Part shown: positions 1 through 60,012 of the stretch, one piece after another
Numbering within the stretch: the stretch's first letter is position 1
How the letters are laid out: every line of letters begins with the position of its first letter
Source: a virus
DNA length: 60,012 nucleotides
Direction: 5' to 3' (one strand)
IMG/VR virus record: IMGVR_UViG_3300021956_000015
Span: 1 to 60,012 of that record
Program-made: the position numbers and the translations under genes
Notes under the pieces: model-generated
What the model was told of the DNA's origin: nothing
Seen by the model: only the letters and a program-made list of their open reading frames with translations
The model's database searches: none

Positions 1-130
1 TCATGGCGTCCATTCCGGTGCCGGTCCCCTGGATCATCCGCAGCCGCTCCATGTCCATGAACGGAGCATCACGGCGGGCCTCTTCAATGAGGCGCCGGAT
101 GAACTCCAGGTTGGCGATGGCGGCATCCAT
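1..130 (-). CDS. Left-end partial copy of the 51-residue junction gene
   Basis: This is the 5' part of the small minus-strand gene fully visible at 59847-60002. The ATG is at 130 and the frame runs off the left end of the window after the codons for DAM. It is not a second gene: it is the repeat-end duplicate described under the terminal repeats. No Shine-Dalgarno sequence precedes this ATG. The sequence just upstream is the 3' arm of the stem-loop at 141-172. Confidence 0.6.
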   Translation of the reverse strand, partial: MDAAIANLEFIRRLIEEARRDAPFMDMERLRMIQGTGTGMDAM

Positions 131-140
131 ACAAGCGAAA
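1..140. repeat. Terminal direct repeat, left copy
   Basis: Bases 1-140 repeat bases 59873-60012 with a single difference (T at 14 against C at 59886). The repeat contains most of a 51-residue minus-strand gene, and the mismatch is synonymous in it (two glycine codons). The simplest reading is that the contig is a closed circle, or a circularly permuted genome, whose ends were not trimmed. A true physical terminal repeat cannot be excluded. The left copy ends exactly where a stem-loop begins at 141. Confidence 0.95.
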
Positions 141-172
141 AGCCTCTGACCCAGTTGCCCAGGTCAGAGGCT
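141..172 (-). terminator. Stem-loop after the capsid and decoration genes
   Basis: A perfect 11-bp stem (141-151 pairing with 162-172) encloses a 10-base loop. In the minus-strand transcript it is followed by a short T run (TTTT) and then CGC, so it resembles a weak intrinsic terminator or attenuator. It lies between the decoration protein gene (ending at 201) and the 51-residue gene starting at 130. Partial termination here would raise capsid and decoration mRNA relative to distal genes; that is inference. Confidence 0.6.
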
Positions 173-200
173 CCCCCCTTAGCCCCCAGAAGGGCAAGTA

Positions 201-755
201 TCAGCTGCGAACGAGGTTGACGACGGCGAGGACGTTCTGGGCGGTGGTGCCCGCCGAGATCGCCCGGCCGATGTAGCCGTTCTGCATGAACGTGGCAGCC
301 GCCGTCTGGGCCTGGCCAGCCGTGGTGGACGCCGTGCTGGCAGCGGCCGTGAGGGCCACCAGCGTGGTGTCAGCCGCGGCCTGGAGGTCCGGGCCGAGCT
401 TGACTTCGGTCGGCCCCTGGACGGTCAGCCAGAAGACGTCGTTGGCAGCCACGCCGCTGGACGGAAGCCACTCGTCCACCACCCCAGCCGAGGCGGCGTC
501 GGTGAGGCGGGTGTAACCGTCCACCTCCGAGAAGCTGCCAGACTTCCACGTGACGACACGCTTGGGAAGCAGCGACACCCCGGACAGGTTCCGGACGGCG
601 ATGCAAATCTTCCGGCGGTTCGACCGCACCTTGCCGGTGGTCGGATCGACGTCAGGGAACTCCTTGACGGCGCCAACCCAGCTGCCGCCGTCCGCGGTGG
701 ACGTCACGCCGAGGGTCTGGCCGAGCGGGAACGGAGGATCATTCAGCAGAGACAT
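201..755 (-). CDS. Putative capsid decoration (head-stabilising) protein
   Basis: 184 residues, directly downstream of the major capsid gene with a 16-base gap and an AAGGAG site 6 bases before the ATG. The composition is that of a small virion beta-protein: short Thr/Ala/Val-rich strands, a segment like VQGPTEVKLG that resembles decoration proteins, and an Ala/Thr-rich stretch near 130-155. Position immediately after the capsid gene is the main support. No enzyme motif is visible. It could also be a head fibre or minor capsid protein. Confidence 0.5.
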   Translation of the reverse strand: MSLLNDPPFPLGQTLGVTSTADGGSWVGAVKEFPDVDPTTGKVRSNRRKICIAVRNLSGVSLLPKRVVTWKSGSFSEVDGYTRLTDAASAGVVDEWLPSSGVAANDVFWLTVQGPTEVKLGPDLQAAADTTLVALTAAASTASTTAGQAQTAAATFMQNGYIGRAISAGTTAQNVLAVVNLVRS

Positions 756-771
756 TCTTCACTCCTTGGGA

Positions 772-1884
772 TCAGGCCGCGTAGCTCTTCCACTTGATGA
801 AGTTCCGCGGGCTCTTGAACTTGAGATTGCCCAGCGTGCTCACCACATACCTATAGCTGTTGCTGATTTCGTCGTAGAACGGTCCCTCGCTGTTGAACAT
901 CTGCCCCTCCATGTTGAGGAGTTCGATGTTGCCGATGGAAAGCCCGTACGCCGTGTTGGCCGGGACACCGTACTCGGTGCCAACCTCCACACCGTCGAAC
1001 TCCACCGTGGTGAAGCCCAGCGACTTCAGCCCGTTCTCCTTGGTGACGATGAACCGCTGCTTGTCGTCATAGGCGTTGAGGAAGTCGGTGTACAACTTCC
1101 GGTCCATGACGATCAGGTCGATGGAGTCCTCCTTGGTGTCGTTCCGCTTGGCCGTGTGGAGGCCCTCGCGGAGCGCCTTGATGCAGTTCGACGCCCAGGT
1201 GCTCGCACCGAAGTAGCTGCTGGTCATGTTGACCAGGATCGGCGAGTAGAAGTCGTACTCACTGTCAGCCTTGCCGTAGGGCCAGACGCCTTCCAGCTGC
1301 GAGCCACCGTACGCACCGAGCGCCGTCGAAAGGCCGGCGTAGGAGTCGTTGGGGAACGCGAACGGGTCCAGGGCGCTCGCCGAGCCGCGGTCGCCACCGC
1401 TGGTCACGTTGACCGTGTTGGTGGCGCCCATGAAGGACTCCAGGCCGTGGTAGCGCAGCTCGTTGCCGGCCGCATTACCATCGATCCATACCTCCTGGCT
1501 GAGGTACTGTTCGATGCTGGTCAGGAGCCGCGAGGCCATCTTGCCAGCGACGTTGATAAGCGCGCTGGTGCCACGGTTCTCAAGCATCTCTTTGCGGTAC
1601 AGGACGTCAGTCGCTTGGTAACCACGGTAGTCAAGGGTCGCATTCTTCCAGAGGTTCTGGCGGCTGAAGGAACGCGGAGTCTCCCCGTTGTTCCCGGTCG
1701 GCTTATGCAGCCGGTACGACACCTCCCAGTCCACGCCGCGCCCGGCCATGTTCATCCGGACGTTGCCGCGCTGTTCGATGGCGGCAAGCACCATGTAACG
1801 CCGGAGGCTGGCAACTTCCTCTTCGCGGAGGTAGTTGACAATCGATGTTGCAATGGATCGCGCGAAGTCAGTCGTACTGGGCAT
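772..1884 (-). CDS. Major capsid protein
   Basis: 370 residues, a usual length for an HK97-fold capsid protein without a fused protease. The C-terminal half has the features expected of capsid subunits: a region around VMDRKLYTDF followed by TVEFDGVEV and then a short motif in which Asn precedes Thr-Ala-Tyr-Gly. It follows a scaffold-like gene with only 3 bases between the scaffold stop and this ATG, and precedes a decoration-like gene. GGAGTG lies upstream of the start. The protein would self-assemble around the scaffold into the procapsid. Order and sequence character make this call fairly secure. Confidence 0.85.
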   Translation of the reverse strand: MPSTTDFARSIATSIVNYLREEEVASLRRYMVLAAIEQRGNVRMNMAGRGVDWEVSYRLHKPTGNNGETPRSFSRQNLWKNATLDYRGYQATDVLYRKEMLENRGTSALINVAGKMASRLLTSIEQYLSQEVWIDGNAAGNELRYHGLESFMGATNTVNVTSGGDRGSASALDPFAFPNDSYAGLSTALGAYGGSQLEGVWPYGKADSEYDFYSPILVNMTSSYFGASTWASNCIKALREGLHTAKRNDTKEDSIDLIVMDRKLYTDFLNAYDDKQRFIVTKENGLKSLGFTTVEFDGVEVGTEYGVPANTAYGLSIGNIELLNMEGQMFNSEGPFYDEISNSYRYVVSTLGNLKFKSPRNFIKWKSYAA

Positions 1885-1887
1885 GGT

Positions 1888-2886
1888 TTAGATCACTCCG
1901 TCCTTAACGAGTTGGCCCCGTAGTTGTTCCTCAAACGAACGCTTGGGCTTGGGAGCCCTGGGCTCCGTTGCCCCACCGCTCCTGCTGGGCGCACGCGTGG
2001 CACGCTCCCGCAGGAACTGCATGTTCGACTGCTCAACAGGCGACGGGGCAGGGGCCGGCGGCTCCATCGGAGCCATCTGCGGCGGCTGCGCCATCATCTG
2101 CTGATATCGCAGGTTCAGCAGGTCGCGCTCCAGCATGCTGGTGGCGTAAACCCACCGGGCCTGCGGATCAGCGATACCTGACCGAGCTGCTTGATCGATG
2201 TACTGCTGGATGGCGCGACCCTCGTTGGAGACGCTGCCGTCCGGGTTGTACAGCCAGTCGGAGTTCTGCTGCTCCAATGATTGCACGTAGTTTTGTGTGG
2301 TGTACTGGCCGAGATGCTGCTGGACGATCTCTTGGGCCTTCTGCTGGACCAGGTCCTCAACGAACGGCTTGAGGGTGCCTTCCGGGTCCGTGACGAACTT
2401 CTTGGCGAACTGCGCCGTGTAGGCCTGGTAGGACTTGATGGCGGCCTGAGCGTCGAACGGGGCGTCCTGGGCGATGACCTCACGGCCAGTCTCAGGGTCC
2501 CGGACGATGTACTGCTTCCACTCGTCCTTGACCTGCGGAGGGTCCCACCACTTGGGCTTCTCCTGCGGCTTGGGCTGCTGGGCCTGCTGCTGAGCAGCCT
2601 GCCACTGGCGGAACTGGTCGGCGTTGCGAGCGTACTCCGACGCGTACTCCTGGTACTGGCGAAGCTGCTGCTGGGCCTGACCGAAGCCCTGGTATGTCTG
2701 GTACAGGTTCCGGGCGATGGCCAGGTCATCCTGGCCGCGGAACTCTGGCAGAGACTTGAACGCGTCATAGACGCTGCCTTGCGGCTGCGATGACGGTTGC
2801 GATTCAGGCGAGTTGTCAACGATCTGCGGGGCCGAAGTTGCCTCAGGCGCCTCAGGGGCCGGAGACTGCTGTACTTCGTCGCTCAT
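1888..2886 (-). CDS. Scaffolding protein
   Basis: 332 residues, immediately upstream of the capsid gene. The N-terminus (about 1-40) is Pro/Ser/Glu-rich and disordered, residues 55-110 are Gln-rich helix, the middle has long charged helices, and the last 60 residues are Pro-rich and then strongly basic (KPKRSFEEQLRGQ). An acidic, helical, Gln-rich protein with a basic C-terminus placed just before the capsid gene is typical of phage scaffolds, whose C-terminal helix-turn-helix binds the coat protein. GAGAGGAAAGC precedes the ATG. No protease motif is seen. Confidence 0.75.
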   Translation of the reverse strand: MSDEVQQSPAPEAPEATSAPQIVDNSPESQPSSQPQGSVYDAFKSLPEFRGQDDLAIARNLYQTYQGFGQAQQQLRQYQEYASEYARNADQFRQWQAAQQQAQQPKPQEKPKWWDPPQVKDEWKQYIVRDPETGREVIAQDAPFDAQAAIKSYQAYTAQFAKKFVTDPEGTLKPFVEDLVQQKAQEIVQQHLGQYTTQNYVQSLEQQNSDWLYNPDGSVSNEGRAIQQYIDQAARSGIADPQARWVYATSMLERDLLNLRYQQMMAQPPQMAPMEPPAPAPSPVEQSNMQFLRERATRAPSRSGGATEPRAPKPKRSFEEQLRGQLVKDGVI

Positions 2887-2958
2887 GCTTTCCTCTCTGA
2901 CGGCAAAGGGGGTGCCTGAGGAAAGAGTGTCCGCATGCGTTGAATCGCAAACGGATTT

Positions 2959-3699
2959 TTACTGTGCGTACTGGAGGCGCGGCGCCGAAGCCGCCGGAGA
3001 GTTGAGGAGGCGACGGATGGCAACACCACTCTTGTCCTCAAGATAGGTGCGTGCGCCCGCCCCGTAACGCATCCTGTCCACGCCGCGCACCAGCGGGTTT
3101 CCAACAACATCCAGGCCAGGCATCGCAACGAAGTCAACGAACGCGCCCTTGACTGGGCCAAGCTCGCGATACATGCGGTCGTACGCCGGCTGGACTGGGT
3201 AGCCGACCTCAGGGAAGAGCGAGGCCGGCACGGCCATCGCAAGCCTGCTTGCTACTTCCGACGCAGGGCGAGGCGTGTCGCCATCGGACGAGAACGCTTC
3301 CATGGTGTGCATCAGTGCATGCTCAGGGGCGAGCATGGCCTGCATGAAGACGCTGCGGCTCTCCGGCTCTGACGCCGCCCACGCCGACGCGTTTGCGAGC
3401 CCTGATGCGTACTGCGCGCCAATCCCTCTTCCTGTTGCACCGTAGCGGTCCGCGAACCGCACGCCGTCGCGGATCGCCGCCTCCTGGTCTACCTCGCGCC
3501 CAGAGAGCCCGCCGTACCTTCCGCGTCGCATCAGCCTCTCGGACTGACGCTTCTGGGCGGCGATGTAGGCCAGCCGCTCAAGGTCCAGCGCTCGCTGATA
3601 TGATTCCAGGTCGGACGCGGTCGCCTTCGCGTCCTCGTACACGCGGCTGTTGTACGCCGCGTCGTCCTTCTGCAGTAGTGCTCGCCAGCGGAAGTCCAT
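2959..3699 (-). CDS. Late-operon protein of unknown function
   Basis: 246 residues, not recognised. The N-terminal third is helical and charged (residues 1-60 rich in Ala, Glu, Arg and Tyr), followed by an Arg/Gly-rich linker and a mixed alpha/beta part. No signal peptide or membrane segment is evident. It lies between a coiled-coil protein (3-base gap upstream) and the scaffold gene, with 72 bases before the scaffold ATG. By position it is probably a virion or virion-cargo protein. Confidence 0.6.
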   Translation of the reverse strand: MDFRWRALLQKDDAAYNSRVYEDAKATASDLESYQRALDLERLAYIAAQKRQSERLMRRGRYGGLSGREVDQEAAIRDGVRFADRYGATGRGIGAQYASGLANASAWAASEPESRSVFMQAMLAPEHALMHTMEAFSSDGDTPRPASEVASRLAMAVPASLFPEVGYPVQPAYDRMYRELGPVKGAFVDFVAMPGLDVVGNPLVRGVDRMRYGAGARTYLEDKSGVAIRRLLNSPAASAPRLQYAQ

Positions 3700-3702
3700 T
3701 GA

Positions 3703-4047
3703 TCAGCTCAGCAGCGAGCGAATCGCGGCGCCGTAGATGTCGGACTGAGTCTTCATCCGCATCAGCTCCTTCTCATGCTCCAGCCGGCGGGCCTCCCTCT
3801 CCTGGTTGACGCGGGACTGCATCTCGCCGGAGATGGCGCTGTTCAGCTGGTTCATCATGCCGTTCATCTGGCCGAAGTGCTGCTGCCCCGCCATCTGGGC
3901 GGTGACCGCAGGGTGCACGCCGACCATGGAGTCGATGGCGTTTCCGCGGGCACGCAGGTCGCTGTAGTACTGCTGCGCCCTGGCGATTCGCATTCGCTCC
4001 TGCTCTTGGCGAATCTCGTCCTGGACGTTGACGTTTTCTTCTGCCAT
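3703..4047 (-). CDS. Small coiled-coil protein
   Basis: 114 residues, nearly all predicted helix with many Gln, Glu, Arg and Met residues (Met-rich around 55-75). It begins with an acidic stretch and an RQEQERMR-type helix. GGAGG lies 5 bases before the ATG. It could be a minor scaffold or a chaperone for the neighbouring virion proteins. The family is not recognised. Confidence 0.6.
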   Translation of the reverse strand: MAEENVNVQDEIRQEQERMRIARAQQYYSDLRARGNAIDSMVGVHPAVTAQMAGQQHFGQMNGMMNQLNSAISGEMQSRVNQEREARRLEHEKELMRMKTQSDIYGAAIRSLLS

Positions 4048-4058
4048 GGTGTCCTCCG

Positions 4059-4838
4059 CTACTTAATGCCCTTTTTCCTCGCCCGGCGAATCGCCAGCTT
4101 CACAAGCTGTTCCGCGGCCAGGGAGGAGAATGGAATCAGCATCTTCTGCCGATCATGCTCCTCGCGGAGCCAGCCGACGATGGTCTGGATGTTTTGCTCG
4201 CACCAGTCGCAGCCCATGTGGTCCATGTAGCGTGCGCGACGCTCGCACTTGCACCCTTTGGCGGCCTTCAATCCCAGCCAGGACAACAGCGACTTCAACT
4301 CCGCCCCTGCGCCGCCTATGGACATGGCCATGGCGCTGACCATGGGCTTGCAAGCCGTTGTTTGAATGTCGTCAATGGAAGGGTTTTCGACAGTCGGCTC
4401 GGCGCCGCTGCAGGTGCAATCGCGGTCAACGCATCCATCGGCCGTGAGCTGCCACCCGGATTCTGTGTATATCCAATCGCATCCGTTGATGTTTGGGCAG
4501 CACGGATACTGGCGGCACTTGGAGTCACAGCAGTTGCCAACACAGAACACCGAATAGCCAAACATTTCCACGCTATTGCAGTAGGACTTCAAATACTCAA
4601 CGTAGTCCAAGACCGCCTGCAGTCCTCCGCACGTGACGTTTCCGGGATCGTTTGGGTCGTCGCAGCGAGTCGCGTTGTAGTCAGTAACCTTGAAGTACTT
4701 GATGCACCCCCACTCGCCGCCATCTGTCTGGCAATCGCCGTCCGGGGTGCCAGTTGGGTCGAAGCAGTATGAGCTGACCACGCACCATCGCTGGCACTGG
4801 GAAGAGTCGGAACATTGCTCGCAACAACGGCAAACCAT
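4059..4838 (-). CDS. Cysteine-rich protein, 27 Cys
   Basis: 259 residues with 27 cysteines. They are dense in the first 150 residues, including paired Cys-Cys at 5-6 and two more pairs further on. There is no signal peptide, so either the cysteines bind metal or the protein becomes oxidised outside the cell. The last third is different: a KGCKCERRA motif, then MGCDWCEQN, then a helical segment with WLREEHDRQ and a basic Arg/Lys-rich end. I recall this Cys-Trp-Cys plus WLREE arrangement from hypothetical proteins of planctomycete-type genomes, but cannot check it. It sits in the late operon and shares its first base with the end of the next gene upstream. Confidence 0.7.
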   Translation of the reverse strand: MVCRCCEQCSDSSQCQRWCVVSSYCFDPTGTPDGDCQTDGGEWGCIKYFKVTDYNATRCDDPNDPGNVTCGGLQAVLDYVEYLKSYCNSVEMFGYSVFCVGNCCDSKCRQYPCCPNINGCDWIYTESGWQLTADGCVDRDCTCSGAEPTVENPSIDDIQTTACKPMVSAMAMSIGGAGAELKSLLSWLGLKAAKGCKCERRARYMDHMGCDWCEQNIQTIVGWLREEHDRQKMLIPFSSLAAEQLVKLAIRRARKKGIK

Positions 4839-5104
4839 CAGCAGTTCCAGGCTCGCCTGGCCTTCCGTAGCCGACTGTTAGGGTCTTTGGCAGCCTCTGG
4901 CCACATCTTCATCTGGCCAGCACTACGCGCGCAGAACGAGTCACGGCGTGGCCCACCTTCCGGCTGTGGCGGCTTGAGATTGCCGCCAGTCTCACGGTTG
5001 TAGGACGCTCGCCCCTTGGCGTTCAGGCCTCCGTCAGGGTCCTTGCCCTCGGCGCGCGTCCAGGCTGGGGATCGCAGCCGGCGGATGTTGTCCTCGGCGG
5101 CCAT
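4838..5104 (-). CDS. Small basic phage protein (DUF6321-like)
   Basis: 88 residues with the pattern GGLNAKGR, NRETGGNLKPP, then RRDSFCARS and a basic C-terminus. I associate this order of motifs with a small conserved phage family (DUF6321-like) of unknown function. Its ATG overlaps the stop of the 17-residue ORF upstream (TGATG), and its stop overlaps the start of the Cys-rich gene, so it is translationally coupled on both sides. Confidence 0.65.
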   Translation of the reverse strand: MAAEDNIRRLRSPAWTRAEGKDPDGGLNAKGRASYNRETGGNLKPPQPEGGPRRDSFCARSAGQMKMWPEAAKDPNSRLRKARRAWNC

Positions 5105-5157
5105 CAGTCCTCCATCCAGTCGTCGGAGTACAGGAAGTAGTAGGGGTTATCCATCAT
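5104..5157 (-). CDS. Micro-ORF of 17 residues between ART and DUF6321-like genes
   Basis: The peptide is MMDNPYYFLYSDDWMED, rich in aromatic and acidic residues. Its first ATG overlaps the stop of the ADP-ribosyltransferase gene (ATGATGA), and its TGA overlaps the ATG of the next gene (TGATG). It therefore fills the gap exactly, either as a real micro-protein or as a coupling device that carries ribosomes to the next gene. No function is claimed. Confidence 0.4.
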   Translation of the reverse strand: MMDNPYYFLYSDDWMED

Positions 5158-5966
5158 TGGTCGTCCTCCATCAGGGCAGGCGCCATGAGTGGCGGGAGAA
5201 GGCCGTACTTGCGGAGGATTTGGATGCGATCCTCTCCTCCAGGGAAGATCACGTAGTTGCGAGTACCCTCGCCGGCTGTGCGCGAGTTGCCGTCGAAGTA
5301 CTTGAGCCCCGGGATTCCAGACCTGTACATGCGGCGAGACGCCTCCTGCATGGCGTCCCCAAAGCCACCAGGCGCGGCTGCCATGTACGCGTTCTTGCCA
5401 GTCCATCCTTCCTGGCCAAGCGTGAAGTGACGCGGAGCCGTTGCGAAGTGCCCAAGCGCCTCTCGGATCGCTGCCGGCTGGCCATCAACCGGCGCATCTA
5501 GGTCCAACAACGACTCCTCCGGGTATCCGATCTCCACCTCGTACATGTGGCCTGTCGGAACGGGAGGCAGCTCTTCCCCGGAACGCAAGTAATCCAGCGC
5601 GCCAAGGTTCAGCCGCGAGTCCAAGCTGTCCCTACCAAACATGCTGCTGTCGATTGTGTTCTGTATGGCCAAAGCCGCGTCATCTGCGTTTCCGCGACGA
5701 TGCACCCACATCGCAGCGCGCATGGCCGGGTCTGTCAGATCAACGCCTCTCCACCGCAGCGCGTCGCGATATCCGCTCGCCACATCCTCAGCTCCAGAGA
5801 AGTACAGGCCATGGCCAAACGCCTGTTCGCCCTCTCCAGTGCCGATCTTGCTGGCGTCAAACTTGGTGAAGCTGTGTGGGCTGCCGTGGTAGGCGCGGAT
5901 CGTCCCCCTGGCAGCGTCAGCAGCCTCCGCGATCAATCGGCGAACTGTGGACTCAGGCCCCGCCAT
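5154..5966 (-). CDS. ADP-ribosyltransferase (polyvalent-protein ART type)
   Basis: 270 residues. Residues 25-57 carry the signature of phage polyvalent ADP-ribosyltransferases: AYHGSPHSF, then SKIGTGEG, then FGHGLYFS (His27 and Tyr55 are the likely NAD-binding residues). The C-terminal core has IPGLKYFD, then NYVIF and IQILRKYG, again as in this family. The enzyme would transfer ADP-ribose from NAD to a host target, probably just after infection. The gene sits among late virion genes, which suggests packaging in the capsid. The last 15 residues (LMAPALMEDDQ type) resemble the ends of two neighbouring genes. It overlaps the HNH gene by 14 bases. Confidence 0.8.
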   Translation of the reverse strand: MAGPESTVRRLIAEAADAARGTIRAYHGSPHSFTKFDASKIGTGEGEQAFGHGLYFSGAEDVASGYRDALRWRGVDLTDPAMRAAMWVHRRGNADDAALAIQNTIDSSMFGRDSLDSRLNLGALDYLRSGEELPPVPTGHMYEVEIGYPEESLLDLDAPVDGQPAAIREALGHFATAPRHFTLGQEGWTGKNAYMAAAPGGFGDAMQEASRRMYRSGIPGLKYFDGNSRTAGEGTRNYVIFPGGEDRIQILRKYGLLPPLMAPALMEDDQ

Positions 5967-6267
5967 CGGCCCTCCTCACATCAGACCCACGCAGGATCAT
6001 GGCGATGTGCCGAACGTCGTTCCGCCAGGCATGCCAGTCGCACGCATGGCCGACGACGAAGTGACAGTCACGGCAGAATGTGATCAGGTTGGTGGGGTCC
6101 AGCTCGTCTCCGCCGGCATGCACCGGGTGGATGTGGTGGACCTCCAGGTCCGTGTCACGGCCGCAGCACTGGCACACCGCCTGGACGGCCAGGTGCTTCT
6201 TGCGGACCGTGGGCCAACGCCCGGAGCGGGCGAGTGCCTGGACGGTGTTCCAGAGGTAGGAGAGCAT
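5953..6267 (-). CDS. HNH endonuclease
   Basis: 104 residues from the ATG at 6267, which overlaps the previous stop (TGATG). The HNH pattern is clear: Cys-x2-Cys near residue 33, then EVHHIHP, an Asn in the NLITFC segment, and Cys-x2-Cys-His. The zinc-binding cysteines and the beta-beta-alpha-metal core are all present. Position between ART and LPD-type genes suggests it belongs to the same effector set rather than to homing. It could equally assist packaging, as HNH proteins do in some phages, but the terminase is far away. Confidence 0.8.
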   Translation of the reverse strand: MLSYLWNTVQALARSGRWPTVRKKHLAVQAVCQCCGRDTDLEVHHIHPVHAGGDELDPTNLITFCRDCHFVVGHACDWHAWRNDVRHIAMILRGSDVRRADGGA

Positions 6268-7679
6268 CACTCACCGTCCTGCATGAGGAGCGGGGCCATG
6301 ATGGCTGCGCCAACGCCTTGCTCAAGGAGGCGGCGTCGCATTTCGTCGGACATGATGTAGCGGCGGCCGGCTGTGGGCTGCGCATTATCAACAGCTTCAA
6401 CCCCTCTGTTGATTGCCTGCGTGCGCGCCGCGTGAGCTGCGGCCAACTCCCTGGCCTGCAAGTACATTTCGTTCATGCGTTCCGGACCTACGATGCCAGC
6501 AAGATCGGCCGCGATGTTGTCCAGCACGGTTTTGGCGCTTTCCGCTCCGTCATGGAAATGCCCGGCGTTTATGCGATGTGTCTGCCCGCCCAACATGGAC
6601 ATCAACACCCTTGCCCTGGCCTGCACAGCAGAAGCGCGATTGTCTAAGCCGGTCACATTTGAGCGGTTCACTATCTCGGAATAGGCCTCGTCCATGGCCT
6701 GCCTGTTGGTTGGGACCGGAGCGGGTGGCACCTCCTCCACAAGTCCACCCATCTTCCTGCCAAGTCTCTCCAGCGCGCCGGGAACCACCTTCCCGTAGAA
6801 GTGCTCGTAGTTGTCGATGTTGCCGCCCACCTTGTCAGCGATTGCCCTGGGAGCGGCGACTTCGATGGCGCGGTGGCCCTGGCGAGCGGCCTCCAGGGCG
6901 AGGCGTTTGATTAGGATGTCTGACCATGCGTCTTCAAGCGGGAATGGGAGTTCCGTCCCGGCCTCACGGCGAGCCAGCTCCAGGTCAACCGCCGGCATGT
7001 TTTCGGCGGCCTCCTGGTAGCCAGCCATGAACTCCCTCGCCTTGCGGTTGTGAATCCCCAGGTCTGACTGGAGTTCGTTGATCCGCAGGGCGTCGCCGTG
7101 GGTGTCGTAGCGGGCGTGGGCTACTGCGGAGTCTGCGCCACGCGGGTACGTGCCACCGTAACCGCCGCGCCAATGGCTGTTAAAATCACTCCCCCTCGCG
7201 CCTGGCTGTAGCAAGAGCAGTTCCGCGTAGTCGCTTCCGCCTTGCCCGTAGTCTGCGTACTGCGGGGAAGCTACTGATCGTCCCTGACCTATTGGGGACG
7301 GGGCGCCACCGCGCACTGCCACCATGTGCGGCGTGTCATCTTCGTAGTTATACGCACCTGGCACGTACTCCATCACTGGCCTGCCGCCAAGGATCGTCTC
7401 CTTGTGCGTGTAGACGGGGCTCAGTTGCTGGACGCGCCTGAGGATTTCTTCTCGCGGCACAACGTCGCGCCCGGCGACAAGCGAGTCCAGGTCAACGGCC
7501 TTCAGCTCCCAGCCCGGGACGCCTTCCTTGTGCCGCTTGAGGAGCCCCGGAAGCTCTTGCACGCGGACGTTCTCAGGCATGGCCTGGATAGCCCGCTCCA
7601 GGCGAGAGTAGATGCCAGGCCCCGGGTTGTAAGTCAGCAGGCCAGCGATCTTCCGGCCCATGGCGTCAAGCGTTGCCAT
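6267..7679 (-). CDS. Large polyvalent-protein-associated domain (LPD-type) protein
   Basis: 470 residues from the ATG at 7679; GGAGG precedes it and it overlaps the previous stop (TGATG). The N-terminus (about 18-75) has the YSRLERAIQ and LPGLLKRHKEGV pattern followed by an EEILRRVQ helix, which I recognise as the start of phage polyvalent-associated proteins. Further on come a Tyr-Gly-Glu-like segment, an ELQSDLG motif near 225 and a KRLALEAARQGH helix, all in the order seen in that family. The function is unknown; such domains occur in proteins injected with the genome. The C-terminus ends in IMAPLLMQDGE, similar to the ART and the next gene. Confidence 0.65.
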   Translation of the reverse strand: MATLDAMGRKIAGLLTYNPGPGIYSRLERAIQAMPENVRVQELPGLLKRHKEGVPGWELKAVDLDSLVAGRDVVPREEILRRVQQLSPVYTHKETILGGRPVMEYVPGAYNYEDDTPHMVAVRGGAPSPIGQGRSVASPQYADYGQGGSDYAELLLLQPGARGSDFNSHWRGGYGGTYPRGADSAVAHARYDTHGDALRINELQSDLGIHNRKAREFMAGYQEAAENMPAVDLELARREAGTELPFPLEDAWSDILIKRLALEAARQGHRAIEVAAPRAIADKVGGNIDNYEHFYGKVVPGALERLGRKMGGLVEEVPPAPVPTNRQAMDEAYSEIVNRSNVTGLDNRASAVQARARVLMSMLGGQTHRINAGHFHDGAESAKTVLDNIAADLAGIVGPERMNEMYLQARELAAAHAARTQAINRGVEAVDNAQPTAGRRYIMSDEMRRRLLEQGVGAAIMAPLLMQDGE

Positions 7680-8716
7680 CACTCATCCTCCGACGGCATG
7701 AGTGCTGGAACAGACAGCAGCCCACCGTTGCGGATGAAGTCTCGCAGCACCCAGGCTGGCGTCTCTCCCATTCGCAGCCCCTGTTCTGCGGCCGTCGCCT
7801 CAACGGCGTGCGGGAACGTGGGATCGCCAGACTCAACGCCAGTCACGTGCGCGCCGCCAATCCAGCGGGCTGACTGCAGCTCTGCCGGCGACAGCCCGGC
7901 CTGGTCCGCGAGCCGCTGCGCCATTCGTTCGGCCGCCACGTATTCATTGGGCGTGAGTTTTCCCTTGACGTACGCCTTCTCACGCGCGTTCCATTTCTGG
8001 GGAACGCCAAGCCGGGCTCCCTCATGTCGGTCGCCAGTCCATGGCATGAGATTGCCACGCAGGTCTTCCCGGAACGACAGGATTTTGTGCGACGCACCTG
8101 GCCGAGCGGCGCGATGCAGCTGATCTCCTGCGAGGAACCTGCTGGTCCACATCGCGTCGTTGATGCTGGCGACAGACCCATAGCCCTCCGGCGGCGGGTT
8201 GTCGGCAAGCCACGCCTCGGCAGCAGCCTTGGAGTCGATGTCCGGAGGCAGCAGCCCTTGCAGAGCCTTCTGCCGATACCAACTCGCCTTGCGGATGTTG
8301 GCCCGCACCGGGGCCGCAGAGGATGACCCGGCCACCATAGCGGTGAACAGGTCGAACTGGCGATTGCCCTCGTCTTCTCCAAGCTCCATGACGAACTGCT
8401 GGCGAAGCGGCTCGTTGTGATACCAGGTGTGTGCGCCCTGCTCCATGCCTCGCTCAACGTCGCGGAGAATAGTCCTCCTGCGGTTGGCAAACCCAGCCTG
8501 AACTTCGGATGGCGGGCGGCTTGTCTGATATCGAATAATCGGAGACTGCTCAACGCCCACCACCGGGGCAACGTCACGCATCGCCAGGAGGCTCAGTGCC
8601 GGAGGGCGGACCTCTCGCAGCCGGCGGATGCGAGCCAGAATCTCATCGGCCGATCTGGACGACGGGCGGACGGACCACTTGAGGACGTCGTCCGTGAGGG
8701 ATGCTGGATTAGCCAT
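7679..8716 (-). CDS. Polyvalent-type effector-like protein (possible DUF7178 relative)
   Basis: 345 residues from the ATG at 8716; a TTG 9 bases earlier in frame is possible. The middle region, with HTWYHNEPL, then a segment around FTAMVAGSSS and a basic RKASWYRQKAL helix, recalls a phage domain near DUF7178, but I hold this loosely. There is no good Shine-Dalgarno site at the start: the bases before the ATG are TTGGTCTGT. The last 15 residues (LLSVPALMPSEDE) match the hydrophobic-acidic end of the two following genes. It probably belongs to the same cargo set. Confidence 0.55.
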   Translation of the reverse strand: MANPASLTDDVLKWSVRPSSRSADEILARIRRLREVRPPALSLLAMRDVAPVVGVEQSPIIRYQTSRPPSEVQAGFANRRRTILRDVERGMEQGAHTWYHNEPLRQQFVMELGEDEGNRQFDLFTAMVAGSSSAAPVRANIRKASWYRQKALQGLLPPDIDSKAAAEAWLADNPPPEGYGSVASINDAMWTSRFLAGDQLHRAARPGASHKILSFREDLRGNLMPWTGDRHEGARLGVPQKWNAREKAYVKGKLTPNEYVAAERMAQRLADQAGLSPAELQSARWIGGAHVTGVESGDPTFPHAVEATAAEQGLRMGETPAWVLRDFIRNGGLLSVPALMPSEDE

Positions 8717-8733
8717 ACAGACCAATGCCCGGT

Positions 8734-9408
8734 TTAGGGGATCGGCCCGTCGTACCGCAACGCCCGGATGGCGTCCTCAGGGGTCTTCCAATCGCTCCAC
8801 TTTGCGATGAACCCGGGGGTTTGGTCGTACTGGTAAAGCCGCCCGTCGATGACTGCCATGGTCTTGTCAGGCATGATCCCAAGGTTGGCCGCGTGGTTGT
8901 CAATCCAGGTCCAGCCCCTCGCCCGCAGGTTGTCGGATAAATCCTGGGCCCTGTCCCACCAGAATGCCGTGCGCGGGTTGTCCTTGAACTCGTCAAGCAC
9001 CGCGGCTGCGCGAGGCTGCACGCCGTACTTCACTGGACCCTCAGAGCCGTTGATCCAGTACGGAGCGACCCCAGGGACGTCAGGCAAGTCAAATGGCTCA
9101 ACGGTATCCGATTCATGCAATGGCGCGGCCAGCTTGAGCACGTGCCTGTCAGGACCTCCAGCCGCTGGGCGGACGTCGAACACCAGGCTCGTTCCGCCAG
9201 CGCCAACGGGACCGTCATGGACATACAGGCCGTGATCGCTGATAGCATCCTGGACCCTGCGAAGGGCGTCCTCGGCCTCAGGGCGCAGGAGCGATCTGAT
9301 GCGTGCGGAAGCAGCTTGTCCCTCGCCAAGGCCTATGCCAGTGCGAGGGATTGATGCCGTCGCCATGGCGGCGCGGATGCGAGCGAGGAGCGGGGACATG
9401 TCTGCCAT
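8734..9408 (-). CDS. Protein-kinase-like protein
   Basis: 224 residues. Residues 69-78 look like a glycine-rich loop (GAGGTSLVFDV), VLKL supplies a candidate nucleotide-binding Lys at 92, and WIDNHAANLG near 168-177 resembles a kinase catalytic loop with Asp170 and Asn175. VIDG at 186-189 stands in for DFG. The order and spacing match a compact kinase-like fold of the sort found in polyvalent phage proteins. It would phosphorylate a host or phage target. It is the first large gene of the late block after a 366-base gap. No strong Shine-Dalgarno site is present. Confidence 0.6.
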   Translation of the reverse strand: MADMSPLLARIRAAMATASIPRTGIGLGEGQAASARIRSLLRPEAEDALRRVQDAISDHGLYVHDGPVGAGGTSLVFDVRPAAGGPDRHVLKLAAPLHESDTVEPFDLPDVPGVAPYWINGSEGPVKYGVQPRAAAVLDEFKDNPRTAFWWDRAQDLSDNLRARGWTWIDNHAANLGIMPDKTMAVIDGRLYQYDQTPGFIAKWSDWKTPEDAIRALRYDGPIP

Positions 9409-9774
9409 GCAGACAAGTGCCCGCCAGCTGCGGTGAGAAACTCTGGTGTGGTTTTCTTACGGCCATAACCACGCGGCGCTAGAAGGTTACGAGACTCCGG
9501 GACGGCGACCACGGTGGGGAAAACCACGGGAAACTAGGGTTTTTTGAAAAGTCCAGGGAGGGATATGACAAACAACCTCATAATCTCCGGGGGGGGAAGG
9601 GGGTGGTCCCCTTCCTCCCTCCATCGGTCGCAACCCCAAGCCGGGCAGCGGGTTACGCGTTCGGCGGGGCTTGACGCGGCGAAGCCGGGTCGCCATGGCA
9701 TGGCCATGGGCAGCCGCAGCCGGGCCGGGCCGGTGGCGGTGCATTGCCCCCGCCTCCCCGCCTGCTAGCTGGAC
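9409..9774. other. Non-coding leader between the GC-rich island and the late genes
   Basis: I see no gene in this 366-base stretch. It contains a strong hairpin (9595-9602 pairing with 9608-9615, GGAAGGGG against CCCCTTCC) and, nearer the kinase gene, a 6-bp inverted repeat, GTGGTT with AACCAC, between about 9450 and 9474. Runs of A and T near 9535-9550 contrast with the GC-rich neighbourhood. A late promoter may lie here, but I find no convincing -35/-10 pair. Confidence 0.45.
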
Positions 9775-9945
9775 TCACCGCCCGCGTGCGTCGTCTACCT
9801 TCGCAAGGGCTGCGGCCAGTGCGGGCCGCATGGCGTCCGCCCGGGCGGCGTCGCCCCCCGCGGCCTCCACGGCTGCGGCGTGTTGCATGGCCAGTGCCAC
9901 GCGGACGGCGAGCAACTCGGCGGCGGTCAGTTCAAGCGTGGGCAT
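9775..9945 (-). CDS. Small Ala-rich protein, micro-gene island member
   Basis: 56 residues starting MPTLELTAAELLAVRVALA and ending in an acidic/Arg tail. It is almost entirely helical and Ala-rich. The N-terminal pattern (short strand, then TAA-x-x-x-A-x-x-VAL) resembles the two 63-residue proteins at 10278 and 10501, so the three may be paralogues. A GGAGGGG sequence lies just upstream. No function is known. Confidence 0.5.
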   Translation of the reverse strand: MPTLELTAAELLAVRVALAMQHAAAVEAAGGDAARADAMRPALAAALAKVDDARGR

Positions 9946-10008
9946 GGGTCCCCTCCGGTGTCGTCCAGGTGGCGCGTGTCATGTCTTCGACCTGGCCGCG
10001 GGCCGGTC

Positions 10009-10019
10009 GGTGTACGGTG
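10009..10019. repeat. GGTGTACGGTG motif, copy 1
   Basis: First of three identical 11-base copies in the GC-rich island (others at 10114-10124 and 10710-10720). The third lies 18 bases upstream of a gene start on the minus strand. The shared position in gene leaders suggests a regulatory or processing signal. Confidence 0.5.
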
Positions 10020-10113
10020 CCCGGGCCGGCGGCAGCGTGGCCTACGCTGTCGGCTAGCCCCGCCCGGGGGTGCGTCCGTCGGCTGGCGGGAGTCCCCGTC
10101 AGCCGCTGGTCAT

Positions 10114-10124
10114 GGTGTACGGTG
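10114..10124. repeat. GGTGTACGGTG motif, copy 2
   Basis: Identical to copies at 10009 and 10710. Here it is followed on the minus strand by an ATG with only four codons before a stop, so it may belong to a degraded micro-gene leader. Confidence 0.5.
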
Positions 10125-10277
10125 ACCGGCGGGCACGTTCCCCGCCGGGCGTCCCCTGAGGCCGGGCACCGGCGAGTGCCGGGTCGGCTGCGACGGCGGG
10201 GGGCGTCGCGGTTGGTTCGTCCCCCGGGCTGCGGGCGGGTCGCCTGGCTGGCGCTCGCTCGCCCGCTGCCCGGTCTG

Positions 10278-10469
10278 CTAGGCCTGCTGGGCGGCGCGGG
10301 CCGCCTTGATGGCCTGCACCGCCTCCCGTAGGGTGCGCTGCTCTTCGCGGGCCGATGCCCGGACGTAGCCCAACTCGCTCTTGAGGTCTTCGGCCACCTC
10401 CACCAACCTCCGAAACAGGGCGGCGTGGGTGATGCTCAACTGCGCGGCGGTCATGGTAACGGTGATCAT
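10278..10469 (-). CDS. 63-residue helical protein, paralogue 1
   Basis: Starts MITVTMTAAQLSITHAALF and ends in AAQQA. It is helical and charged in the middle. CAGGAGCC lies 8 bases before the ATG. It has the same length, the same start (MIT-x-TMTA) and the same last five residues as the next gene upstream (10501-10692), so the two are tandem duplicates. Small size and helix content suggest a DNA- or protein-binding accessory factor, but nothing shows which. Confidence 0.6.
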   Translation of the reverse strand: MITVTMTAAQLSITHAALFRRLVEVAEDLKSELGYVRASAREEQRTLREAVQAIKAARAAQQA

Positions 10470-10500
10470 GGCTGGGGCTCCTGTGGTGATTGGCGGTCTG

Positions 10501-10692
10501 CTAGGCCTGCTGCGCTGCGAGGGCCTCGGCGAGCAACGCGGCGGCCTGCCGCGTGATGACGTAGGCCTCCCGGGCGGCCTGCCGGGCATCCTCGTCTGCG
10601 CTGGTGAGTTCCGGCCGGAGATACTGCAGGCGGCTCAGCAAGGCGACGCGTGCGGCGGCCACGTGTTCGGCGGTCATGGTCAAGGTGATCAT
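10501..10692 (-). CDS. 63-residue helical protein, paralogue 2
   Basis: Starts MITLTMTAEHVAAARVALL and ends in AAQQA. It is the tandem paralogue of the gene at 10278-10469: equal length, same start and end, diverged middle. The leader carries ACAGAAGCC, a variant of the AGGAGCC site used by the neighbours, and the third copy of GGTGTACGGTG. Unknown function. Confidence 0.6.
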   Translation of the reverse strand: MITLTMTAEHVAAARVALLSRLQYLRPELTSADEDARQAAREAYVITRQAAALLAEALAAQQA

Positions 10693-10709
10693 GGGTCGGC
10701 TTCTGTGTT

Positions 10710-10720
10710 GGTGTACGGTG
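10710..10720. repeat. GGTGTACGGTG motif, copy 3
   Basis: Third copy of the 11-base motif, in the leader of the 10501-10692 gene on the minus strand. It is followed on the plus strand by CCCCCGGGGG palindromes at about 10721-10760. The rest of the 190-base gap (10693-10882) contains no gene that I can support. Confidence 0.5.
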
Positions 10721-10882
10721 CCCCCGGGGGCGGCTGCGCTGCCTGCCCCCCGGGGGTGATGCGGCGACCGCCTCCGGTGGCGGTGCCGCTGGTGCCTGAC
10801 GGGCTGCGGGGTTGCCGCCGTCGCGGTCCCCGTGCCCGTTGCCCCGGCTGGGGCATCGCCCGCTAGGGGCTGTGGCGTTGGT

Positions 10883-11500
10883 CTACTCGCCCCGGGCCTC
10901 GCGGAGTTGCTCCCGGTAGGCGTCAAGGTCTTCCCCGGTCCGCCAGGTGGGCGGCACGCTGCGGTGGGTCCGCTCCAGCGTCCGGGCCGCGTTGGGGTCC
11001 ACGTACAGGTGAAGCCCCCGCACCCCCGCCACGGGCGGCGGCGTGGCCGGGCCGCTGCCGTAGACGCTCGGAGCGTGCCCGGGCTCGGCGAGGGCCCCGG
11101 GGCCGATGCCGTTCGCGGCGTGGACCCGGTCCACGGGGACGCGGAACCGCTCGGCCTGTTCGGCCATGTCCGCCGGGCTGGGGCTGTGCATGTTGCCCCG
11201 GTCCATCACCGGACGGACCATGTCCTGCTTCCGGTCGCGGGCCCTCTTGGCCTCCGGGTCGAACATGGCCCAACCATGCTTCCGGGCCGCCTTCCTCAGG
11301 ATCAGGGCCGCATGCTTGACGCTCTCCGGCTGCGTCTTCCAGCGGATGGACATGATCCGCAGGATCACCTCGGACGCGACGTCTTCGGCCGTGCTGGCGC
11401 TGGCCATGGTGACATGGTCATAGCCGTCTCGCCTCGCTGACGCGGTGATCATGCGGTGGGCGTCGGACCATTCGTCGGGGGTGGCGTTGGGGAAGTTCAT
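10883..11500 (-). CDS. Possible diverged sigma-like protein
   Basis: 205 residues. Residues 30-95 recall sigma70 region 2: a TAEDVASEVILRIM helix followed by an Ala/Leu-rich helix and a basic segment, KRARDRKQ. The rest is Pro/Gly-rich and ends in a charged helix. No region-4 helix-turn-helix is evident, so the call is tentative; it could be another helical regulator. It is the first gene after the promoter at 11549-11577, with AGGAGCCG 7 bases before the ATG, so it is probably made in quantity. Confidence 0.45.
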   Translation of the reverse strand: MNFPNATPDEWSDAHRMITASARRDGYDHVTMASASTAEDVASEVILRIMSIRWKTQPESVKHAALILRKAARKHGWAMFDPEAKRARDRKQDMVRPVMDRGNMHSPSPADMAEQAERFRVPVDRVHAANGIGPGALAEPGHAPSVYGSGPATPPPVAGVRGLHLYVDPNAARTLERTHRSVPPTWRTGEDLDAYREQLREARGE

Positions 11501-11521
11501 CGAATCGGCTCCTAGTGTGAT

Positions 11522-11541
11522 GCTGCGGTGACAGCCGCAGC
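11522..11541 (-). promoter_or_regulatory. Hairpin at the predicted 5' end of the island transcript
   Basis: GCTGCGG (11522-11528) pairs with CCGCAGC (11535-11541) around a 6-base loop. It begins about where transcription from the 11549-11577 promoter should start, so it would form the 5' end of the mRNA. Such a stem could protect the mRNA from decay or shield the leader. Confidence 0.5.
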
Positions 11542-11548
11542 GTGAGTG

Positions 11549-11577
11549 ATTGTAACGGCGGGGCGTGGCGTTGTCAA
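11549..11577 (-). promoter_or_regulatory. Sigma70-type promoter, TTGACA-17-TACAAT
   Basis: On the minus strand the -35 box is TTGACA (complement of 11572-11577) and the -10 box is TACAAT (complement of 11549-11554), with exactly 17 bases between. Only one base departs from consensus. Three GTTACA words occur at and upstream of it on the minus strand, the last overlapping the -10 box, which suggests an operator or an activator site. It would drive the 10883-11500 gene and perhaps the whole late block. Confidence 0.8.
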
Positions 11578-11602
11578 GTGGTTGTAACTCCCGGGTGTAA
11601 CG

Positions 11603-11824
11603 CTAAACCCGCCGCCACTGCCACGCGTGGACGATCCGCCCGGCATCATCGCGGAGCGTGGCCCGCATGGTCGCATCATGCCTCCACCCGGGTTCGGTGG
11701 CCTGCCAGACGGAGCGGGCGTAGGCGAGGGCGGCGGGCACGTTGGGCTGACGGCTTGCCCTGTAGCCGGTGACGATGCCCCGGCGGGCGGTGCGGTGTTC
11801 CAGTTGGAGTTCTACGGTGAACAT
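11603..11824 (-). CDS. Small island protein, 73 residues
   Basis: Starts MFTVELQLEHRTARRG and has mixed strands with Arg and Trp, ending in an HAWQWRRV-type tail. TAGGAGTCG lies before the ATG, like the other island leaders. The family is not recognised. The beta-rich alternating pattern suggests a small folded domain rather than a helical factor. It lies between the stem-loop at 11862-11890 and the promoter region. Confidence 0.55.
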   Translation of the reverse strand: MFTVELQLEHRTARRGIVTGYRASRQPNVPAALAYARSVWQATEPGWRHDATMRATLRDDAGRIVHAWQWRRV

Positions 11825-11861
11825 GGGGACGACTCCTAGGGTGAGGGACTGAGGCTCGCAG

Positions 11862-11890
11862 CCGCCCCCGGCCGTGGGCACCGGGGGCGG
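11862..11890 (-). promoter_or_regulatory. Strong GC hairpin between two island genes
   Basis: CCGCCCCCGG (11862-11871) pairs perfectly with CCGGGGGCGG (11881-11890), with a 9-base loop. No T run follows on the minus strand, so it is not a standard intrinsic terminator. It may stabilise or separate mRNA segments. Similar GC palindromes recur throughout 9.6-12.4 kb. Confidence 0.5.
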
Positions 11891-11910
11891 TTCGCGAGGC
11901 TCAGGCCGCA

Positions 11911-12186
11911 CTAGGCCTGCTTCACGGCGAGCCGGTCGGCGTTGGCGACGATGAAGGCCTTCAGGCCCTCCACGTTCGCGGGGTCCAGCAGCCGCTCCCA
12001 CTGCGAGCGGTAGAGGGTCTGCGGGAACCTGCCGAGGCCGTAGACGCTCACGGCACCCTTTTCGGACACCTTGAACGAGATACGGCTGCCGCTGGCCTGC
12101 GAGGCCTTGAGGGCGGCCAGTTCGGCCCGGAGGGCGGCCAGTTCGGCGGCGGCGGCGTTGTCGGCGGCGGGGGTCGGCTTGGGCAT
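11911..12186 (-). CDS. Conserved small phage protein (YGLGRFP family)
   Basis: 91 residues. An Ala-rich helical N-terminus (1-30, a short coiled coil) is followed by a compact domain with ISFKVSEKGAVSVYG, LGRFPQTLY and QWERLL. I recognise this from small conserved phage and bacterial proteins of unknown function that occur in cyanophages among others. AGGAGCCG lies 7 bases before the ATG. Ends in KQA, like the AAQQA ends of the two 63-residue proteins. Confidence 0.7.
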   Translation of the reverse strand: MPKPTPAADNAAAAELAALRAELAALKASQASGSRISFKVSEKGAVSVYGLGRFPQTLYRSQWERLLDPANVEGLKAFIVANADRLAVKQA

Positions 12187-12481
12187 GGGATCGGCTCCTG
12201 AGTGGTGGCGGTTGCGGTGCTGCGGAGTGCCTCACCGGCCGCCATCCTTCTCTGCGACTCCGAACCTTTCTTTTTCGTAAGGCGCGAAGTCGCATATATG
12301 GATGCGGTCGCGATTCGACCGCGGCGGCGGCAGCGTCCACGTGACGCAAACTCTTGTCCCGCCAGTACTTACGCCCGGACCTCTGCCGGGCGTGGCACCC
12401 GTACCCCCCCGCCGGGGGACACCACGTAGCCCCCTCCCATGGGGTGCGTGGCCGGTGCGGACAGCACAAGGAGTTACATCC
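12187..12481. promoter_or_regulatory. Divergent intergenic region at the head of the plus-strand block
   Basis: 295 bases without a gene between a minus-strand and a plus-strand operon, so it must hold promoters. It contains a 7-bp inverted repeat GCGGTCG...CGACCGC (12304-12310 with 12316-12322), a hairpin CGCCCGG...CCGGGCG (about 12371-12391), a C7/G5 palindrome near 12405, and an AT-rich spot (CATATAT near 12295). I cannot assign a clear -35/-10 pair. The first repeat has the shape of a repressor operator. Confidence 0.5.
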
Positions 12482-13366
12482 ATGGCTTACAAGGTTGCGA
12501 CAATCCTCCAGCCTGGCGAGAGCAATGCGAAGGTGTCACACCATGGCACGGAGTACAAGGTGTTCACCATATCCCTTGCCTCGTCTGACTCTTCTGGACA
12601 CAACGTCTGCCCACGGGCACTGCGACGCTCTGTCCTGCAGGGCATGCTGGACAAGGGGATGGACATGCAGGAGATCGGCCAGTGGGCCAACAAGCGTGGC
12701 CTGTCCGTCTGCTCTGGCCCCTGTGTCACGTGGGAGGCTGGGCATGGAAGAACGGACTATGTCAGGGATGCCCGTATCAACCTGACCAACTGGCTGTACG
12801 AGAACCCACGTGGTTTCAAGGCTGCTCTGCTGAGGCAGATGTACGGTCTGACCAAGTACCACACCGGGCAGCAGATTGCCTGCCGGGCTGACCTGGACTC
12901 CGACGTCAAGTGGGAGAAGCTCATCCCGGAGATGTTCGACTACCCATGGCAGTTCTGGGACTACACCAAGCTGTCCGAGCGGCTGGGCAACGTCCCTGCC
13001 AACTACCACCTGACCTACTCGTACAACGACGGCACGCTCGCCAAGGACTGGGAGCGTGTGTACCGCACCGGGTCGAACATCGCCGTGGTGTTCGACTCCA
13101 TGTGGAACCCGTGGGGTAGCAGGTTTGGCTACCTGCCGGCCACGTGGACTGACCCCAATGGGAAGGTCTGGCGTGTTGTTGACGGGGATCGGCAGGAACT
13201 TCGGTTCCTTGACCAGCGTGATGTCTGCGTCGGCCTTAGGCTCAAGGGCGACGAGGACAAGCGAGAGGATGCCTGCGAGGCTGAGTTTGCCGTGCCGTCC
13301 GGCCGTGACGGTGTTGGGGATGTCCATCCTGCGGACGCCCCTGAGAACTACTACCTTCTGGCTTAG
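12482..13366 (+). CDS. GP88-like phage protein
   Basis: 294 residues from the ATG at 12482, chosen because AAGGAG lies 8 bases upstream; the frame is open further 5' but without a site. The segments around FWDYTKLSERLG and NYHLTYSYNDGT, then a SNIAVVFD strand, match the C-terminal core of the phage GP88 family, of unknown function. The usual Cys-rich N-terminal cluster is reduced to NVCPRALRR and VCSGPCVTW. It is the first gene of the plus-strand block, likely expressed early. Confidence 0.7.
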   Translation: MAYKVATILQPGESNAKVSHHGTEYKVFTISLASSDSSGHNVCPRALRRSVLQGMLDKGMDMQEIGQWANKRGLSVCSGPCVTWEAGHGRTDYVRDARINLTNWLYENPRGFKAALLRQMYGLTKYHTGQQIACRADLDSDVKWEKLIPEMFDYPWQFWDYTKLSERLGNVPANYHLTYSYNDGTLAKDWERVYRTGSNIAVVFDSMWNPWGSRFGYLPATWTDPNGKVWRVVDGDRQELRFLDQRDVCVGLRLKGDEDKREDACEAEFAVPSGRDGVGDVHPADAPENYYLLA

Positions 13367-13374
13367 GAGTAACC

Positions 13375-13740
13375 ATGCACAAGGAAATCGCTGAACAGTG
13401 GGTCGCTGCCCTTCGGTCCGGTGAGTACCAGCAGGGGCGTGGGGCGTTGCATGACGGAGACACCTTCTGCTGCCTTGGAGTGCTTTGCGATCTGTTTCCG
13501 GGCAGGCAGTGGTCGCGGACGTCCAAAAACGCCAAGCATCTGTGCAGCGCTGGCGAATGCTCCGACTATTCCGTGCTGCCGGAGTCTGTTCGCAAGTGGG
13601 CCGGCATCTGCGACTCCAGCCCTCCGGGCACAGAGACAGACTCGCTTGCTGAACTGAACGACGGAGAAGGGCTCAGTGGCGGCCAGTGGACGTTTCACCA
13701 GATCGCAGACCTGATCGAAGAGAAATGGGAGGACCTGTGA
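13375..13740 (+). CDS. Conserved hypothetical phage protein (CCLGVLCDL family)
   Basis: 121 residues with WVAALRSGEYQQGRGAL, then FCCLGVLCDLF and, near the end, FHQIADLIEEKW. This pattern marks a small family widespread in phages and their hosts, of unknown role. AGGAG lies just before the ATG, 8 bases after the previous stop. The two adjacent Cys might bind a metal or be structural. Confidence 0.7.
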   Translation: MHKEIAEQWVAALRSGEYQQGRGALHDGDTFCCLGVLCDLFPGRQWSRTSKNAKHLCSAGECSDYSVLPESVRKWAGICDSSPPGTETDSLAELNDGEGLSGGQWTFHQIADLIEEKWEDL

Positions 13741-13961
13741 GATACAGCGTTCGCATCGCACCGCAGTACGAGGTCCGGTTCATCCGGCCACACCAAGTTC
13801 ACTACGTCAGCATCTGCTGGCACGCATCCCGTGGCTACGGCAGCAGCAGGCATGAGCGGCTGATGTACGTGGTCCGACAGTTCGTCCGTCGGTTCCCGGA
13901 GTTTGAGGGCCGTGCCACGGCCGTCTACAAGGACGTCACCTGCCTTCTGGAGAACGCATGA
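13737..13961 (+). CDS. Small basic protein, GTG start
   Basis: 74 residues from the GTG at 13737, which overlaps the previous stop (GTGA); GGAGG lies 4 bases before it. Arg/Tyr/Val-rich with a short alternating strand pattern at the N-terminus and a charged helix later. Not recognised. It is coupled by overlap to both neighbours. Confidence 0.6.
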   Translation: MRYSVRIAPQYEVRFIRPHQVHYVSICWHASRGYGSSRHERLMYVVRQFVRRFPEFEGRATAVYKDVTCLLENA

Positions 13962-14431
13962 CCGCAGTCAAGAACTTCGCCGACCTGATCGCTGAGAAGG
14001 GCATCACCATCGAATCGGATTACGTCCTCCCCGGCCCAGGCATCTCGGAACTCCAGTGGAAAATCAACGTGCTTGTCGATGGCGACAAGGTTCACTCCTG
14101 CACCTACACCGCGGGCATCGCCCACGCTCCCAGTTACCCAGCCATGGTGGCGTATGACGAGAGCCAGACGGGCCTGTGCCTGAAGCGCGGCAAGGGCTAC
14201 CGACAGCCGCTGAAGCCAGACATTGAGAGCGTAATCGGCTCTCTCTGTCTGGACGCATCGGCCATCGACTATGCCTGCTTTGAGGACTGGGCCCGGGAGT
14301 TCGGCTTCGACACCGACAGCCGGGCAGCGGAGAAGTCCTACCGGCAGTGCATCGACACGGCGTTGCGTCTCCGGGCAGCGCTGGGCAGCAAGGCGTTTGA
14401 GGAACTGCAAGACCATGCGAGGGCGCTGTGA
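13958..14431 (+). CDS. Conserved hypothetical phage protein
   Basis: 157 residues, ATGA overlap with the previous gene. The C-terminal half (IESVIGSLCLDASAI, FEDWAREFGFDTDS, then EKSYRQCIDTALRL) matches a family common in phage genomes, of unknown function. The N-terminal 60 residues carry a DLIAEKGI motif and short strands. Likely cytoplasmic. Confidence 0.7.
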   Translation: MTAVKNFADLIAEKGITIESDYVLPGPGISELQWKINVLVDGDKVHSCTYTAGIAHAPSYPAMVAYDESQTGLCLKRGKGYRQPLKPDIESVIGSLCLDASAIDYACFEDWAREFGFDTDSRAAEKSYRQCIDTALRLRAALGSKAFEELQDHARAL

Positions 14432-15063
14432 GCGTCACGCACCAACCCACCACCCCTGAGGAACCCATGAGACTCCCCGCCGCCATCGCACAACTCGTCA
14501 AGTGGACAGAGCCCGGCTCCACCCGCTACCCCCTGTCCGGAGTTCGCATCGGCCGCTCGTCCGGCAAGTGCTTCGCCGAGGCCACCGACGGCAGGCGTCT
14601 GGCCCTGCTGGAGTGGGAAGACAAGGGCGGCGCCGTGGACTGCATCGCCGACGGGAGGCCGCTCGCCAAGGCCATCCGGGCAGCTGGCCGCAACAAGCCG
14701 TCCAGCATTGACATGCTTGGCGTGGACAGCGCGGTGGTCAACGGCGAGAACGTGCCCCTGATCCCAGGACAGTGGCCGCAGAGCGAGGACCTGTTCGCCG
14801 AGGAACGCATCGGCCAGCAGACGGCCTCGTTCTCCGCCCAGCAACTGCGTGATCTGGCCAAGCGTACGCCGGTCAAGATCGGCGAGGCGACGGTCCTGCT
14901 GAACGTGAAGTATCTGGAGGACCTGGCCGACGCCATGGACGCGGCCGACGCTCCGGTCGCCACGTTCAAGGCGAGCGATGCCCAGAGCCAGGTGCTGGCG
15001 GAGTGCGTGTCGCAGCGTGGCACCAACCTGACAGCGGTCATCATGCCGATGGCGGCTGACTGA
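14428..15063 (+). CDS. Sliding-clamp-like protein
   Basis: 211 residues from the GTG at 14428 (GTGA overlap), or 198 from the ATG at 14467, which has GAGG 7 bases before it and which I prefer. FAEATDGRRLALLEW near the N-terminus and TAVIMPM at the C-terminus recall the DNA-polymerase III beta clamp and its phage relatives. The length is about half of the bacterial clamp. It may encircle DNA to support the host replisome or have lost that function. A clamp-like gene without any visible polymerase is unusual. Confidence 0.5.
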   Translation: MSVTHQPTTPEEPMRLPAAIAQLVKWTEPGSTRYPLSGVRIGRSSGKCFAEATDGRRLALLEWEDKGGAVDCIADGRPLAKAIRAAGRNKPSSIDMLGVDSAVVNGENVPLIPGQWPQSEDLFAEERIGQQTASFSAQQLRDLAKRTPVKIGEATVLLNVKYLEDLADAMDAADAPVATFKASDAQSQVLAECVSQRGTNLTAVIMPMAAD

Positions 15064-15087
15064 CCGCGTGGTAGACTGAGTGTGGGC

Positions 15088-15103
15088 AGCGGCTTCGGCC
15101 GCT
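15088..15103 (+). promoter_or_regulatory. UUCG tetraloop hairpin after the clamp-like gene
   Basis: AGCGGC pairs with GCCGCT around a TTCG loop, giving a very stable RNA hairpin 25 bases after the clamp-like gene stop and 9 bases before the terminator. It probably blocks 3' exonucleases or marks an RNA end. A matching element exists at 19290-19305. Confidence 0.65.
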
Positions 15104-15112
15104 CCTAGTGGG

Positions 15113-15157
15113 CCCCTGCCGGGGAAAAACGACATAAGTACCCGGCAGGGGTTTTTT
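15113..15157 (+). terminator. Intrinsic terminator
   Basis: CCCCTGCCGGG (15113-15123) pairs with CCCGGCAGGGG (15141-15151), an 11-bp perfect stem, and six T follow (15152-15157). It ends the first plus-strand transcription unit (12482-15063). The loop is A-rich, 17 bases. Confidence 0.9.
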
Positions 15158-15190
15158 CGTATCCTGTTCGATACCTATACGGAGGTACAC

Positions 15191-15415
15191 ATGGGCGACG
15201 AGATGGACAAAGACACCACCATGCCTTCGTCAGCATGGTGGCTGGTCAAGAAGGCCCTCAAGGAACTTCGCGGCCATGGCTACGCCGCCGTGATCTTCAG
15301 TCCTGAGGAACTGGATGGCTGCCCTGCAAGTGACCTGGAAGGGAGCCTTGTGGAATACGCGTGGGAAGCAATCGATTCGCTTAAGAAGTGCGCCAAGCAG
15401 GAGCCCAGCAAGTGA
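15191..15415 (+). CDS. Conserved small phage protein (GYAAVIFSPEEL type)
   Basis: 74 residues from the ATG at 15191, with GGAGG 5 bases before it; longer frames upstream overlap the terminator and are rejected. A helix (WWLVKKALKELRG) leads to HGYAAVIFSPEELDGC and a C-terminal helix. I recall this as a common small phage family of unknown function. It starts a new unit after the terminator. Confidence 0.65.
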   Translation: MGDEMDKDTTMPSSAWWLVKKALKELRGHGYAAVIFSPEELDGCPASDLEGSLVEYAWEAIDSLKKCAKQEPSK

Positions 15416-15681
15416 AGACCATCACCATCGGCGACGCCCGTGATCAACTCGCGGAGTTCGTCGGCAACTGCAACGACGACATGGTTGCCCTGCTGCATGC
15501 CGTGGCATTCGCGAAGACCCCGGTGGAGTACATCGACCTGTACGGTGACACCCATGAATCATGGGGGCCGTACATGTTTGCGGCCGGAGAGGACATGCAC
15601 CTGTCCAGACGGATGACGATTGAGGCGAACTGGTTTGCCGAAAAGCAGGAGGCTTACAGTGAAGACCATCGTTCACGTTAA
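15412..15681 (+). CDS. Small phage protein, GTG start
   Basis: 89 residues from a GTG at 15412, overlapping the previous stop (GTGA), with GGAG about 8 bases upstream. A helical N-terminus (DARDQLAEFVG) and a mixed C-terminus with several Trp/Tyr. Not recognised. Confidence 0.6.
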   Translation: MKTITIGDARDQLAEFVGNCNDDMVALLHAVAFAKTPVEYIDLYGDTHESWGPYMFAAGEDMHLSRRMTIEANWFAEKQEAYSEDHRSR

Positions 15682-15880
15682 CCAACACGTGATCAAGCAC
15701 AACCAACGCACCGGGGAACGTGAGCCGGTGCTGACCGTGAAGACCTACAAGGACAACCGCTACGCACACTCCGTGCGGATAGACGGCCCTTGTGTGGTGC
15801 GATACGAGCCGGACTGCCCGCTGAACTGCGGAGCCCGTGTGTGGATCGAAACCGAAAGCCCCGTGGAGGTGGATCGATGA
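15659..15880 (+). CDS. Conserved small phage protein (HVNQHVIK family)
   Basis: 73 residues from the GTG at 15659, with AGGAGG 6 bases before it. VNQHVIKHNQRTGER, PVLTVKTYKDN and CGARVWIET mark a small family that recurs in phages, of unknown function. It overlaps the previous gene by 23 bases in another frame. Predicted as a compact beta-rich domain. Confidence 0.7.
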   Translation: MKTIVHVNQHVIKHNQRTGEREPVLTVKTYKDNRYAHSVRIDGPCVVRYEPDCPLNCGARVWIETESPVEVDR

Positions 15881-16116
15881 GCGGATATTACTACATCAAC
15901 GTAGACATCGTCATGCGTGACTGCCGTTCGGCTACCGACGCCGTGACGCAACTGATTCGCCTGATGCCCTGCAAGCCTGACGAGACGACGGCGTTTATGG
16001 AGTCATGGTCTGTGGAGTCCGTGTCCACTAGCGAGGCCACGCAATATGACCGCATGAGTACTTCCAGGGAGTTCGACATGGAGTCGATGCTTCACATCGC
16101 GGAGGAGAACGCCTGA
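15877..16116 (+). CDS. Small acidic protein
   Basis: 79 residues, ATGA overlap. Short strands at the N-terminus (YYYINVDIVM), Ser/Thr/Glu-rich later. Not recognised. Operon position suggests an early accessory role. Confidence 0.55.
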   Translation: MSGYYYINVDIVMRDCRSATDAVTQLIRLMPCKPDETTAFMESWSVESVSTSEATQYDRMSTSREFDMESMLHIAEENA

Positions 16117-16439
16117 TGAGTCACACATCCGGACCTTGGTACACCAGCGGCAAGGCTGGGGATGCGTTCGACATCTCCACCGCCACGCCTGACGAGAACG
16201 GCGAGTGCGAGCATGTCATCGCCACGGTGTGGGCCAACCGCCCCTCTCTCCGTGACGCCGCCGACGACGCTCGCCTGATCGCTATGGCCCCGGACCTGAT
16301 GCACGTTGCCTTGCTGCTGGACTACGCGACACACCACCAAGACGGCGACTGCCTCGCCGCCGCCGTGCAGAAGGCACAGGAACTGATCACTGCCTCCGGG
16401 CAGAAGACCGCCGAGGAAGAGGAGGAGGAAGACGAGTGA
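16116..16439 (+). CDS. Phage protein of the GPWY / ARLIAMAP type
   Basis: 107 residues. HTSGPWYTSG at the start and DDARLIAMAPDLM later are the two halves of a widespread small phage protein family (the usual form has HTPGPW and ARLIAAAP). The last ten residues are almost all Glu and Asp. Two further genes at 18674 and 18874 share the AAP-x-LLAA motif and may be relatives. Confidence 0.7.
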   Translation: MSHTSGPWYTSGKAGDAFDISTATPDENGECEHVIATVWANRPSLRDAADDARLIAMAPDLMHVALLLDYATHHQDGDCLAAAVQKAQELITASGQKTAEEEEEEDE

Positions 16440-16777
16440 ACAGGACCTACGTTGACAACCTGAACCCACACTCACCAGTCCGCACGTGGGAGATCAGCCC
16501 GTGCCTACGGGAGATCGATCCGCGTGGCGAGCAAGACCAGGTCGAAGCGTTCGATTCCTACGAGGAGGCGGCGCTGGAGGAGGGCGAGAACCATGACGTC
16601 TATGCCGGCCCCGTTTTCTGGGGCGTGTACATGAACATGCGGCATTCGGTCATCGCTCTCGGCGGCGTGAATCCGACGATCCACGTGCAGGACTTCCCGT
16701 CGTTTGACGATGCCCTGTCGTTCGTCACCTGCATCAATGGCGTTCCGCAGATCACCTACAGGGAGGAGGACGAGTGA
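16436..16777 (+). CDS. Hypothetical protein, 113 residues
   Basis: Begins at a GTG overlapping the previous stop (GTGA). Residues are mixed, with acidic clusters and an aromatic-rich middle. No recognised motif. Coupled to the next gene by another GTGA-type overlap. Confidence 0.55.
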   Translation: MNRTYVDNLNPHSPVRTWEISPCLREIDPRGEQDQVEAFDSYEEAALEEGENHDVYAGPVFWGVYMNMRHSVIALGGVNPTIHVQDFPSFDDALSFVTCINGVPQITYREEDE

Positions 16778-16965
16778 CCACCGACGAGGCATACGATCTG
16801 GCAGAACAGGTGGACGCGTTGCGTGAGCGTCTCTGCGAGGCGTTCCCGTGCGAGTCCTGCGACGGGCAAGGCGGCAGCGCCGGCCATGACGTTCCGTACC
16901 CTGAGCCGTGCGCCGACTGCTGGGGGCGTGGATGGAGCATCCCGGACGACGAGGACGACGAGTGA
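16774..16965 (+). CDS. Small zinc-ribbon protein (two CxxC)
   Basis: 63 residues. FPCESCDGQGG and PCADCWGRGW form two Cys-x2-Cys-x-Gly-x-Gly knuckles like those of DnaJ, so it should bind one zinc. An N-terminal helix and an acidic tail (DDEDDE) flank it. It may be an RNA- or protein-binding adaptor. A second zinc-ribbon gene of this type is at 23001. Confidence 0.65.
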   Translation: MTTDEAYDLAEQVDALRERLCEAFPCESCDGQGGSAGHDVPYPEPCADCWGRGWSIPDDEDDE

Positions 16966-17246
16966 CCAACGAGCAGTTCATCTTCGCCAACTTCAAGGGC
17001 CATGACTGGACTGATCTCGGCGTCGATGGCATAGCCCCGTACCGCGTCTGGCGGATTGCGGGCAGCCGTAAGCGGCGTGCCATGGGATGGAGCGACTGGA
17101 AGTTCTCTGGCCCCACGCCGGAGAGGATTCCGCAGGTGATCTTCATGGTCACCAAGGGAACCATGGACCCCATCCAGAAGTTCCTGAAACTGCGTGATGC
17201 GAAGGAGTTTGCGTACCTATTGGCTACCGGACAGGAGGACACATGA
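16962..17246 (+). CDS. Hypothetical protein, 94 residues
   Basis: Starts at a GTG overlapping the previous stop. A KGHDWTDLGVDGIAPYR segment and an Arg-rich stretch with Trp lead into a helical C-terminus. Not recognised. Confidence 0.55.
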   Translation: MTNEQFIFANFKGHDWTDLGVDGIAPYRVWRIAGSRKRRAMGWSDWKFSGPTPERIPQVIFMVTKGTMDPIQKFLKLRDAKEFAYLLATGQEDT

Positions 17247-17599
17247 GCTTGGACTGGGACACCACAGCGTGCGACGAGCCGACGCCGAAGACAGACGAGG
17301 AACGTGACCTGCGAACAGCCCTGATCTGGGGCAGCATGGCCATTGGACTCGGCTCCATCACTAAGGACAACGTCAATGAGTGGGTATGGCGCCTTTGGCA
17401 CCAGCGTTCCACCATCGACGACATCCACCTTGGCGATGATGCCACGCCTGAGATGGTCAAGGAATGGGTGGAGCGGTGGATCGGCCTGTCAACCAACGCA
17501 CCCACCATGCCCCGCCCTCGGTGGCTGAACCGCGTCAAGGACATCATGGCAGAGAGGACCGACCGTGCGCTGCGGTGCATCGAAACCGAAAGCGTGTGA
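17243..17599 (+). CDS. Hypothetical acidic protein, 118 residues
   Basis: ATGA overlap with the previous gene. Acidic at the start (DEERDLRTALIWGSMAIG), then a WVWRLWHQRS helix and a C-terminal basic region. Not recognised. The next gene begins inside its last 35 bases. Confidence 0.55.
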   Translation: MSLDWDTTACDEPTPKTDEERDLRTALIWGSMAIGLGSITKDNVNEWVWRLWHQRSTIDDIHLGDDATPEMVKEWVERWIGLSTNAPTMPRPRWLNRVKDIMAERTDRALRCIETESV

Positions 17600-17765
17600 G
17601 TGGGGCCGGCATGAGTGGACGGACCGGCCGTCCACTCGCCGGCCGGGGTGGGTGACAACGTCCTGCCGTACGTGCGGCAAGGTGTTGGGCACCCGCCCAA
17701 GCGACCTGAACGAACCAAAGTCCGGGCAGCGTGGCCCGGGCGGAACCTGGAGGGGCAATGGCTGA
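17565..17765 (+). CDS. Small Cys/Trp protein, zinc-binding type
   Basis: 66 residues from a GTG at 17565 (AGAGAGG lies upstream). CEWGRHEWTDRP followed by CRTCGKVLG resembles a short metal-binding family of phages. It starts inside the previous gene and ends inside the next. Confidence 0.5.
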   Translation: MRCGASKPKACEWGRHEWTDRPSTRRPGWVTTSCRTCGKVLGTRPSDLNEPKSGQRGPGGTWRGNG

Positions 17766-18009
17766 AGACACACACCGGCAGACGCGTACGTACACCGTGA
17801 CGCTCTCTGGCCGTGAACGCGAGGATCAGGCGAAGCCGTACGACTACGTTGTCAACGCCGCGTGCTTGGCGGACGCAGTGAGAGCAGCCGTGCGATGGCA
17901 CCTTGCTGGCGACGATGAGTCGGAGGAAAAGATATGGGTGGAGTCCTGCCGCCCTGGCGTGATTCGGAACGGACACTTCAACGATCTCCGGGAGGGCACA
18001 GACCAGTGA
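17758..18009 (+). CDS. Small acidic protein, 83 residues
   Basis: From the ATG at 17758 with GGAGGGG just upstream. Alternating strands (RTYTVTLSG) and an Ala-rich helix (CLADAVRAAVRWH) precede an acidic tail. Not recognised. Overlaps its neighbours by a few bases. Confidence 0.55.
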   Translation: MAEDTHRQTRTYTVTLSGREREDQAKPYDYVVNAACLADAVRAAVRWHLAGDDESEEKIWVESCRPGVIRNGHFNDLREGTDQ

Positions 18010-18674
18010 CCAAGACGATCAGCATCCTTGAACGCATCAACGGCGACGCCGTTGCGTTCAGCAAGGCGCGAGCCAAGTACGACAAGGCGTTTCGCCATCT
18101 CATCATCACCACCCCCAGCCTGTCTGCTTCACACTTCTGGCCCATGCTGGACGCGTTTCGGCTGACCGTCCTGCAGGCCATGCAGTGGCGACAGGAGAAG
18201 GTTGCGGAGGCTGCGGCAGACGAGTTCATGCGGAACGCCAAGGTTACTCCGGTGGACGGTGGACTTCCGGCCGCCGTGCATTTCGCCATCTCCTACCGAG
18301 ACTTTGCCCGCAAGGCGTACTCCGGTGGCGACCAGTGCAACTTCAGTTTTGAACGGGGCGACGACGGCTACGGCGATCTCATGGACGCCGTAGTCCTGCT
18401 GGGGCGTGAGTTCAACGAGCGTCTGTACGAGGGTGACTTCGGCAACCTCGCTGAGTTCAACAAGACTGTTATGGACGTCTGTTGCAACAGCGTGACGGAG
18501 CGCAACTTCCCGTTTCGGTACGCCGACGACCCTACGGGCAGCCGCACGTCGCTCGGCAGCAGGCTTCGCAAGATGGTCCTGCAAGGTGAGAACTACTTCA
18601 GCATGTCGCTGGAGGAGGCAGCCCAGCGTTGGGTTGCCATTGCCGCGTTCGATTCGTCCGAGGAGAACGACTGA
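18006..18674 (+). CDS. Hypothetical protein, 222 residues
   Basis: Begins at a GTG overlapping the previous stop. Helical throughout, with a hydrophobic N-terminal third, a Tyr/Gly/Asp-rich loop near 120, and Leu/Glu-rich helices at the end. No catalytic motif is evident. It is among the largest genes of the plus-strand operon. Confidence 0.6.
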   Translation: MTKTISILERINGDAVAFSKARAKYDKAFRHLIITTPSLSASHFWPMLDAFRLTVLQAMQWRQEKVAEAAADEFMRNAKVTPVDGGLPAAVHFAISYRDFARKAYSGGDQCNFSFERGDDGYGDLMDAVVLLGREFNERLYEGDFGNLAEFNKTVMDVCCNSVTERNFPFRYADDPTGSRTSLGSRLRKMVLQGENYFSMSLEEAAQRWVAIAAFDSSEEND

Positions 18675-18874
18675 TGCCGTATCCTGACAGCGAATACCCC
18701 AGCATTCTGAGGGGGCGTGACAAGCGAGAGAGTCAGCGGTTGCTTGAGGCTGCGCCGGCGCTTCTTGCGGCCCTTAAGGCCCTGCGACCTGATGCTTGTT
18801 CGCATATCCATTGCGGTCATCCGTCTTGCCAGCAGGCTGACGCCGCCATCGCCAAGGCAGAAGGGAGGAACTGA
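18674..18874 (+). CDS. Small protein with AAPALLAALK motif
   Basis: 66 residues, TGATG overlap. A LLEAAPALLAALKALR helix and a Cys/His-rich CSHIHCGHPSC stretch that could hold a zinc, ending KAEGRN. It shares the AAP-x-LLAA motif and the AEGR end with the gene that follows. Confidence 0.55.
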   Translation: MPYPDSEYPSILRGRDKRESQRLLEAAPALLAALKALRPDACSHIHCGHPSCQQADAAIAKAEGRN

Positions 18875-19188
18875 TGGCAGCGATCCAAGGCAAGTGGTAT
18901 GCGGCATCCAACGGGCATGACGCCTACCCTGCTGACCCAAGCACGGTGAGGTTTGTCTATGCCACACAGCCAGATGGCGAGCGGTACATCGTCGCCAAAG
19001 TGTGGTCGGATGGGGATGACTATGGGTCCACGGCCAGGCTGGTCGCCGCTGCACCGCAGTTGCTGGCTGCGTGCAAGCAGATGATGGGCCTGATTCAGGA
19101 CATCGACCGGGCACTGGGCCGAAACCCGGGCCTGATCTTCGATGCGATGGCTGCGATCCGGCAGGCAGAAGGGAGGTCCGATGCATGA
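18874..19188 (+). CDS. Small protein with AAPQLLAACK motif
   Basis: 104 residues. KWYAASNGHDAYP at the start and ARLVAAAPQLLAACKQ in the middle match the GPW / ARLIAAAP family pattern seen at 16116. The end (AAIRQAEGR) matches its neighbour. Probably a duplicated and diverged member. Confidence 0.6.
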   Translation: MAAIQGKWYAASNGHDAYPADPSTVRFVYATQPDGERYIVAKVWSDGDDYGSTARLVAAAPQLLAACKQMMGLIQDIDRALGRNPGLIFDAMAAIRQAEGRSDA

Positions 19189-19261
19189 CGCTGAGCTGGT
19201 AGTGCTGATCGTCCGGCTGATTCTGGTGCTGGCAGGCAAGTTGATGCTGGTCATCAACTGA
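19181..19261 (+). CDS. Micro-membrane protein, 26 residues
   Basis: MHDAELVV followed by a single hydrophobic helix and a short tail ending in MLVIN. GGGAGG lies 4 bases before the ATG, and the start is inside the end of the previous gene. Size and composition fit a one-pass membrane micro-protein. Others of 24-29 residues occur at 21410, 28492 and 29555. Confidence 0.55.
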   Translation: MHDAELVVLIVRLILVLAGKLMLVIN

Positions 19262-19289
19262 GGTTTTGCCCGTGCCTGAGTGACGTTTC

Positions 19290-19305
19290 GGCGACTTCGG
19301 TCGCC
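19290..19305 (+). promoter_or_regulatory. UUCG tetraloop hairpin after the micro-membrane gene
   Basis: GGCGAC pairs with GTCGCC around TTCG, 6 bp, and is followed 50 bases later by the terminator at 19356. The same arrangement (UUCG hairpin, then terminator, then a new gene) occurs at 15088-15157. Confidence 0.65.
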
Positions 19306-19355
19306 TGAGTTTATTCATCGCCGTAGCCTCGCCGGTACGGCACTGACTTGGTTTT

Positions 19356-19391
19356 CCCAGTCGGCAGCGTGCTGACTGGGTTTTCTTTTTT
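19356..19391 (+). terminator. Intrinsic terminator
   Basis: CCCAGTCGGC (19356-19365) pairs with GCTGACTGGG (19371-19380), 10 bp with one G-T pair, followed by TTTTCTTTTTT. It ends the 15191-19261 transcription unit. The 143-base gap 19262-19404 contains only this, the UUCG hairpin and the Shine-Dalgarno site of the next gene. Confidence 0.85.
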
Positions 19392-19404
19392 CTAGGAGGT
19401 TCCC

Positions 19405-20133
19405 ATGACTGGCCTGATCGTTCACGCTGGCGGCACGGTGGTTGGCCGCAACGACATCGACGCCGTTCCCGTCCCTGGCGGCACGCACACTTGGACCCCC
19501 GTTGCCCACGGCGACGTCGTCCGCATGGTCGAACGCTCGCTCACCAGCAGCGGCATGGAGATCACCGACGCGTCCTTCGCCCTCGCCGCTGGCGGGGCCC
19601 GGATGTTCGGCGTGATCACGCTCGGCGGCGGCACCGACTACGCCACCGTCGTCGGCGTCCGGAACTCCCATGACAAGAGCTTCCCGGTGTCGTTCTGCCT
19701 GGGCTCCCGGGTGTTCGTCTGTGACAACCTGGCCTTCTCCGCCGAGGTGGTGGTGAAGACCAAGCACAGCAGACTGGTGCTGGACCGCCTGCCTCGCCTC
19801 GTCAACGAGGGGGTTGCCAAGCTGATCGATCAGCGTGGCAATCAGCACAAGCGGATCGAAGCCTACAAGACCATTGAGGTCAAGGGGCTGCCGCACCTGC
19901 ATGACCTGACGCTGCGGGCGTACCGTGCCGGTGCGATCCCGGCCCGGGCCATCGCCGATGTGCTCAACGAGTACGACAGCCCGCGGCACCCGGAGTTCCA
20001 GGAGCCCACCCTGTGGTCCTTCTTCAACTCCGTGACCGAGGTTCTCAAGGAGTACGGCGATCTGCCCCGCCGTACGCAGCGTCTGCACGGCGTGGCCGAC
20101 GCGGAGTGTGGCAGCGTTCTTCTGGCGGTCTGA
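19405..20133 (+). CDS. DUF932-like protein
   Basis: 242 residues with AGGAGG 5 bases before the ATG. VVGVRNSHDKSFP, then FCLGSRVFVCDNLAFS and EVVVKTKHSR match the core of DUF932, a family found on phages and plasmids, of unknown biochemical function. The N-terminus (1-60) is strand-rich. It begins a unit after the terminator. It might act in DNA recombination or replication; I do not assert it. Confidence 0.7.
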   Translation: MTGLIVHAGGTVVGRNDIDAVPVPGGTHTWTPVAHGDVVRMVERSLTSSGMEITDASFALAAGGARMFGVITLGGGTDYATVVGVRNSHDKSFPVSFCLGSRVFVCDNLAFSAEVVVKTKHSRLVLDRLPRLVNEGVAKLIDQRGNQHKRIEAYKTIEVKGLPHLHDLTLRAYRAGAIPARAIADVLNEYDSPRHPEFQEPTLWSFFNSVTEVLKEYGDLPRRTQRLHGVADAECGSVLLAV

Positions 20134-20164
20134 GTTCTCCCCCCCCCACAGCAAGGAGGTTGAT

Positions 20165-20500
20165 ATGGCGAAGCGGTATGACAAGTCGGCGTTCATCTCT
20201 GCGTACCACCAGGCATACCTGGCGGGCAAGACGGCCACTCAGCTGGCGGCGGAACTCGGCATCCCCGTGACCACTGTGCACATGCGTGCGTTCACGGTCC
20301 GGGATGACGGGATTCCGCTGCCCAGCCTGAGGCGGTCCCGCACGCTGGCGGCCAAGCCCGTGCAGGTGCGGGAGCCGACGCTGGGCGACGAGCTGGAGTT
20401 CGATACGGCGTTCCTGCACAAGCCCGTCAAGGTCACGGTGCATGCGCCGGCTACGTTCACCATCACCATCACCACGGAGGGCGTCGATGCTGCCGTCTAA
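20165..20500 (+). CDS. Small HTH-containing protein
   Basis: 111 residues from the ATG at 20165, with AAGGAGG 6 bases before it. ISAYHQAYLAGKTATQLAAELGI plus a second helix (VTTVHMRAFTV) reads as a helix-turn-helix. The C-terminus is a short beta segment. A candidate transcription regulator of the block. Confidence 0.5.
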   Translation: MAKRYDKSAFISAYHQAYLAGKTATQLAAELGIPVTTVHMRAFTVRDDGIPLPSLRRSRTLAAKPVQVREPTLGDELEFDTAFLHKPVKVTVHAPATFTITITTEGVDAAV

Positions 20501-20687
20501 GGTCACGCTGGAACTGTCTCCGCAGATGTTTGCCTACCTGCAGAGGGTAGTGGAGAGGGACATTGAGGATGCCAAGTCCATCCTCATCGCAGAGGATTGC
20601 GAGCACACGGAGGAGGAACTGTCCCACGCTCGCCGGATGCAGCAGTTGCTGCACACGGTGGAGCAGGTGCAGGTCTACTCGCACTGA
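20487..20687 (+). CDS. Small helical protein
   Basis: 66 residues from the ATG at 20487 with GGAGG before it. Helical, acidic, with a Leu-rich end. Overlaps the previous gene by 14 bases. Not recognised. Confidence 0.55.
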   Translation: MLPSKVTLELSPQMFAYLQRVVERDIEDAKSILIAEDCEHTEEELSHARRMQQLLHTVEQVQVYSH

Positions 20688-20722
20688 TGATTGCTCGGTA
20701 AACTTCACAGAACGGAGGGCCT

Positions 20723-21061
20723 ATGGATTTCTCAGCGATCTCACCTGATGACTGCATGCACAAGGTGTCAATGGAAGTAGCCGACGAGCTGCGCGACACC
20801 CTGCGAGAGTTGTATGTCGGCATGTATCAGCGGAGCGAAACCCTGGATGGCACCATGCCCAACGTGGTGCTGGCAGGATTCACGCTCTTGTGGCTGGAGT
20901 CCGTGCACGCCGTGCACGGGACGATGGACTACGAGACGGCCATCAGCCTGCTGAAAAGCATCCGGCCTGATGACCCGTCCGTGGCGAAGGAGATGAAGCG
21001 TGCGGCCAGGGATTTCCTGCGTCGCTCTCGGTGGTTGCCCAAGCAGAGGAGGAGCACATGA
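20723..21061 (+). CDS. Hypothetical protein, 112 residues
   Basis: Helical, with an acidic first third and a strongly basic end (AARDFLRRSRWLPKQRR). GGAGG precedes the ATG. Its stop overlaps the start of the next gene (ATGA). Not recognised. Confidence 0.55.
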   Translation: MDFSAISPDDCMHKVSMEVADELRDTLRELYVGMYQRSETLDGTMPNVVLAGFTLLWLESVHAVHGTMDYETAISLLKSIRPDDPSVAKEMKRAARDFLRRSRWLPKQRRST

Positions 21062-21423
21062 GGAAGCAGTTCTACATTGTCGGACAACTGTCTGACGGCC
21101 ACGTGCCTGGCTATGTCTTCCGGAGGTTCACTGTTCCCGTGCGGGAGGTTGAGGGCATGTGGATTCCTGACGGCGAACCCACCGAAGAGACGCACCTCTA
21201 CGACCAGGCAGAGATTGCGATAGACCTTGACCACTGGCAGGTGAACACCACCAACACGGCCGGAAGTCTGGACGACATTGTCGGACCTAGCGGGTGGAAG
21301 GTCATGGCCAGGGACTGGCTTCCTGACGACTATGTTCCTCCACCTGACGGTGAGATCGAACAGCGTCGCAAGGACGCCATTGCGTACCTCAAGAAGATGG
21401 GGGTGTGGCGTGATCCATCCTGA
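21058..21423 (+). CDS. Hypothetical protein, 121 residues
   Basis: ATGA overlap. A strand-rich first half with FRRFTVPVREVEG and acidic turns. The last third is helical. Not recognised. Confidence 0.55.
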   Translation: MRKQFYIVGQLSDGHVPGYVFRRFTVPVREVEGMWIPDGEPTEETHLYDQAEIAIDLDHWQVNTTNTAGSLDDIVGPSGWKVMARDWLPDDYVPPPDGEIEQRRKDAIAYLKKMGVWRDPS

Positions 21424-21484
21424 GTTCATCTTCGCAGTGATCGTTGGCGTCCTGATCTTCTTCGGCACCACACCGAGGCACTAA
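21410..21484 (+). CDS. Micro-membrane protein, 24 residues, GTG start
   Basis: Starts inside the end of the previous gene and ends in a TAATG overlap with the recombinase gene. VIHPEFIF leads into one hydrophobic helix and a TTPRH tail. No strong Shine-Dalgarno sequence, so coupling is the likely way it is translated. Confidence 0.45.
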   Translation: MIHPEFIFAVIVGVLIFFGTTPRH

Positions 21485-22233
21485 TGGCAAAGGTCTGGGG
21501 ATACGTTCGCGTCAGCACCGACGATCAGGAGAACTCTGTCCACAACCAGATCGAACGCATCAAGGAGCAGGCTGCCAAGGAGGGCATGCCTCTCGCCATG
21601 ATCTATGTGGACGAGGATGTGACCGGGAAGATTCCACTTCGCAACCGGCCGCAGGGCCGGCTGCTGTGGGATGCGTTGGAGCCTGGCGATGTCATCGTCT
21701 TCAACAAGGTGGACCGCGTGTTCCGCAGCGTCCGAGACGCCACGGACACCGTGCACACCTGGCTGGACAAGGGCATCAGCCCCGTGATCTTGGACCTGGG
21801 GATCGACCTGCGGACGCCTGCCGGCCGCCTGTTTTTCCACCAGCTCGCCTCGTTCGCGGAGTTTGAGAGGGAGATGATTGGCCAGCGGGTACGCGAGGTC
21901 CACTCTTATTTAAGGAAGCACGGGCTGCCACGCGGTAACCGTCCCTTCGGCTGGCAGCGTGACCGCCCGGGGAAGGGTGCGCGGTTCGTTCCTCTGGACG
22001 CAGAGCGGCGACTGGCTGAGCGGGTGTGCGAGATGCACTCTTCCGGGATGTCTTACTCCGCGATTGCCTGGGCCCTGATGCGGGAGCGGGTGACGAAGCC
22101 GGGGAAGAAGCCGTCCGACAAGCGGGGCGTTTGGTACTCCGTGTCGGAGATTCACGGGCTGGCGAATGCTCATCGGCAGGGATACCCAATCGTCCCGCGA
22201 CGTCACGTGCGAGCCGGCGGGACGCAAGGCTAG
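21484..22233 (+). CDS. Serine recombinase (resolvase/invertase family)
   Basis: 249 residues. GYVRVSTDDQEN near residues 7-18 holds the catalytic serine (Ser11), and the DRVFRS motif near 80 is the Arg-containing active-site loop. FEREMIGQRVREV begins the linker helix, and GMSYSAIAWAL looks like the DNA-binding helix-turn-helix. The length fits a small recombinase, not the large serine integrases. It would recombine short sites, perhaps to resolve dimers or invert a segment. Its 3' end overlaps the opposite-strand sigma gene. Confidence 0.85.
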   Translation: MAKVWGYVRVSTDDQENSVHNQIERIKEQAAKEGMPLAMIYVDEDVTGKIPLRNRPQGRLLWDALEPGDVIVFNKVDRVFRSVRDATDTVHTWLDKGISPVILDLGIDLRTPAGRLFFHQLASFAEFEREMIGQRVREVHSYLRKHGLPRGNRPFGWQRDRPGKGARFVPLDAERRLAERVCEMHSSGMSYSAIAWALMRERVTKPGKKPSDKRGVWYSVSEIHGLANAHRQGYPIVPRRHVRAGGTQG

Positions 22234-22687
22234 CGGACCGGATGTTGAGCGAGAACTGCTCGCTCATGTCCACTATCCTGGCCTTGCCGATGAACCTGGC
22301 CTCAGCCATCTCGCGGTCCCTGGCTGGCATGCCTGAGATGGCGTCGCTGAGGTGGTCTATTTCGTCCGTGACGCCCGTCTCTGCCTCAGCCGCCTCCATG
22401 CCTACCCGCTCGCCGGGTGCCCGCGTAAGCCTCCGTATGGCCTTCAGCATGCCATTGAGGATGGCCCTGGCGAAGTACTTCTTGGGGTAGGGGAGGAGGG
22501 CCGGGTTGTAGGTGCGGGCAGCCCGGCACATGGCCAGGTATCCCTCTCCCTCCAGGTCCGGGATCAGCGCAGACCGCTGCCACGCCGGCCGGCTCTGGAC
22601 GAAGTAGTGGGCCGCGGTGGCGACCAGGTCATAGTACTCAGTGACGAGCTGCTGCTGCTGCCTGGAGAGCTTGGATCGCTTGCTCAT
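21776..22687 (-). CDS. Sigma70-family factor with long antisense tail
   Basis: 303 residues from the ATG at 22687. Residues 20-90 match sigma70 region 2: a LIPDLEGEGYLAMCRAARTYNP segment, then YFARAILNGMLKAIRRL. Around 115-160 ISGMPARDREMAEARF followed by a helix-turn-helix-like segment is region 4. The recognisable protein ends near residue 170, but the frame stays open for another 130 residues, over the serine recombinase gene on the other strand; that tail is basic and low-complexity. A real stop may be missing because of a frameshift. It probably redirects host RNA polymerase to phage promoters. Confidence 0.65.
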   Translation of the reverse strand: MSKRSKLSRQQQQLVTEYYDLVATAAHYFVQSRPAWQRSALIPDLEGEGYLAMCRAARTYNPALLPYPKKYFARAILNGMLKAIRRLTRAPGERVGMEAAEAETGVTDEIDHLSDAISGMPARDREMAEARFIGKARIVDMSEQFSLNIRSASLASRRLARDVAGRLGIPADEHSPARESPTRSTKRPACRTASSPASSPAPASGPRQSRSKTSRKSASRTPAQPVAALRPEERTAHPSPGGHAASRRDGYRVAARASLNKSGPRVPAGQSSPSQTPRTRRAGGKTGGRQASAGRSPGPRSRG

Positions 22688-22838
22688 GATGTTCCAGTCT
22701 GGCCTGAGTCTTGCTGACAAACTCAGGCATGCCCTCCATGGCGTGCGCGATCAGCGCCACCTTGGCGTGGATTGACATGGCCCATGGGACCACGGCAATC
22801 AGGACGGTGATTACGATCAGCATCTGGTCAGCAGTCAT
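22638..22838 (-). CDS. Small one-pass membrane protein
   Basis: 66 residues from the ATG at 22838. MTADQMLIVITVLIAVVPWAM is a hydrophobic N-terminal helix, followed by a charged helical tail with Ala and Gln repeats. The topology resembles a small holin or spanin-like accessory. Overlaps the sigma gene by 50 bases. Candidate lysis protein. Confidence 0.5.
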   Translation of the reverse strand: MTADQMLIVITVLIAVVPWAMSIHAKVALIAHAMEGMPEFVSKTQARLEHHEQAIQALQAAAAARH

Positions 22839-23004
22839 CCTCAACCCCCTCAGCAATCATCTCCAGCATCCCGCCGGCCGCCTCGTCCGGCAGCTTCCCC
22901 TTCCGGGTGTCAGCCATGATCCGTCTGACAGCGTCCGCCCATTCCTCCGGAGGGAACTGGTAGACCCAGGCCTCCGTCGCTGAGTAGGCGGCCAGGCGGA
23001 TCAC
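22828..23004 (-). CDS. Small protein, GTG start
   Basis: 58 residues starting at the GTG that overlaps the previous stop (GTGA). FPPEEWADAVRRIM and an acidic C-terminus. Not recognised. Part of the protease cluster by position. Confidence 0.5.
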   Translation of the reverse strand: MIRLAAYSATEAWVYQFPPEEWADAVRRIMADTRKGKLPDEAAGGMLEMIAEGVEDDC

Positions 23005-23231
23005 TTCTTTTCGATGCACTGCCCATCCGGGCAGGCGTCCTTTCGCTCCGTGCATGGGCAGTTCGTCCAGTTCAGGTTGTCTCCGGTCCTCACCTTTCCA
23101 GTGCCCTTGCACTTAGGGCAGTTCGGCAGCGGGGGCTTGGGGGCCGGCTTGGCCTCTTCCATCTGGGCGACGATGGCCGAGGTGGTGGCGATGATGGCCA
23201 CGTAGTCAGGCGTGTAGGCGTCGAAGAACAT
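23001..23231 (-). CDS. Small zinc-ribbon protein with hydrophobic N-terminus
   Basis: 76 residues. A hydrophobic start (YVAIIATTSAIVAQM) is followed by a Pro/Lys linker and CPKCKGTGKV, then further cysteines (NCPCTERKDACPDGQC). One metal site of the Cys-x2-Cys-x-Gly-x-Gly type is likely. Overlaps the papain-like gene by one base. Confidence 0.55.
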   Translation of the reverse strand: MFFDAYTPDYVAIIATTSAIVAQMEEAKPAPKPPLPNCPKCKGTGKVRTGDNLNWTNCPCTERKDACPDGQCIEKK

Positions 23232-24181
23232 CAGATTCTCCCAATGGTTCCGAGGTCAGGGAGCGTGTTCGGCGGGAATCCCTGGACGTCGGAGTACGCC
23301 CAGATGTCCTCCGACTCCACGCACACGGAGTACCCGGCATCGTCGGTGACGATCATGCCAGGGACCTGGGGCGGATAGTCATCCGGCCAGTTGGGGACTG
23401 GAGTGTTCCACGCCGCCCAGCTGTTGGCGATGAACCAGACGCGGAACGGCCAGAAGGTATGCGTGTCGTCATACCCAACCGTGGCCATGTCATGTCCCCA
23501 CCCTGGCGATGAACGCGGGTGGATGTTCTTGCCGTTTGGCTTGCTGCTCCACGCGGCGTTCTGCCCGGAGTGGATGCCGTACCCGTTGAACAACGCGTCC
23601 ATGGCGTCGTCCATGCTCTTGACCAGGGCGATGGTGCCAACCTTGTTCCGGTTGCACAGCGTCTGGACGTCCGGCGGGACGCCTCCGTTCCTGCCCCAGC
23701 GTGTTCCGATCTGGCCATCGTAGTTCGTCAGGTCCACCACGCCCGGGAAGTTGTCACGCGGCAGGAACCCAACGTCACGCTCAAACCGGCTGGCCCTGGC
23801 TGGGCTCATGCCCTCGCCGCCGTGACCGCGGGCCCCGTATGTGGGCTCCGTCGCGGTTCGCCTGAACCAGGAGAACGGTGCGCCGTGTACCAAAAGCGAT
23901 ACAGCACGCGTGCAGTCCCTGGCGTTGCGGCTGCCATGGCTGACACAGTCGCCTACGGTTTGCCTCTCGGAGAATGCCTTGGGGTCCAGCTTCAGCACGT
24001 AACCCCAGAGCAATGCACGCTTGCCCTTGCCAGACGACGGCGACGAGAAGTAACGCACGGGGTTTGTGGCGAGGAACTCTTCCTTGTCACGCGGAGACGG
24101 CACATAGCCAGCGAATCCTCCGGCCTCGTACGCCCTGACAAGCTCGTCGGAATTGTGGAACAAGTCTTCATCTTGCGGCAT
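23231..24181 (-). CDS. Papain-like cysteine protease
   Basis: 316 residues from the ATG at 24181 (GGAGG 6 bases upstream; the open frame has a TTG two codons earlier). RQTVGDCVSHGS gives oxyanion-hole Gln74 and catalytic Cys79, WGHDMATVGYDD gives His230, and IANSWAAWN gives Asn253. All four papain residues are in the right order and spacing. No signal peptide is visible. Phage papain-like peptidases are rare. It follows the subtilisin-like gene and a membrane protein, so it may take part in lysis or in cleavage of envelope protein. The target is unknown. Confidence 0.85.
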   Translation of the reverse strand: MPQDEDLFHNSDELVRAYEAGGFAGYVPSPRDKEEFLATNPVRYFSSPSSGKGKRALLWGYVLKLDPKAFSERQTVGDCVSHGSRNARDCTRAVSLLVHGAPFSWFRRTATEPTYGARGHGGEGMSPARASRFERDVGFLPRDNFPGVVDLTNYDGQIGTRWGRNGGVPPDVQTLCNRNKVGTIALVKSMDDAMDALFNGYGIHSGQNAAWSSKPNGKNIHPRSSPGWGHDMATVGYDDTHTFWPFRVWFIANSWAAWNTPVPNWPDDYPPQVPGMIVTDDAGYSVCVESEDIWAYSDVQGFPPNTLPDLGTIGRI

Positions 24182-24671
24182 TGGCAACCTCCTTCAGAGC
24201 AGCCACCAACGCGGCACGCTTCTCGTCAGTCAGAGCCACATCGTCCTTGCCAATCGCCTTGACCAACAGCTCATCGATGGCGACGTCCAGCCCGGAGTAC
24301 TTCCCGGGCAGGTCGGTTCCCTTGAACGCCAGGTCCAACGCGTCGGCATTGGCTTTCCGCCACTTGCCCACGGTGGCGATGATGTGGTCATCCCGCGACA
24401 CAACGTCCGCCATGGCCGTGTAGTACGCGCGGACGCGTGCCTTGTCCTGCTGGCTGGCGGACTTCAGGATCGTCTGCACCTTGCTCTGCGGCCCGGACGG
24501 CCCGGCCGTGTCCTTGGGCGGAATGAACGCCACCACCAGGACCACCGCGGCGATCACCGCAAACAGGTGCTGCAGCACCACGGCCGGCGTCATCGACTTG
24601 ATCAGCGGCCACGCGTAGCTCAGGGCCACACACGCCGCCACGCACACGGCAACGATCTGATAGTGGGTCAT
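24168..24671 (-). CDS. Membrane protein with two N-terminal helices (holin-like)
   Basis: 167 residues. Residues 5-26 and 33-52 are two hydrophobic helices with a short turn, and the rest is a charged, helical cytoplasmic or periplasmic domain with Lys and Ala repeats. An overlap of 4 bases with the subtilisin-like gene couples it. Two helices close together with a charged tail fit a class II holin, though the large domain is unusual. It lies between two proteases. Confidence 0.55.
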   Translation of the reverse strand: MTHYQIVAVCVAACVALSYAWPLIKSMTPAVVLQHLFAVIAAVVLVVAFIPPKDTAGPSGPQSKVQTILKSASQQDKARVRAYYTAMADVVSRDDHIIATVGKWRKANADALDLAFKGTDLPGKYSGLDVAIDELLVKAIGKDDVALTDEKRAALVAALKEVANAAR

Positions 24672-25558
24672 ACGATTCGCTTCTCGCTTTCGTCCAGGAG
24701 GCTTGCGGGGTTGATAAGCCCCCAGCCGTACAGGTGGTCATGCCCTGGGGCGCCTGCATCGACCGAGGTGTTCTTGACCAGGGCGTGCGCCTTCGACCCG
24801 TTGCGAGGGGGAGGCATCTGATTCCAGCCCAACGCCAGCACGCCGGCCACAAACGGCGCCGCCATGCTGGTGCCGGAGAGCGTGGCGTACCCGCCACCCA
24901 GCCAGCAGGATGTGATCTCCTCCCCTGGGGCGACGACGTCGATCTCCCGTCCACGGCTGGAGAACTCGCACACCCCTCCATGCCGGCCGGCGGCACCGAC
25001 GGCGATGGCCTGCTCGTAGGCGGCAGGGTAGGACACGCGCCCCCCGTCATTGCCGGCGGCGCAGACACAGACAACGCCTGACGCGTCCGCCGTCTTGATC
25101 GCATCCGTCAGATCGGCGGTGCGGACAATCGACCCAAGGCTCATAACGATGATGTCGCACTTGGCTTCGATGGCGAACAGGATTGCTCTGGCAACGGACT
25201 CCAGCGACCCGGAGCCGTTGTTGTTCAGCACCTTGAGGCTGACGATCTCGGCCTGCGGGGCGACCCCAGTCATGGGCCCGCGGGCAGCGATGACGCCAGC
25301 CACGTGAGTACCGTGACCGTTGGTGTCCGTAGCAGAGCAGTCCTTGGTGAAGTTCCGGTGCAGCTTGACCACGCCCTGGAGCGCCGGGTGGCTGTCGTCC
25401 ACGCCGGTATCAAGCACACCCACCCGCACGCCGGCCCCCTGGTGACGACTCCAGAGGGCCGGCAATCCGTACGCGGAGATAGACCAGTCCAGGCCTGAGG
25501 AGGGGAGGGCCTGTGCGACTGCCTCAACGCGGTACGGCGGCAGGTGAGCGAGCATCAC
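24668..25558 (-). CDS. Subtilisin-like serine protease
   Basis: 296 residues. The catalytic triad is complete: Asp50 in VGVLDTGVD, His82 in NGHGTHVAG, Ser231 in SGTSMAAPFVAG. Asn170 in AAGNDGG supplies the oxyanion hole. The N-terminus has neither a signal peptide nor a long propeptide, so the enzyme may be released by the lysis event itself or be active in the cytoplasm. Intact subtilases are rare in phage genomes. It lies upstream of a membrane protein and the papain-like protease on the same transcript, with 4-base overlaps. Confidence 0.9.
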   Translation of the reverse strand: MMLAHLPPYRVEAVAQALPSSGLDWSISAYGLPALWSRHQGAGVRVGVLDTGVDDSHPALQGVVKLHRNFTKDCSATDTNGHGTHVAGVIAARGPMTGVAPQAEIVSLKVLNNNGSGSLESVARAILFAIEAKCDIIVMSLGSIVRTADLTDAIKTADASGVVCVCAAGNDGGRVSYPAAYEQAIAVGAAGRHGGVCEFSSRGREIDVVAPGEEITSCWLGGGYATLSGTSMAAPFVAGVLALGWNQMPPPRNGSKAHALVKNTSVDAGAPGHDHLYGWGLINPASLLDESEKRIV

Positions 25559-25878
25559 TCATCCCTGGAGATCAGGACGCGGATGAGTGAGGTGACGATG
25601 GGGGCCACCACGTTCAGCAGGATCGGCAGGGCGATGCCCAGGCTCTGGATTTTGGCCAGGTCCTCCTGGGCCTCCTGCTCCGTGATCGCCTGGGCCTGAG
25701 CCTGGAACAGCGGGAACGATTCGATGATCGGCAGCAGGGCCTTGGCGACCTGGTAGACGATCTCCAGCTTCTCGGCCAGGCCGGCGGCGTCGTTCCACTT
25801 GGAGACGATGGCGGAAATCTCCCGCAGCACCCCCACGTTCTGGAGCAGCCACCGGACAACGACGAACTTATCGACCAT
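25555..25878 (-). CDS. Small hydrophobic-tailed protein
   Basis: 107 residues from the ATG at 25878, with GAGAGGAG upstream. Helical, with a hydrophobic C-terminal segment (IALPILLNVVAPIVTSLIRVLI) that could span the membrane. Overlaps the subtilisin-like gene by 4 bases. A candidate accessory of the protease cluster; the family is not recognised. Confidence 0.55.
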   Translation of the reverse strand: MVDKFVVVRWLLQNVGVLREISAIVSKWNDAAGLAEKLEIVYQVAKALLPIIESFPLFQAQAQAITEQEAQEDLAKIQSLGIALPILLNVVAPIVTSLIRVLISRDE

Positions 25879-26176
25879 GCTTTCTCCTCTCGCAGGCAAT
25901 GGCCACAATGGCGTGGCCGGCAATGTCCATCAGGGTCTTGTCCCTAGTAATTGTCTCCAGCGGGCCCCTGAGCCGCCGGGATTTCTCGCCGATGCGGGCG
26001 GCCTGGTAACGCCAGGCTTCGATGCCGTCCTGCTCCACGCCCAGGGCGTTTTCCAGGCAGTCCTCGCCGCATCCGTAGTAGGTCCTCTTCCTGGTCAGCA
26101 GCCGGTACAGCTCGTCGCACAGCTCCCGGTACGGGTCACCAGTTGACGTCTCTTGAGGCTGAGACGATTCGTCCAT
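25868..26176 (-). CDS. Small protein of MazG/DUF6378-like type
   Basis: 102 residues from the ATG at 26176. YYGCGEDCLENALG and KTLMDIAGHAIVAI recall the small DUF6378-like nucleotide-metabolism family of phages. The resemblance is limited. A hydrolase of nucleotides is possible. Confidence 0.5.
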   Translation of the reverse strand: MDESSQPQETSTGDPYRELCDELYRLLTRKRTYYGCGEDCLENALGVEQDGIEAWRYQAARIGEKSRRLRGPLETITRDKTLMDIAGHAIVAIACERRKHGR

Positions 26177-26474
26177 ACTCAGCCCAGAAACTGGCTGTGT
26201 GAGGGTCCTCGTCGTCGGTGCAAAGGTACGCAGTTCTGGCATGGGCCCACTCCTCGCAACAGGTGTCAATGAAACTATCTGCGCCGCACGTGTTGGCGAT
26301 GCAGATCACTCCTCTGTTCTCGTCCTCGTCAAAGCAGAAGTAACCCAGCATGTCAGGCATGCTTTTGGGGTCCCTCAGGTAGCACCTTAGCGGGAACGGA
26401 ACTGGGAACTTCCTCTGAGCCCACCTCCGAAACCGCTTTAGCAACAGCCTTCTCCAGTCGCAGGACGAACTCAT
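26136..26474 (-). CDS. Zincin-like protein with changed HExxH
   Basis: 112 residues. The motif expected to be HEWAHA is EEWAHA here (CCEEWAHAR), so the first zinc-binding His is Glu. FWAEYGRIV near the end is the rest of the family pattern. It overlaps the Hjc-like gene by 122 bases in another frame. Either an inactive metalloprotease relative or one with altered metal binding. The family is common in phages of this kind. Confidence 0.6.
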   Translation of the reverse strand: MSSSCDWRRLLLKRFRRWAQRKFPVPFPLRCYLRDPKSMPDMLGYFCFDEDENRGVICIANTCGADSFIDTCCEEWAHARTAYLCTDDEDPHTASFWAEYGRIVSASRDVNW

Positions 26475-26775
26475 ACAGGCGCTCCGCCGGCAGGGTCACC
26501 AGCCATGGCGACCGGCTCTTCCGGTGGAGCACAACCGGGATGGCATCCCCGGCGTCGTCGGCTGCCTGTTTCATCCAGGCCCGGACCGACTCCCGCTCCA
26601 CAAACTTGACCTCCCAGTGAATGCCCTCAATGTCCACGCGGATATCCGCGGAGTCCTTGCCGCCCTGAAACTGGACGCCACGCCTGGCCGGATTCGCCAG
26701 CCGCAGGGCCGCGGTAATCGCCTTGGCAGCGGCCCGCTCGCCTCGCTTGCCCTTCTCACGCTGGCTGCGGCTCAT
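26353..26775 (-). CDS. Holliday-junction-resolvase-type nuclease
   Basis: 140 residues. GKRGERAAAKAI at the N-terminus, then SADIRVDIEGIHWEVKFVER holds the Asp and the Glu-x-Lys of the PD-(D/E)XK fold, followed by AIPVVLHRKSRSPWLVTL. This order is that of phage resolvase/VRR-type nucleases. It would cut branched DNA before packaging or during recombination. The C-terminus is Pro/Glu-rich and may be disordered. Confidence 0.7.
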   Translation of the reverse strand: MSRSQREKGKRGERAAAKAITAALRLANPARRGVQFQGGKDSADIRVDIEGIHWEVKFVERESVRAWMKQAADDAGDAIPVVLHRKSRSPWLVTLPAERLYEFVLRLEKAVAKAVSEVGSEEVPSSVPAKVLPEGPQKHA

Positions 26776-27035
26776 TTCAACCTCACAAACAGGGGGCCGT
26801 TGTCACCCACGTAGGCGCCCAGGACGTTGAAGTCCATGTACTCCTCCGCCTCTTCGTCGGTCATGCCGGAGTCAACGAGAATCTGGACGCACTTGGCCAG
26901 GTCATACACGGCGACAACAGGGTGGTGATGGTTCGCGGTGCGTCCGATGACGGCATCCTCAAACCCGTCTGCCAGCAGGGCGTCAGGGTTCTCGTCCTCA
27001 AGGGCCCAGTCATCGTCGTTACGGATGGAGATCAT
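26772..27035 (-). CDS. Conserved small acidic phage protein
   Basis: 87 residues from the ATG at 27035 (ATGA overlap). VYDLAKCVQILVDSGMTDEEA, then EYMDFNVLGAYVGDNGPLFV match a small family common in phages, of unknown function. Acidic and probably globular. Confidence 0.7.
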   Translation of the reverse strand: MISIRNDDDWALEDENPDALLADGFEDAVIGRTANHHHPVVAVYDLAKCVQILVDSGMTDEEAEEYMDFNVLGAYVGDNGPLFVRLK

Positions 27036-27433
27036 GGCTTCCTTGCCCAGTCCAGGTTCGTCTGCCTCTCTGCGAGGTAGAACGCGTGCGGTTCTTCCGG
27101 CTCGTATCCAAGGTGCTTCTTGTGCCGCAGCGAGGCGAGGTACGCCGGATCGTAGTTCTCCGGGTCGCACTGCTGCTTCGCCCACAGCATTGTACGCTTG
27201 TACAGTTCCGGGAAGTTACCAGCTATTCGTCCGTTGTGCAAAACGTCATGGCATCGCGAGCACAGCCGGAGAAAGTTTCTGATGTCATGCTTCCTGCCAG
27301 CGCCCTGCTGAAGGTGATGGACTTCCAAACGTCTGCGGCCATCTGACTCCGGCCACCAGCACACAGCACAACAGCGATGCAGCTGCACCCACTCTTCCAG
27401 CGCCGCCTGCTCCGCCTTCGTCATCCTCGCCAT
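27032..27433 (-). CDS. HNH endonuclease, replication block
   Basis: 133 residues. Cys-x2-Cys near 22, EVHHLQQ, an Asn in the IRNFL segment and CSRCHDVLH give a complete HNH zinc-finger nuclease. It differs from the 5953 HNH in its N- and C-terminal parts. It could be a repair or packaging nuclease. Confidence 0.8.
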   Translation of the reverse strand: MARMTKAEQAALEEWVQLHRCCAVCWWPESDGRRRLEVHHLQQGAGRKHDIRNFLRLCSRCHDVLHNGRIAGNFPELYKRTMLWAKQQCDPENYDPAYLASLRHKKHLGYEPEEPHAFYLAERQTNLDWARKP

Positions 27434-27783
27434 CAGCGGTCAAACGGGCATGAACGCGGGTCGCCACCCATCGCCAGCCACTCTCCGCGACTCTTCTGAA
27501 ACCCTTCGCCGATAAACTCGCCGGCATGGGCCACCTTCGCGGGCCTTGCCGCACGGGCCACCGTTGGCGCGCTGCGGGCCCGCTTGAAGTCAAAGGCCCC
27601 TATGGCCGCCTGCGCCGCAATCGCGTCTCTGGAGCCCGCGCAGGAGGCCCTGCGGCGAAGCTCGTCAATGACGCACTGATGCGGGCTGGCCATCGTCTCC
27701 ATGGCCCACTCCAGGTACTTCATCGGTACGTCGCATGCCGGAAGACCCCTGTGCTTGCCGAACGTAAAAGTGCCGCAATCCAT
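27433..27783 (-). CDS. DUF3820-like protein
   Basis: 116 residues. FTFGKHRGLPACDVPMKYLEW is the DUF3820 core (usual form FGKYKG, then DVP and YLRW). The C-terminal half is Ala/Arg-rich and does not resemble anything I know. AGGAGG lies before the ATG. Function unknown. Confidence 0.6.
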   Translation of the reverse strand: MDCGTFTFGKHRGLPACDVPMKYLEWAMETMASPHQCVIDELRRRASCAGSRDAIAAQAAIGAFDFKRARSAPTVARAARPAKVAHAGEFIGEGFQKSRGEWLAMGGDPRSCPFDR

Positions 27784-28064
27784 GCGATTTTCCTCCTGTT
27801 TGCGCAGCCCGGCTTAAATGAGAGGTAGGGACCACTCACCGACGCCGCAGCGTCACGGGCCACCGGGCCGCTTATCGTTTACCTCATTGCCAGCTCCCGC
27901 CGGGGGTGGAGCTGGACCTTCGTCAGCCGGTGGACTGCCTTGTGCGGACTAGCCGCTCCTGCGATAGGGCAGGCGTTTGTTTATGCTCGCGCTTTTGGTT
28001 ACCAGTCGGCGGGTGCTGCGAGAAAATGAACCGCCTCGGACACTCCTGTATCACGGTGCGTGTG
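27784..28064. other. Intergenic region with hairpins (281 bases)
   Basis: I support no gene here. It holds CCAGCTCC...GGAGCTGG (27890-27897 with 27908-27915, 8-bp stem), GACGC...GCGTC (27841-27854) and other GC palindromes. The region lies between two groups of small genes on the same strand, so it may contain a promoter for the 27433 gene cluster or an origin. I see no clear -35/-10 pair. Confidence 0.4.
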
Positions 28065-28280
28065 TCACGCAACCGAACTCTCCAACTCACCCACTCTCGC
28101 CCGCAAAGAGGCCACTTGGGCCTTCTGCTCGGCAAGCAGGTCCTCAAGCTCGCGGATGCGAAACTGGGCATCGCCCAGGGCGCCTGCCGCAATCTTCAGG
28201 AGGCTGCGCGGGTCATGGTCGGTTGCGAACGGATCGTTGTAACACTTAAGAAGTGTTACTATCAGAGACTCTGTACTCAT
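28065..28280 (-). CDS. Small coiled-coil protein
   Basis: 71 residues. A leading helix, then FRIRELEDLLAEQKAQVASL heptads. The start overlaps the previous stop (ATGA). Probably a dimer. Not recognised. Confidence 0.55.
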   Translation of the reverse strand: MSTESLIVTLLKCYNDPFATDHDPRSLLKIAAGALGDAQFRIRELEDLLAEQKAQVASLRARVGELESSVA

Positions 28281-28495
28281 GTGAACCTTTCTGCTCTCAG
28301 CTGTTTGATCTCACGCGCTGCGGCTGCCGCAGAGTCGGCGTAGCAGTCGATCACGGTGTACAACCGTTCGATCTCATCGGCTGCCTTGCGAAGCAGCTCT
28401 GACCTGTCAATCGCCCTGGCTTGCGATGCGCTCTCGCGCAGAGCCGACGGCAGCAGCGAGCGATAAGACGGCGACATGTCCAGCGGGTCGCTCAT
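28277..28495 (-). CDS. Small helical protein, Ea22/EIERL type
   Basis: 72 residues from the ATG at 28495. LLRKAADEIERLYTVID and an Ala/Glu-rich helix. The AADEIERL motif is shared with the gene at 28969 and with many phage small proteins. Ends with an ATGA overlap. Confidence 0.55.
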   Translation of the reverse strand: MSDPLDMSPSYRSLLPSALRESASQARAIDRSELLRKAADEIERLYTVIDCYADSAAAAAREIKQLRAERFT

Positions 28496-28569
28496 ATCAG
28501 ACGCCACCGATAGCACAGGCCAATGGCGACGCCCAATGTCAACAGCATGCAGGCGAACAGATCGGTCAT
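28492..28569 (-). CDS. Micro-membrane protein, 25 residues
   Basis: MTDLFACMLLTLGVAIGLCYRWRLI-like peptide: one hydrophobic helix followed by a basic aromatic end. CAGGA lies before the ATG and the stop overlaps the next start (ATGA). Same class as the micro-proteins at 19181, 21410 and 29555. Confidence 0.55.
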   Translation of the reverse strand: MTDLFACMLLTLGVAIGLCYRWRLI

Positions 28570-28628
28570 TCCTGAATCATCCTCGGCGTGTTACGAAGCA
28601 CACTGCTGCATAAACACTGGTTCTGTGG

Positions 28629-28940
28629 CTACTTGTCGTCGCTCGGCGGGGCCGGGAGCGGCATCCAGTGCGTGATCTTCTTGCCTGGATTGTCGTCGGC
28701 GTCTCGCCATTGTCGGTACGAATCCAGATAGGCGAGGTGTAGGCCATTGCTCTGGCTCCACACCAGCACCATCAAGTCATTGACCGGGCACCGCTCCGTC
28801 ACCGAAATCCAATCCGGCTCGGCTGCAATCCGAACGATGTCCGCGATGCCTTTCGCCAGCACTTCGGCTTGATCGTTCGCCACAGAACCAGCGGATGCAA
28901 GAGACGGCTCGGCACCGTCCTGCGTGTTGTCGTCGTTCAT
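28629..28940 (-). CDS. DUF551-like protein
   Basis: 103 residues. WISVTERCPVNDLMVLVW followed by THWMPLPAPP is the DUF551 pattern (usual: WISV-x-ERLP, then HWMPLP). N-terminal 40 residues are acidic and Ala-rich. Function unknown. Confidence 0.7.
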   Translation of the reverse strand: MNDDNTQDGAEPSLASAGSVANDQAEVLAKGIADIVRIAAEPDWISVTERCPVNDLMVLVWSQSNGLHLAYLDSYRQWRDADDNPGKKITHWMPLPAPPSDDK

Positions 28941-28968
28941 CGTTCGCCGCTCCTGATCCTGCGTGTTC

Positions 28969-29352
28969 TCACTCTAGCCGATCAAGCAAACCGCGCAACG
29001 CGGCCAACTCCTCGTCGCACTCAGTTGCGGTCGTCGCAGCCATCTCCACGCACCACACAATGGCAGACCGCTCCTCGTCGGTGAGCGTGAACGGCGTTAG
29101 CGTGCAGTATTGCGTCACGGTTCCGGTGACGTGCGGGCAGGCTGGCGAGTTTTCCTGCGACGAAACTTGACGCGGGTCATCAATCTGGACGATCACGCTT
29201 CCGTTGACAACCGACAGCGTGGCGTCCTGATCTGCGAAACGGCGGATGGCTGTGCGCAGCCGCTCAATCTCCTCCGCCGCACGCTCGCACAGCGCGTCCA
29301 CACCCTTGCCGGCGTACGCCCTGTCGCGGAGCTGGTCAACGATGTCGATCAC
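28969..29352 (-). CDS. Hypothetical protein with AAEEIERL helix
   Basis: 127 residues from a GTG at 29352. ALCERAAEEIERLRTAIRRF and then LTDEERSAIVWCVE, a helical family frequent in phages. The Glu-rich first helix suggests a coiled coil. Several Cys may bind metal. Confidence 0.6.
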   Translation of the reverse strand: MIDIVDQLRDRAYAGKGVDALCERAAEEIERLRTAIRRFADQDATLSVVNGSVIVQIDDPRQVSSQENSPACPHVTGTVTQYCTLTPFTLTDEERSAIVWCVEMAATTATECDEELAALRGLLDRLE

Positions 29353-29558
29353 GGATGGGCCTCCAGCATCGCGTCAGGAATCATGCCCCTGACCTCCTCG
29401 GCCAGGAGCACGGCGTCGTCGCTTGCGTCACCGTGCTTGATCAGGCTCCTGCAGCGATGGTCGATGTCCCATAGCGCGCATATGGCCTTCTGCCCTAGCA
29501 GGGCTGCCTGAAACTCGTAGTCATCGTCCGGCAGGTTGAAGTTCAGTGATGCTTTCAT
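29349..29558 (-). CDS. Small protein, 69 residues
   Basis: MKASLNFNLPDDDYEFQAALL at the start and a Leu/Ala-rich helical end. The start overlaps the previous stop. Not recognised. Confidence 0.55.
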   Translation of the reverse strand: MKASLNFNLPDDDYEFQAALLGQKAICALWDIDHRCRSLIKHGDASDDAVLLAEEVRGMIPDAMLEAHP

Positions 29559-29644
29559 CGCTCGCTCACCAGTGACACAACCAGGACAATGGAAAACACC
29601 ATGATCCAGAACAGTTCGACCGGCATCGCATCGATGGCGTTCAT
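29555..29644 (-). CDS. Micro-membrane protein, 29 residues
   Basis: MNAIDAMPVELFWIM leads to a single hydrophobic helix and VSER. Overlaps both neighbours (ATGA at each end). Class as at 28492. Confidence 0.55.
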   Translation of the reverse strand: MNAIDAMPVELFWIMVFSIVLVVSLVSER

Positions 29645-29910
29645 GGCCAACTCGGATACAGCAGGACACCGCACTTGGTATCCGGGTCCAGGACTTCCAC
29701 GGCGGCCGTCCGCGGGAACGTAGTGCTGACCAGGTTGCAGATGTCGTCGTACGGCATCTCCGCCAGGACCTCGGCGTGCTCGTCGGCCCACATCTGCACG
29801 GCGGCGTGATCCCTGGCGAACCCAGGATCATCGTCCCCGCAGTTCATCCACAGCCGCATATCGAACCGCGGGTTGCGGATCATCACCATGTTCTCCCTAA
29901 CGCTGGCCAT
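29641..29910 (-). CDS. Hypothetical protein, 89 residues
   Basis: From the ATG at 29910, AAGGAGG 6 bases upstream. Mixed helical with acidic clusters and a PYDDICNLV segment. Not recognised. Confidence 0.55.
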   Translation of the reverse strand: MASVRENMVMIRNPRFDMRLWMNCGDDDPGFARDHAAVQMWADEHAEVLAEMPYDDICNLVSTTFPRTAAVEVLDPDTKCGVLLYPSWP

Positions 29911-30031
29911 GATGGACCTCCTTGGTGTCCTTGCAGTAGTAGCCTTCCCCAGGGACCTCCCCCCAGGAATCAACCAGAATCTTCCGGAGCCTTGCGACCT
30001 CGGCCTCTAGCCGACGGATCACACCGATCAT
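29897..30031 (-). CDS. Small coiled-coil protein, start uncertain
   Basis: 44 residues from the ATG at 30031, or 58 from a TTG at 30073. A MIGVIRRLEAEVARLRKIL heptad helix, then a Tyr/Cys/His-rich tail. The N-terminal part overlaps the end of the 29970 gene in another frame. Low certainty on the start. Confidence 0.4.
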   Translation of the reverse strand: MIGVIRRLEAEVARLRKILVDSWGEVPGEGYYCKDTKEVHHGQR

Positions 30032-30632
30032 CTCCGTCGCCTTCTTCTCCGAACGCTCCAGTCGCTCCGTCAACCCACTGCAGGCCTGACGTTGGGAACA
30101 GCATGGCGCAGAGCTGGTCGGCGTGCCTGAGGAAACTGGACGGGGCGACGAGGGTTGGCATTGCGAACCCTCGCATGCCGTCATAGACGACACGCTCTTC
30201 CCAGGATTCGTCGCGGTCGATGGAGCAGAGCCACACCCACTTGCCGGTGACCTGGGACACATAGACCCAGGCGAATGGCTGCTCGCCCTTGCGGAGTCCG
30301 GTGACGTCATCAACGAAGACGGTGTCATAGGGGAAGTCGTCTGGTCCTGTGAACTCAAGGCTTCGGAGCTTGATTTCGATGGCGACTGCCGCCACCGCGT
30401 CCGGGGTTGGACAGAAGTCCTTGCGAGGGTTGTGTTCCGGCAGGACGAGTTTGATTCCGTCGGCGACAGCGCGGCCGTGGATCGTCCGCATCGACTCCAC
30501 CCACGCGTGCTCTGCCTTGTGGGCCTTTGACAGGACGTTCAGGAACTTCTCCTTGGACCATCCGGTCGATGTTGACTTGCCTGACCCGCGCTGCCCTCCT
30601 GGCGATCTCCGCGGGGCTGATCTCTTTGGCAT
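29970..30632 (-). CDS. Hypothetical protein, 220 residues
   Basis: GGGAGG lies 6 bases before the ATG. The first 30 residues are basic and Ser/Gly-rich, then a helical stretch (EKFLNVLSKAHKAEH), then mixed alpha/beta with VYVSQVTGKWVWLC. The last 40 residues look like noise. It starts inside the 30355-30990 gene in a +1 frame. A GQRGSGKS string in the N-terminus resembles a Walker A but is in a low-complexity part. Confidence 0.55.
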   Translation of the reverse strand: MPKRSAPRRSPGGQRGSGKSTSTGWSKEKFLNVLSKAHKAEHAWVESMRTIHGRAVADGIKLVLPEHNPRKDFCPTPDAVAAVAIEIKLRSLEFTGPDDFPYDTVFVDDVTGLRKGEQPFAWVYVSQVTGKWVWLCSIDRDESWEERVVYDGMRGFAMPTLVAPSSFLRHADQLCAMLFPTSGLQWVDGATGAFGEEGDGDDRCDPSARGRGRKAPEDSG

Positions 30633-30990
30633 CGATGTCCTCCCAGAACTCCGTGCTCAGCGGCTCTGCCCTGCGGATGTCCGATGACCTCCGCTCGCAG
30701 TCCGCCACCTGGTCCACCGTGACCCTGAACGCACTGGCGATGTCAGCGTGGGTACGTTCCGGATAGCCAAGACTCAGGACTATCAGCCGCTCCCGGCTCG
30801 GCAGGCGATGCCGCCGCAGCAGCGACACCATCCTCTTGCCGACGTCCGGGCTCAGCTCCAGGGACTCCCACACTCTCCGCGGAGGCTCCCTGTTGACGAA
30901 CACTCGCCGCCAGATGTCTGGCGCTACGGCGAGCGGAACGCCCAAAGAACCAATCCTTAACTCTTGTCCACAACGAACGCCTTGGCTCAT
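30355..30990 (-). CDS. Protein with sigma-region-4-like HTH
   Basis: 211 residues from the ATG at 30990 with GAGGAGGAG upstream. SRERLIVLSLGYPERTHADIASAF and the next helix (VTVDQVADCERR) look like a sigma region 4 helix-turn-helix. ISPAEIARRAARVRQVN follows. The last 70 residues are low-complexity and overlap the start of the next gene in another frame. Perhaps a regulator; a frameshift with its neighbour is possible. Confidence 0.45.
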   Translation of the reverse strand: MSQGVRCGQELRIGSLGVPLAVAPDIWRRVFVNREPPRRVWESLELSPDVGKRMVSLLRRHRLPSRERLIVLSLGYPERTHADIASAFRVTVDQVADCERRSSDIRRAEPLSTEFWEDIDAKEISPAEIARRAARVRQVNIDRMVQGEVPERPVKGPQGRARVGGVDADDPRPRCRRRNQTRPAGTQPSQGLLSNPGRGGGSRHRNQAPKP

Positions 30991-31052
30991 GCTCTTTCTC
31001 CTCCTCAGAAGCAAACGGGAAAGCCTCGTCAAGCCTGAACACCGATGCGATC

Positions 31053-32594
31053 TCATCCAGGGTGTCCTGCAGAAGCGCGTCGCCTCGCCTTCTCCCGCTG
31101 GAAGAAGTTCTTCTGCCATCCCTTGATGTTGGGTTGCCGCAGGGCCCAGTCGATGTAGCCATCGTCAAGCTCTCCCATGGTTCGACCCGCCATCCGCCCA
31201 CGCAGCGGGCAGCGGTACTCGCTGATGCATTTCTTCTTGCCGGCCAGCTCAACGTCATGGCCATGCAGCCGCCCGGTGGCCGTGCCACGCATGGCCTTCA
31301 GGCCCTCCTCCAGCAGCTTGGCCGTGCGGACGTCTTCCGCCGCCTGGGCCAGAAGGTCGCCAGGGTCTTCGGCGTCGCCCTCCGCGGCACGCCCGCGGGC
31401 ACGGGCGATCACTTCCTTGTCCTCGTCGTCCTTGGCGAACATGTCCACCGCGGTGACGATGGAGTGATCCTCCGTGGAGCCGGTGATATCCACTATCTTG
31501 AACCAGGGCTTGTCGCCGCTGGCGATGGACAGGAGCCTTGCGGCAACGCCCTCCATGCCTGGAGCGGACAACTCCTCCCGGCCGTCCACATCGCCAGGAG
31601 CGGGCCGCGTGGCACGGCCGATGACCTGCTTGAAGAGCACGCGGCTCTTCGTCGGCCGGAACATGAACACCGTCCTCGTCACCGGGGCATCGAAGCCCAT
31701 GGTGGCGATCTGGCAGTTGCACAGCAGGTCAATCTCGCCGGCCCGGTAGCGGTTGATGATCAGGTTCCGCTCGTCATCCGACTGGATGCGGGTGTCGCCA
31801 ACGATGAACTCAGCCCGCATGCCGTATGCGTTCCGGGCCAGTTCTGCCAGGGACATGGCCGTCCGCACGCCAGGCAGGAACGCCAGCGCTGCGCCGACTC
31901 GCTCCTTCTGGACGATCAGGCACATCTGGTGCAGCGGCCTGGAGGCGCCGAGCACCAGGTCCAGGTCGCTCGCGGAGAAGTCGCCACCAGTCACCTTGAC
32001 CTGGCTGGTGTCCAGCCCGTCCACGCGGACGATCTTGGCCCGCGGAGACAGGCACCACCCGTCTTCAATGCCACGCTTCAGGTCGTACTCAAACGCGACC
32101 GTCTCGTAGAAGTCCATCAGCCGCTTGCCGTCCATGCGGAACGGCGTGGCCGTGAAGCCGATGATGATCCCGCCGTGATCCTGAAACTCCCGCAGCATCG
32201 CCAGCACGGCCGGCGAGTACTGTGTGTGGGCCTCGTCAACGATGACGATGCGAGTGCCCAGGAATCGCTTGTATCTCGGCGTCTTCCCAGAGAGCAGCGT
32301 CTGGCGGCTGGCGATGGTCACGCGACCGCGGTAGCAGTTCGCCCACTGGTCGCTCATCTCCAGCTGCGACGTCTCTCCGGTGATCTTGTCGGCGGTGGTG
32401 GCGCACTGCCACACCAGCTCACGCATCGGTGCGATCACCAGCACCTTGCTGTTGCTGCACATCCGTGCCAGCAAGCTGAAAACCACAGTCTTGCCAGCCC
32501 CCGTGAACAGGACGGCCAGCATCGACCTGGCCCCCTGAGCGATGGCCGCGAGAATCCGCTCGCAGCATTCCGTCTGGTAATCCCTTGCCTTCAT
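31053..32594 (-). CDS. SF2 DEAH-box helicase
   Basis: 513 residues. Motif I is FTGAGKT (30-36), motif II DEAH (120-123), motif III FTATP (147-151), and motif VI QVIGRATR (323-330). So it is a two-domain SF2 helicase that would unwind DNA or remodel protein-DNA complexes. A Cys-rich loop near 290 and the C-terminal 150 residues are family-specific. GGAGG lies before the ATG. Position after ssb and annealase suggests recombination. Confidence 0.9.
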   Translation of the reverse strand: MKARDYQTECCERILAAIAQGARSMLAVLFTGAGKTVVFSLLARMCSNSKVLVIAPMRELVWQCATTADKITGETSQLEMSDQWANCYRGRVTIASRQTLLSGKTPRYKRFLGTRIVIVDEAHTQYSPAVLAMLREFQDHGGIIIGFTATPFRMDGKRLMDFYETVAFEYDLKRGIEDGWCLSPRAKIVRVDGLDTSQVKVTGGDFSASDLDLVLGASRPLHQMCLIVQKERVGAALAFLPGVRTAMSLAELARNAYGMRAEFIVGDTRIQSDDERNLIINRYRAGEIDLLCNCQIATMGFDAPVTRTVFMFRPTKSRVLFKQVIGRATRPAPGDVDGREELSAPGMEGVAARLLSIASGDKPWFKIVDITGSTEDHSIVTAVDMFAKDDEDKEVIARARGRAAEGDAEDPGDLLAQAAEDVRTAKLLEEGLKAMRGTATGRLHGHDVELAGKKKCISEYRCPLRGRMAGRTMGELDDGYIDWALRQPNIKGWQKNFFQREKARRRASAGHPG

Positions 32595-32615
32595 GTCGCC
32601 CTCCTCCTTGGCGGC

Positions 32616-32644
32616 GGCGCCGGGGGCATCCCGCCCCCAGCGCC
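32616..32644 (-). promoter_or_regulatory. Hairpin between ssb and helicase genes
   Basis: GGCGC/GCGCC and GGGGG/CCCCC arms enclose a 7-base loop, interrupted by a C-A mismatch. No T run follows, so it is not a classical terminator; it may control downstream translation of the helicase. It lies in the 90-base gap between the two genes. Confidence 0.45.
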
Positions 32645-32684
32645 GTAATCCGTTCGCCAGCCGGCCTCATGCCAGCACAGTGCC

Positions 32685-33014
32685 CTAGAACGCAGACTCC
32701 TCCTGCCGCTCACGGGCACCACCCAGCAGCGTCACCTCACGGACCTGCAGGCCCGTGTGCGTGCGCTTCTGTCCGTCCTTCTCGTAGCTGCGGCTCTTGA
32801 GCGATCCGGTCACGCAGATCGTCTTGCCGCGGGTCAGGTACTCAGCCACCTGGCCCGGCCTCCAGTAGTCGCAGTCCAGGAACAGGACGTCGCCGTCCTT
32901 GCGTCCATTGACTGCGATGGCGAACGAGGCGACCTCGTTCTCACCGACCATCTTGACCTCGGCATCCCGGGTGAGATTGCCGACAAACGTGCACACATTG
33001 ACTCCGCTGGCCAT
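32685..33014 (-). CDS. Single-stranded DNA-binding protein
   Basis: 109 residues from the ATG at 33014, chosen because AGGAGG lies 7 bases upstream and because MASGVNVCTFVGNLTRD is the usual SSB start. An OB-fold pattern follows, with VASFAIAVNG, LDCDYWRPGQVAEYL and a GKTICVTGSLK strand. It lacks the long acidic-tip tail of cellular SSB, ending ERQEESAF, a short version. It binds ssDNA made by the exonuclease and annealase neighbours. Confidence 0.9.
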   Translation of the reverse strand: MASGVNVCTFVGNLTRDAEVKMVGENEVASFAIAVNGRKDGDVLFLDCDYWRPGQVAEYLTRGKTICVTGSLKSRSYEKDGQKRTHTGLQVREVTLLGGARERQEESAF

Positions 33015-33016
33015 CG

Positions 33017-33670
33017 TCATGCCTCCTGGAAACGGGTGGAAACCAACTCACTCATCCGGTCGAACACGGCCTGATCGCAGACACGCTCGCTCACGCGGAG
33101 CTTGATGCGGTCCAGCGTCTTCTGGGCGTCGGCCATGGTCTTGGCCTTGTCGATCTCGCCCTTCGCAATGGCTTCGATCTGCAGGCTCTTGTCCGTGCGT
33201 TGCGGAGCCTTGGCCTTGGCGGTCGCCTGCGGCATCACCTTCTGGGCGTCGTCGTCGTCCTCGGCCCACGCACCGACCAGACCCAGCAGCAGGTACTTCT
33301 TGGCGTAGGTGTAGGCAGAGCCCAGGGACTGCATGTCCTTGCGCTCCACGCCCTCCTTGTCCACCCCCAGGTACACCGGGCACAGGCTGGTGACGAACTC
33401 GCCACTGCTGTGCCGCAGCGTGCCCACCGCGATCCACTCGCCGCCGACACGCGTCAGGCACACCTGCGGCAGCGGGAACCCGTGCTGGTTGAGAGGCTCC
33501 CGCAGGGCCTCGCAGATGTCGCTGTACCGCATGTACTTGTAGCGACCGAACGTGTTGTTGCCGCCCTTCTCAACGGCAGGGAACTTGGCCTGAGCCTTCA
33601 CCAGCGCTCCGACCAGAGTCGTCGTCTCCGGGCTCGTCGTCAGTCCCGGCAATCCATGGTCAACAATCAT
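33017..33670 (-). CDS. ERF-family single-strand annealing protein
   Basis: 217 residues from the ATG at 33670 (AGGAGG upstream; ATGA overlap with the exonuclease). TLVGALVKAQAKFPAVEK, then GRYKYMRYSDICEAL and LGSAYTYAKKYLLLGLVG with an acidic DDDDA region are the ERF hallmarks. It anneals complementary single strands in phage recombination. Pairs with the RecE-like exonuclease. Confidence 0.85.
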   Translation of the reverse strand: MIVDHGLPGLTTSPETTTLVGALVKAQAKFPAVEKGGNNTFGRYKYMRYSDICEALREPLNQHGFPLPQVCLTRVGGEWIAVGTLRHSSGEFVTSLCPVYLGVDKEGVERKDMQSLGSAYTYAKKYLLLGLVGAWAEDDDDAQKVMPQATAKAKAPQRTDKSLQIEAIAKGEIDKAKTMADAQKTLDRIKLRVSERVCDQAVFDRMSELVSTRFQEA

Positions 33671-34542
33671 CGCCTTCCTCCTGTGAAAAACGCTGGGAAC
33701 TCCAGCTCCGTCTCCTCGTCGTCCTCCGGTGCCCTGTACTCGCTCAGCTGTCGCCGCAGCCGAATCTGGTCCAGGGTCACCTTGATCTGCTCGCGAGCCT
33801 CCTCCACCAGTTCCTCTGGCAGGGTAAGCACACGCACCGCGTGCGGCTTGCTCGTCTGGGCGAAGATGAATCGCAGCTGGTGGTAGTCCCAGCCGCAAGC
33901 CATCGCTGCGTCCACGTACCATGCTGCCTGCCACAGGTAGCCGAACGAGTCGCAGGAGCGCCACAGGTCCTTCCAGTCGGAGGATGTGGTCTTGTAGTCC
34001 CAGAGAAACGCTTCGGTCACACCGTCAGCCAGTGACTTGCGCTTGTGACCGTGAGCGTCCTCATGCCGGAACGCGGCCTGCATGTCCTTGGTCGCTTCCA
34101 GAATCTGGCGAGCACGCTTGTTCTTCAGCGTGTTCTGGACGATGCGGTTGAGCTTCCACCAGTCGGCCGCCGACACTTCCATGCGGCCCTGGTTCTGCTC
34201 CTTCCACTCTGTGTACGCCTTGCCACGGCGAGCCCCGTTCGACAGGACCTCCTCAGGCGGGATCACGTAGCGGTCTTCCAGCCGCACGCCGGCCACCACC
34301 ATTGGGATGGCCCGGTCCACAAGCGTTCCGAAGTCCGTTCCGGCGTTGCCGCTGAACAACTGTTCCCCGTTGTCCAACGCCTCCTGGGCCAGGCCGCCGC
34401 CCTTGAAAACGGAGTGGGCGAACGAGCGTGTCAGGTAGCCGTCGTCCTGCCGGTACGCCCTATCTATGGCGTCCTGGTCAAGGAGTGTCCCGTTTGTGGA
34501 ATCCAGGCAACCTGGGGAATACGATCCAAATGTGACGGTCAT
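33667..34542 (-). CDS. RecE-like PD-(D/E)XK exonuclease
   Basis: 291 residues. GVTEAFLWDYKTTSSDW carries the Asp and the D-x-K of the nuclease core, and YLWQAAWYVDAA the Tyr/Gln helix, as in RecE-type/DUF3799 exonucleases. It would chew one strand from double-strand ends to make ssDNA for the ERF annealase. GGGAGG lies before the ATG. It overlaps a small upstream ORF by ATGA. Confidence 0.8.
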   Translation of the reverse strand: MTVTFGSYSPGCLDSTNGTLLDQDAIDRAYRQDDGYLTRSFAHSVFKGGGLAQEALDNGEQLFSGNAGTDFGTLVDRAIPMVVAGVRLEDRYVIPPEEVLSNGARRGKAYTEWKEQNQGRMEVSAADWWKLNRIVQNTLKNKRARQILEATKDMQAAFRHEDAHGHKRKSLADGVTEAFLWDYKTTSSDWKDLWRSCDSFGYLWQAAWYVDAAMACGWDYHQLRFIFAQTSKPHAVRVLTLPEELVEEAREQIKVTLDQIRLRRQLSEYRAPEDDEETELEFPAFFTGGRR

Positions 34543-34733
34543 CGGACCGCCTCCCGCAGGCAGACGACGGCCTGGCGAGGGAGTCCAAGGACCAGCAGCG
34601 TCAACGCGGCGCCGCAGAGGATGGAGGCAGAGGCGGCCAGAATGCCAAGCCTCAGGGCAGCGCTAGCCAACTGAGCTAGTTGCCCGGGGTGCTTGACAGG
34701 GCCGCAAATTGCGCAACTGTCAGGTATCGCCAT
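34539..34733 (-). CDS. Putative small membrane protein upstream of exonuclease
   Basis: 64 residues. The start is a CATG shared with the integrase ATG on the other strand. CAICGPVKHPG might bind metal, then a hydrophobic helix (about 25-52). Its stop overlaps the exonuclease start (ATGA), which favours a real gene, but the tRNA-like inverted repeat lies within it, so the ORF may be accidental. Confidence 0.35.
   Translation of the reverse strand: MAIPDSCAICGPVKHPGQLAQLASAALRLGILAASASILCGAALTLLVLGLPRQAVVCLREAVR
34650..34686. promoter_or_regulatory. tRNA-like inverted repeat, candidate attP core
   Basis: On the minus strand this contains TAGCTCAGTTGGCTAG (34663-34678), which matches a tRNA D-arm/A-box, preceded by GGGCAAC like an acceptor stem. 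On either strand CTAGC and GCTAG form arms around a 7-base spacer CAACTGA, like the core of a tyrosine-recombinase site. It lies 46 bases before the integrase ATG. No T-arm is present, so it is not a tRNA gene. Confidence 0.4.
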
Positions 34734-35550
34734 GCTACTCTCCGATTACGCTTCCCGCTACGCCAACCGAATAGGGGCTTCGGCCGGCTATTTGGAGCAA
34801 CTTTTGGTCTTCACCAAGAGGCTGCCGTGGCACGTTGAGGAGATCACCACCGAGATGGTGGACGACTACCTGACGGACGCTCTCACCCATTTGGGGGCTC
34901 AGACAGTCGCCAATCACCGCAGACTCCTCACAACCCTCATGCGCGACGCAGCCCGCAACGGACTGAACACGTGTATAGCACGTGGATTCCGCCGGGTCAA
35001 GGTGCCTAGACCCGTCCCCAGAGCGTTGTCCCTGAGCGAGATCAGAGCGGCAGTAGAAGCTGCTCGCAAGACCAAGGGTCATTTCCGTGACCTCCGAAAG
35101 TCGGACTTCCTTGTCGCGTGGTTCCTGACCGCCTACTGCACCGGCTTGCGTGCCGGCGACCTCATGGAGGCGAGGTGGGATCAGATTCGCGGCCGACGAA
35201 TGTATGTGCGTCAATCCAAGACGTCAAGACCACACGTGGTGGTTTTCACCGACGAAGCGTTGGAGGCGTGTAAGGCCCTTCCGCGGAAGCCCCGCATCTT
35301 CGGCGACCATGCTGCGATGAACACCATACAGCAATGGGTGAAGGTATGCATGCTGTCAGCGGGCTTGGATGCCAGCACCAAGTTCCTGCGGCGCTCTGCA
35401 GCTACTTACGCCAAGGTGCAGGGCAAGAACCCCAAGAACGTGCTGGGGCACCTTACCGACGGACTCGCCGAACGCCACTACGTCGATCAGCTTCTGTACG
35501 AGGAAGAGGCCGGCATCAACGGTGAGCCGCTTCCGTCGGTGCTGAGCTAG
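34732..35550 (+). CDS. Tyrosine recombinase / integrase
   Basis: 272 residues from the ATG at 34732 (AGG 7 bases upstream; a TTG at 34693 is possible but lengthens it by 13). The catalytic residues Arg140 (CTGLRAGDL), Lys163, Arg220, His240 (LGH) and Tyr250 (ERHYVD) are present. The usual His of the HxxR motif is Lys217. An SAM-like N-terminal domain (1-95) precedes the core. It would integrate the phage or recombine short sites. Convergent with the last late gene, 3 bases apart. Confidence 0.85.
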   Translation: MLLSDYASRYANRIGASAGYLEQLLVFTKRLPWHVEEITTEMVDDYLTDALTHLGAQTVANHRRLLTTLMRDAARNGLNTCIARGFRRVKVPRPVPRALSLSEIRAAVEAARKTKGHFRDLRKSDFLVAWFLTAYCTGLRAGDLMEARWDQIRGRRMYVRQSKTSRPHVVVFTDEALEACKALPRKPRIFGDHAAMNTIQQWVKVCMLSAGLDASTKFLRRSAATYAKVQGKNPKNVLGHLTDGLAERHYVDQLLYEEEAGINGEPLPSVLS

Positions 35551-35553
35551 CGA

Positions 35554-38500
35554 CTAAACCCCCATAATGGAGAGCGGGTCGTCCTGCATCTTCTTCCGCT
35601 CGCGAGCCTTCTTCGCAGCCTCGCTCTGCAGGATGCGATACAGCAGGTACTGACGCTGCTCCTGCGGCGAGAGCTTCACCAGGTCCTCAGGCTTGATGAA
35701 CAGGTTTTCGTAGGAACTCATGCCCTTGGCCTGGTCCAGGAGCTGGTTCAGCGTGGTGCGTGCGGCAAGCCGGACGGTTCGCTCCTGGTCAACGTCCTGC
35801 AGCTTTAGCCCCGTGAGCATGTTGAAGAAGAACTTTGCCGCTCGCTCTTGCGGGCTGATGCGGGAGTCCATCGCCTGGCGGATGGCCCCAACAACTCGCG
35901 AGCCGCCAGGCGCATTGAATGCGACCTGGTCCCACAGCCGCCCGCCCGGGAGGTTCATCTGCTCGGCGAGCGAGTACAGGTCGGACAACTGGCGACCGCT
36001 GTAGAACTGACGGTTGGTGGCCACTTCCAGCGGCGCCTTGATCAGCGGGTTCGTCTGACCCAGCAGGTTCTGACCAGTCTTGGTGACCGCGTCCAGGAAC
36101 TGGCCGGTGAGCGTGTTGCCCACGCCAGGGGTGAGTAGGTTGATCAGCCCCTCATGCGGCAAGTCCAGGTTGGTGAGCACGCGGGTGATGCCTGGCGTGT
36201 TCACTCCCAGCAGCGGGACCGACGAGTCGATTGGGATCGCAGCCGACTGCCTGAGGTACTCAGGAGTGAACCGATCCTCGGATGGCGCAGACGCCCGGTT
36301 GATCGCCCGGATGCTCTGCCCCGTGATCCCGGACGGGTTGTACAGAAGCTCCTGCGCCACCAGCGGGGTGATGCCCTTCTGGTAACTGTAGAAGGGCACT
36401 ATCCGCTTCAGGATGTCGCGCTCAAAGGAGCTGAACGCCTCAGGCCGGTAGTTAATCTGAGTCAGGTCTGCCACCGCCTTGGCTGCCGCAGGAGCATCGC
36501 CCTTACGGACACGCGTGAGGTACGTGCCGATGCGGTTGAACGCGTCGCTCCCCTCGGCGGCCCGGTCGCCAAGCTCAAGCAGCCAGTTGGGATTACCCTC
36601 AGAGGTGCGGAGCGAGAAGATGTTGAGCGGCAAGGGGCGGTTGCGAATGCGCGCGCCCATGCCCTGGAGGATCGCACCAGACCCACCCGGGAACGTCTCG
36701 GCGTACGTGAGGTTGCTGCCCATCCTCCCAAGGTCGTCGGACACCGTGCCTGACGTCAGCCCCTCGCCGCCGGCCTCCGTCAGAAACTTCCGGACGCGGG
36801 CTGCGGAGAGCTGCTCCGCAGACGGCGCGGCACCGACAGGGAACAGGTCGTCCACCTGGTAGCCTGGGGCAGACTCAAGTCGGCGGGCCAGCGGCCCGTA
36901 GTCTCCGCCCCTGGCCCGCACTCCGGCAAGCGCGTCGAACAGATTGAAGCCGCTCTGCGTGGCTCCGGCAAACGCACCGGAGTACATGTCGCGGACATAC
37001 CGGGCAGGCCACAGCAACGCCAGCGTCTTGAAGCTCTGCGTGTACTTGTCGGCTAAAGCAAACAGCCCGGTCGCTTCCCTCGGAGCCCTGGCACGCACCA
37101 GGTTCTCGTTCATCCGGTCCACCATCTCACGCGAGAAGGACCGTCCGCCCAACAGTTCCTCAGGGGTGATGCCCATGCGGTTAGCCAGCGCAAGCACGCC
37201 AGCGTCGCCCTCGGACTTGGCCATGAAACCAAGCTCGCGAAGTGCCTCCATCGGCGTGTAGGACACGCCCCCCGCAACATCGTCAGCAGACTGGAGCAGG
37301 GCGTTGGACGACAGTTCGTCCAGCAGCAGATCGGCCGTGGCCTCGCGCCTGGCGTTGTGGCGGATGTAGTGCGTCAGATCGTTGAGCGCGTTGCCGTACA
37401 GCGGAATGCCTTCGGACGCTCGCTGCAGCGGCGTTCTCCGGAGGCTGTCGGCCAGGTCTTCGTAAGCCTTCTGCTGCCGACGGCTGACTTCGGCCGCAGC
37501 CGCAATCCCTTCCTCGCTGAAGTCATCTGGGTTAAGGTGCTCCCCCATGTACCCAAACGGCGTGCTGCCTTCGCGGATCGGCTTGAACTGGTCGGCGTTC
37601 GCCGCCAGCCACTCGTCAATGAGGTTGCGTGCCTCAGTGTTTGGCGCATTCCGGAGAGCGGCCTGCAGGTCGGCGTCCTGGTACATCTTGTCCAGGACCC
37701 ACCGCGGGAACGCCTCCGTGTACCCACGCCGCGACGAGCGAGTGCCGTCATTAATAGACGCCACGGCGCGGTCACGCAGCGGGATGACCTTGGACCCCTG
37801 GAACCGCGGATCGAACCTGGCGTTGGGGATATCAATCGCCTGACGCGTGAAGTAGTCGATGCCGTTTGGCAGGTCTTTGTGGCGCAGCGGAACGCCAAGG
37901 CGCTCAGCCCTGGCCAACGCATCTGCCTGTGCGTCGGTGGCGAACCGCACGGCACGCTGCACGCCGGGGTCGCGGAACAGGCTGCGCATCTCCGGCGGCA
38001 GCTGCTCCAGCTGGTTTTCCATGACGTTACCAAACGCCCTGGCAAAGTCCTGCGAGCGGACGATGTCCTCGCCAGACCTGCCTGCAAGCGGCGTTCCGGC
38101 GATGGCGTTCGCGTTGTTCTGCAGGTAGGCCGAGACGTCGTCAAAGAGCTGCTGATGCATGTCAGCCAGCCGCCTGTTCGCCTCCCGCGAGGAGAGCTGC
38201 TCGGCCCGCGTGACCTTGCGGCCGAACATCTGCCCAGGCTCGTCCGTGAAGCCCTTCACGCGAGCATCGAACATCGCCTGCGCAGCCCGCAGGGCAGGCC
38301 CCAGCACGGGCGTCGCCCTGGCGTTTGTCTTCAGCCAATCGCTGCCGCGGGCCAGGTAGTCGCCGACTGTGGACCCGTACATGTCGAACGCGTCGTCAAC
38401 CAGGTACGGAACCTTGACGTAGTTGCTGCGAGTGAGCGGTTGCGTCCACTGCTCTGCCGTGCCGCCAACCTGTTCAAACGCCCGCCTCGCTGCCTGGAGC

Positions 38501-39153
38501 GTCTCTTGGTGCGCGGCGTCCTCTGCCATGGACCGCAAGGCGGCGTCGTCAATGCCCTGCCCGGCCCGCCTGGCGGCCTCTGTGGCGTTGTCGATGGCAA
38601 GCGTTTCAGGGGTGCTGTTGCGGAGAAAGGTCGCCGGGCCGAAGTTTGGAACCGCTCCAGACTCGGCGGCGCGAGCGGCGCGCAGCACCAGGTCGTCGCC
38701 GGCCGTTCCCATCAGACCGGCACGCGTCGCGGCCTTGGCGGCAGCGGTTTTCGCCCCAGTCCCCAGCAGTGCCGACAGTCCAAATGAGGCGTATGTCAGT
38801 GGGTCCAGAAGAACCTCGGCCCCAAGGCCTCCAGCGAAGTTCCCCCACGTGTCGTTCTTTCCAACCAGGCCGTACTGCCGAAGCAGCTCACGGCCAGTAA
38901 CTCGGTCCTCCGACGTCCCAAACACCGACAGCGGGTCGCCTGCCAGCACGCCACGGACAAAGGCGCCTGGAGTATCCAGGAGGTATCCGACTGCCGACAG
39001 ACCAGACGATCCCTGGTTGGCAAGGTCACGGAGGAGGGAGGTCTTCTCCTCCTCTGGCATAAGGTCTGCGAGGGTGCGACGCGTCCGCAGCGGGACGATC
39101 CCAATCGGATCGATGTCGTCGCCGTAAATGTCAAACAGCGGTGATTGCGCCAT
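35554..39153 (-). CDS. Giant internal virion / ejection protein
   Basis: 1199 residues, the last gene of the late block. Helical, with hydrophobic stretches (near 700-730 TFKTLALLWPARYVRDM) and a charged C-terminus. Length and position, after two other helical virion proteins, resemble podovirus inner-core proteins that leave the capsid with DNA and make a channel across the envelope. No lytic transglycosylase motif is found by eye. The RQQKAYEDLADSLRR region suggests coiled coil. Confidence 0.65.
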   Translation of the reverse strand: MAQSPLFDIYGDDIDPIGIVPLRTRRTLADLMPEEEKTSLLRDLANQGSSGLSAVGYLLDTPGAFVRGVLAGDPLSVFGTSEDRVTGRELLRQYGLVGKNDTWGNFAGGLGAEVLLDPLTYASFGLSALLGTGAKTAAAKAATRAGLMGTAGDDLVLRAARAAESGAVPNFGPATFLRNSTPETLAIDNATEAARRAGQGIDDAALRSMAEDAAHQETLQAARRAFEQVGGTAEQWTQPLTRSNYVKVPYLVDDAFDMYGSTVGDYLARGSDWLKTNARATPVLGPALRAAQAMFDARVKGFTDEPGQMFGRKVTRAEQLSSREANRRLADMHQQLFDDVSAYLQNNANAIAGTPLAGRSGEDIVRSQDFARAFGNVMENQLEQLPPEMRSLFRDPGVQRAVRFATDAQADALARAERLGVPLRHKDLPNGIDYFTRQAIDIPNARFDPRFQGSKVIPLRDRAVASINDGTRSSRRGYTEAFPRWVLDKMYQDADLQAALRNAPNTEARNLIDEWLAANADQFKPIREGSTPFGYMGEHLNPDDFSEEGIAAAAEVSRRQQKAYEDLADSLRRTPLQRASEGIPLYGNALNDLTHYIRHNARREATADLLLDELSSNALLQSADDVAGGVSYTPMEALRELGFMAKSEGDAGVLALANRMGITPEELLGGRSFSREMVDRMNENLVRARAPREATGLFALADKYTQSFKTLALLWPARYVRDMYSGAFAGATQSGFNLFDALAGVRARGGDYGPLARRLESAPGYQVDDLFPVGAAPSAEQLSAARVRKFLTEAGGEGLTSGTVSDDLGRMGSNLTYAETFPGGSGAILQGMGARIRNRPLPLNIFSLRTSEGNPNWLLELGDRAAEGSDAFNRIGTYLTRVRKGDAPAAAKAVADLTQINYRPEAFSSFERDILKRIVPFYSYQKGITPLVAQELLYNPSGITGQSIRAINRASAPSEDRFTPEYLRQSAAIPIDSSVPLLGVNTPGITRVLTNLDLPHEGLINLLTPGVGNTLTGQFLDAVTKTGQNLLGQTNPLIKAPLEVATNRQFYSGRQLSDLYSLAEQMNLPGGRLWDQVAFNAPGGSRVVGAIRQAMDSRISPQERAAKFFFNMLTGLKLQDVDQERTVRLAARTTLNQLLDQAKGMSSYENLFIKPEDLVKLSPQEQRQYLLYRILQSEAAKKARERKKMQDDPLSIMGV

Positions 39154-39156
39154 TTG

Positions 39157-41472
39157 TCAGAAGCTCGGCAGTCGGCCACCCGGCATGAACGGCGGTAGGC
39201 GTGGGTCCACCGGAGGTAGAAGCGGCTGCGGCGGTGAGTTCTGAACGCCAGGTATTGGCGTTGGCATCGGCACAGCGGGTGCGGCCGGCGCTACAGGTGC
39301 AGCCTGTGGCTGCGCTGCCGCTGGTGGACGAAGGTCCCTGAGAATGGCTTCAATCTCATGCGACTGCGCACCTTCTCGCTGCATGGCTTCACGCGCGTCG
39401 TTCTCTTCGTACCCGGGCCAAGCATCATGCCACGCCGCCGCGGCAGCCCTTCGGATTCGTTCCTGTCTCGCCGCAGCTGCTGCCGACTGTTGCGCGGCAA
39501 GCTCCTGCAGCGTGGCGCTCCCTTCTGCAAAACCGGCGCCGGTGGCGACTCTCATGCCCAGGTCGGTCAGTTGCTGGTTGTGAGCAGCCTGCACATCGTT
39601 TGGCGTCGCACCACGGATGGTTCCGCCGCTGAGTTGGTTCGCCAGGACCTGGTTCTGCCACTGGTCAGGAAGCATCCCAAGCCCCGCGGCAAACGCACGC
39701 GTGCCACCGGGTCCGCCAGTCGGCTGGCCTCCAGCCAGCATCGCCTGCCGGCGGGACTCCTTAACGCGAGCGAGGCGGTCCTTGTCTCGGTTGGTTTGGG
39801 CCTGGTCGCGAGCGGTGTCATAGACGGCAGACGAACCTGGGGCGCCAACCCCGTCCCTCTCGGCCTTTGCGACAAGCGCCTCGGCTTCGGCGTAGGTCAT
39901 GTTGCCCTGCTCGGCAATGGCCTTGATGCGAGCCCTGCGAGCCCGTGGCGATCCGGCGGGGTGTCCGCCAAACCCTACCGGCGTCCCCTTGTGAGCCCTT
40001 GCTGCCCCTGCTCCAGTAAGCTCATAGACCTGAACGTCATTGCCAGCGACGTCCTGTCGCGTGACGATCTCGTATCCTCGGTCGATCAGGTCTTGACGAT
40101 ATCCCGGAACTCCATCACGGCCGGGCTGATTGGTCGCAACCGCCCGGACCATGTAGTGAACGCCGGTTGGCGTCTGGATCGGAACCATCCCGCGGTCCAT
40201 CTGTGCCTGGTCGCGGCGAGAGTAGTCATACGCGCCGGAACCAGACGGGGCCCGGTAGTTGTACTGGTACTCCTCCTCAGGGCTCATTTGGCGAGACACG
40301 GAGGTCGGAACGCCTGTGGGGTCATTCGGACCAGGAACCGTGAAGTTTGGCGTCTGCAGCTCAGACTGCGATCCGCCGCGCTGTCGCGAGTCCAGCTGGG
40401 CGTGCGTGCTAGTGGTTCCGGTGCGGACTTTGCGAGACGCCTCAACCTGCGCAGCATTCCATGCTTCGTCACGGCCCATGTTCTGAGTGCGAACAAGGTG
40501 CGTCGCAATCTGCTTCACAAGGTCCGTGTCGGCGCCATCGAACGCTTCCCATCCGGCCCACTCGTCAGCCGGTGCCGCCGGGCCGGGGGCCCTCGCCGGA
40601 ACTCCGCCGCGTCCCGGGCCGCGCAGCAGGTCACGCTGAGCACGCGACCACGCCTCGTCGCGCGGAATGCCCTGCGCCACAAGATCATTAGCCACCTCTT
40701 CGACGCGGGCCCTATCAAGACCTTCGGCAGCAGTCGGCTTGTCGTCCCATGACTGCCGGGAGCCGAACGGAACCTCTCGTTCGACAGGCAGTGGAAGCGA
40801 CGCCCCGGAGGTGCGGCTCTCGCCAGCGGACTGCGGAGCTGCTGGCGGTGGCCCGGACGCCGACGCCTCGGCATTTACCCGCCGCATCGCCTGCGCCACC
40901 GCGTTCCTCAACGCTTGCTCCTGCTCCCTGAGCACATCAGGGCGCACGCCACGCGGAGGGTTGGTCAGGAACTGCTGGAGCCTGGCCTGGTGATATTGCA
41001 GTTGCGTTGCCGCGCTAGGCGTCTTGGGCTGTGCTGGGCTGGCGGACTGCGAGCGAGCTTCGCGGGATCGCTGCTGCCAGGCGGCCTGCTCCTCGTCCAT
41101 GGCACGCGCACGGGCGTCGTCAGGATGCAGCCCCCTCTTGATGAAGTAATCCTCCATCTCGCGGATGCGCATCTCGCTATCCGTGTACTCTTCCTTCTCT
41201 GCCATGGCGATGGCCATCTCTGGCGTGTAGACGCCAGGGTTTTCCACCATGATCCGATGGGCGCGCGTCTGGACGGCGTCCTTGCGGTCCGGGTATCCTC
41301 CAGCCATGCCGTGCGGGTTCTGTCCAGGCTGCAGCCACTCGTCGGCGCCAACGACGTCCAGCGGAATGTCAGGCAGCGGGAACGGGCGGTTCCACAGGTC
41401 CCGCGACATCCGCTCAACGCCCTGCGCCTGGCGCGCGTCCCATTCGGCTGCAGGCATCACTCCGCGGGGCAT
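39157..41472 (-). CDS. Pro/Gln/Arg-rich virion protein
   Basis: 771 residues with several disordered Pro/Ala/Gln-rich segments separated by short helices such as EVANDLVAQGIPRDEAWSRA, which recurs with small change (LVRTQNMGRDEAWNAA), so the protein contains a repeated helical motif. C-terminus is Pro-rich with repeated PP pairs. A likely ejection or internal core component. No catalytic motif. Confidence 0.6.
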   Translation of the reverse strand: MPRGVMPAAEWDARQAQGVERMSRDLWNRPFPLPDIPLDVVGADEWLQPGQNPHGMAGGYPDRKDAVQTRAHRIMVENPGVYTPEMAIAMAEKEEYTDSEMRIREMEDYFIKRGLHPDDARARAMDEEQAAWQQRSREARSQSASPAQPKTPSAATQLQYHQARLQQFLTNPPRGVRPDVLREQEQALRNAVAQAMRRVNAEASASGPPPAAPQSAGESRTSGASLPLPVEREVPFGSRQSWDDKPTAAEGLDRARVEEVANDLVAQGIPRDEAWSRAQRDLLRGPGRGGVPARAPGPAAPADEWAGWEAFDGADTDLVKQIATHLVRTQNMGRDEAWNAAQVEASRKVRTGTTSTHAQLDSRQRGGSQSELQTPNFTVPGPNDPTGVPTSVSRQMSPEEEYQYNYRAPSGSGAYDYSRRDQAQMDRGMVPIQTPTGVHYMVRAVATNQPGRDGVPGYRQDLIDRGYEIVTRQDVAGNDVQVYELTGAGAARAHKGTPVGFGGHPAGSPRARRARIKAIAEQGNMTYAEAEALVAKAERDGVGAPGSSAVYDTARDQAQTNRDKDRLARVKESRRQAMLAGGQPTGGPGGTRAFAAGLGMLPDQWQNQVLANQLSGGTIRGATPNDVQAAHNQQLTDLGMRVATGAGFAEGSATLQELAAQQSAAAAARQERIRRAAAAAWHDAWPGYEENDAREAMQREGAQSHEIEAILRDLRPPAAAQPQAAPVAPAAPAVPMPTPIPGVQNSPPQPLLPPVDPRLPPFMPGGRLPSF

Positions 41473-41475
41473 GTG

Positions 41476-42399
41476 CTATCTCCCGTAACGCTTGTCCAAA
41501 ACCCGCTGAATCGCCGCATAGGGATCGTCTGGCTCCCATGAAAGCGCTGGGTCATCCTGAAAAATGTCCATTTCAGGCATGCGTGGCTCCGGAATCACCG
41601 GATTTGTCCATCCGCGGACGTCGTCTTCCATGGAGCCCATGGCCGACGAAAATGTGATTTCGTCGGCCATTTGGCCCAGCGCGTCCTGCACGCCAACTCG
41701 GTTGTCTAGGTGAGAGATTTTCCTGGACAGCCGGTCGTCCAGCACCCGCTGGTACTCCTCGCGGGCCGCCGCCTCGTCGGCCATCTCCTGTCGCTTCCTG
41801 GAGACGGCGTCGTAGACCCCGTACCCGGTGAGCCCAGCAGCCACGGCTGGCAGCGAGTACTTTCTGGCGGCCGTGCCGATAGCGTCAGCCACGGCCTTTG
41901 TCTGCACGCGGCGGCGCTCGGCTGCGGCCTGCCGCTGCATGGCGGCGACGGCGGCGTCGTCCTGGGCCTGGAACGCAATGGTGGCGATGGACTGCGCCCG
42001 CTGCTCCGGGGTCAGCCGCTCAAGGCGGGACCGCATCAGGGCATTTCCGCGGAGAGCGTCTGTGACTTCGCTGGACGGTCCGGCAGCGTTCTCCATGGCG
42101 GCGTTCCCGGCCTGGTTCAGAACGCGCTCCTCCGCCCACGCCCGCGGCCCGCCAACGGCCGCGTATTCCACCGACACTGGGTCAAGCACTGGGCCCGGGA
42201 CCTCCAGTCGCGGAGCCGCAGGACCCTCAAGCTCAGCAAGCTTCCTTGCCAGGTCGTCAATGACGTCCTGCGACCGGCCGAAGTGACGAGCGTCGTTCAG
42301 GGCCGTCCTGGCCAGGTTCCGCGCAACCTCGGCGCTGCGGGCCTGGTCGGCAAGCTCGGCGAGGAACCGGCGGATCGGAGAGCTTGTCGCACCGTTCAT
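41476..42399 (-). CDS. Helical virion protein, 307 residues
   Basis: Mainly helical: an EVARNLARTALNDARHFGRS first helix, then a Pro hinge, and Ala/Arg-rich helices, with one hydrophobic helix near 180 (LPAVAAGLTGYGVYDAV). A candidate second ejection protein. Overlaps the 42396 gene by 4 bases. Confidence 0.55.
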   Translation of the reverse strand: MNGATSSPIRRFLAELADQARSAEVARNLARTALNDARHFGRSQDVIDDLARKLAELEGPAAPRLEVPGPVLDPVSVEYAAVGGPRAWAEERVLNQAGNAAMENAAGPSSEVTDALRGNALMRSRLERLTPEQRAQSIATIAFQAQDDAAVAAMQRQAAAERRRVQTKAVADAIGTAARKYSLPAVAAGLTGYGVYDAVSRKRQEMADEAAAREEYQRVLDDRLSRKISHLDNRVGVQDALGQMADEITFSSAMGSMEDDVRGWTNPVIPEPRMPEMDIFQDDPALSWEPDDPYAAIQRVLDKRYGR

Positions 42400-42638
42400 G
42401 CCTTCTTCCCCTTCTTGGGCATGTCGTCTTCCACCGCAATCTTGCTGACCTTGCCGCGGGACTCCTCAGCCAGGTCGGCCAGGTCGCTGGACTCCTTGTG
42501 GGCCTGGTCCAACTGCTCCAGGACGTCTTGCTCTTCCTCGCCGTCGCTCGCGGCCATGAGCTGCTGAATGATGCGGGCCATGGCAGACTTGGTGAGGTCA
42601 CCAGGGATCGCGACGCTGACGGTTTTTTTGGCGGCCAT
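42396..42638 (-). CDS. Small acidic helical protein
   Basis: 80 residues from the ATG at 42638 with GAGG upstream. SVAIPGDLTKSAMARIIQQL, then an acidic coil and a KKGKKA end. A possible chaperone or minor virion protein. Confidence 0.55.
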   Translation of the reverse strand: MAAKKTVSVAIPGDLTKSAMARIIQQLMAASDGEEEQDVLEQLDQAHKESSDLADLAEESRGKVSKIAVEDDMPKKGKKA

Positions 42639-42640
42639 GG

Positions 42641-43060
42641 TTACCTCAAGAGTCCCCCAAGGATGTTCCCAAACAGATTCATCATCATGCCCTGCCTCTG
42701 AAGCGCTTCCGACTGTTGTGCGTAGGCATTCTGTTGCTGCAGCCCGCCAAGGGCCTGTGCAAACTGCTCGTTCGCCTGCTGGCCCTGCATCTGCGTGCCG
42801 GCGTTGTAGGCGTTCTGCGACAGGTGCTGCGAGTACGCATCTGCGATTCCGGCGGCCATGTCGTTGGCGCCCTGGATGCCAGCCTGGTTCATCTGGCCAC
42901 GGCCAATCGACATGCCGGGGCGGATCAGGTTGTTCCTCTTGAGTGACCCTCGCGGGTCGCCAAGGGCCAGGGCCTGCGCCTGCGCATTGTTGAAGGACGC
43001 CTGCATCTGCTGCGGCGTGTACCCGGTCGGATACTGGGCGTTGGAGGTGACGTTGTTCAA
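42641..43060 (-). CDS. Gln/Ala-rich virion protein, TTG start
   Basis: 139 residues starting at a TTG overlapping the previous stop (TTGA). Asn/Gln-rich with a helical C-terminus ending GGLLR. An AAGGG site lies 9 bases upstream. The next gene upstream (43057) is similarly Gln-rich. Internal virion component by position. Confidence 0.55.
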   Translation of the reverse strand: MNNVTSNAQYPTGYTPQQMQASFNNAQAQALALGDPRGSLKRNNLIRPGMSIGRGQMNQAGIQGANDMAAGIADAYSQHLSQNAYNAGTQMQGQQANEQFAQALGGLQQQNAYAQQSEALQRQGMMMNLFGNILGGLLR

Positions 43061-43404
43061 GAGAACAGCCCTTGGAGGAGCGGGCTAATGAAACTGTTGG
43101 CAACGCCGAGACGTTGCGTGGCGAGCTGATTCTGCTGCTGCTGCCCTTGGGACATCTGCTGCAGCCCAGTCAGGGCGAGTTGCTGCTGAGCCTGCAGCCG
43201 CTGCAACTCAAAGTCGCTGTTGGCCTTGGTGGCGGCGGCGTCCAGGGACGCGGCGTTGGCGTCGCCGGCAGCATTGAGAATGTCCTGCTGGTTCTGCCCG
43301 TACGCCTTGTACGGAGACTGCATGTGCAGGCCAGCGAGAGCATCAGACCGCTGTTGCTGGGTGTACGGCGTCGGCGGATTGAACTGCGACTGGTACTGCA
43401 ACAT
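43057..43404 (-). CDS. Gln-rich virion protein, 115 residues
   Basis: A helix with repeated Gln (QQQRSDALAGLH; QMSQGQQQQNQ) and an end SPLLQGLFS. Overlaps its neighbours by one or four bases. Probably part of the same internal complex as 42641. Confidence 0.55.
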   Translation of the reverse strand: MLQYQSQFNPPTPYTQQQRSDALAGLHMQSPYKAYGQNQQDILNAAGDANAASLDAAATKANSDFELQRLQAQQQLALTGLQQMSQGQQQQNQLATQRLGVANSFISPLLQGLFS

Positions 43405-44756
43405 TACGCTGAATACCGGCGGGGGAAAGACGCATTTCGTCCCATGCTAATCAGCTCGTTTTCGCGTCGCATGCGCCTGTCGTCGGCGGCGTACCTGTCA
43501 TTGAGCATGCGGACAGACGGCCCCATGTTCAGAATGTTTCGCAATACAGGGTCTGCGTCCTGCCGGAAGTTGCTGGCCATGCCACCGATCTGGCCGGCGA
43601 CGTCTCGGTATCCGCTTCCGATCTGCCCTGCCATCGTTCCGAACTGTCCGGCCGCGTTAGACCAGCCTGAGGAGAGGCGGTCCAAGATGGGCGAGTAGTC
43701 GCCTCGGTTCCGTGGATCGTTCTGCGTGGCGTAGAACTGGTCCATGCCGCGGCTCGTCTCGCCATACCCCTGCCGTCCAAGCTGCATCAGGCCTTGGAGC
43801 GACTGGCCAAGCATCTCCGACGGCTGGCTGCGAGACGAGTAGTGCTGGTTGTTGAGGGAGTCCAGCCCCGCACCGTAGTTACGCGACATCATTCCAGTGA
43901 CGTCACCGGCCATCAGATTGTTCTGGATTCGGCCAAGCCCTTCGTAGGTTGGGTCCGCGAACCTGCCAGGGCCTCCGGAATCAGTCTTCCGCGAGGCGTT
44001 GATATAGAAACCGTCGCCGCCGCCGGGCGATGGGCCAGGCCCGTATGATCCGCTTGCAATCGGACCGCCAGGTCCAGACGCCGAGAAGCTATCGCCACCA
44101 CCGCCACCGCCACCAAACCCGCCAAAACCAGCGGACAGATTCAGGTCGGAGATTGCGCCGGCACCGGCGAAACCCTTCCCGGCGCTGGCGTATGCGTCTC
44201 CAAGCTGCCCCAGCGCCGAGCTTCGGCCAACGCCGTAGTTGGACAGGGCCTGCTGGTTGGCCACAGACATGTCGGCCAACGCCTTGTTGTAGGCCGTCTG
44301 GTTTGTGGCCCAGGCCCCCAGCGCAGTGTTCGCTGCTCCACCGTAGGCCCCAAGCGCGGCGGCGCCGATGTTGCCTGCGGCGGCCTGGCGGGCGGCCTCA
44401 GCCATGGCGTTGGAGCCGTAGAAGTTGGACCGCTCGTTGGCCATCGCCGTGGCCGTGTTGCCAAGGCCGGTGGCATATCCGCCGAACGCGTTGCCGAGCC
44501 CAGCGCCAAGGCCTCCGATGCCCTGCGACATGCCGCCATAGGACTGGGCGAGCGCGTTGGCGAAGTTAGCCGGCTGGCTAAAGAGCGAGCCAAGGACAGA
44601 CGCTTGGGCTGCTGGGACAGACTGATTCGCGGCGGCCTGCGCGGCCCCTTGGGCTGTGGCTTTGGCGGCGCGCACGCCAGCGTCATTCTGGTGCGCGCGG
44701 ACGGAGGCCACCTGCGCAAGTGGATCGCCCCAAAACTGATACTGCGGTGCGGCCAT
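43404..44756 (-). CDS. Ala/Gly-rich internal virion protein
   Basis: 450 residues. Residues 20-200 are Ala/Gly/Asn-rich repeated helices; 230-255 is a long Gly stretch (GGFGGGGGGG); a mixed charged C-terminus follows. Such glycine- and alanine-rich proteins are typical ejection proteins of podoviruses. No enzyme motif. Confidence 0.6.
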   Translation of the reverse strand: MAAPQYQFWGDPLAQVASVRAHQNDAGVRAAKATAQGAAQAAANQSVPAAQASVLGSLFSQPANFANALAQSYGGMSQGIGGLGAGLGNAFGGYATGLGNTATAMANERSNFYGSNAMAEAARQAAAGNIGAAALGAYGGAANTALGAWATNQTAYNKALADMSVANQQALSNYGVGRSSALGQLGDAYASAGKGFAGAGAISDLNLSAGFGGFGGGGGGGDSFSASGPGGPIASGSYGPGPSPGGGDGFYINASRKTDSGGPGRFADPTYEGLGRIQNNLMAGDVTGMMSRNYGAGLDSLNNQHYSSRSQPSEMLGQSLQGLMQLGRQGYGETSRGMDQFYATQNDPRNRGDYSPILDRLSSGWSNAAGQFGTMAGQIGSGYRDVAGQIGGMASNFRQDADPVLRNILNMGPSVRMLNDRYAADDRRMRRENELISMGRNASFPRRYSA

Positions 44757-44782
44757 GAAAGTCTCCTGCTATCTAATGCCCT

Positions 44783-45574
44783 TTAGGCGACAAACACAGG
44801 CTCCTGGGCCCGCGGAACCGACCCGGCCTGCGACGGCACAACCAATGCCGGCTCAAACTCGCCAGTGGGGACGATTTCGCAATCGTCCGACAGGGTGTAC
44901 GTGGGGATAAACACCTGCGGCAGGTCCTGCGGCGCCGCCGGCTCGCGGACATGGACGACGCGGGTGATGATCTCAAACCTGTTGCGGCCGTCACGGCCTG
45001 GTCGGCCGGCGGCCCCGGGGAGCCCGTCGAATCCGTTGAATCCATTCAGGCCAGGAACGCCTGCGGCCCCCGGTGTTCCGGCAGGTCCGGCCGGGCCGTC
45101 GGCGCCTGGGTCGCCCTGAACGGGCTCTCCGTTGACGGTGGTGGTGTTGATGTTGTTGGTGGTGATGTTGTTTGTAAACGTGTTTGTAAACTGCACGCTT
45201 CCGCCGACGTTGAACGTCGGACCGCCGAAAAACTGGTTCTGCGTGAAGTCCTGCGACAGCGGGAAGAAAAAACTGTCGCCGCCGTAGTTCACCGTGTTCC
45301 AGTTGCTGGTGAACCCTGGGAGTTCGATGTACGGCCCCTCATTGACGATGTTCTGGAGGATGTTGTTGTATTCGCTTGGGTTCCACTGTCCGCCACCGTA
45401 CACGCCGTTGTTGTTGCCGTTGGCGCCTGGGGCCTGGACGTTCAGCGGTCCGCGGTGCGTGGCCGGCTGACCGCAGTTGCCGAACGCCTGCATCATCATC
45501 TGCAAGAGCTGCGGGTCCATCTGCGAGCCGACAGTAGACGACAGCAGCGGCATGCTCTGCGTGGTGAAGGCCAT
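44783..45574 (-). CDS. Collagen-like tail protein
   Basis: 263 residues. Residues about 155-200 are Gly-x-y repeats of the collagen type (GDPGADGPAGPAG). Before it comes a Thr/Asn-rich beta part with INTTTVNGEP. The end is mixed. It probably forms trimers, a tail spike or fibre shaft. Adjacent to the nozzle gene with one base overlap. Confidence 0.65.
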   Translation of the reverse strand: MAFTTQSMPLLSSTVGSQMDPQLLQMMMQAFGNCGQPATHRGPLNVQAPGANGNNNGVYGGGQWNPSEYNNILQNIVNEGPYIELPGFTSNWNTVNYGGDSFFFPLSQDFTQNQFFGGPTFNVGGSVQFTNTFTNNITTNNINTTTVNGEPVQGDPGADGPAGPAGTPGAAGVPGLNGFNGFDGLPGAAGRPGRDGRNRFEIITRVVHVREPAAPQDLPQVFIPTYTLSDDCEIVPTGEFEPALVVPSQAGSVPRAQEPVFVA

Positions 45575-48183
45575 TAGCCGGCGCCCTCCACGGCAATGGT
45601 GTGCAACACCACCTGTTCCGTCGCGGTGCCTGCAGTGATCACGGCAACATGCCTGTCGCCGCCGGACGATACCGGCTCAATGCGTCCGGAGAAGTTGGCA
45701 CGCGCCACGCCGGTCGCGTCGCCCAACGGAGAACGCGTGGTCTTCATGTTGAGCGTGGCGTTGGTAGACCCCGTGGTGGTCACAAACCCGGTGCCGCGGT
45801 CTGAGGCGACGGCGTTCTCCCGTGGCGTGGAGGAGTTGTTGTAGGCAAGCCGCAGGTTGAGCGTGCTATCAGCCGCGGTCGGCTTGTACAGGAACGTGAT
45901 CGTTCTGCTGCCGCGTTCGTCAGACAGCGGGAGCGCCCCCGTGCGGTACTCGTAGGGAATGGCGGACCCGGAGTCCGATGTCCCGGACGTCTTCAGGAGC
46001 ACGCCCCCGGAGGTTCCGGAGATCGCTTCCTGCTTGCCAGATATCAGGACTCGGCAGGTGGCCGTGATGGCGGACGGATACGTCTCTTCCCACCAGGCCT
46101 TGGTTGCCACGCAATAGCACAGGGCCCGCGACGGATTGGTATCGCTGGACTTGCAGTAGTAGAAGCGGACCGTACGCGTCCCCATGTCAGCCCGCACGTG
46201 GAACTTCTCTGCCTTGGAGAAGTCGATGACGTTGTCTCGCCAGTAGTTGTCGATGGGCGCAGACACGGCCTCCTCGCTCTGGCCGTCATAGGCATACATG
46301 CCGTTGGAATCGACCATGAACGCCACTCCGCCAATGACGTCCCAGCACCGGCTGTTGAGCACGCCACGGTAGGCGGCCAGGACAATCGACGCATCGATCA
46401 CCGGCTGCGCCACGTAGGTCAGGCGATACAGGTGTCCCGTCTGGGCCAGGAGCAACATGCCGCCCAGCGGGATCATGGCGACGAGCCTGTCCGGCTCCGC
46501 CGTGTTCTCCTGGATGATCAGCTCGTTTTCCTCAGGCACTGACTCCGGCTCGTCTACCTCGGAGAAGAGCAGGGCATTGGGTCGCTGCCCCGTGGTGTCC
46601 ACGCCATACCAGGCCCTGTCCTGGAACATGCAGGCGACGGCGAACTCGTCCGGCGGCACCTGGAACCGCCTGGCATTGATCTGGCCGGACGGGAGCGTGA
46701 CAGGCATCAGCCCGTAGCCGTCACGTGCGGAGTTCGACAGGTCCTTGTCCGACAGCGTGTCTGAGTACGTGGAGAGGCCAGAGATGGCCAGCGTGGCGAC
46801 GCGGAACAGGATCACCGACTGGTTGGCGGTGGTCCTCCACAGCTCCACGTGTGTGGCCCTGGCGTCGGCGCCGGTCGTTGGGATCGTCCAGGTGAGCCGC
46901 GACGAGCCGCTGGTGGCATCGACCGACACAAGCTCGGAGATGGACGACGGGATTGGGCCGCCCTGCGACTCTGGCGTGTCGTCCAGGTAGCGGAAGCAGC
47001 ACTTGTACGTGCCGCGGAGAGGCGGGCTCAGCGTGGCCGTGGCCTTGGCGGATGTGTCCAGCACAACAGCCGTCGGCGGCTTGCTGTAGGTTCCCCCGGC
47101 CAGGACGGTGACGGCGCTGATCTGGCCAGTGGTGTTGACGGTGCAAGTCAACGCCGCCCCAGAGCCAGAGAGGTCCGTCTTGTCCGGCAGCACCGTAATG
47201 ACCGGAGCCGCCATGTACCCGGAGCCAGACGAAGAGGCGGTCACGGAGGACACGGCGAAGAACTGGTCCACGGCCAGCGTGGCGCCAGAACCAGGCGTGG
47301 CGATGACAGACGCCGTCACCCCGGTGGTTGTGCCACCCGTCCCAGCAGACTTCAGGACAACGTCCGTGATCTTGCCCTGCGGGCTGACCACCACCTCGGC
47401 GTGTGCGCCAGTAAGGCCGTTGGTGTTGTTGAACTGCACGTACGGTGCGACAAACGTAGACGCCGCAGATGTCACGGCGTACCCAGAGCCTCCGGCGGTC
47501 ACGCGGATTCGCTGGACTCCGCTGACAACGCCAACGCCAAATGACGCCCCTGTGCCGATGCCTCCGGAGAACGACAGGCTAGGAGCTGCCGTGTACCCGC
47601 TGCCGGGGTTCACAATCGACACGGTTGTGACGCGGCCGTTGACGATAGACGCGGATGCTGTCGCACCAGAACCACCGCCACCCGTGAACGACACTGAGGG
47701 AGCGCTGTTGTAGCCGGCACCACCGTTGACGATCTGCACGCCAACGACGGCCGACGTTGTTCCGGATGCCGCTGCAATCGATGGCCCCACGCATGGCTTG
47801 TGGATGCCGATTGGCTCCACTGACGCGTCGTCGCCGTTCCAGCGAATCCCGCGGCCCATCCCGTCAACGCCGTAGACGTCGTTGTATCGTCCCTTGAAGA
47901 ACGTCAGGTAACGCATGGCCCCGGCATAGACGGTCGCCGTCGCCGCTGCCCCGCTGCCGCTACCTCCGGAGAACGACACGCTTGGCGCCGCCGTGTATCC
48001 CGTTCCAGCCGCCGCAACGATCACAGAATCCACCATCGTCCCGGCCATCACGGCGTACGCGGTCGCCCCGGTGCCTCCGCCGCCAGAGAGGGCCACAGTC
48101 GGCGCAGACGAGTAGCCGCTGCCTCCGGTCGAAACCGAAACCTTGACGAGCCCCCCGGTGGTGCGTCCGCCAATCTGCGTCAA
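45574..48183 (-). CDS. Tail nozzle / hub protein with beta repeats
   Basis: 869 residues. The first 370 residues hold at least five imperfect repeats of the form G-x-GY-x-x-AP-x-V-x-F-x-G-G with Ser/Thr/Ala between. The rest is beta-propeller-like, with a PDEFAVACMFQDRAWYGVD segment and PLGGMLLLAQTGHLYRLTY, features shared with podovirus nozzle/stabilisation proteins. It would form the tail tip that the DNA passes through. A host-range role for the repeats is possible. Confidence 0.75.
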   Translation of the reverse strand: MTQIGGRTTGGLVKVSVSTGGSGYSSAPTVALSGGGGTGATAYAVMAGTMVDSVIVAAAGTGYTAAPSVSFSGGSGSGAAATATVYAGAMRYLTFFKGRYNDVYGVDGMGRGIRWNGDDASVEPIGIHKPCVGPSIAAASGTTSAVVGVQIVNGGAGYNSAPSVSFTGGGGSGATASASIVNGRVTTVSIVNPGSGYTAAPSLSFSGGIGTGASFGVGVVSGVQRIRVTAGGSGYAVTSAASTFVAPYVQFNNTNGLTGAHAEVVVSPQGKITDVVLKSAGTGGTTTGVTASVIATPGSGATLAVDQFFAVSSVTASSSGSGYMAAPVITVLPDKTDLSGSGAALTCTVNTTGQISAVTVLAGGTYSKPPTAVVLDTSAKATATLSPPLRGTYKCCFRYLDDTPESQGGPIPSSISELVSVDATSGSSRLTWTIPTTGADARATHVELWRTTANQSVILFRVATLAISGLSTYSDTLSDKDLSNSARDGYGLMPVTLPSGQINARRFQVPPDEFAVACMFQDRAWYGVDTTGQRPNALLFSEVDEPESVPEENELIIQENTAEPDRLVAMIPLGGMLLLAQTGHLYRLTYVAQPVIDASIVLAAYRGVLNSRCWDVIGGVAFMVDSNGMYAYDGQSEEAVSAPIDNYWRDNVIDFSKAEKFHVRADMGTRTVRFYYCKSSDTNPSRALCYCVATKAWWEETYPSAITATCRVLISGKQEAISGTSGGVLLKTSGTSDSGSAIPYEYRTGALPLSDERGSRTITFLYKPTAADSTLNLRLAYNNSSTPRENAVASDRGTGFVTTTGSTNATLNMKTTRSPLGDATGVARANFSGRIEPVSSGGDRHVAVITAGTATEQVVLHTIAVEGAG

Positions 48184-48446
48184 CTTGGCGTCCTCCCAAT
48201 CCTGATCTGCCCAGCCGCGTTCTGGTACAGCACGTTTTCGGCGTCACGTGGGTAACGAAACATCAGCACCACCGCCGACGTTGTCCCGGAGTGCGTGGCA
48301 AACGTGAGCGTGGTGCTGCCAGGCCGGACGGACACCTGCCCCGGGACGATGGCCTGCAAGTTCACTTGCGTGACGGCGGCCCCAGGGGGAATGGCGTACG
48401 GGCTGGCGTTGGTTACCAAGCCGGCCCACTTTTCGATGACGATCAT
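48180..48446 (-). CDS. Small beta protein before the nozzle gene
   Basis: 88 residues. VNLQAIVPGQVSVRPGSTTL resembles the N-terminal part of many nozzle proteins, so it may be a split part of the tail hub. Overlaps both neighbours by 4 bases. Confidence 0.55.
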   Translation of the reverse strand: MIVIEKWAGLVTNASPYAIPPGAAVTQVNLQAIVPGQVSVRPGSTTLTFATHSGTTSAVVLMFRYPRDAENVLYQNAAGQIRIGRTPS

Positions 48447-49567
48447 CCGACGTCCGCCCGGATCGGCGACCTCCAGCCACCGTTGTGCCAGACCCTCCGG
48501 GACCGGCCGGAGATCGGAGCGAGCTGGTCCTTCTCCATCGCCAACCGCAAGTCGCGCTGATACAGCTGTGCCGCCTTGTCAACGTCCTTGCCGCGGATGC
48601 GAGCCAGGTAGTACTCGCAGGCGCTGTTCATCACGCCCCACATATGAGCCGGCAGGTCGATGGGGTCTGTGATGATGGCCTTGGTGCCGTACGCGTACGT
48701 CCCGCTTTGGTCAACAACGGCAAGGCTATCGGTGGAGCGGGTGACGATCCGGTGCTCGCTGGAGTACGGGTTGAGCGACTCCGTCTGGCCTGGGTAGTCG
48801 GATGCAGTCCCAAAGCGAACGATGGCACCCTCGCATGACGCCGGAAGCGACAGCGGGCTAACGTCGAACGTGGTGCCGCTCAGCTGCGACTCGGCGAACC
48901 TGGCCGCCGGCTCATGGCCGGAGTACTTAATCGGCCGCGCAGTTCTCCGGTACGTGAAGTCAATCGTCTCGGATTTGTTGGGGTAGCCGATGAGCTTGAG
49001 CGCCCACCCGTTGGAGTCCGGGTCCTTGAGCACCGTCCAGTGGTACGGCTTTCCGGATGTCTTGTTGACACGCTCAACCTTCATCGCCTCGTCCGGCGAC
49101 AAGTACATGCCGGACCACCAGTTGAACTCGTCGGACGGCTCGTCCAGGTTGCGGAAGTCGTCCGGGAGCGCGTAGACAGTCCGGTAGAGCGTGTAGGGCT
49201 CGTTCGCCACGTTCTCCTTCAGGCTTAACGTGGGGTCCAGCACAACGACGGTCCCGCTGGTGCGGCTGGCGACCCTGGCAATCTCGTTGCCGATGCGGAG
49301 GTACGCCCCGGTAGCAGCCCAAGACGGCCACGTGCCGCCCGTAAGCGTCACGGCCGTTCCGCTGGAGGTGATGGTGCCGGTGCCATACGGCGCCTCCGTG
49401 ATGACTCGTCCGTGAACGGAGTAGTACGCCCAGTCGTTAATCGTCGTCAGCTCAGCGTACGCACGGTGCACGGCCGTGCGAATGTCACGCTGCTCGGCGT
49501 CCTGGGGACCACCGTAGGACGCGGTGATCAGCGACTCAACGAGGTCGAAGTATGTGAGGTATGCCAT
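48443..49567 (-). CDS. Head-to-tail adaptor protein
   Basis: 374 residues. MAYLTYFDLVESLIT start with a first helix pair and a Tyr/Trp-rich core (EFNWWSGMYLSPDEA). The middle region is beta-rich; ends in helices with KDVDKAAQLYQRDL. Order before nozzle fits the podovirus adaptor (gp11- or gp4-like). It would bind below the portal. Confidence 0.65.
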   Translation of the reverse strand: MAYLTYFDLVESLITASYGGPQDAEQRDIRTAVHRAYAELTTINDWAYYSVHGRVITEAPYGTGTITSSGTAVTLTGGTWPSWAATGAYLRIGNEIARVASRTSGTVVVLDPTLSLKENVANEPYTLYRTVYALPDDFRNLDEPSDEFNWWSGMYLSPDEAMKVERVNKTSGKPYHWTVLKDPDSNGWALKLIGYPNKSETIDFTYRRTARPIKYSGHEPAARFAESQLSGTTFDVSPLSLPASCEGAIVRFGTASDYPGQTESLNPYSSEHRIVTRSTDSLAVVDQSGTYAYGTKAIITDPIDLPAHMWGVMNSACEYYLARIRGKDVDKAAQLYQRDLRLAMEKDQLAPISGRSRRVWHNGGWRSPIRADVG

Positions 49568-49878
49568 CAGCCACCACCCTCCTGCGGCAGCAATGCCAAC
49601 GCGTCCGCGAGCGGCACCACCTCCACGGCCTGCATCATCTCCGGCGTGATGTAGCCGAACGCCTGCGACAGAATCCCCCCCTCGCCGACCTCGCTGAGAA
49701 CGTCGCCGCAGAGCATCCAGCGACCGTCGGTGAGTTGCCGCCCAGCCGGAACGTGGCGGTGGTCGCCGTGTTCCTCCTGCACGCCGTACAGCGCGACGGC
49801 GACCTCATAGGGATAGACCAGTGCGAGGTCGCGGCAGTCAGCGTAGGGCAGCGGCAGCGTCAGGTCAGAGAGCCACAT
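49567..49878 (-). CDS. Hypothetical late protein, 103 residues
   Basis: Strands and Pro turns with CRDLALVYPYEVAVALYG and a helical C-terminus. Coupled by overlap to the fibre and the adaptor. Not recognised. Confidence 0.5.
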   Translation of the reverse strand: MWLSDLTLPLPYADCRDLALVYPYEVAVALYGVQEEHGDHRHVPAGRQLTDGRWMLCGDVLSEVGEGGILSQAFGYITPEMMQAVEVVPLADALALLPQEGGG

Positions 49879-50720
49879 CAGACGTTCCTCGCGAGTGCCG
49901 TCTGAAGCGCCTGCATGGCGGTGTAGTACGCGGCTGCCTGCGACGCCGACATTCCAAGGCCGATTGAATACCCGCCCATACGCGCCGCTGTATAGTTGCC
50001 AGGCGCCACTGAGTTTGGGTTGGTATTGGATGCAAAAACCAACACAGTTCTGGCGTTTGCCGTTGCCTTGGTGGTGTTGGCAGACGACGCAGAGATCACG
50101 CCGTTCTTGTATAGGCCAAAGTAGTTGCTGGCGGCATCACTCGCCACCCAATGCCCACCCACGGTGTTGTTGGTCGAACTTACGGAGAAATAGAACGACG
50201 CAGAAGTAGTGGTCGCAGCTGCCCCATTTCCAAGAGTCCAGTAATACGTGCCCCCAGCATCATCCTGAACACCCATGAGCAGTCGATAGGCATTCGGATC
50301 GCGCGCAATCTCGTATGCAGACTGATGGCGATTGCCGGCCAGCACAGTGTTTCCCGGAAATCCTGTTTGCAGGTACTTGCTGGTGCCGTTTCCTTGAAGG
50401 CCGGACGACTCGCTGTAGTCGCCGCTGACGAACGGGCCGACGTTGGTATCGACCGTGTTTCCGTACTGCGTACCGGAAGACGACGGACCGCGATACAGCG
50501 GGACCAGCGCTGCGTTAAGTCCCGTTCCGGCGAACAGGTTAAGCCTGTAGAATATCCCGCGTAGCCCAGCAGCATCGATGTCTCGGCAGAACTTCGACAC
50601 TGCCTTGAGCGTCGATCCGCTCACGCTCCCGCCATTCGATACGACGGCTGTCTTCCACGCTGCGGCTTCCTTGTGGATCGCAGAAGACGACGGGCGCAGC
50701 GTGCGTGGCGAGAGCGGCAT
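49878..50720 (-). CDS. Putative tail fibre / receptor-binding protein
   Basis: 280 residues. FYRLNLFAGTGLNAALVPLYRG begins a beta-sandwich-like region with many Thr, Ser, Asn and Gly, ending in a helical segment. I recall the YRLNLF-x-GTGLNAALVPLY string from phage particle proteins. It may bind the cell surface as a LamG/jelly-roll-like domain. Confidence 0.55.
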   Translation of the reverse strand: MPLSPRTLRPSSSAIHKEAAAWKTAVVSNGGSVSGSTLKAVSKFCRDIDAAGLRGIFYRLNLFAGTGLNAALVPLYRGPSSSGTQYGNTVDTNVGPFVSGDYSESSGLQGNGTSKYLQTGFPGNTVLAGNRHQSAYEIARDPNAYRLLMGVQDDAGGTYYWTLGNGAAATTTSASFYFSVSSTNNTVGGHWVASDAASNYFGLYKNGVISASSANTTKATANARTVLVFASNTNPNSVAPGNYTAARMGGYSIGLGMSASQAAAYYTAMQALQTALARNV

Positions 50721-51169
50721 CAGACCTGCCCCCCGGAAACCTTCAGCGTCCCGGCATCATTCCATAGTTGGCCAGCGCTCCCCGGATCGGACGTCGGCAG
50801 GTTCTGCAGAATGACCGTGCCAACGCCGAAGAAGCTGATGCCGTCGTTTGGGGTGTCGTAAAGCAGCAGCCCGTAGCCGGGCGATCCGTCGTTGATGGCG
50901 ACCGTAACGCCGCTGGTTCCGATGGCACCGGACGGAAGGTAGTCCAGCGTCACAACGCCGGTAGCTCCGTTGACGCTCTGGACCGGACCCTCGGACGGGA
51001 CATACGGAGTCGCCAGCCAGCGACTCCCAATGCCGTACTTCATCCTGCCGGTGTCGGACTCCAGGCCCAGCTCTCCGTCAAGAAGCTCCCAGTTGGCAGA
51101 CGCCCACTTAGCAGCCGGGTAGCTGCGGATCAGTGGGTCGATCCCGCGGTTGGGGTCAAGGACACCCAT
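50720..51169 (-). CDS. Tail fibre protein with MTD-like N-terminus
   Basis: 149 residues. WELLDGELGLESDTGRMKYG at residues 27-46 matches the head-binding domain of many tail fibres (major tropism determinant type). SVNGATGVVTLDY is a short fibre repeat. The C-terminus is DPGSAGQLWND-like. Overlaps the receptor-binding gene by one base. Confidence 0.65.
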   Translation of the reverse strand: MGVLDPNRGIDPLIRSYPAAKWASANWELLDGELGLESDTGRMKYGIGSRWLATPYVPSEGPVQSVNGATGVVTLDYLPSGAIGTSGVTVAINDGSPGYGLLLYDTPNDGISFFGVGTVILQNLPTSDPGSAGQLWNDAGTLKVSGGQV

Positions 51170-51171
51170 GG

Positions 51172-51498
51172 CTATCCCTTCAGGGAGATGGTCAGTCCGC
51201 AGCTGGTAGCACCGGAGATAACCGGCGCGATGAACGGAAGGGCGAAGCAGGCGTCCGGGATGGGGTGGACGCCCACGGTGAGCGACGTCGTTACGGCCGC
51301 ACCGTCGGCGTAAATCTGGACAGGCGTGTCGCTGGCTCCGGCAGAGCCGTACCAGTTGATCTGCGTGCCGCCGCCGGTCGCGGCGATGATCACACAGCCT
51401 CCGGCAAACGGGCTGAATCCGATCCGTGGCGTTGTGGTCGCCGCAGAGCTGGACGCCGTGATCGCAACCGTGTCGCGGAACCTGGTGATGTCGTTCAT
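51172..51498 (-). CDS. Small beta-rich virion protein
   Basis: 108 residues with Thr/Gly/Ala-rich strands (AITASSSAATTTPRIG). It may be a fibre or capsid surface protein. Not recognised. Confidence 0.5.
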   Translation of the reverse strand: MNDITRFRDTVAITASSSAATTTPRIGFSPFAGGCVIIAATGGGTQINWYGSAGASDTPVQIYADGAAVTTSLTVGVHPIPDACFALPFIAPVISGATSCGLTISLKG

Positions 51499-52019
51499 CG
51501 CTTCCTCTTCAGTGCATGCTTGGAAATGACGATCTCTCGCAACTCGGCCGTGCTCTTGCCGGGGTGCAGTTTGCGGTAGTGCTTGATGTCCTCTTTGATG
51601 ATCCGCTCGTTGAGGGCAGGAGCCTTCTGCGGGATGTACGTTCCCTTGTGGCTGACGATCCCCTCAACCGTCAGGTTCCGCTTCTTGGCGACTCGGAGGA
51701 CGTCTGCAGTCGAATCGACCCAGGCCTCCGGGTCCTTGTGGGCCCGGTGGTCCGCGAGCCCACCGACGTACGTCTTCCCATTAGGGTTAATGCCCGCCTT
51801 ACGGGCATCGCTGAGAATCCGCTGGGCCTGGCGCTTTGGCATGTCGTCCAGCCACTGATCGTTCAGGCGGCCCTCCATGAAGGCGCGGTCCGTTCCGCGA
51901 GTGCCCGGGGGCGTCTGTGTAGCGCACATGATCGCCCACCGCTCGCCGTAGGGCAGGGCACGGGTGTAGGTGGCCACGGCGTCAGGGCCGAGATCACTGA
52001 CTTCCTGCGGGATTTCCAT
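51495..52019 (-). CDS. Hypothetical late protein, 174 residues
   Basis: YGERWAIMCATQTPPGTRGTD at residues 24-44, KAGINPNGKTYVGGLAD near 95 and WVDSTADVLRVAKKRNL recall a phage protein family of unknown function. Basic C-terminus. Its start overlaps the portal stop region by 26 bases in another frame. Confidence 0.6.
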   Translation of the reverse strand: MEIPQEVSDLGPDAVATYTRALPYGERWAIMCATQTPPGTRGTDRAFMEGRLNDQWLDDMPKRQAQRILSDARKAGINPNGKTYVGGLADHRAHKDPEAWVDSTADVLRVAKKRNLTVEGIVSHKGTYIPQKAPALNERIIKEDIKHYRKLHPGKSTAELREIVISKHALKRKR

Positions 52020-53985
52020 TGGGCGGAGGTCCTTGAGGTTGCGGCGGCGGTGGAGGTGGTGGCGGGATCATGTACTTGGAGACGTCGATGTCCATCGCCC
52101 GTCCCCAGTCTTCCAGGAGGGCGTTCATCAGGCCCGGCTGACCCGCCTGGAGCATGCCCTGGGCAATCGGCGCCAGAATCTGGAGCGCCTGGTTGATCTG
52201 CTCCACCTTGGTGCCCTTGTTGGGCTTGCGGGCGCTGCCGGCCTCAACGCGGAAGTCGAACTCGCGGAGCACCTCGTCCGGGTTCATCGCCTGCACGTGG
52301 AGTTGCCAGGCCTGGGCGGCCATCGGCCCCAGGAGCGGCGCGACGTCCTCAGGGTTGACGAGCCAGCGGGCCATCAGGGCTTCCTTCCTGGCCAACGCCG
52401 ACAGGGCGTCCTCCAGCGTGTTGGCCATGTCATCCGGCCTCACGCTGATCTGCTCGGCCTTCACGGAGGCCTCTGCGGCACTTCGGAACTGGTTCCGCGA
52501 CATGCCGTACACCAGCTCCGTCAGGCCGACGCGGCGGTCAAACAGCTCGGTGACGGAGGCGATAATGTTCCACATGTCGGACGAGACGCCCGGCAGGTTG
52601 AACACGGACATGACGTCGTTGACCGACCGTCCAATAGCCTCAGAGATTTCAACGATCTTGAACCCGGACTCGTCTGTGTCCAGGATTTTTGCCTTGAGGT
52701 CGTTGTCGGCAGCCTTCGCCACGCCGATCATGGTGCTGGCGGATGTGGCGATCTTGGTCGCCATGAAGCTCATCGCGTAGTTGATGAACCGAAGCTCGCC
52801 GATGCCGGGCTTGATCAGCGAGATGGGGTACGAATACCCCGGCTTGCCGTGCCACTGCAGAATGGTGCACGGCCACCCCTCCGGCTCGGCCCAGAATGGC
52901 ACCGGCCACTGGGCTGCCTGGAAGAGGGACGGCGGAATGCCAGACTCGTCCACTTCCTCCTGCATGACTTCCGGAGGAATGTTGAGCGGGCGGTTCACTC
53001 CCTCGCAGACGACGATGTAGCAGTAGGGGCCCAGGGCGTCGAACTTGCCCCGCAACTCCTTGTCTGCGTCCTTCAGGCGGTCACCAAACCCAACCTTGCT
53101 GTAGACCTCCCAGTAGGTGACGAGGTCCATGGACTTGCCGTTGCGTTGACGGGTCTTGTAGCCACGCTCGTCAATCTTGCTGCGGGAATCGTAGCTCTCG
53201 GACGATCCCTTGAGTTCTTCGACCGGAATGCCGAACCGGCCAGACACAAACTCCTTGGAGTGCGTCCGGCGGCGAGCGATCCACTGAATGTCCGACTGGT
53301 CGTCGGCGTCCGGGTCCCACACTACGTTGTCAAACGTCTCAAAGAACGATCCGGCGATGCGGATGTTCGACCCAGGCGGCTGGTAAAGTTCAGTGAACCA
53401 GCAGCCGGCGCCCTTGATCAGGGCCTCGTCCACCACCTTCCGTGAGTGGGTTTTCAGGTCCAGCTCGTTGGGGGTGTAGTTCAGGTAGTCCTCAAGCAGC
53501 TTGGAGATGACCGCACGCTTCTCCGACAGGAACTGCGTCTGCTGCGTCATCTGCTGGTAGAACATCGCCCCCGGGTCTGGGGCCATCACAGGCTGCCCGT
53601 CTGGACCGATGACCGGCTGGCCATCAGGGCCCATCTGCGGAGTCGGAGGCTGCGGGTAGATGCCCAGCATCTCCGGCTTGATCAGCGGGTACTGACGCGG
53701 CGTGACGTTCCGCACCGGGTTGCGGTGGTGGATGACCGATCCGAAGAGGCGAACAGCCTCCCAGACGCGGTTGATGGTCATCCTGAAGGCAGGCGGCGCA
53801 ATGCCCTTGATAAACCCCTTCTCGCCGCGGGTGTACTCGTTGCGGAACATCCAGGCGTTGTCGCCGTCATAGAACGACATCGCCTCGTCGGCGTCATCCT
53901 GGAAGGGCTTCTTGTGTTTGAGGGCTAGATCGATCTTGTCTAGCCAGCCCTTCACAATGGGCCGAAGCGGGTTAGTGTCCGACAC
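51994..53985 (-). CDS. Portal protein
   Basis: 663 residues. Long helical and strand mix with PFQDDADEAMSFYDGDNAW near the start, an RMTINRVWEAVR crown helix, and a poly-Pro C-terminus (PPPPPPPP). The order after terminase and before tail genes, and the size, fit a podovirus portal. It would be a dodecamer at one capsid vertex. Confidence 0.8.
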   Translation of the reverse strand: MSDTNPLRPIVKGWLDKIDLALKHKKPFQDDADEAMSFYDGDNAWMFRNEYTRGEKGFIKGIAPPAFRMTINRVWEAVRLFGSVIHHRNPVRNVTPRQYPLIKPEMLGIYPQPPTPQMGPDGQPVIGPDGQPVMAPDPGAMFYQQMTQQTQFLSEKRAVISKLLEDYLNYTPNELDLKTHSRKVVDEALIKGAGCWFTELYQPPGSNIRIAGSFFETFDNVVWDPDADDQSDIQWIARRRTHSKEFVSGRFGIPVEELKGSSESYDSRSKIDERGYKTRQRNGKSMDLVTYWEVYSKVGFGDRLKDADKELRGKFDALGPYCYIVVCEGVNRPLNIPPEVMQEEVDESGIPPSLFQAAQWPVPFWAEPEGWPCTILQWHGKPGYSYPISLIKPGIGELRFINYAMSFMATKIATSASTMIGVAKAADNDLKAKILDTDESGFKIVEISEAIGRSVNDVMSVFNLPGVSSDMWNIIASVTELFDRRVGLTELVYGMSRNQFRSAAEASVKAEQISVRPDDMANTLEDALSALARKEALMARWLVNPEDVAPLLGPMAAQAWQLHVQAMNPDEVLREFDFRVEAGSARKPNKGTKVEQINQALQILAPIAQGMLQAGQPGLMNALLEDWGRAMDIDVSKYMIPPPPPPPPQPQGPPPNGNPAGSQ

Positions 53986-54397
53986 GCTGTCTCTCCAGCC
54001 TCTTCAGCACGTGGTCCAGGTGAATCGCAGTGCCCATGGCCGCCATTCGCTGGTCGAACGTCGGTTTACCGGCGCTTGGGTCGCCGGACATGATCCTGGC
54101 GACAACCGTTTGGCGTGCAGCCGCAGGATCGTTCTCGTACGCGGAGCCCATGAGCGACTGTGCTTGTGAGTCGGTCAAGGGAAACGAATAGTCCAGGCCG
54201 TGCTCCCGCTGATGCAGACGGATAGCCTCGTTCCTGGCAACGCCCATCTTTTCGGCGTCCGACAGGCTGCTGTGAGGATTCAGCGTGACCTGGCCGTCCT
54301 CGCCGGCCATGCCTGCAACCGTTGGGTGAAGCCAGAAAAACTCGTCCTCTCCCGGGTAGGGAGGCCGAATGGTTCTGCCGAGGACTGTGTCTGCCAT
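53972..54397 (-). CDS. Hypothetical protein, 141 residues
   Basis: Helical, with an N-terminal WLHPTVAGMAGEDGQVT beta turn and a LHQREHGLDYSFPL segment. Lies between terminase and portal. Not recognised. Confidence 0.5.
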   Translation of the reverse strand: MADTVLGRTIRPPYPGEDEFFWLHPTVAGMAGEDGQVTLNPHSSLSDAEKMGVARNEAIRLHQREHGLDYSFPLTDSQAQSLMGSAYENDPAAARQTVVARIMSGDPSAGKPTFDQRMAAMGTAIHLDHVLKRLERQRVGH

Positions 54398-54408
54398 GCG
54401 GGTTCCTG

Positions 54409-54714
54409 CTACTTCTTATTGCCCCCGTGCGACTTCTCCAGGGCCGAAACCCTCTCCGAGAGCTGGGCGATGCGGGGATCGCGGGGGCGGTGCTCCCACG
54501 TTCCGAACGCCTTCAGGTTGGGGTTTTCCAGGGCCGGATCGTCCTTGTGGTGCACGCTGGTGCGGTCCACGCCGCCGTAGCCAGGCGACAGCGACCAGCA
54601 TTCGATGGTTTCCCGGCCCACCTTGGTTACGAACGCCATGATCGGCTCGGCGCCCTCATGGACCCGGTACAGCACCGTCTCGCCCAGGCTCACCGCAGGC
54701 ATCTCATAGGACAT
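54409..54714 (-). CDS. Hypothetical protein, 101 residues
   Basis: Beta start (GETVLYRVHEGAEPIMAFVTK), Trp/Arg middle, and a C-terminal short coiled coil (IAQLSERVSALEK). Directly after terminase. Not recognised. Confidence 0.5.
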   Translation of the reverse strand: MSYEMPAVSLGETVLYRVHEGAEPIMAFVTKVGRETIECWSLSPGYGGVDRTSVHHKDDPALENPNLKAFGTWEHRPRDPRIAQLSERVSALEKSHGGNKK

Positions 54715-54717
54715 AAA

Positions 54718-56406
54718 TCACCCCTTTCTGGTAGGACCCAAAACGACATACCCACGCCCGTCATCCCCTTGCCGCTTCTTCTTCTCGGCCAGCCACTTCA
54801 CGTACCACGGCTCCGGGCCGGGGTTCGTAGGGGGAGCGTGATACTGCGGCTCATACGCACAGAGGTATTCCAGGCACTGAACAGCGTGGACCTCGCCACG
54901 CGTGTTGGGCATATCCGTGATGAACGGACCGCTGTTGCTCTGGACCACTTTTTTCTTGTATCGCTTGATCTCTCGGAAAAGCTCCGGAGTGCCGCCCTCC
55001 AGGAACTTCAGCCGCGTGCTGCCGTCCCCCTGGATGTGCAGCATCTGCCGCACCAGGTTTGTGCGGGCGATGATGTCGTCTGACCCGGGGACGAACTGGT
55101 GCCCGCTCATCTGGGCACGGATGTTCCGGATTCGCAGCTGCTCGGAGTACAGGTCGCATGGCAACCGGCCGGACCCCAGGTCGCGCAGGGTGCCGCCGTG
55201 CATGTCCATGATGAAGGCGTAGAAGTGCTGGTCTTGCACCTTCCTGGCAAACTCATCGCCCCAGATCAGGGCATTGGCATTGCGGATGTACAGCTCGTCA
55301 TAGATCAGCAAGAACTTCTCGTCCGGCGGCACCGCACCGAAGACGCACGCCATGACCGTGTGGCCAGGGTCGATGGCCACGTACCTGGTCCAGGTCGGAG
55401 GAATGCCGTTGGGCAGCTCCTCTCGCCGCAGCACGTGCACGGCCGGATTGAATGACGGGTACATGAGGATGGAGTCCTGAGTGAACTCACCCTCCGCACG
55501 CATGCGAAGCTCATCGACGCCCAGGGCCGACCACCGGCTGATGTTCTTCTCCTTCTCAGCCTGGTCGATATGCGCGTTGTCCAGAAACCGGAAGACGAAC
55601 TTCTTGATGATGGGGTTCTCGGTGCCAAGCTCGGCCTCGCGGTCCGCACGCTCACACAACCCCAGCAAGGCGTCGTTCTTGGAGTGCGGCATCGCGCTCC
55701 ACATCAGGCGCCCCTTGCGGTCTGCGAGGCGGGCCTGCATTTCACCTACCCAGGCGGGGTTGGAAATATCCTCGTCCAGGTGCACAAGATCGGCCTGAAA
55801 GCCCTGGGGCGGCTCGCCTTCCGACGAGAAGAAGTTAATGACCCAGCCGTTGGTCAACGTGACCTTCTGGCAGTAGCCGGCGTTCTTCAGCACCCATGAG
55901 GTGTCAACGACATAGCGCGGCGGGATCAATGGCGGGGCGGGCTTGGCCTCAGCGATTCGCTCGGCGTCCTCCTTGGGCCTGAACGCACGCCACTCATTGG
56001 TCTGCAAGTCACGGATGATCTTGAAGGCTCCAGCCTTGAAAAGCATCGGATAGCACACCAGGCCGATGTGCGGCCAGTTGCGGCCGACGATGACCATAAT
56101 GCCGTCACGCTCAGGATACTTGCCGTACGGGTCTTGCCCGGTAGCGGCTCTGGCGTCCTCCACAAACGTGGACAGGCTCTTTCCGCTGCGGTTGCCGCCA
56201 AGCACCACACGCTCAGAGCATTGCTCGGCGTGCATGGCGTCCTGGTGAGGCATCGGCTCATACAACCGCAACGCCTCAATGCGCCGGCTTTTCAGCTCGG
56301 CCTGAACTTCCTTGAGAACTCCCAGCGAGTGCTGGGTGAGCGCGGCCTTGAGGTCCACCCCTTCAGGCTTGGGCGGATCAGGAATCTGGCGCGGGTGCTT
56401 CTTCAC
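54718..56406 (-). CDS. Terminase large subunit
   Basis: 562 residues. Walker A is GGNRSGKS (70-77), Walker B LVHLDED with DED near 211-213, and the C-terminal nuclease has a YVAIDPGHT Asp and a FIMDMHGG segment. It packs phage DNA. It overlaps the small-subunit candidate by 29 bases in another frame. Confidence 0.9.
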   Translation of the reverse strand: MKKHPRQIPDPPKPEGVDLKAALTQHSLGVLKEVQAELKSRRIEALRLYEPMPHQDAMHAEQCSERVVLGGNRSGKSLSTFVEDARAATGQDPYGKYPERDGIMVIVGRNWPHIGLVCYPMLFKAGAFKIIRDLQTNEWRAFRPKEDAERIAEAKPAPPLIPPRYVVDTSWVLKNAGYCQKVTLTNGWVINFFSSEGEPPQGFQADLVHLDEDISNPAWVGEMQARLADRKGRLMWSAMPHSKNDALLGLCERADREAELGTENPIIKKFVFRFLDNAHIDQAEKEKNISRWSALGVDELRMRAEGEFTQDSILMYPSFNPAVHVLRREELPNGIPPTWTRYVAIDPGHTVMACVFGAVPPDEKFLLIYDELYIRNANALIWGDEFARKVQDQHFYAFIMDMHGGTLRDLGSGRLPCDLYSEQLRIRNIRAQMSGHQFVPGSDDIIARTNLVRQMLHIQGDGSTRLKFLEGGTPELFREIKRYKKKVVQSNSGPFITDMPNTRGEVHAVQCLEYLCAYEPQYHAPPTNPGPEPWYVKWLAEKKKRQGDDGRGYVVLGPTRKG

Positions 56407-56920
56407 GTACCTCCGGGAGTGCCTGGACCGTAATGGTCTTCAGCGTGGCTGCAGTTTCGATGAGTCGCTCGCGAAGCTCGTCCTCCAGCTCGTCCTCGCT
56501 CCAGAGCGTAAGCGGCTTCTTGGCCCCGCCCATCGCCGTGTTATTGGTGACCAGGCGGACGATGGTTTCCAGCTGTTTGGTGCGGAACGCGCCCCCGGGA
56601 GGGCTGTCGTAGAACTGCTTCATAAACAGGTTGGCGAACCCGCGGGTGCCGCCCATGTAATCCAGCAGCGTCTCCAGAAGCTCGGCGCTGTGCGGGATGT
56701 TCCCTCCGCCCAGCCTCGCCGCCTTGCAGAACACATCGACGGCGTCCCGTTCGATCTGGTCAAGCCTGTCGTCCTTCTTCTGCTTGCGTCGCTTCCGCTC
56801 ATAGGCCGTGCGGCAGGTCTTGCACCGTGGATGCCGCTTCCCGTCCGACGCCAGGTGGAAGGCGTCGTCAGGCAAATCCTTCTTGCACTTGACGCACGTT
56901 CTCACCGCTCTGCCATCCAC
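56378..56920 (-). CDS. Candidate terminase small subunit
   Basis: 180 residues. N-terminus has two CxxC (CVKCKKD, CKTC) zinc knuckles and a basic helix (KRRKQKKD); the rest is helical. Position just before the terminase large-subunit gene is the support. The zinc motif is unusual for a small terminase, so an HNH-less binding protein is possible. Confidence 0.5.
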   Translation of the reverse strand: MDGRAVRTCVKCKKDLPDDAFHLASDGKRHPRCKTCRTAYERKRRKQKKDDRLDQIERDAVDVFCKAARLGGGNIPHSAELLETLLDYMGGTRGFANLFMKQFYDSPPGGAFRTKQLETIVRLVTNNTAMGGAKKPLTLWSEDELEDELRERLIETAATLKTITVQALPEVREEAPAPDS

Positions 56921-58314
56921 ACGTGGCCATCGGTCTGGAATCCAACGAACAGCTCGTTGACTGCCCGGTTGACGCCCGGGAAGACGTCATAGTCATGGCC
57001 GGCGATCATGTGCTTCGCCAGCGGCTTCCACACCAGGACGTCCTGCCGGACGCTCTCATAGGAATGCTCGGCATCGATGTAGACGATGTCGAAGTCCTGC
57101 CCAGAGGCGAGGAAGTGCACGGACGCACTGACCGAATCGTCACGGTGCGGGATGATCTTGCCGTCACTGCGATACCGCTCAGTGTTCCGCAGGAACGTCT
57201 GGTACGCCGTCTCAGGGTCCACGCCCTGTGTCCCGCAGTCGTACTTGTTGCCCTTCCAGTGATCGATGCAGTGCACCGTGGCGCCAGCGTCGGCCATGGC
57301 AATGGCTGACCTGCCTGCCCATGATCCGATCTCTGCGATCACCGGATACCGGCCGTGGCGGGCGTGGAACTCACGGACCATCCGCTGGAGCGCTTCAACG
57401 TCACGCTCTGGAAGCTCCATGCCCAAGCCGTCGAACGTCCAGGACTTCTTGGCCTTCTCCAGCCACTCCGGGGCCTTGAGATCGCAGAGCTTTACGCCCA
57501 CCTCATGCCGCCCGGACCAGCAGTCCTTGAGCTTGGCGGACACTCCTGCAGCATCAATGACGATAGGCTTGCCGACGCACTTCGGCTTCCAGTGACCGGC
57601 CCACGCATCCCAGTTGCAGTACACCGGGTTGTAGCCCAGCTTCTGCGTGCCGACGAGCGACAGGTCGCGGGTCATGGTGACGTCCTCGGTAGACGCCTTC
57701 TCGGCAGCGAACTTGTCTTTCCATTCGTAGTAAAACCATGGCTTGTCGTCGGACGTCTTGGGCTCCGTCAGGTCGAAGGCCCGCATGTCATACATGATCA
57801 GACCCGTCGGCAGGGCAGCGCACTCCTGGATGCCGGCCATCTTGACCGCCGTATGACGGTCATACATCTCAAGCTGGAAGTCCGGGGCAGGGTGCTCGCT
57901 CTGCATGTTGTTCCAGCGGAACACGTAGACAGACTCTGCCGGCGGAGGGCCACAGTAGGGAGCCCCAACGACGCACGGCCCCTTGGCGTAGTGGCCGACG
58001 AAGAAGTCGAAGCTCGTTGGGAAGAACGGCTTGGCGTCAGGTGCTCCGGCGTGGACGTCCGGGTGCATGTCGGAGTCGATCATCACCAGGCAGTCGATGC
58101 CGAACTCGCGAGCCATGACGACGGCGCGGTTGCGAGTCATGGTGATCGGCGTGTCGGCCAGGTTCCAGACGCGGATGTTGTCCACCCGCGAGTCCTTGGC
58201 CAGTTCCGCGACGAGCGGGACCATCCACTCCCGGATGTTGGGCACCTCAGATGAGATGCCGCCGTTGCCGCCGTAGGAAAAGGTACAGAATCCGACGTTG
58301 AACTTCTGCTGCAT
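56902..58314 (-). CDS. Glycosyltransferase-methyltransferase fusion
   Basis: 470 residues from the ATG at 58314. The first half is a GT-A glycosyltransferase with a MIDSDMHPD DxD motif (Asp80, Asp82). The second half has an AEIGSWAGRSAIA SAM-binding loop and FDIVYIDAEHSYESV, a class I methyltransferase of the Methyltransf_24 type. It may sugar-modify and methylate phage DNA, capsid or host surface. It sits in the late block just after a Pro/Gln-rich protein and before the terminase genes. Confidence 0.7.
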   Translation of the reverse strand: MQQKFNVGFCTFSYGGNGGISSEVPNIREWMVPLVAELAKDSRVDNIRVWNLADTPITMTRNRAVVMAREFGIDCLVMIDSDMHPDVHAGAPDAKPFFPTSFDFFVGHYAKGPCVVGAPYCGPPPAESVYVFRWNNMQSEHPAPDFQLEMYDRHTAVKMAGIQECAALPTGLIMYDMRAFDLTEPKTSDDKPWFYYEWKDKFAAEKASTEDVTMTRDLSLVGTQKLGYNPVYCNWDAWAGHWKPKCVGKPIVIDAAGVSAKLKDCWSGRHEVGVKLCDLKAPEWLEKAKKSWTFDGLGMELPERDVEALQRMVREFHARHGRYPVIAEIGSWAGRSAIAMADAGATVHCIDHWKGNKYDCGTQGVDPETAYQTFLRNTERYRSDGKIIPHRDDSVSASVHFLASGQDFDIVYIDAEHSYESVRQDVLVWKPLAKHMIAGHDYDVFPGVNRAVNELFVGFQTDGHVWMAER

Positions 58315-58372
58315 GGCACACCTTGGGGGGGAAGGGGTGTTAGTGTACGTGCGTCTACGCACTTGGTCAAAG

Positions 58373-59857
58373 TCACTGCCTGAAGTCGGCGACGGCGGCC
58401 CGCTGCTGAGGACTTAGCCCAGCGTCGTTGTAGGCGAGGGGGACAGCCCACCGCAGGAGCGACTGGTATTCGTCAAGCCACGGCCTCGCCGTCCTGCCCT
58501 GGGCAGCCGGAGAGAGCTTCCCCCATGACAGCGATTTCTTGCGCAGCTCCTTCAGGCGCGCCAGCTTGGCGTCCGTTTCTGCAGACCTCTGGGAGGTTGC
58601 GGTACGCTCGCGGTCCTGCGCCGCCCGCAGCCGCTCCGCCAGCTCTGCAGACCCCTGCGGCGTCTCGCCCCACATGGTCCTCCCAGTTCTTCCGCCGGCC
58701 ACCTGCCCTATTAACGCGCCGGATGAGTTGTAGGACTGCACGCTTCGTCCGGCCGAATCAAATACTTGGTAGTTCCCGTTTGCGTCACGGCGAACTGTGT
58801 CACCCATGAAAAGTGATTTATACATAGGCGTGTCCTCAGGGCGGACAACGCCAGGCTGCGGCGATGAAGGCCTTGCCGCTCGCGTATGCGTTGGCGCCGG
58901 CGTGGCGGCGGAGGCCTTCTGCTCGTCCGACCGCTCGTCCGGCACGCCAGGGTCTTGTGGGTAGTAGTCCTGGACGCCCGGAACCTGCGGAATCGTCGGC
59001 TCCTGGAACTGGGGCTGGCGGTACGGATTGGACGATGGGTGCATGACGCCGTAGCCACCCGCAGCCGGCAATCCTCCGGAGTACTCGTATGTCGTCGGAC
59101 CTCCTCGCCCGCTCATCCAATCGTCCGGAGTTGGATGCGTGACCTGGACAGTCTGCCCACGGCCTCCGTAAGACGGGTCTTCCCACGCCAGCCTCTGGCT
59201 TAGCCCTGCCGGCTGCGGAGCAAACGGGTTCTGCCAGCCATCCGAAACCATCTGGTTGGCTTGCCCCATGAGCGTGTTGAAGTCCATCTGCGGCTTCTGC
59301 CCCCATGACGGCGGCGGTGCGCCATCACCGAGATACGTGCCGGCTCCGGCAAACATAGGACCTCTCGCCTCGTTGACCCGCTGGATCATGGCGTCCCGCT
59401 GCGTGAATGCTTGCTGTGGGGCAGCAAACTGCTGGCCGTCGATTCCAGTCGCGGACTGCGTAAACGGCTGAGGCCGCGGGGCCGTGGCATCATTGGCCAT
59501 GTTCCCCATTGGATTGTTGTAAAACGTGTTGACTCGCGGCTGTGCGCCACCAGGAGGCTGTGCCTGGCTGTACGCCCAGTTGCCGGCCCCCCAGCGGTTG
59601 TCGTTCTGCTGAGCGTTCTGCTGCGGGCTGTAGGCCTGGAATGGCGTGCCCTGCGACTGCGGCTGGACTGGGCGGGCGCGGCCAGGAGCGTACGCCGACA
59701 TGTCCGTGGCCTGCGGCTGACCCCATCCCATGGTCGCCATGGTCTGCTGGTTCTGCTGCTGCCCGGCCGTCTGTTTCTGGGCCGGCGGCTTCGGCTGCCC
59801 CGGCATGCCGTAGGTGTTTTCGCCCAGCGACGTCCCGTACGCACCCTTAGCGAGCAT
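58373..59857 (-). CDS. Pro/Gln/Gly-rich structural protein
   Basis: 494 residues. Disordered first 330 residues of Gln, Pro, Ala and Gly, with Trp and Tyr scattered, then a helical C-terminus (ELAERLRAAQDRERT). Possible virion or scaffold-like linker. The start overlaps the end of the 51-residue gene. No catalytic motif is visible. Confidence 0.55.
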   Translation of the reverse strand: MLAKGAYGTSLGENTYGMPGQPKPPAQKQTAGQQQNQQTMATMGWGQPQATDMSAYAPGRARPVQPQSQGTPFQAYSPQQNAQQNDNRWGAGNWAYSQAQPPGGAQPRVNTFYNNPMGNMANDATAPRPQPFTQSATGIDGQQFAAPQQAFTQRDAMIQRVNEARGPMFAGAGTYLGDGAPPPSWGQKPQMDFNTLMGQANQMVSDGWQNPFAPQPAGLSQRLAWEDPSYGGRGQTVQVTHPTPDDWMSGRGGPTTYEYSGGLPAAGGYGVMHPSSNPYRQPQFQEPTIPQVPGVQDYYPQDPGVPDERSDEQKASAATPAPTHTRAARPSSPQPGVVRPEDTPMYKSLFMGDTVRRDANGNYQVFDSAGRSVQSYNSSGALIGQVAGGRTGRTMWGETPQGSAELAERLRAAQDRERTATSQRSAETDAKLARLKELRKKSLSWGKLSPAAQGRTARPWLDEYQSLLRWAVPLAYNDAGLSPQQRAAVADFRQ

Positions 59858-60002
59858 CGCCGTTCTCCTGCGTCATGGCGTCCATCCCGGTGCCGGTCCC
59901 CTGGATCATCCGCAGCCGCTCCATGTCCATGAACGGAGCATCACGGCGGGCCTCTTCAATGAGGCGCCGGATGAACTCCAGGTTGGCGATGGCGGCATCC
60001 AT
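59847..60002 (-). CDS. 51-residue junction gene, complete copy
   Basis: MDAAIANLEFIRRLIEEARR begins a helical peptide ending in ENGDAR. It spans the repeat and continues past it, so it is complete only in this copy. No Shine-Dalgarno site is upstream; the stem-loop at 141-172 (circular coordinates) precedes it. The stop overlaps the start of the next gene (ATG at 59857). Confidence 0.6.
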   Translation of the reverse strand: MDAAIANLEFIRRLIEEARRDAPFMDMERLRMIQGTGTGMDAMTQENGDAR

Positions 60003-60012
60003 ACAAGCGAAA
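59873..60012. repeat. Terminal direct repeat, right copy
   Basis: Identical to 1-140 apart from C at 59886 (T at 14). See the left copy. Closing the circle removes one copy and gives about 59,872 bases. Confidence 0.95.

What the first reader, a model, noticed from the sequence alone, without database searches (positions are those of the whole stretch)
22638..26474. Protease-based lysis cassette without a visible murein hydrolase
A complete subtilisin-like triad (Asp50, His82, Ser231) and a complete papain-like set (Gln74, Cys79, His230, Asn253) lie with two or three small membrane proteins on one transcript. I find no muramidase, amidase or endopeptidase motif anywhere in the window. A phage of a host with a protein-rich cell envelope could lyse it with proteases and a holin-like protein. 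Planctomycete-like hosts would fit, but the host is not established.
Basis: partly seen in the sequence, partly recalled or inferred. Interest (0 to 1): 0.75.

Follow-up and report, generated by a model that had tools for sequence, protein, structure and literature searches.

The report
Protease-armed phage lysis-like cassette
A complete 60-kb phage genome and dozens of relatives carry a conserved gene block pairing a papain-like protease with membrane proteins and show none of the usual wall-cutting enzymes that were searched for, so these viruses may burst their hosts by digesting protein rather than murein; this is not yet shown by experiment.

Summary
The stated residues are exact, and the window is a complete genome with 140-bp terminal repeats. 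Pfam scans of nearly all its ORFs find no murein hydrolase. Six hydrolase families are absent from every related record tested (31-43 records each, up to 175 kb).

The unit is larger than described. Its core is a papain-like C1 protease coupled to a two-helix membrane protein ('E'); 72 of 72 testable loci found through E have the protease directly after it. A second hydrophobic protein and a cysteine-rich protein usually accompany them. This core recurs in three divergent phage groups with hundreds of IMG/VR loci. No match exists among 50,697 phage records.

The subtilase is a near-constant addition in the window's phage family. It looks like a cytoplasmic, self-inhibited 'intracellular subtilisin'. 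One relative has exchanged both proteases for a distant papain with an N-terminal membrane anchor in the same slot, the rule in group 3 (81 of 87). This resembles cytoplasmic versus signal-anchored endolysins and argues against a prohead protease.

Best reading: a lysis cassette whose effector is a protease (about 0.5). The host is unknown.

The parts
23231..24187 (-). papain-like C1 cysteine protease (likely start 24181), Q74/C79/H230/N253; proposed lysis effector
   Evidence: residues; family hits Peptidase_C1; C1A fold; conserved Q, C, H and NSW in relatives
24168..24671 (-). protein E: two membrane helices plus helical domain; obligate partner encoded directly before the papain
   Evidence: model; homology across groups; 72 of 72 testable E loci followed by the papain
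24668..25558 (-). subtilisin-like S8 protease, D50/H82/S231, N-terminal LPPY resembling the LIPY motif of intracellular subtilisins
   Evidence: Pfam S8 8e-56; best PDB relatives are intracellular subtilisins; LPPY in 22/22 group-1 subtilases
25555..25878 (-). small protein with C-terminal hydrophobic segment; holin candidate
   Evidence: one membrane window; conserved in group 1, dN/dS 0.13-0.14
23001..23231 (-). Cys-rich protein (CPKCKGTGKVRTGDN..CPC); relatives in groups 2 and 3 carry the same motif, several with signal-peptide-like starts
22828..23112 (-). small conserved protein of unknown role
   Evidence: conserved in group 1 and in G035
22638..22838 (-). N-terminal membrane helix plus predicted coiled coil; holin or spanin-like candidate by size only
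   Evidence: one membrane window; conserved in 13 loci; dN/dS 0.13-0.16
25868..26179 (-). conserved small protein upstream of the cassette core
26136..26474 (-). conserved small protein with EEWAHA..H, resembling a degenerate HExxH metallopeptidase motif; role unknown
   Evidence: 11 loci; dN/dS 0.06-0.07
21776..22687 (-). sigma-70-like protein at the distal end, possibly a regulator; membership in the cassette uncertain
   Evidence: TIGR02937 E=7e-7; Sigma70_r2 below cut-off; conserved next to the cassette

Best explanation
This is a late envelope-lysis cassette in which a papain-like protease takes the place of the murein hydrolase. Proposed mechanism: (1) the papain-like protease is made in the cytoplasm, co-translated with E, a membrane protein that probably holds, delivers or restrains it (pairing shown, role inferred); (2) one or more small hydrophobic proteins (25555-25878, 22638-22838) open or depolarise the inner membrane as holins do (inferred from size and topology only); (3) the protease then reaches a load-bearing protein layer outside the membrane and cuts it, and the cell bursts (inferred). 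The subtilase is a cytoplasmic zymogen with an ISP-like pro-peptide that would be switched on at lysis and add broad proteolysis (motif shown, activation inferred). In group 3 and in record G035 the protease carries its own N-terminal membrane anchor, comparable to signal-anchor-release endolysins.
For: Complete genome without a recognised murein hydrolase; six hydrolase families absent from 31-43 related records each, against a base rate of 97.4% of dsDNA phages encoding a recognised lytic protein (PMC12596118). Papain is a core gene when records are chosen by terminase or NrdB. Slot exchange for an anchored papain in G035; anchor in 81/87 group-3 papains and 0/73 of groups 1-2. Coupling to membrane protein E in 72 of 72 testable loci. 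Shared small membrane and Cys-rich neighbours in three phage groups. Anchored papain just upstream of terminase-like and portal-like genes in two proviruses. Catalytic residues kept and strong purifying selection.
Against: No function is demonstrated. No holin or spanin is recognised. The window's papain and subtilase have no export signal, so release depends on an unproven pore. In some group-2 phages the papain lies next to tail-fibre-like genes. The host is unknown, and the one host group proposed has murein. Only six hydrolase families were searched across records; divergent lysins cannot be excluded.
Confidence: 0.5

Rival explanations
1. Envelope protease with another purpose: the papain and E remodel the host surface during infection (for example removing surface proteins for superinfection exclusion, or freeing progeny from sheaths or aggregates), and lysis is done by an unrecognised protein.
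For: The anchored form and membrane partner fit any envelope role; fibre-like neighbours in group 2.
Against: Leaves all these phages without a recognised lysis enzyme and does not explain the two-protease cassette with several small membrane proteins.
Confidence: 0.2
2. Intracellular proteolysis: the proteases act in the cytoplasm, degrading host proteins or recycling amino acids; the membrane proteins are unrelated neighbours.
For: ISP-like subtilase without export signal; soluble papain in groups 1-2; ISP-type subtilases occur in phages of Firmicutes far from lysis genes.
Against: The group-3 and G035 papains carry a membrane anchor in the same slot, and the papain is inseparable from a membrane protein.
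Confidence: 0.13
3. Virion or prohead maturation protease, or a virion-borne entry enzyme.
For: Proteases are common in phage assembly; in some group-2 phages the gene is near fibre-like genes.
Against: In the window the gene is far from portal and putative capsid genes; the portal is P22-like, and P22-type phages are not known to use a prohead protease (general knowledge); an N-terminal membrane anchor does not fit.
Confidence: 0.07
4. An unrecognised murein hydrolase does the lysis, and the proteases are helpers against an additional S-layer or protein coat.
For: Profile searches cannot exclude a very divergent lysin; several large unknown ORFs (35554-39153, 39157-41472) have no Pfam match.
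Against: The absence holds for six families in 31-43 records of several phage groups; all would need equally divergent lysins.
Confidence: 0.1

Closest known systems
Holin-endolysin(-spanin) lysis cassettes of tailed phages
   Same: Compact run of overlapping genes with small membrane proteins and one enzyme; anchored and soluble versions of the enzyme share one slot
   Different: The enzyme is a papain-type protease (plus a subtilase here), not a murein hydrolase; no recognised holin or spanin
Signal-anchor-release (SAR) endolysins
   Same: Group-3 papains begin with an N-terminal membrane segment
   Different: Protease, not glycosidase; release from the membrane not tested; the window's own enzyme lacks the anchor
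Intracellular subtilisin proteases (ISPs)
   Same: Best PDB relatives; N-terminal L-x-P-Y motif; no leader
   Different: Second motif residue is Pro in group 1 (pattern is I/F/L/V, PMC6220982); encoded by a phage beside a papain
Peptidase C1A (papain, cathepsin B, xylellain); Cwp84, a cell-surface cysteine protease
   Same: Fold and Gln-Cys-His-Asn catalytic set; weak profile match to 4d59/4ci7 (E about 0.006)
   Different: Below Pfam detection for the window sequence; GDCVSHG around the catalytic Cys; own RGHGGEGM motif
Hypothetical holin-plus-protease lysis of S-layer hosts (proposed for archaeal viruses, PMC4456609)
   Same: Same logic: membrane disruption plus proteolysis of a protein layer
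   Different: That review states that S-layer-degrading enzymes were unknown; the present phages carry bacterial-type genes (sigma-like protein, SSB)

Membership tests
Peptidase C1A (papain) | Catalytic Gln, Cys, His, Asn in order | tested here: met
   Q74/C79/H230/N253; Q, C, H, N columns invariant in 15 diverse members
Peptidase C1A (papain) | Papain fold | tested here: met
   AlphaFold2 model against PDB, C1A proteases prob 1.00, xylellain E=3.8e-9, TM about 0.5
Peptidase S8, intracellular subtilisin type | Asp-His-Ser triad in S8 domain | tested here: met
Peptidase S8, intracellular subtilisin type | No leader; pro-peptide with [LVI]-[IFLV]-P-[YFH] | tested here: inconclusive
   No leader; LPPY in 22/22 (Pro at position 2), LLPY in four group-2 subtilases; pattern from PMC6220982
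Canonical phage lysis cassette (holin-endolysin) | Murein hydrolase encoded | tested here: not met
   No Pfam hydrolase in the genome; six families absent in relatives
Canonical phage lysis cassette (holin-endolysin) | Holin | tested here: inconclusive
   Small membrane proteins present, none matches a holin family significantly
Canonical phage lysis cassette (holin-endolysin) | Causes lysis | not testable with these tools
   Needs expression or deletion
SAR endolysin | N-terminal signal anchor | tested here: not met
   Window papain has none; 81/87 group-3 papains have one
Prohead protease | Located in the head module near portal and capsid genes | tested here: not met
   Cassette at 21.8-26.5 kb; portal 51994-53985, putative capsid gene 772-1884

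The most novel reading that the evidence does not exclude
A widespread class of tailed phages, present in at least three divergent genome types yet unmatched in the phage records searched, lyses hosts whose load-bearing wall is protein rather than murein (for instance S-layer-bearing, murein-free Chloroflexota such as SAR202), using a papain-like 'protein-wall endolysin' with a dedicated membrane partner.
Probability: 0.25. Interest if true: 0.93.

Novelty: new variant of a known kind. Interest (0 to 1): 0.74.

Why it matters
Phage lysis is understood mainly as murein hydrolysis. A protease-based exit has been proposed for S-layer hosts, with no such enzyme known at the time of that review (PMC4456609). 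This cassette gives named, expressible candidates: a protease, its obligate membrane partner E, and a soluble/anchored pair exchanged in the same slot. It also gives a genomic marker for a large, uncultured phage assemblage (at least 364 group-3 papain loci, 68 group-1/2 loci and 448 E loci in IMG/VR).

Tried and rejected
Papain in phage records by tblastn: none for group 1, 2 or 3. E (24168-24671), the putative capsid protein (772-1884), the 4059-4838 protein and the L232 portal-like protein: no phage hits; 4059-4838 none in plasmids either. PHROGs for the cassette membrane proteins: nothing significant. E model against PDB: no match. Host assignment: genome contigs gave contigs binned as Synechococcaceae, Flavobacteriales, SAR202 and Lokiarchaeota; I reject these as host proof because the contigs read as phage and the taxa disagree. 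A planctomycete-like N-terminal motif (LENRQLLS, from memory) in one group-2 subtilase was not supported by NCBIfam. IMG genome numbers of two proviruses could not be resolved. Papers on planctomycete phages or papain lysis: none relevant. Prohead protease was considered and judged unlikely.

Full report
OBSERVATION. The subtilase (24668-25558, minus) has Asp50, His82 and Ser231, and the papain-like ORF (23231-24187, minus) has Gln74, Cys79, His230 and Asn253 counted from the MPQDED start. The subtilase is a clear Peptidase_S8 (8e-56). The papain-like protein has no match of its own in Pfam, PHROGs or PDB sequences, but its family does: 6 of 15 members hit Peptidase_C1, and an AlphaFold2 model from 15 relatives (pLDDT 80, pTM 0.83) matches xylellain and cathepsin B. 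Consecutive ORFs overlap by a few bases, and the cassette ORFs show purifying selection (dN/dS 0.06-0.36 against two close relatives, 0.08 for the papain). Transcription was not tested.

COMPLETE GENOME, NO MUREIN HYDROLASE. The window ends carry a 140-bp direct repeat (139/140), and two relatives of 58.9 and 59.8 kb run across the junction, so 'nothing in the window' means nothing in the genome. Pfam scans of about 100 ORFs gave replication, recombination, portal, fibre and endonuclease families but no murein hydrolase. Six-frame searches for Amidase_2, Phage_lysozyme, SLT, Peptidase_M15_4, CHAP and M23 found none in 31-43 related records each, up to 175 kb, while the control genomes gave hits each time; the window itself was in five of these six searches. 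As a base rate, 97.4% of dsDNA phages in a reference set encode a recognised lytic protein (PMC12596118). Very divergent lysins cannot be excluded.

THE CASSETTE IN RELATIVES. Four IMG/VR records at about 90% papain identity keep the cassette in synteny. Iterated searches found 68 papain loci. Group 1 (14 loci, 59-91% identity) always has the subtilase just upstream. Group 2 (mostly 35-41% identity, genomes up to 175 kb) has no subtilase next to the papain, but many members carry a 69-73 aa membrane protein directly before it, Cys-rich proteins with signal-peptide-like starts, and E-like proteins. Selection that ignored the papain gives the same picture: of terminase-selected relatives, all 10 records of 54 kb or more encode it; of NrdB-selected large phages, all 8 records of 100 kb or more do, and 12 of 14 overall. 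Shorter records without it may simply be incomplete.

A NATURAL EXCHANGE. Record G035 (59.9 kb) is close to the window by terminase (79%), yet lacks the subtilase at this place, and the slot holds a papain only 23% identical that begins with a membrane segment. This anchored type (group 3) has at least 364 loci. By hydropathy, 81 of 87 group-3 papains have an N-terminal membrane segment and 0 of 73 in groups 1 and 2. Papain profiles of the groups match at E=1.7e-42. A soluble and an anchored enzyme sharing one slot resembles soluble and signal-anchored endolysins, and a capsid-internal protease would not be expected to carry an anchor.

THE OBLIGATE PARTNER. Protein E (24168-24671) has two predicted membrane helices and a helical domain (pLDDT 89, no PDB match). 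E profiles of group 1 match group 3 (E=2.7e-11) and group 2 (E=3e-12). Searching with group-3 E, 72 of 76 loci newly fetched contain the papain directly downstream with overlapping reading frames; the other four end within 104 bases of E. In L093 E is fused to the Cys-rich motif. E could be a holder, inhibitor, chaperone or pore; this is open.

THE SUBTILASE. Its best solved relatives are intracellular subtilisins, and the N-terminal LPPY aligns with the LIPY of 7y6m. LPPY is present in 22 of 22 group-1 subtilases, and four of the five group-2 subtilases have LLPY. In ISPs this motif lies in a pro-peptide that blocks the active site, and the protein has no leader (PMC6220982). The second residue is Pro here, outside the published pattern, so the assignment is likely but not certain. 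The subtilase is thus probably a cytoplasmic zymogen and an accessory: 8 of 8 group-1 records against 5 of 23 others.

MECHANISM. I favour a lysis cassette with a protease effector (0.5). Shown: intact protease residues, coupling to E, core status, slot exchange with an anchored form, absence of the searched hydrolases. Inferred: membrane opening by a small protein, protein-layer substrate, late timing, cell burst. In two proviruses the anchored papain precedes what read as terminase and portal genes, a usual place for lysis genes. Rivals are an envelope protease with another purpose, intracellular proteolysis, a virion protease, and an undetected lysin with the proteases as helpers.

HOST. 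Not established. The planctomycete idea meets a difficulty: planctomycetes have lysozyme-sensitive murein sacculi (PMC4432640). SAR202 lacks murein genes and shows an S-layer-like coat (PMC10444878), and two contigs of one SAR202 MAG carry the papain, but these contigs read as phage and other members fell into Synechococcaceae, Flavobacteriales and Lokiarchaeota bins, so binning is not evidence of host.

LIMITS. Membrane segments are hydropathy calls; loci are related and overlapping, so counts are not independent; the profile-profile E-values come from small alignments; group counts mix complete and partial contigs.

Noticed in passing
L072:1930-3873, L083:6735-8690, L084:6657-8699; longer papain ORFs also in G036 (724 aa) and G047 (735 aa): Papain genes interrupted by intein-like insertions exactly at the catalytic Cys (L083, L084) or at the Asn-Ser-Trp motif (L072).
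   Followed up: partly
window 21776-22233: The sigma-like ORF (minus) and the resolvase ORF (plus, 21484-22233, Pfam 1.4e-32) overlap antisense by about 460 bases, and both are conserved in relatives.
   Followed up: no
L107:6452-7219 and 7570-8937 (record G014): A group-2 phage with three proteases: papain, a subtilase with an N-terminal LENRQLLS stretch, and a DegP-like protease with a signal-peptide-like start.
   Followed up: partly
L036:6809-7201, L107:11205-11546, L231:4778-5347: Thioredoxin-like proteins with signal-peptide-like starts occur near the cassette or elsewhere in these phages; they might keep a thiol protease reduced or open disulfides.
   Followed up: no
L093:7558-8346: E-like protein fused to the Cys-rich motif, suggesting that the two act together.
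   Followed up: no
window 4059-4838: Very Cys-rich 259-aa protein without matches in Pfam, phage or plasmid records.
   Followed up: partly
L220:1195-14430 (G052 contig 7): A 4411-aa ORF in the phage-like contig binned with a SAR202 MAG.
   Followed up: no
window 5154-5966: Possible ADP-ribosyltransferase domain (ART-PolyVal, E=1.2e-5, below the family cut-off).
   Followed up: no
L231 and L232: Contig names carry what look like IMG isolate-genome numbers (638341020, 2891333991), so these may be proviruses of cultured strains and the fastest way to a host.
   Followed up: partly
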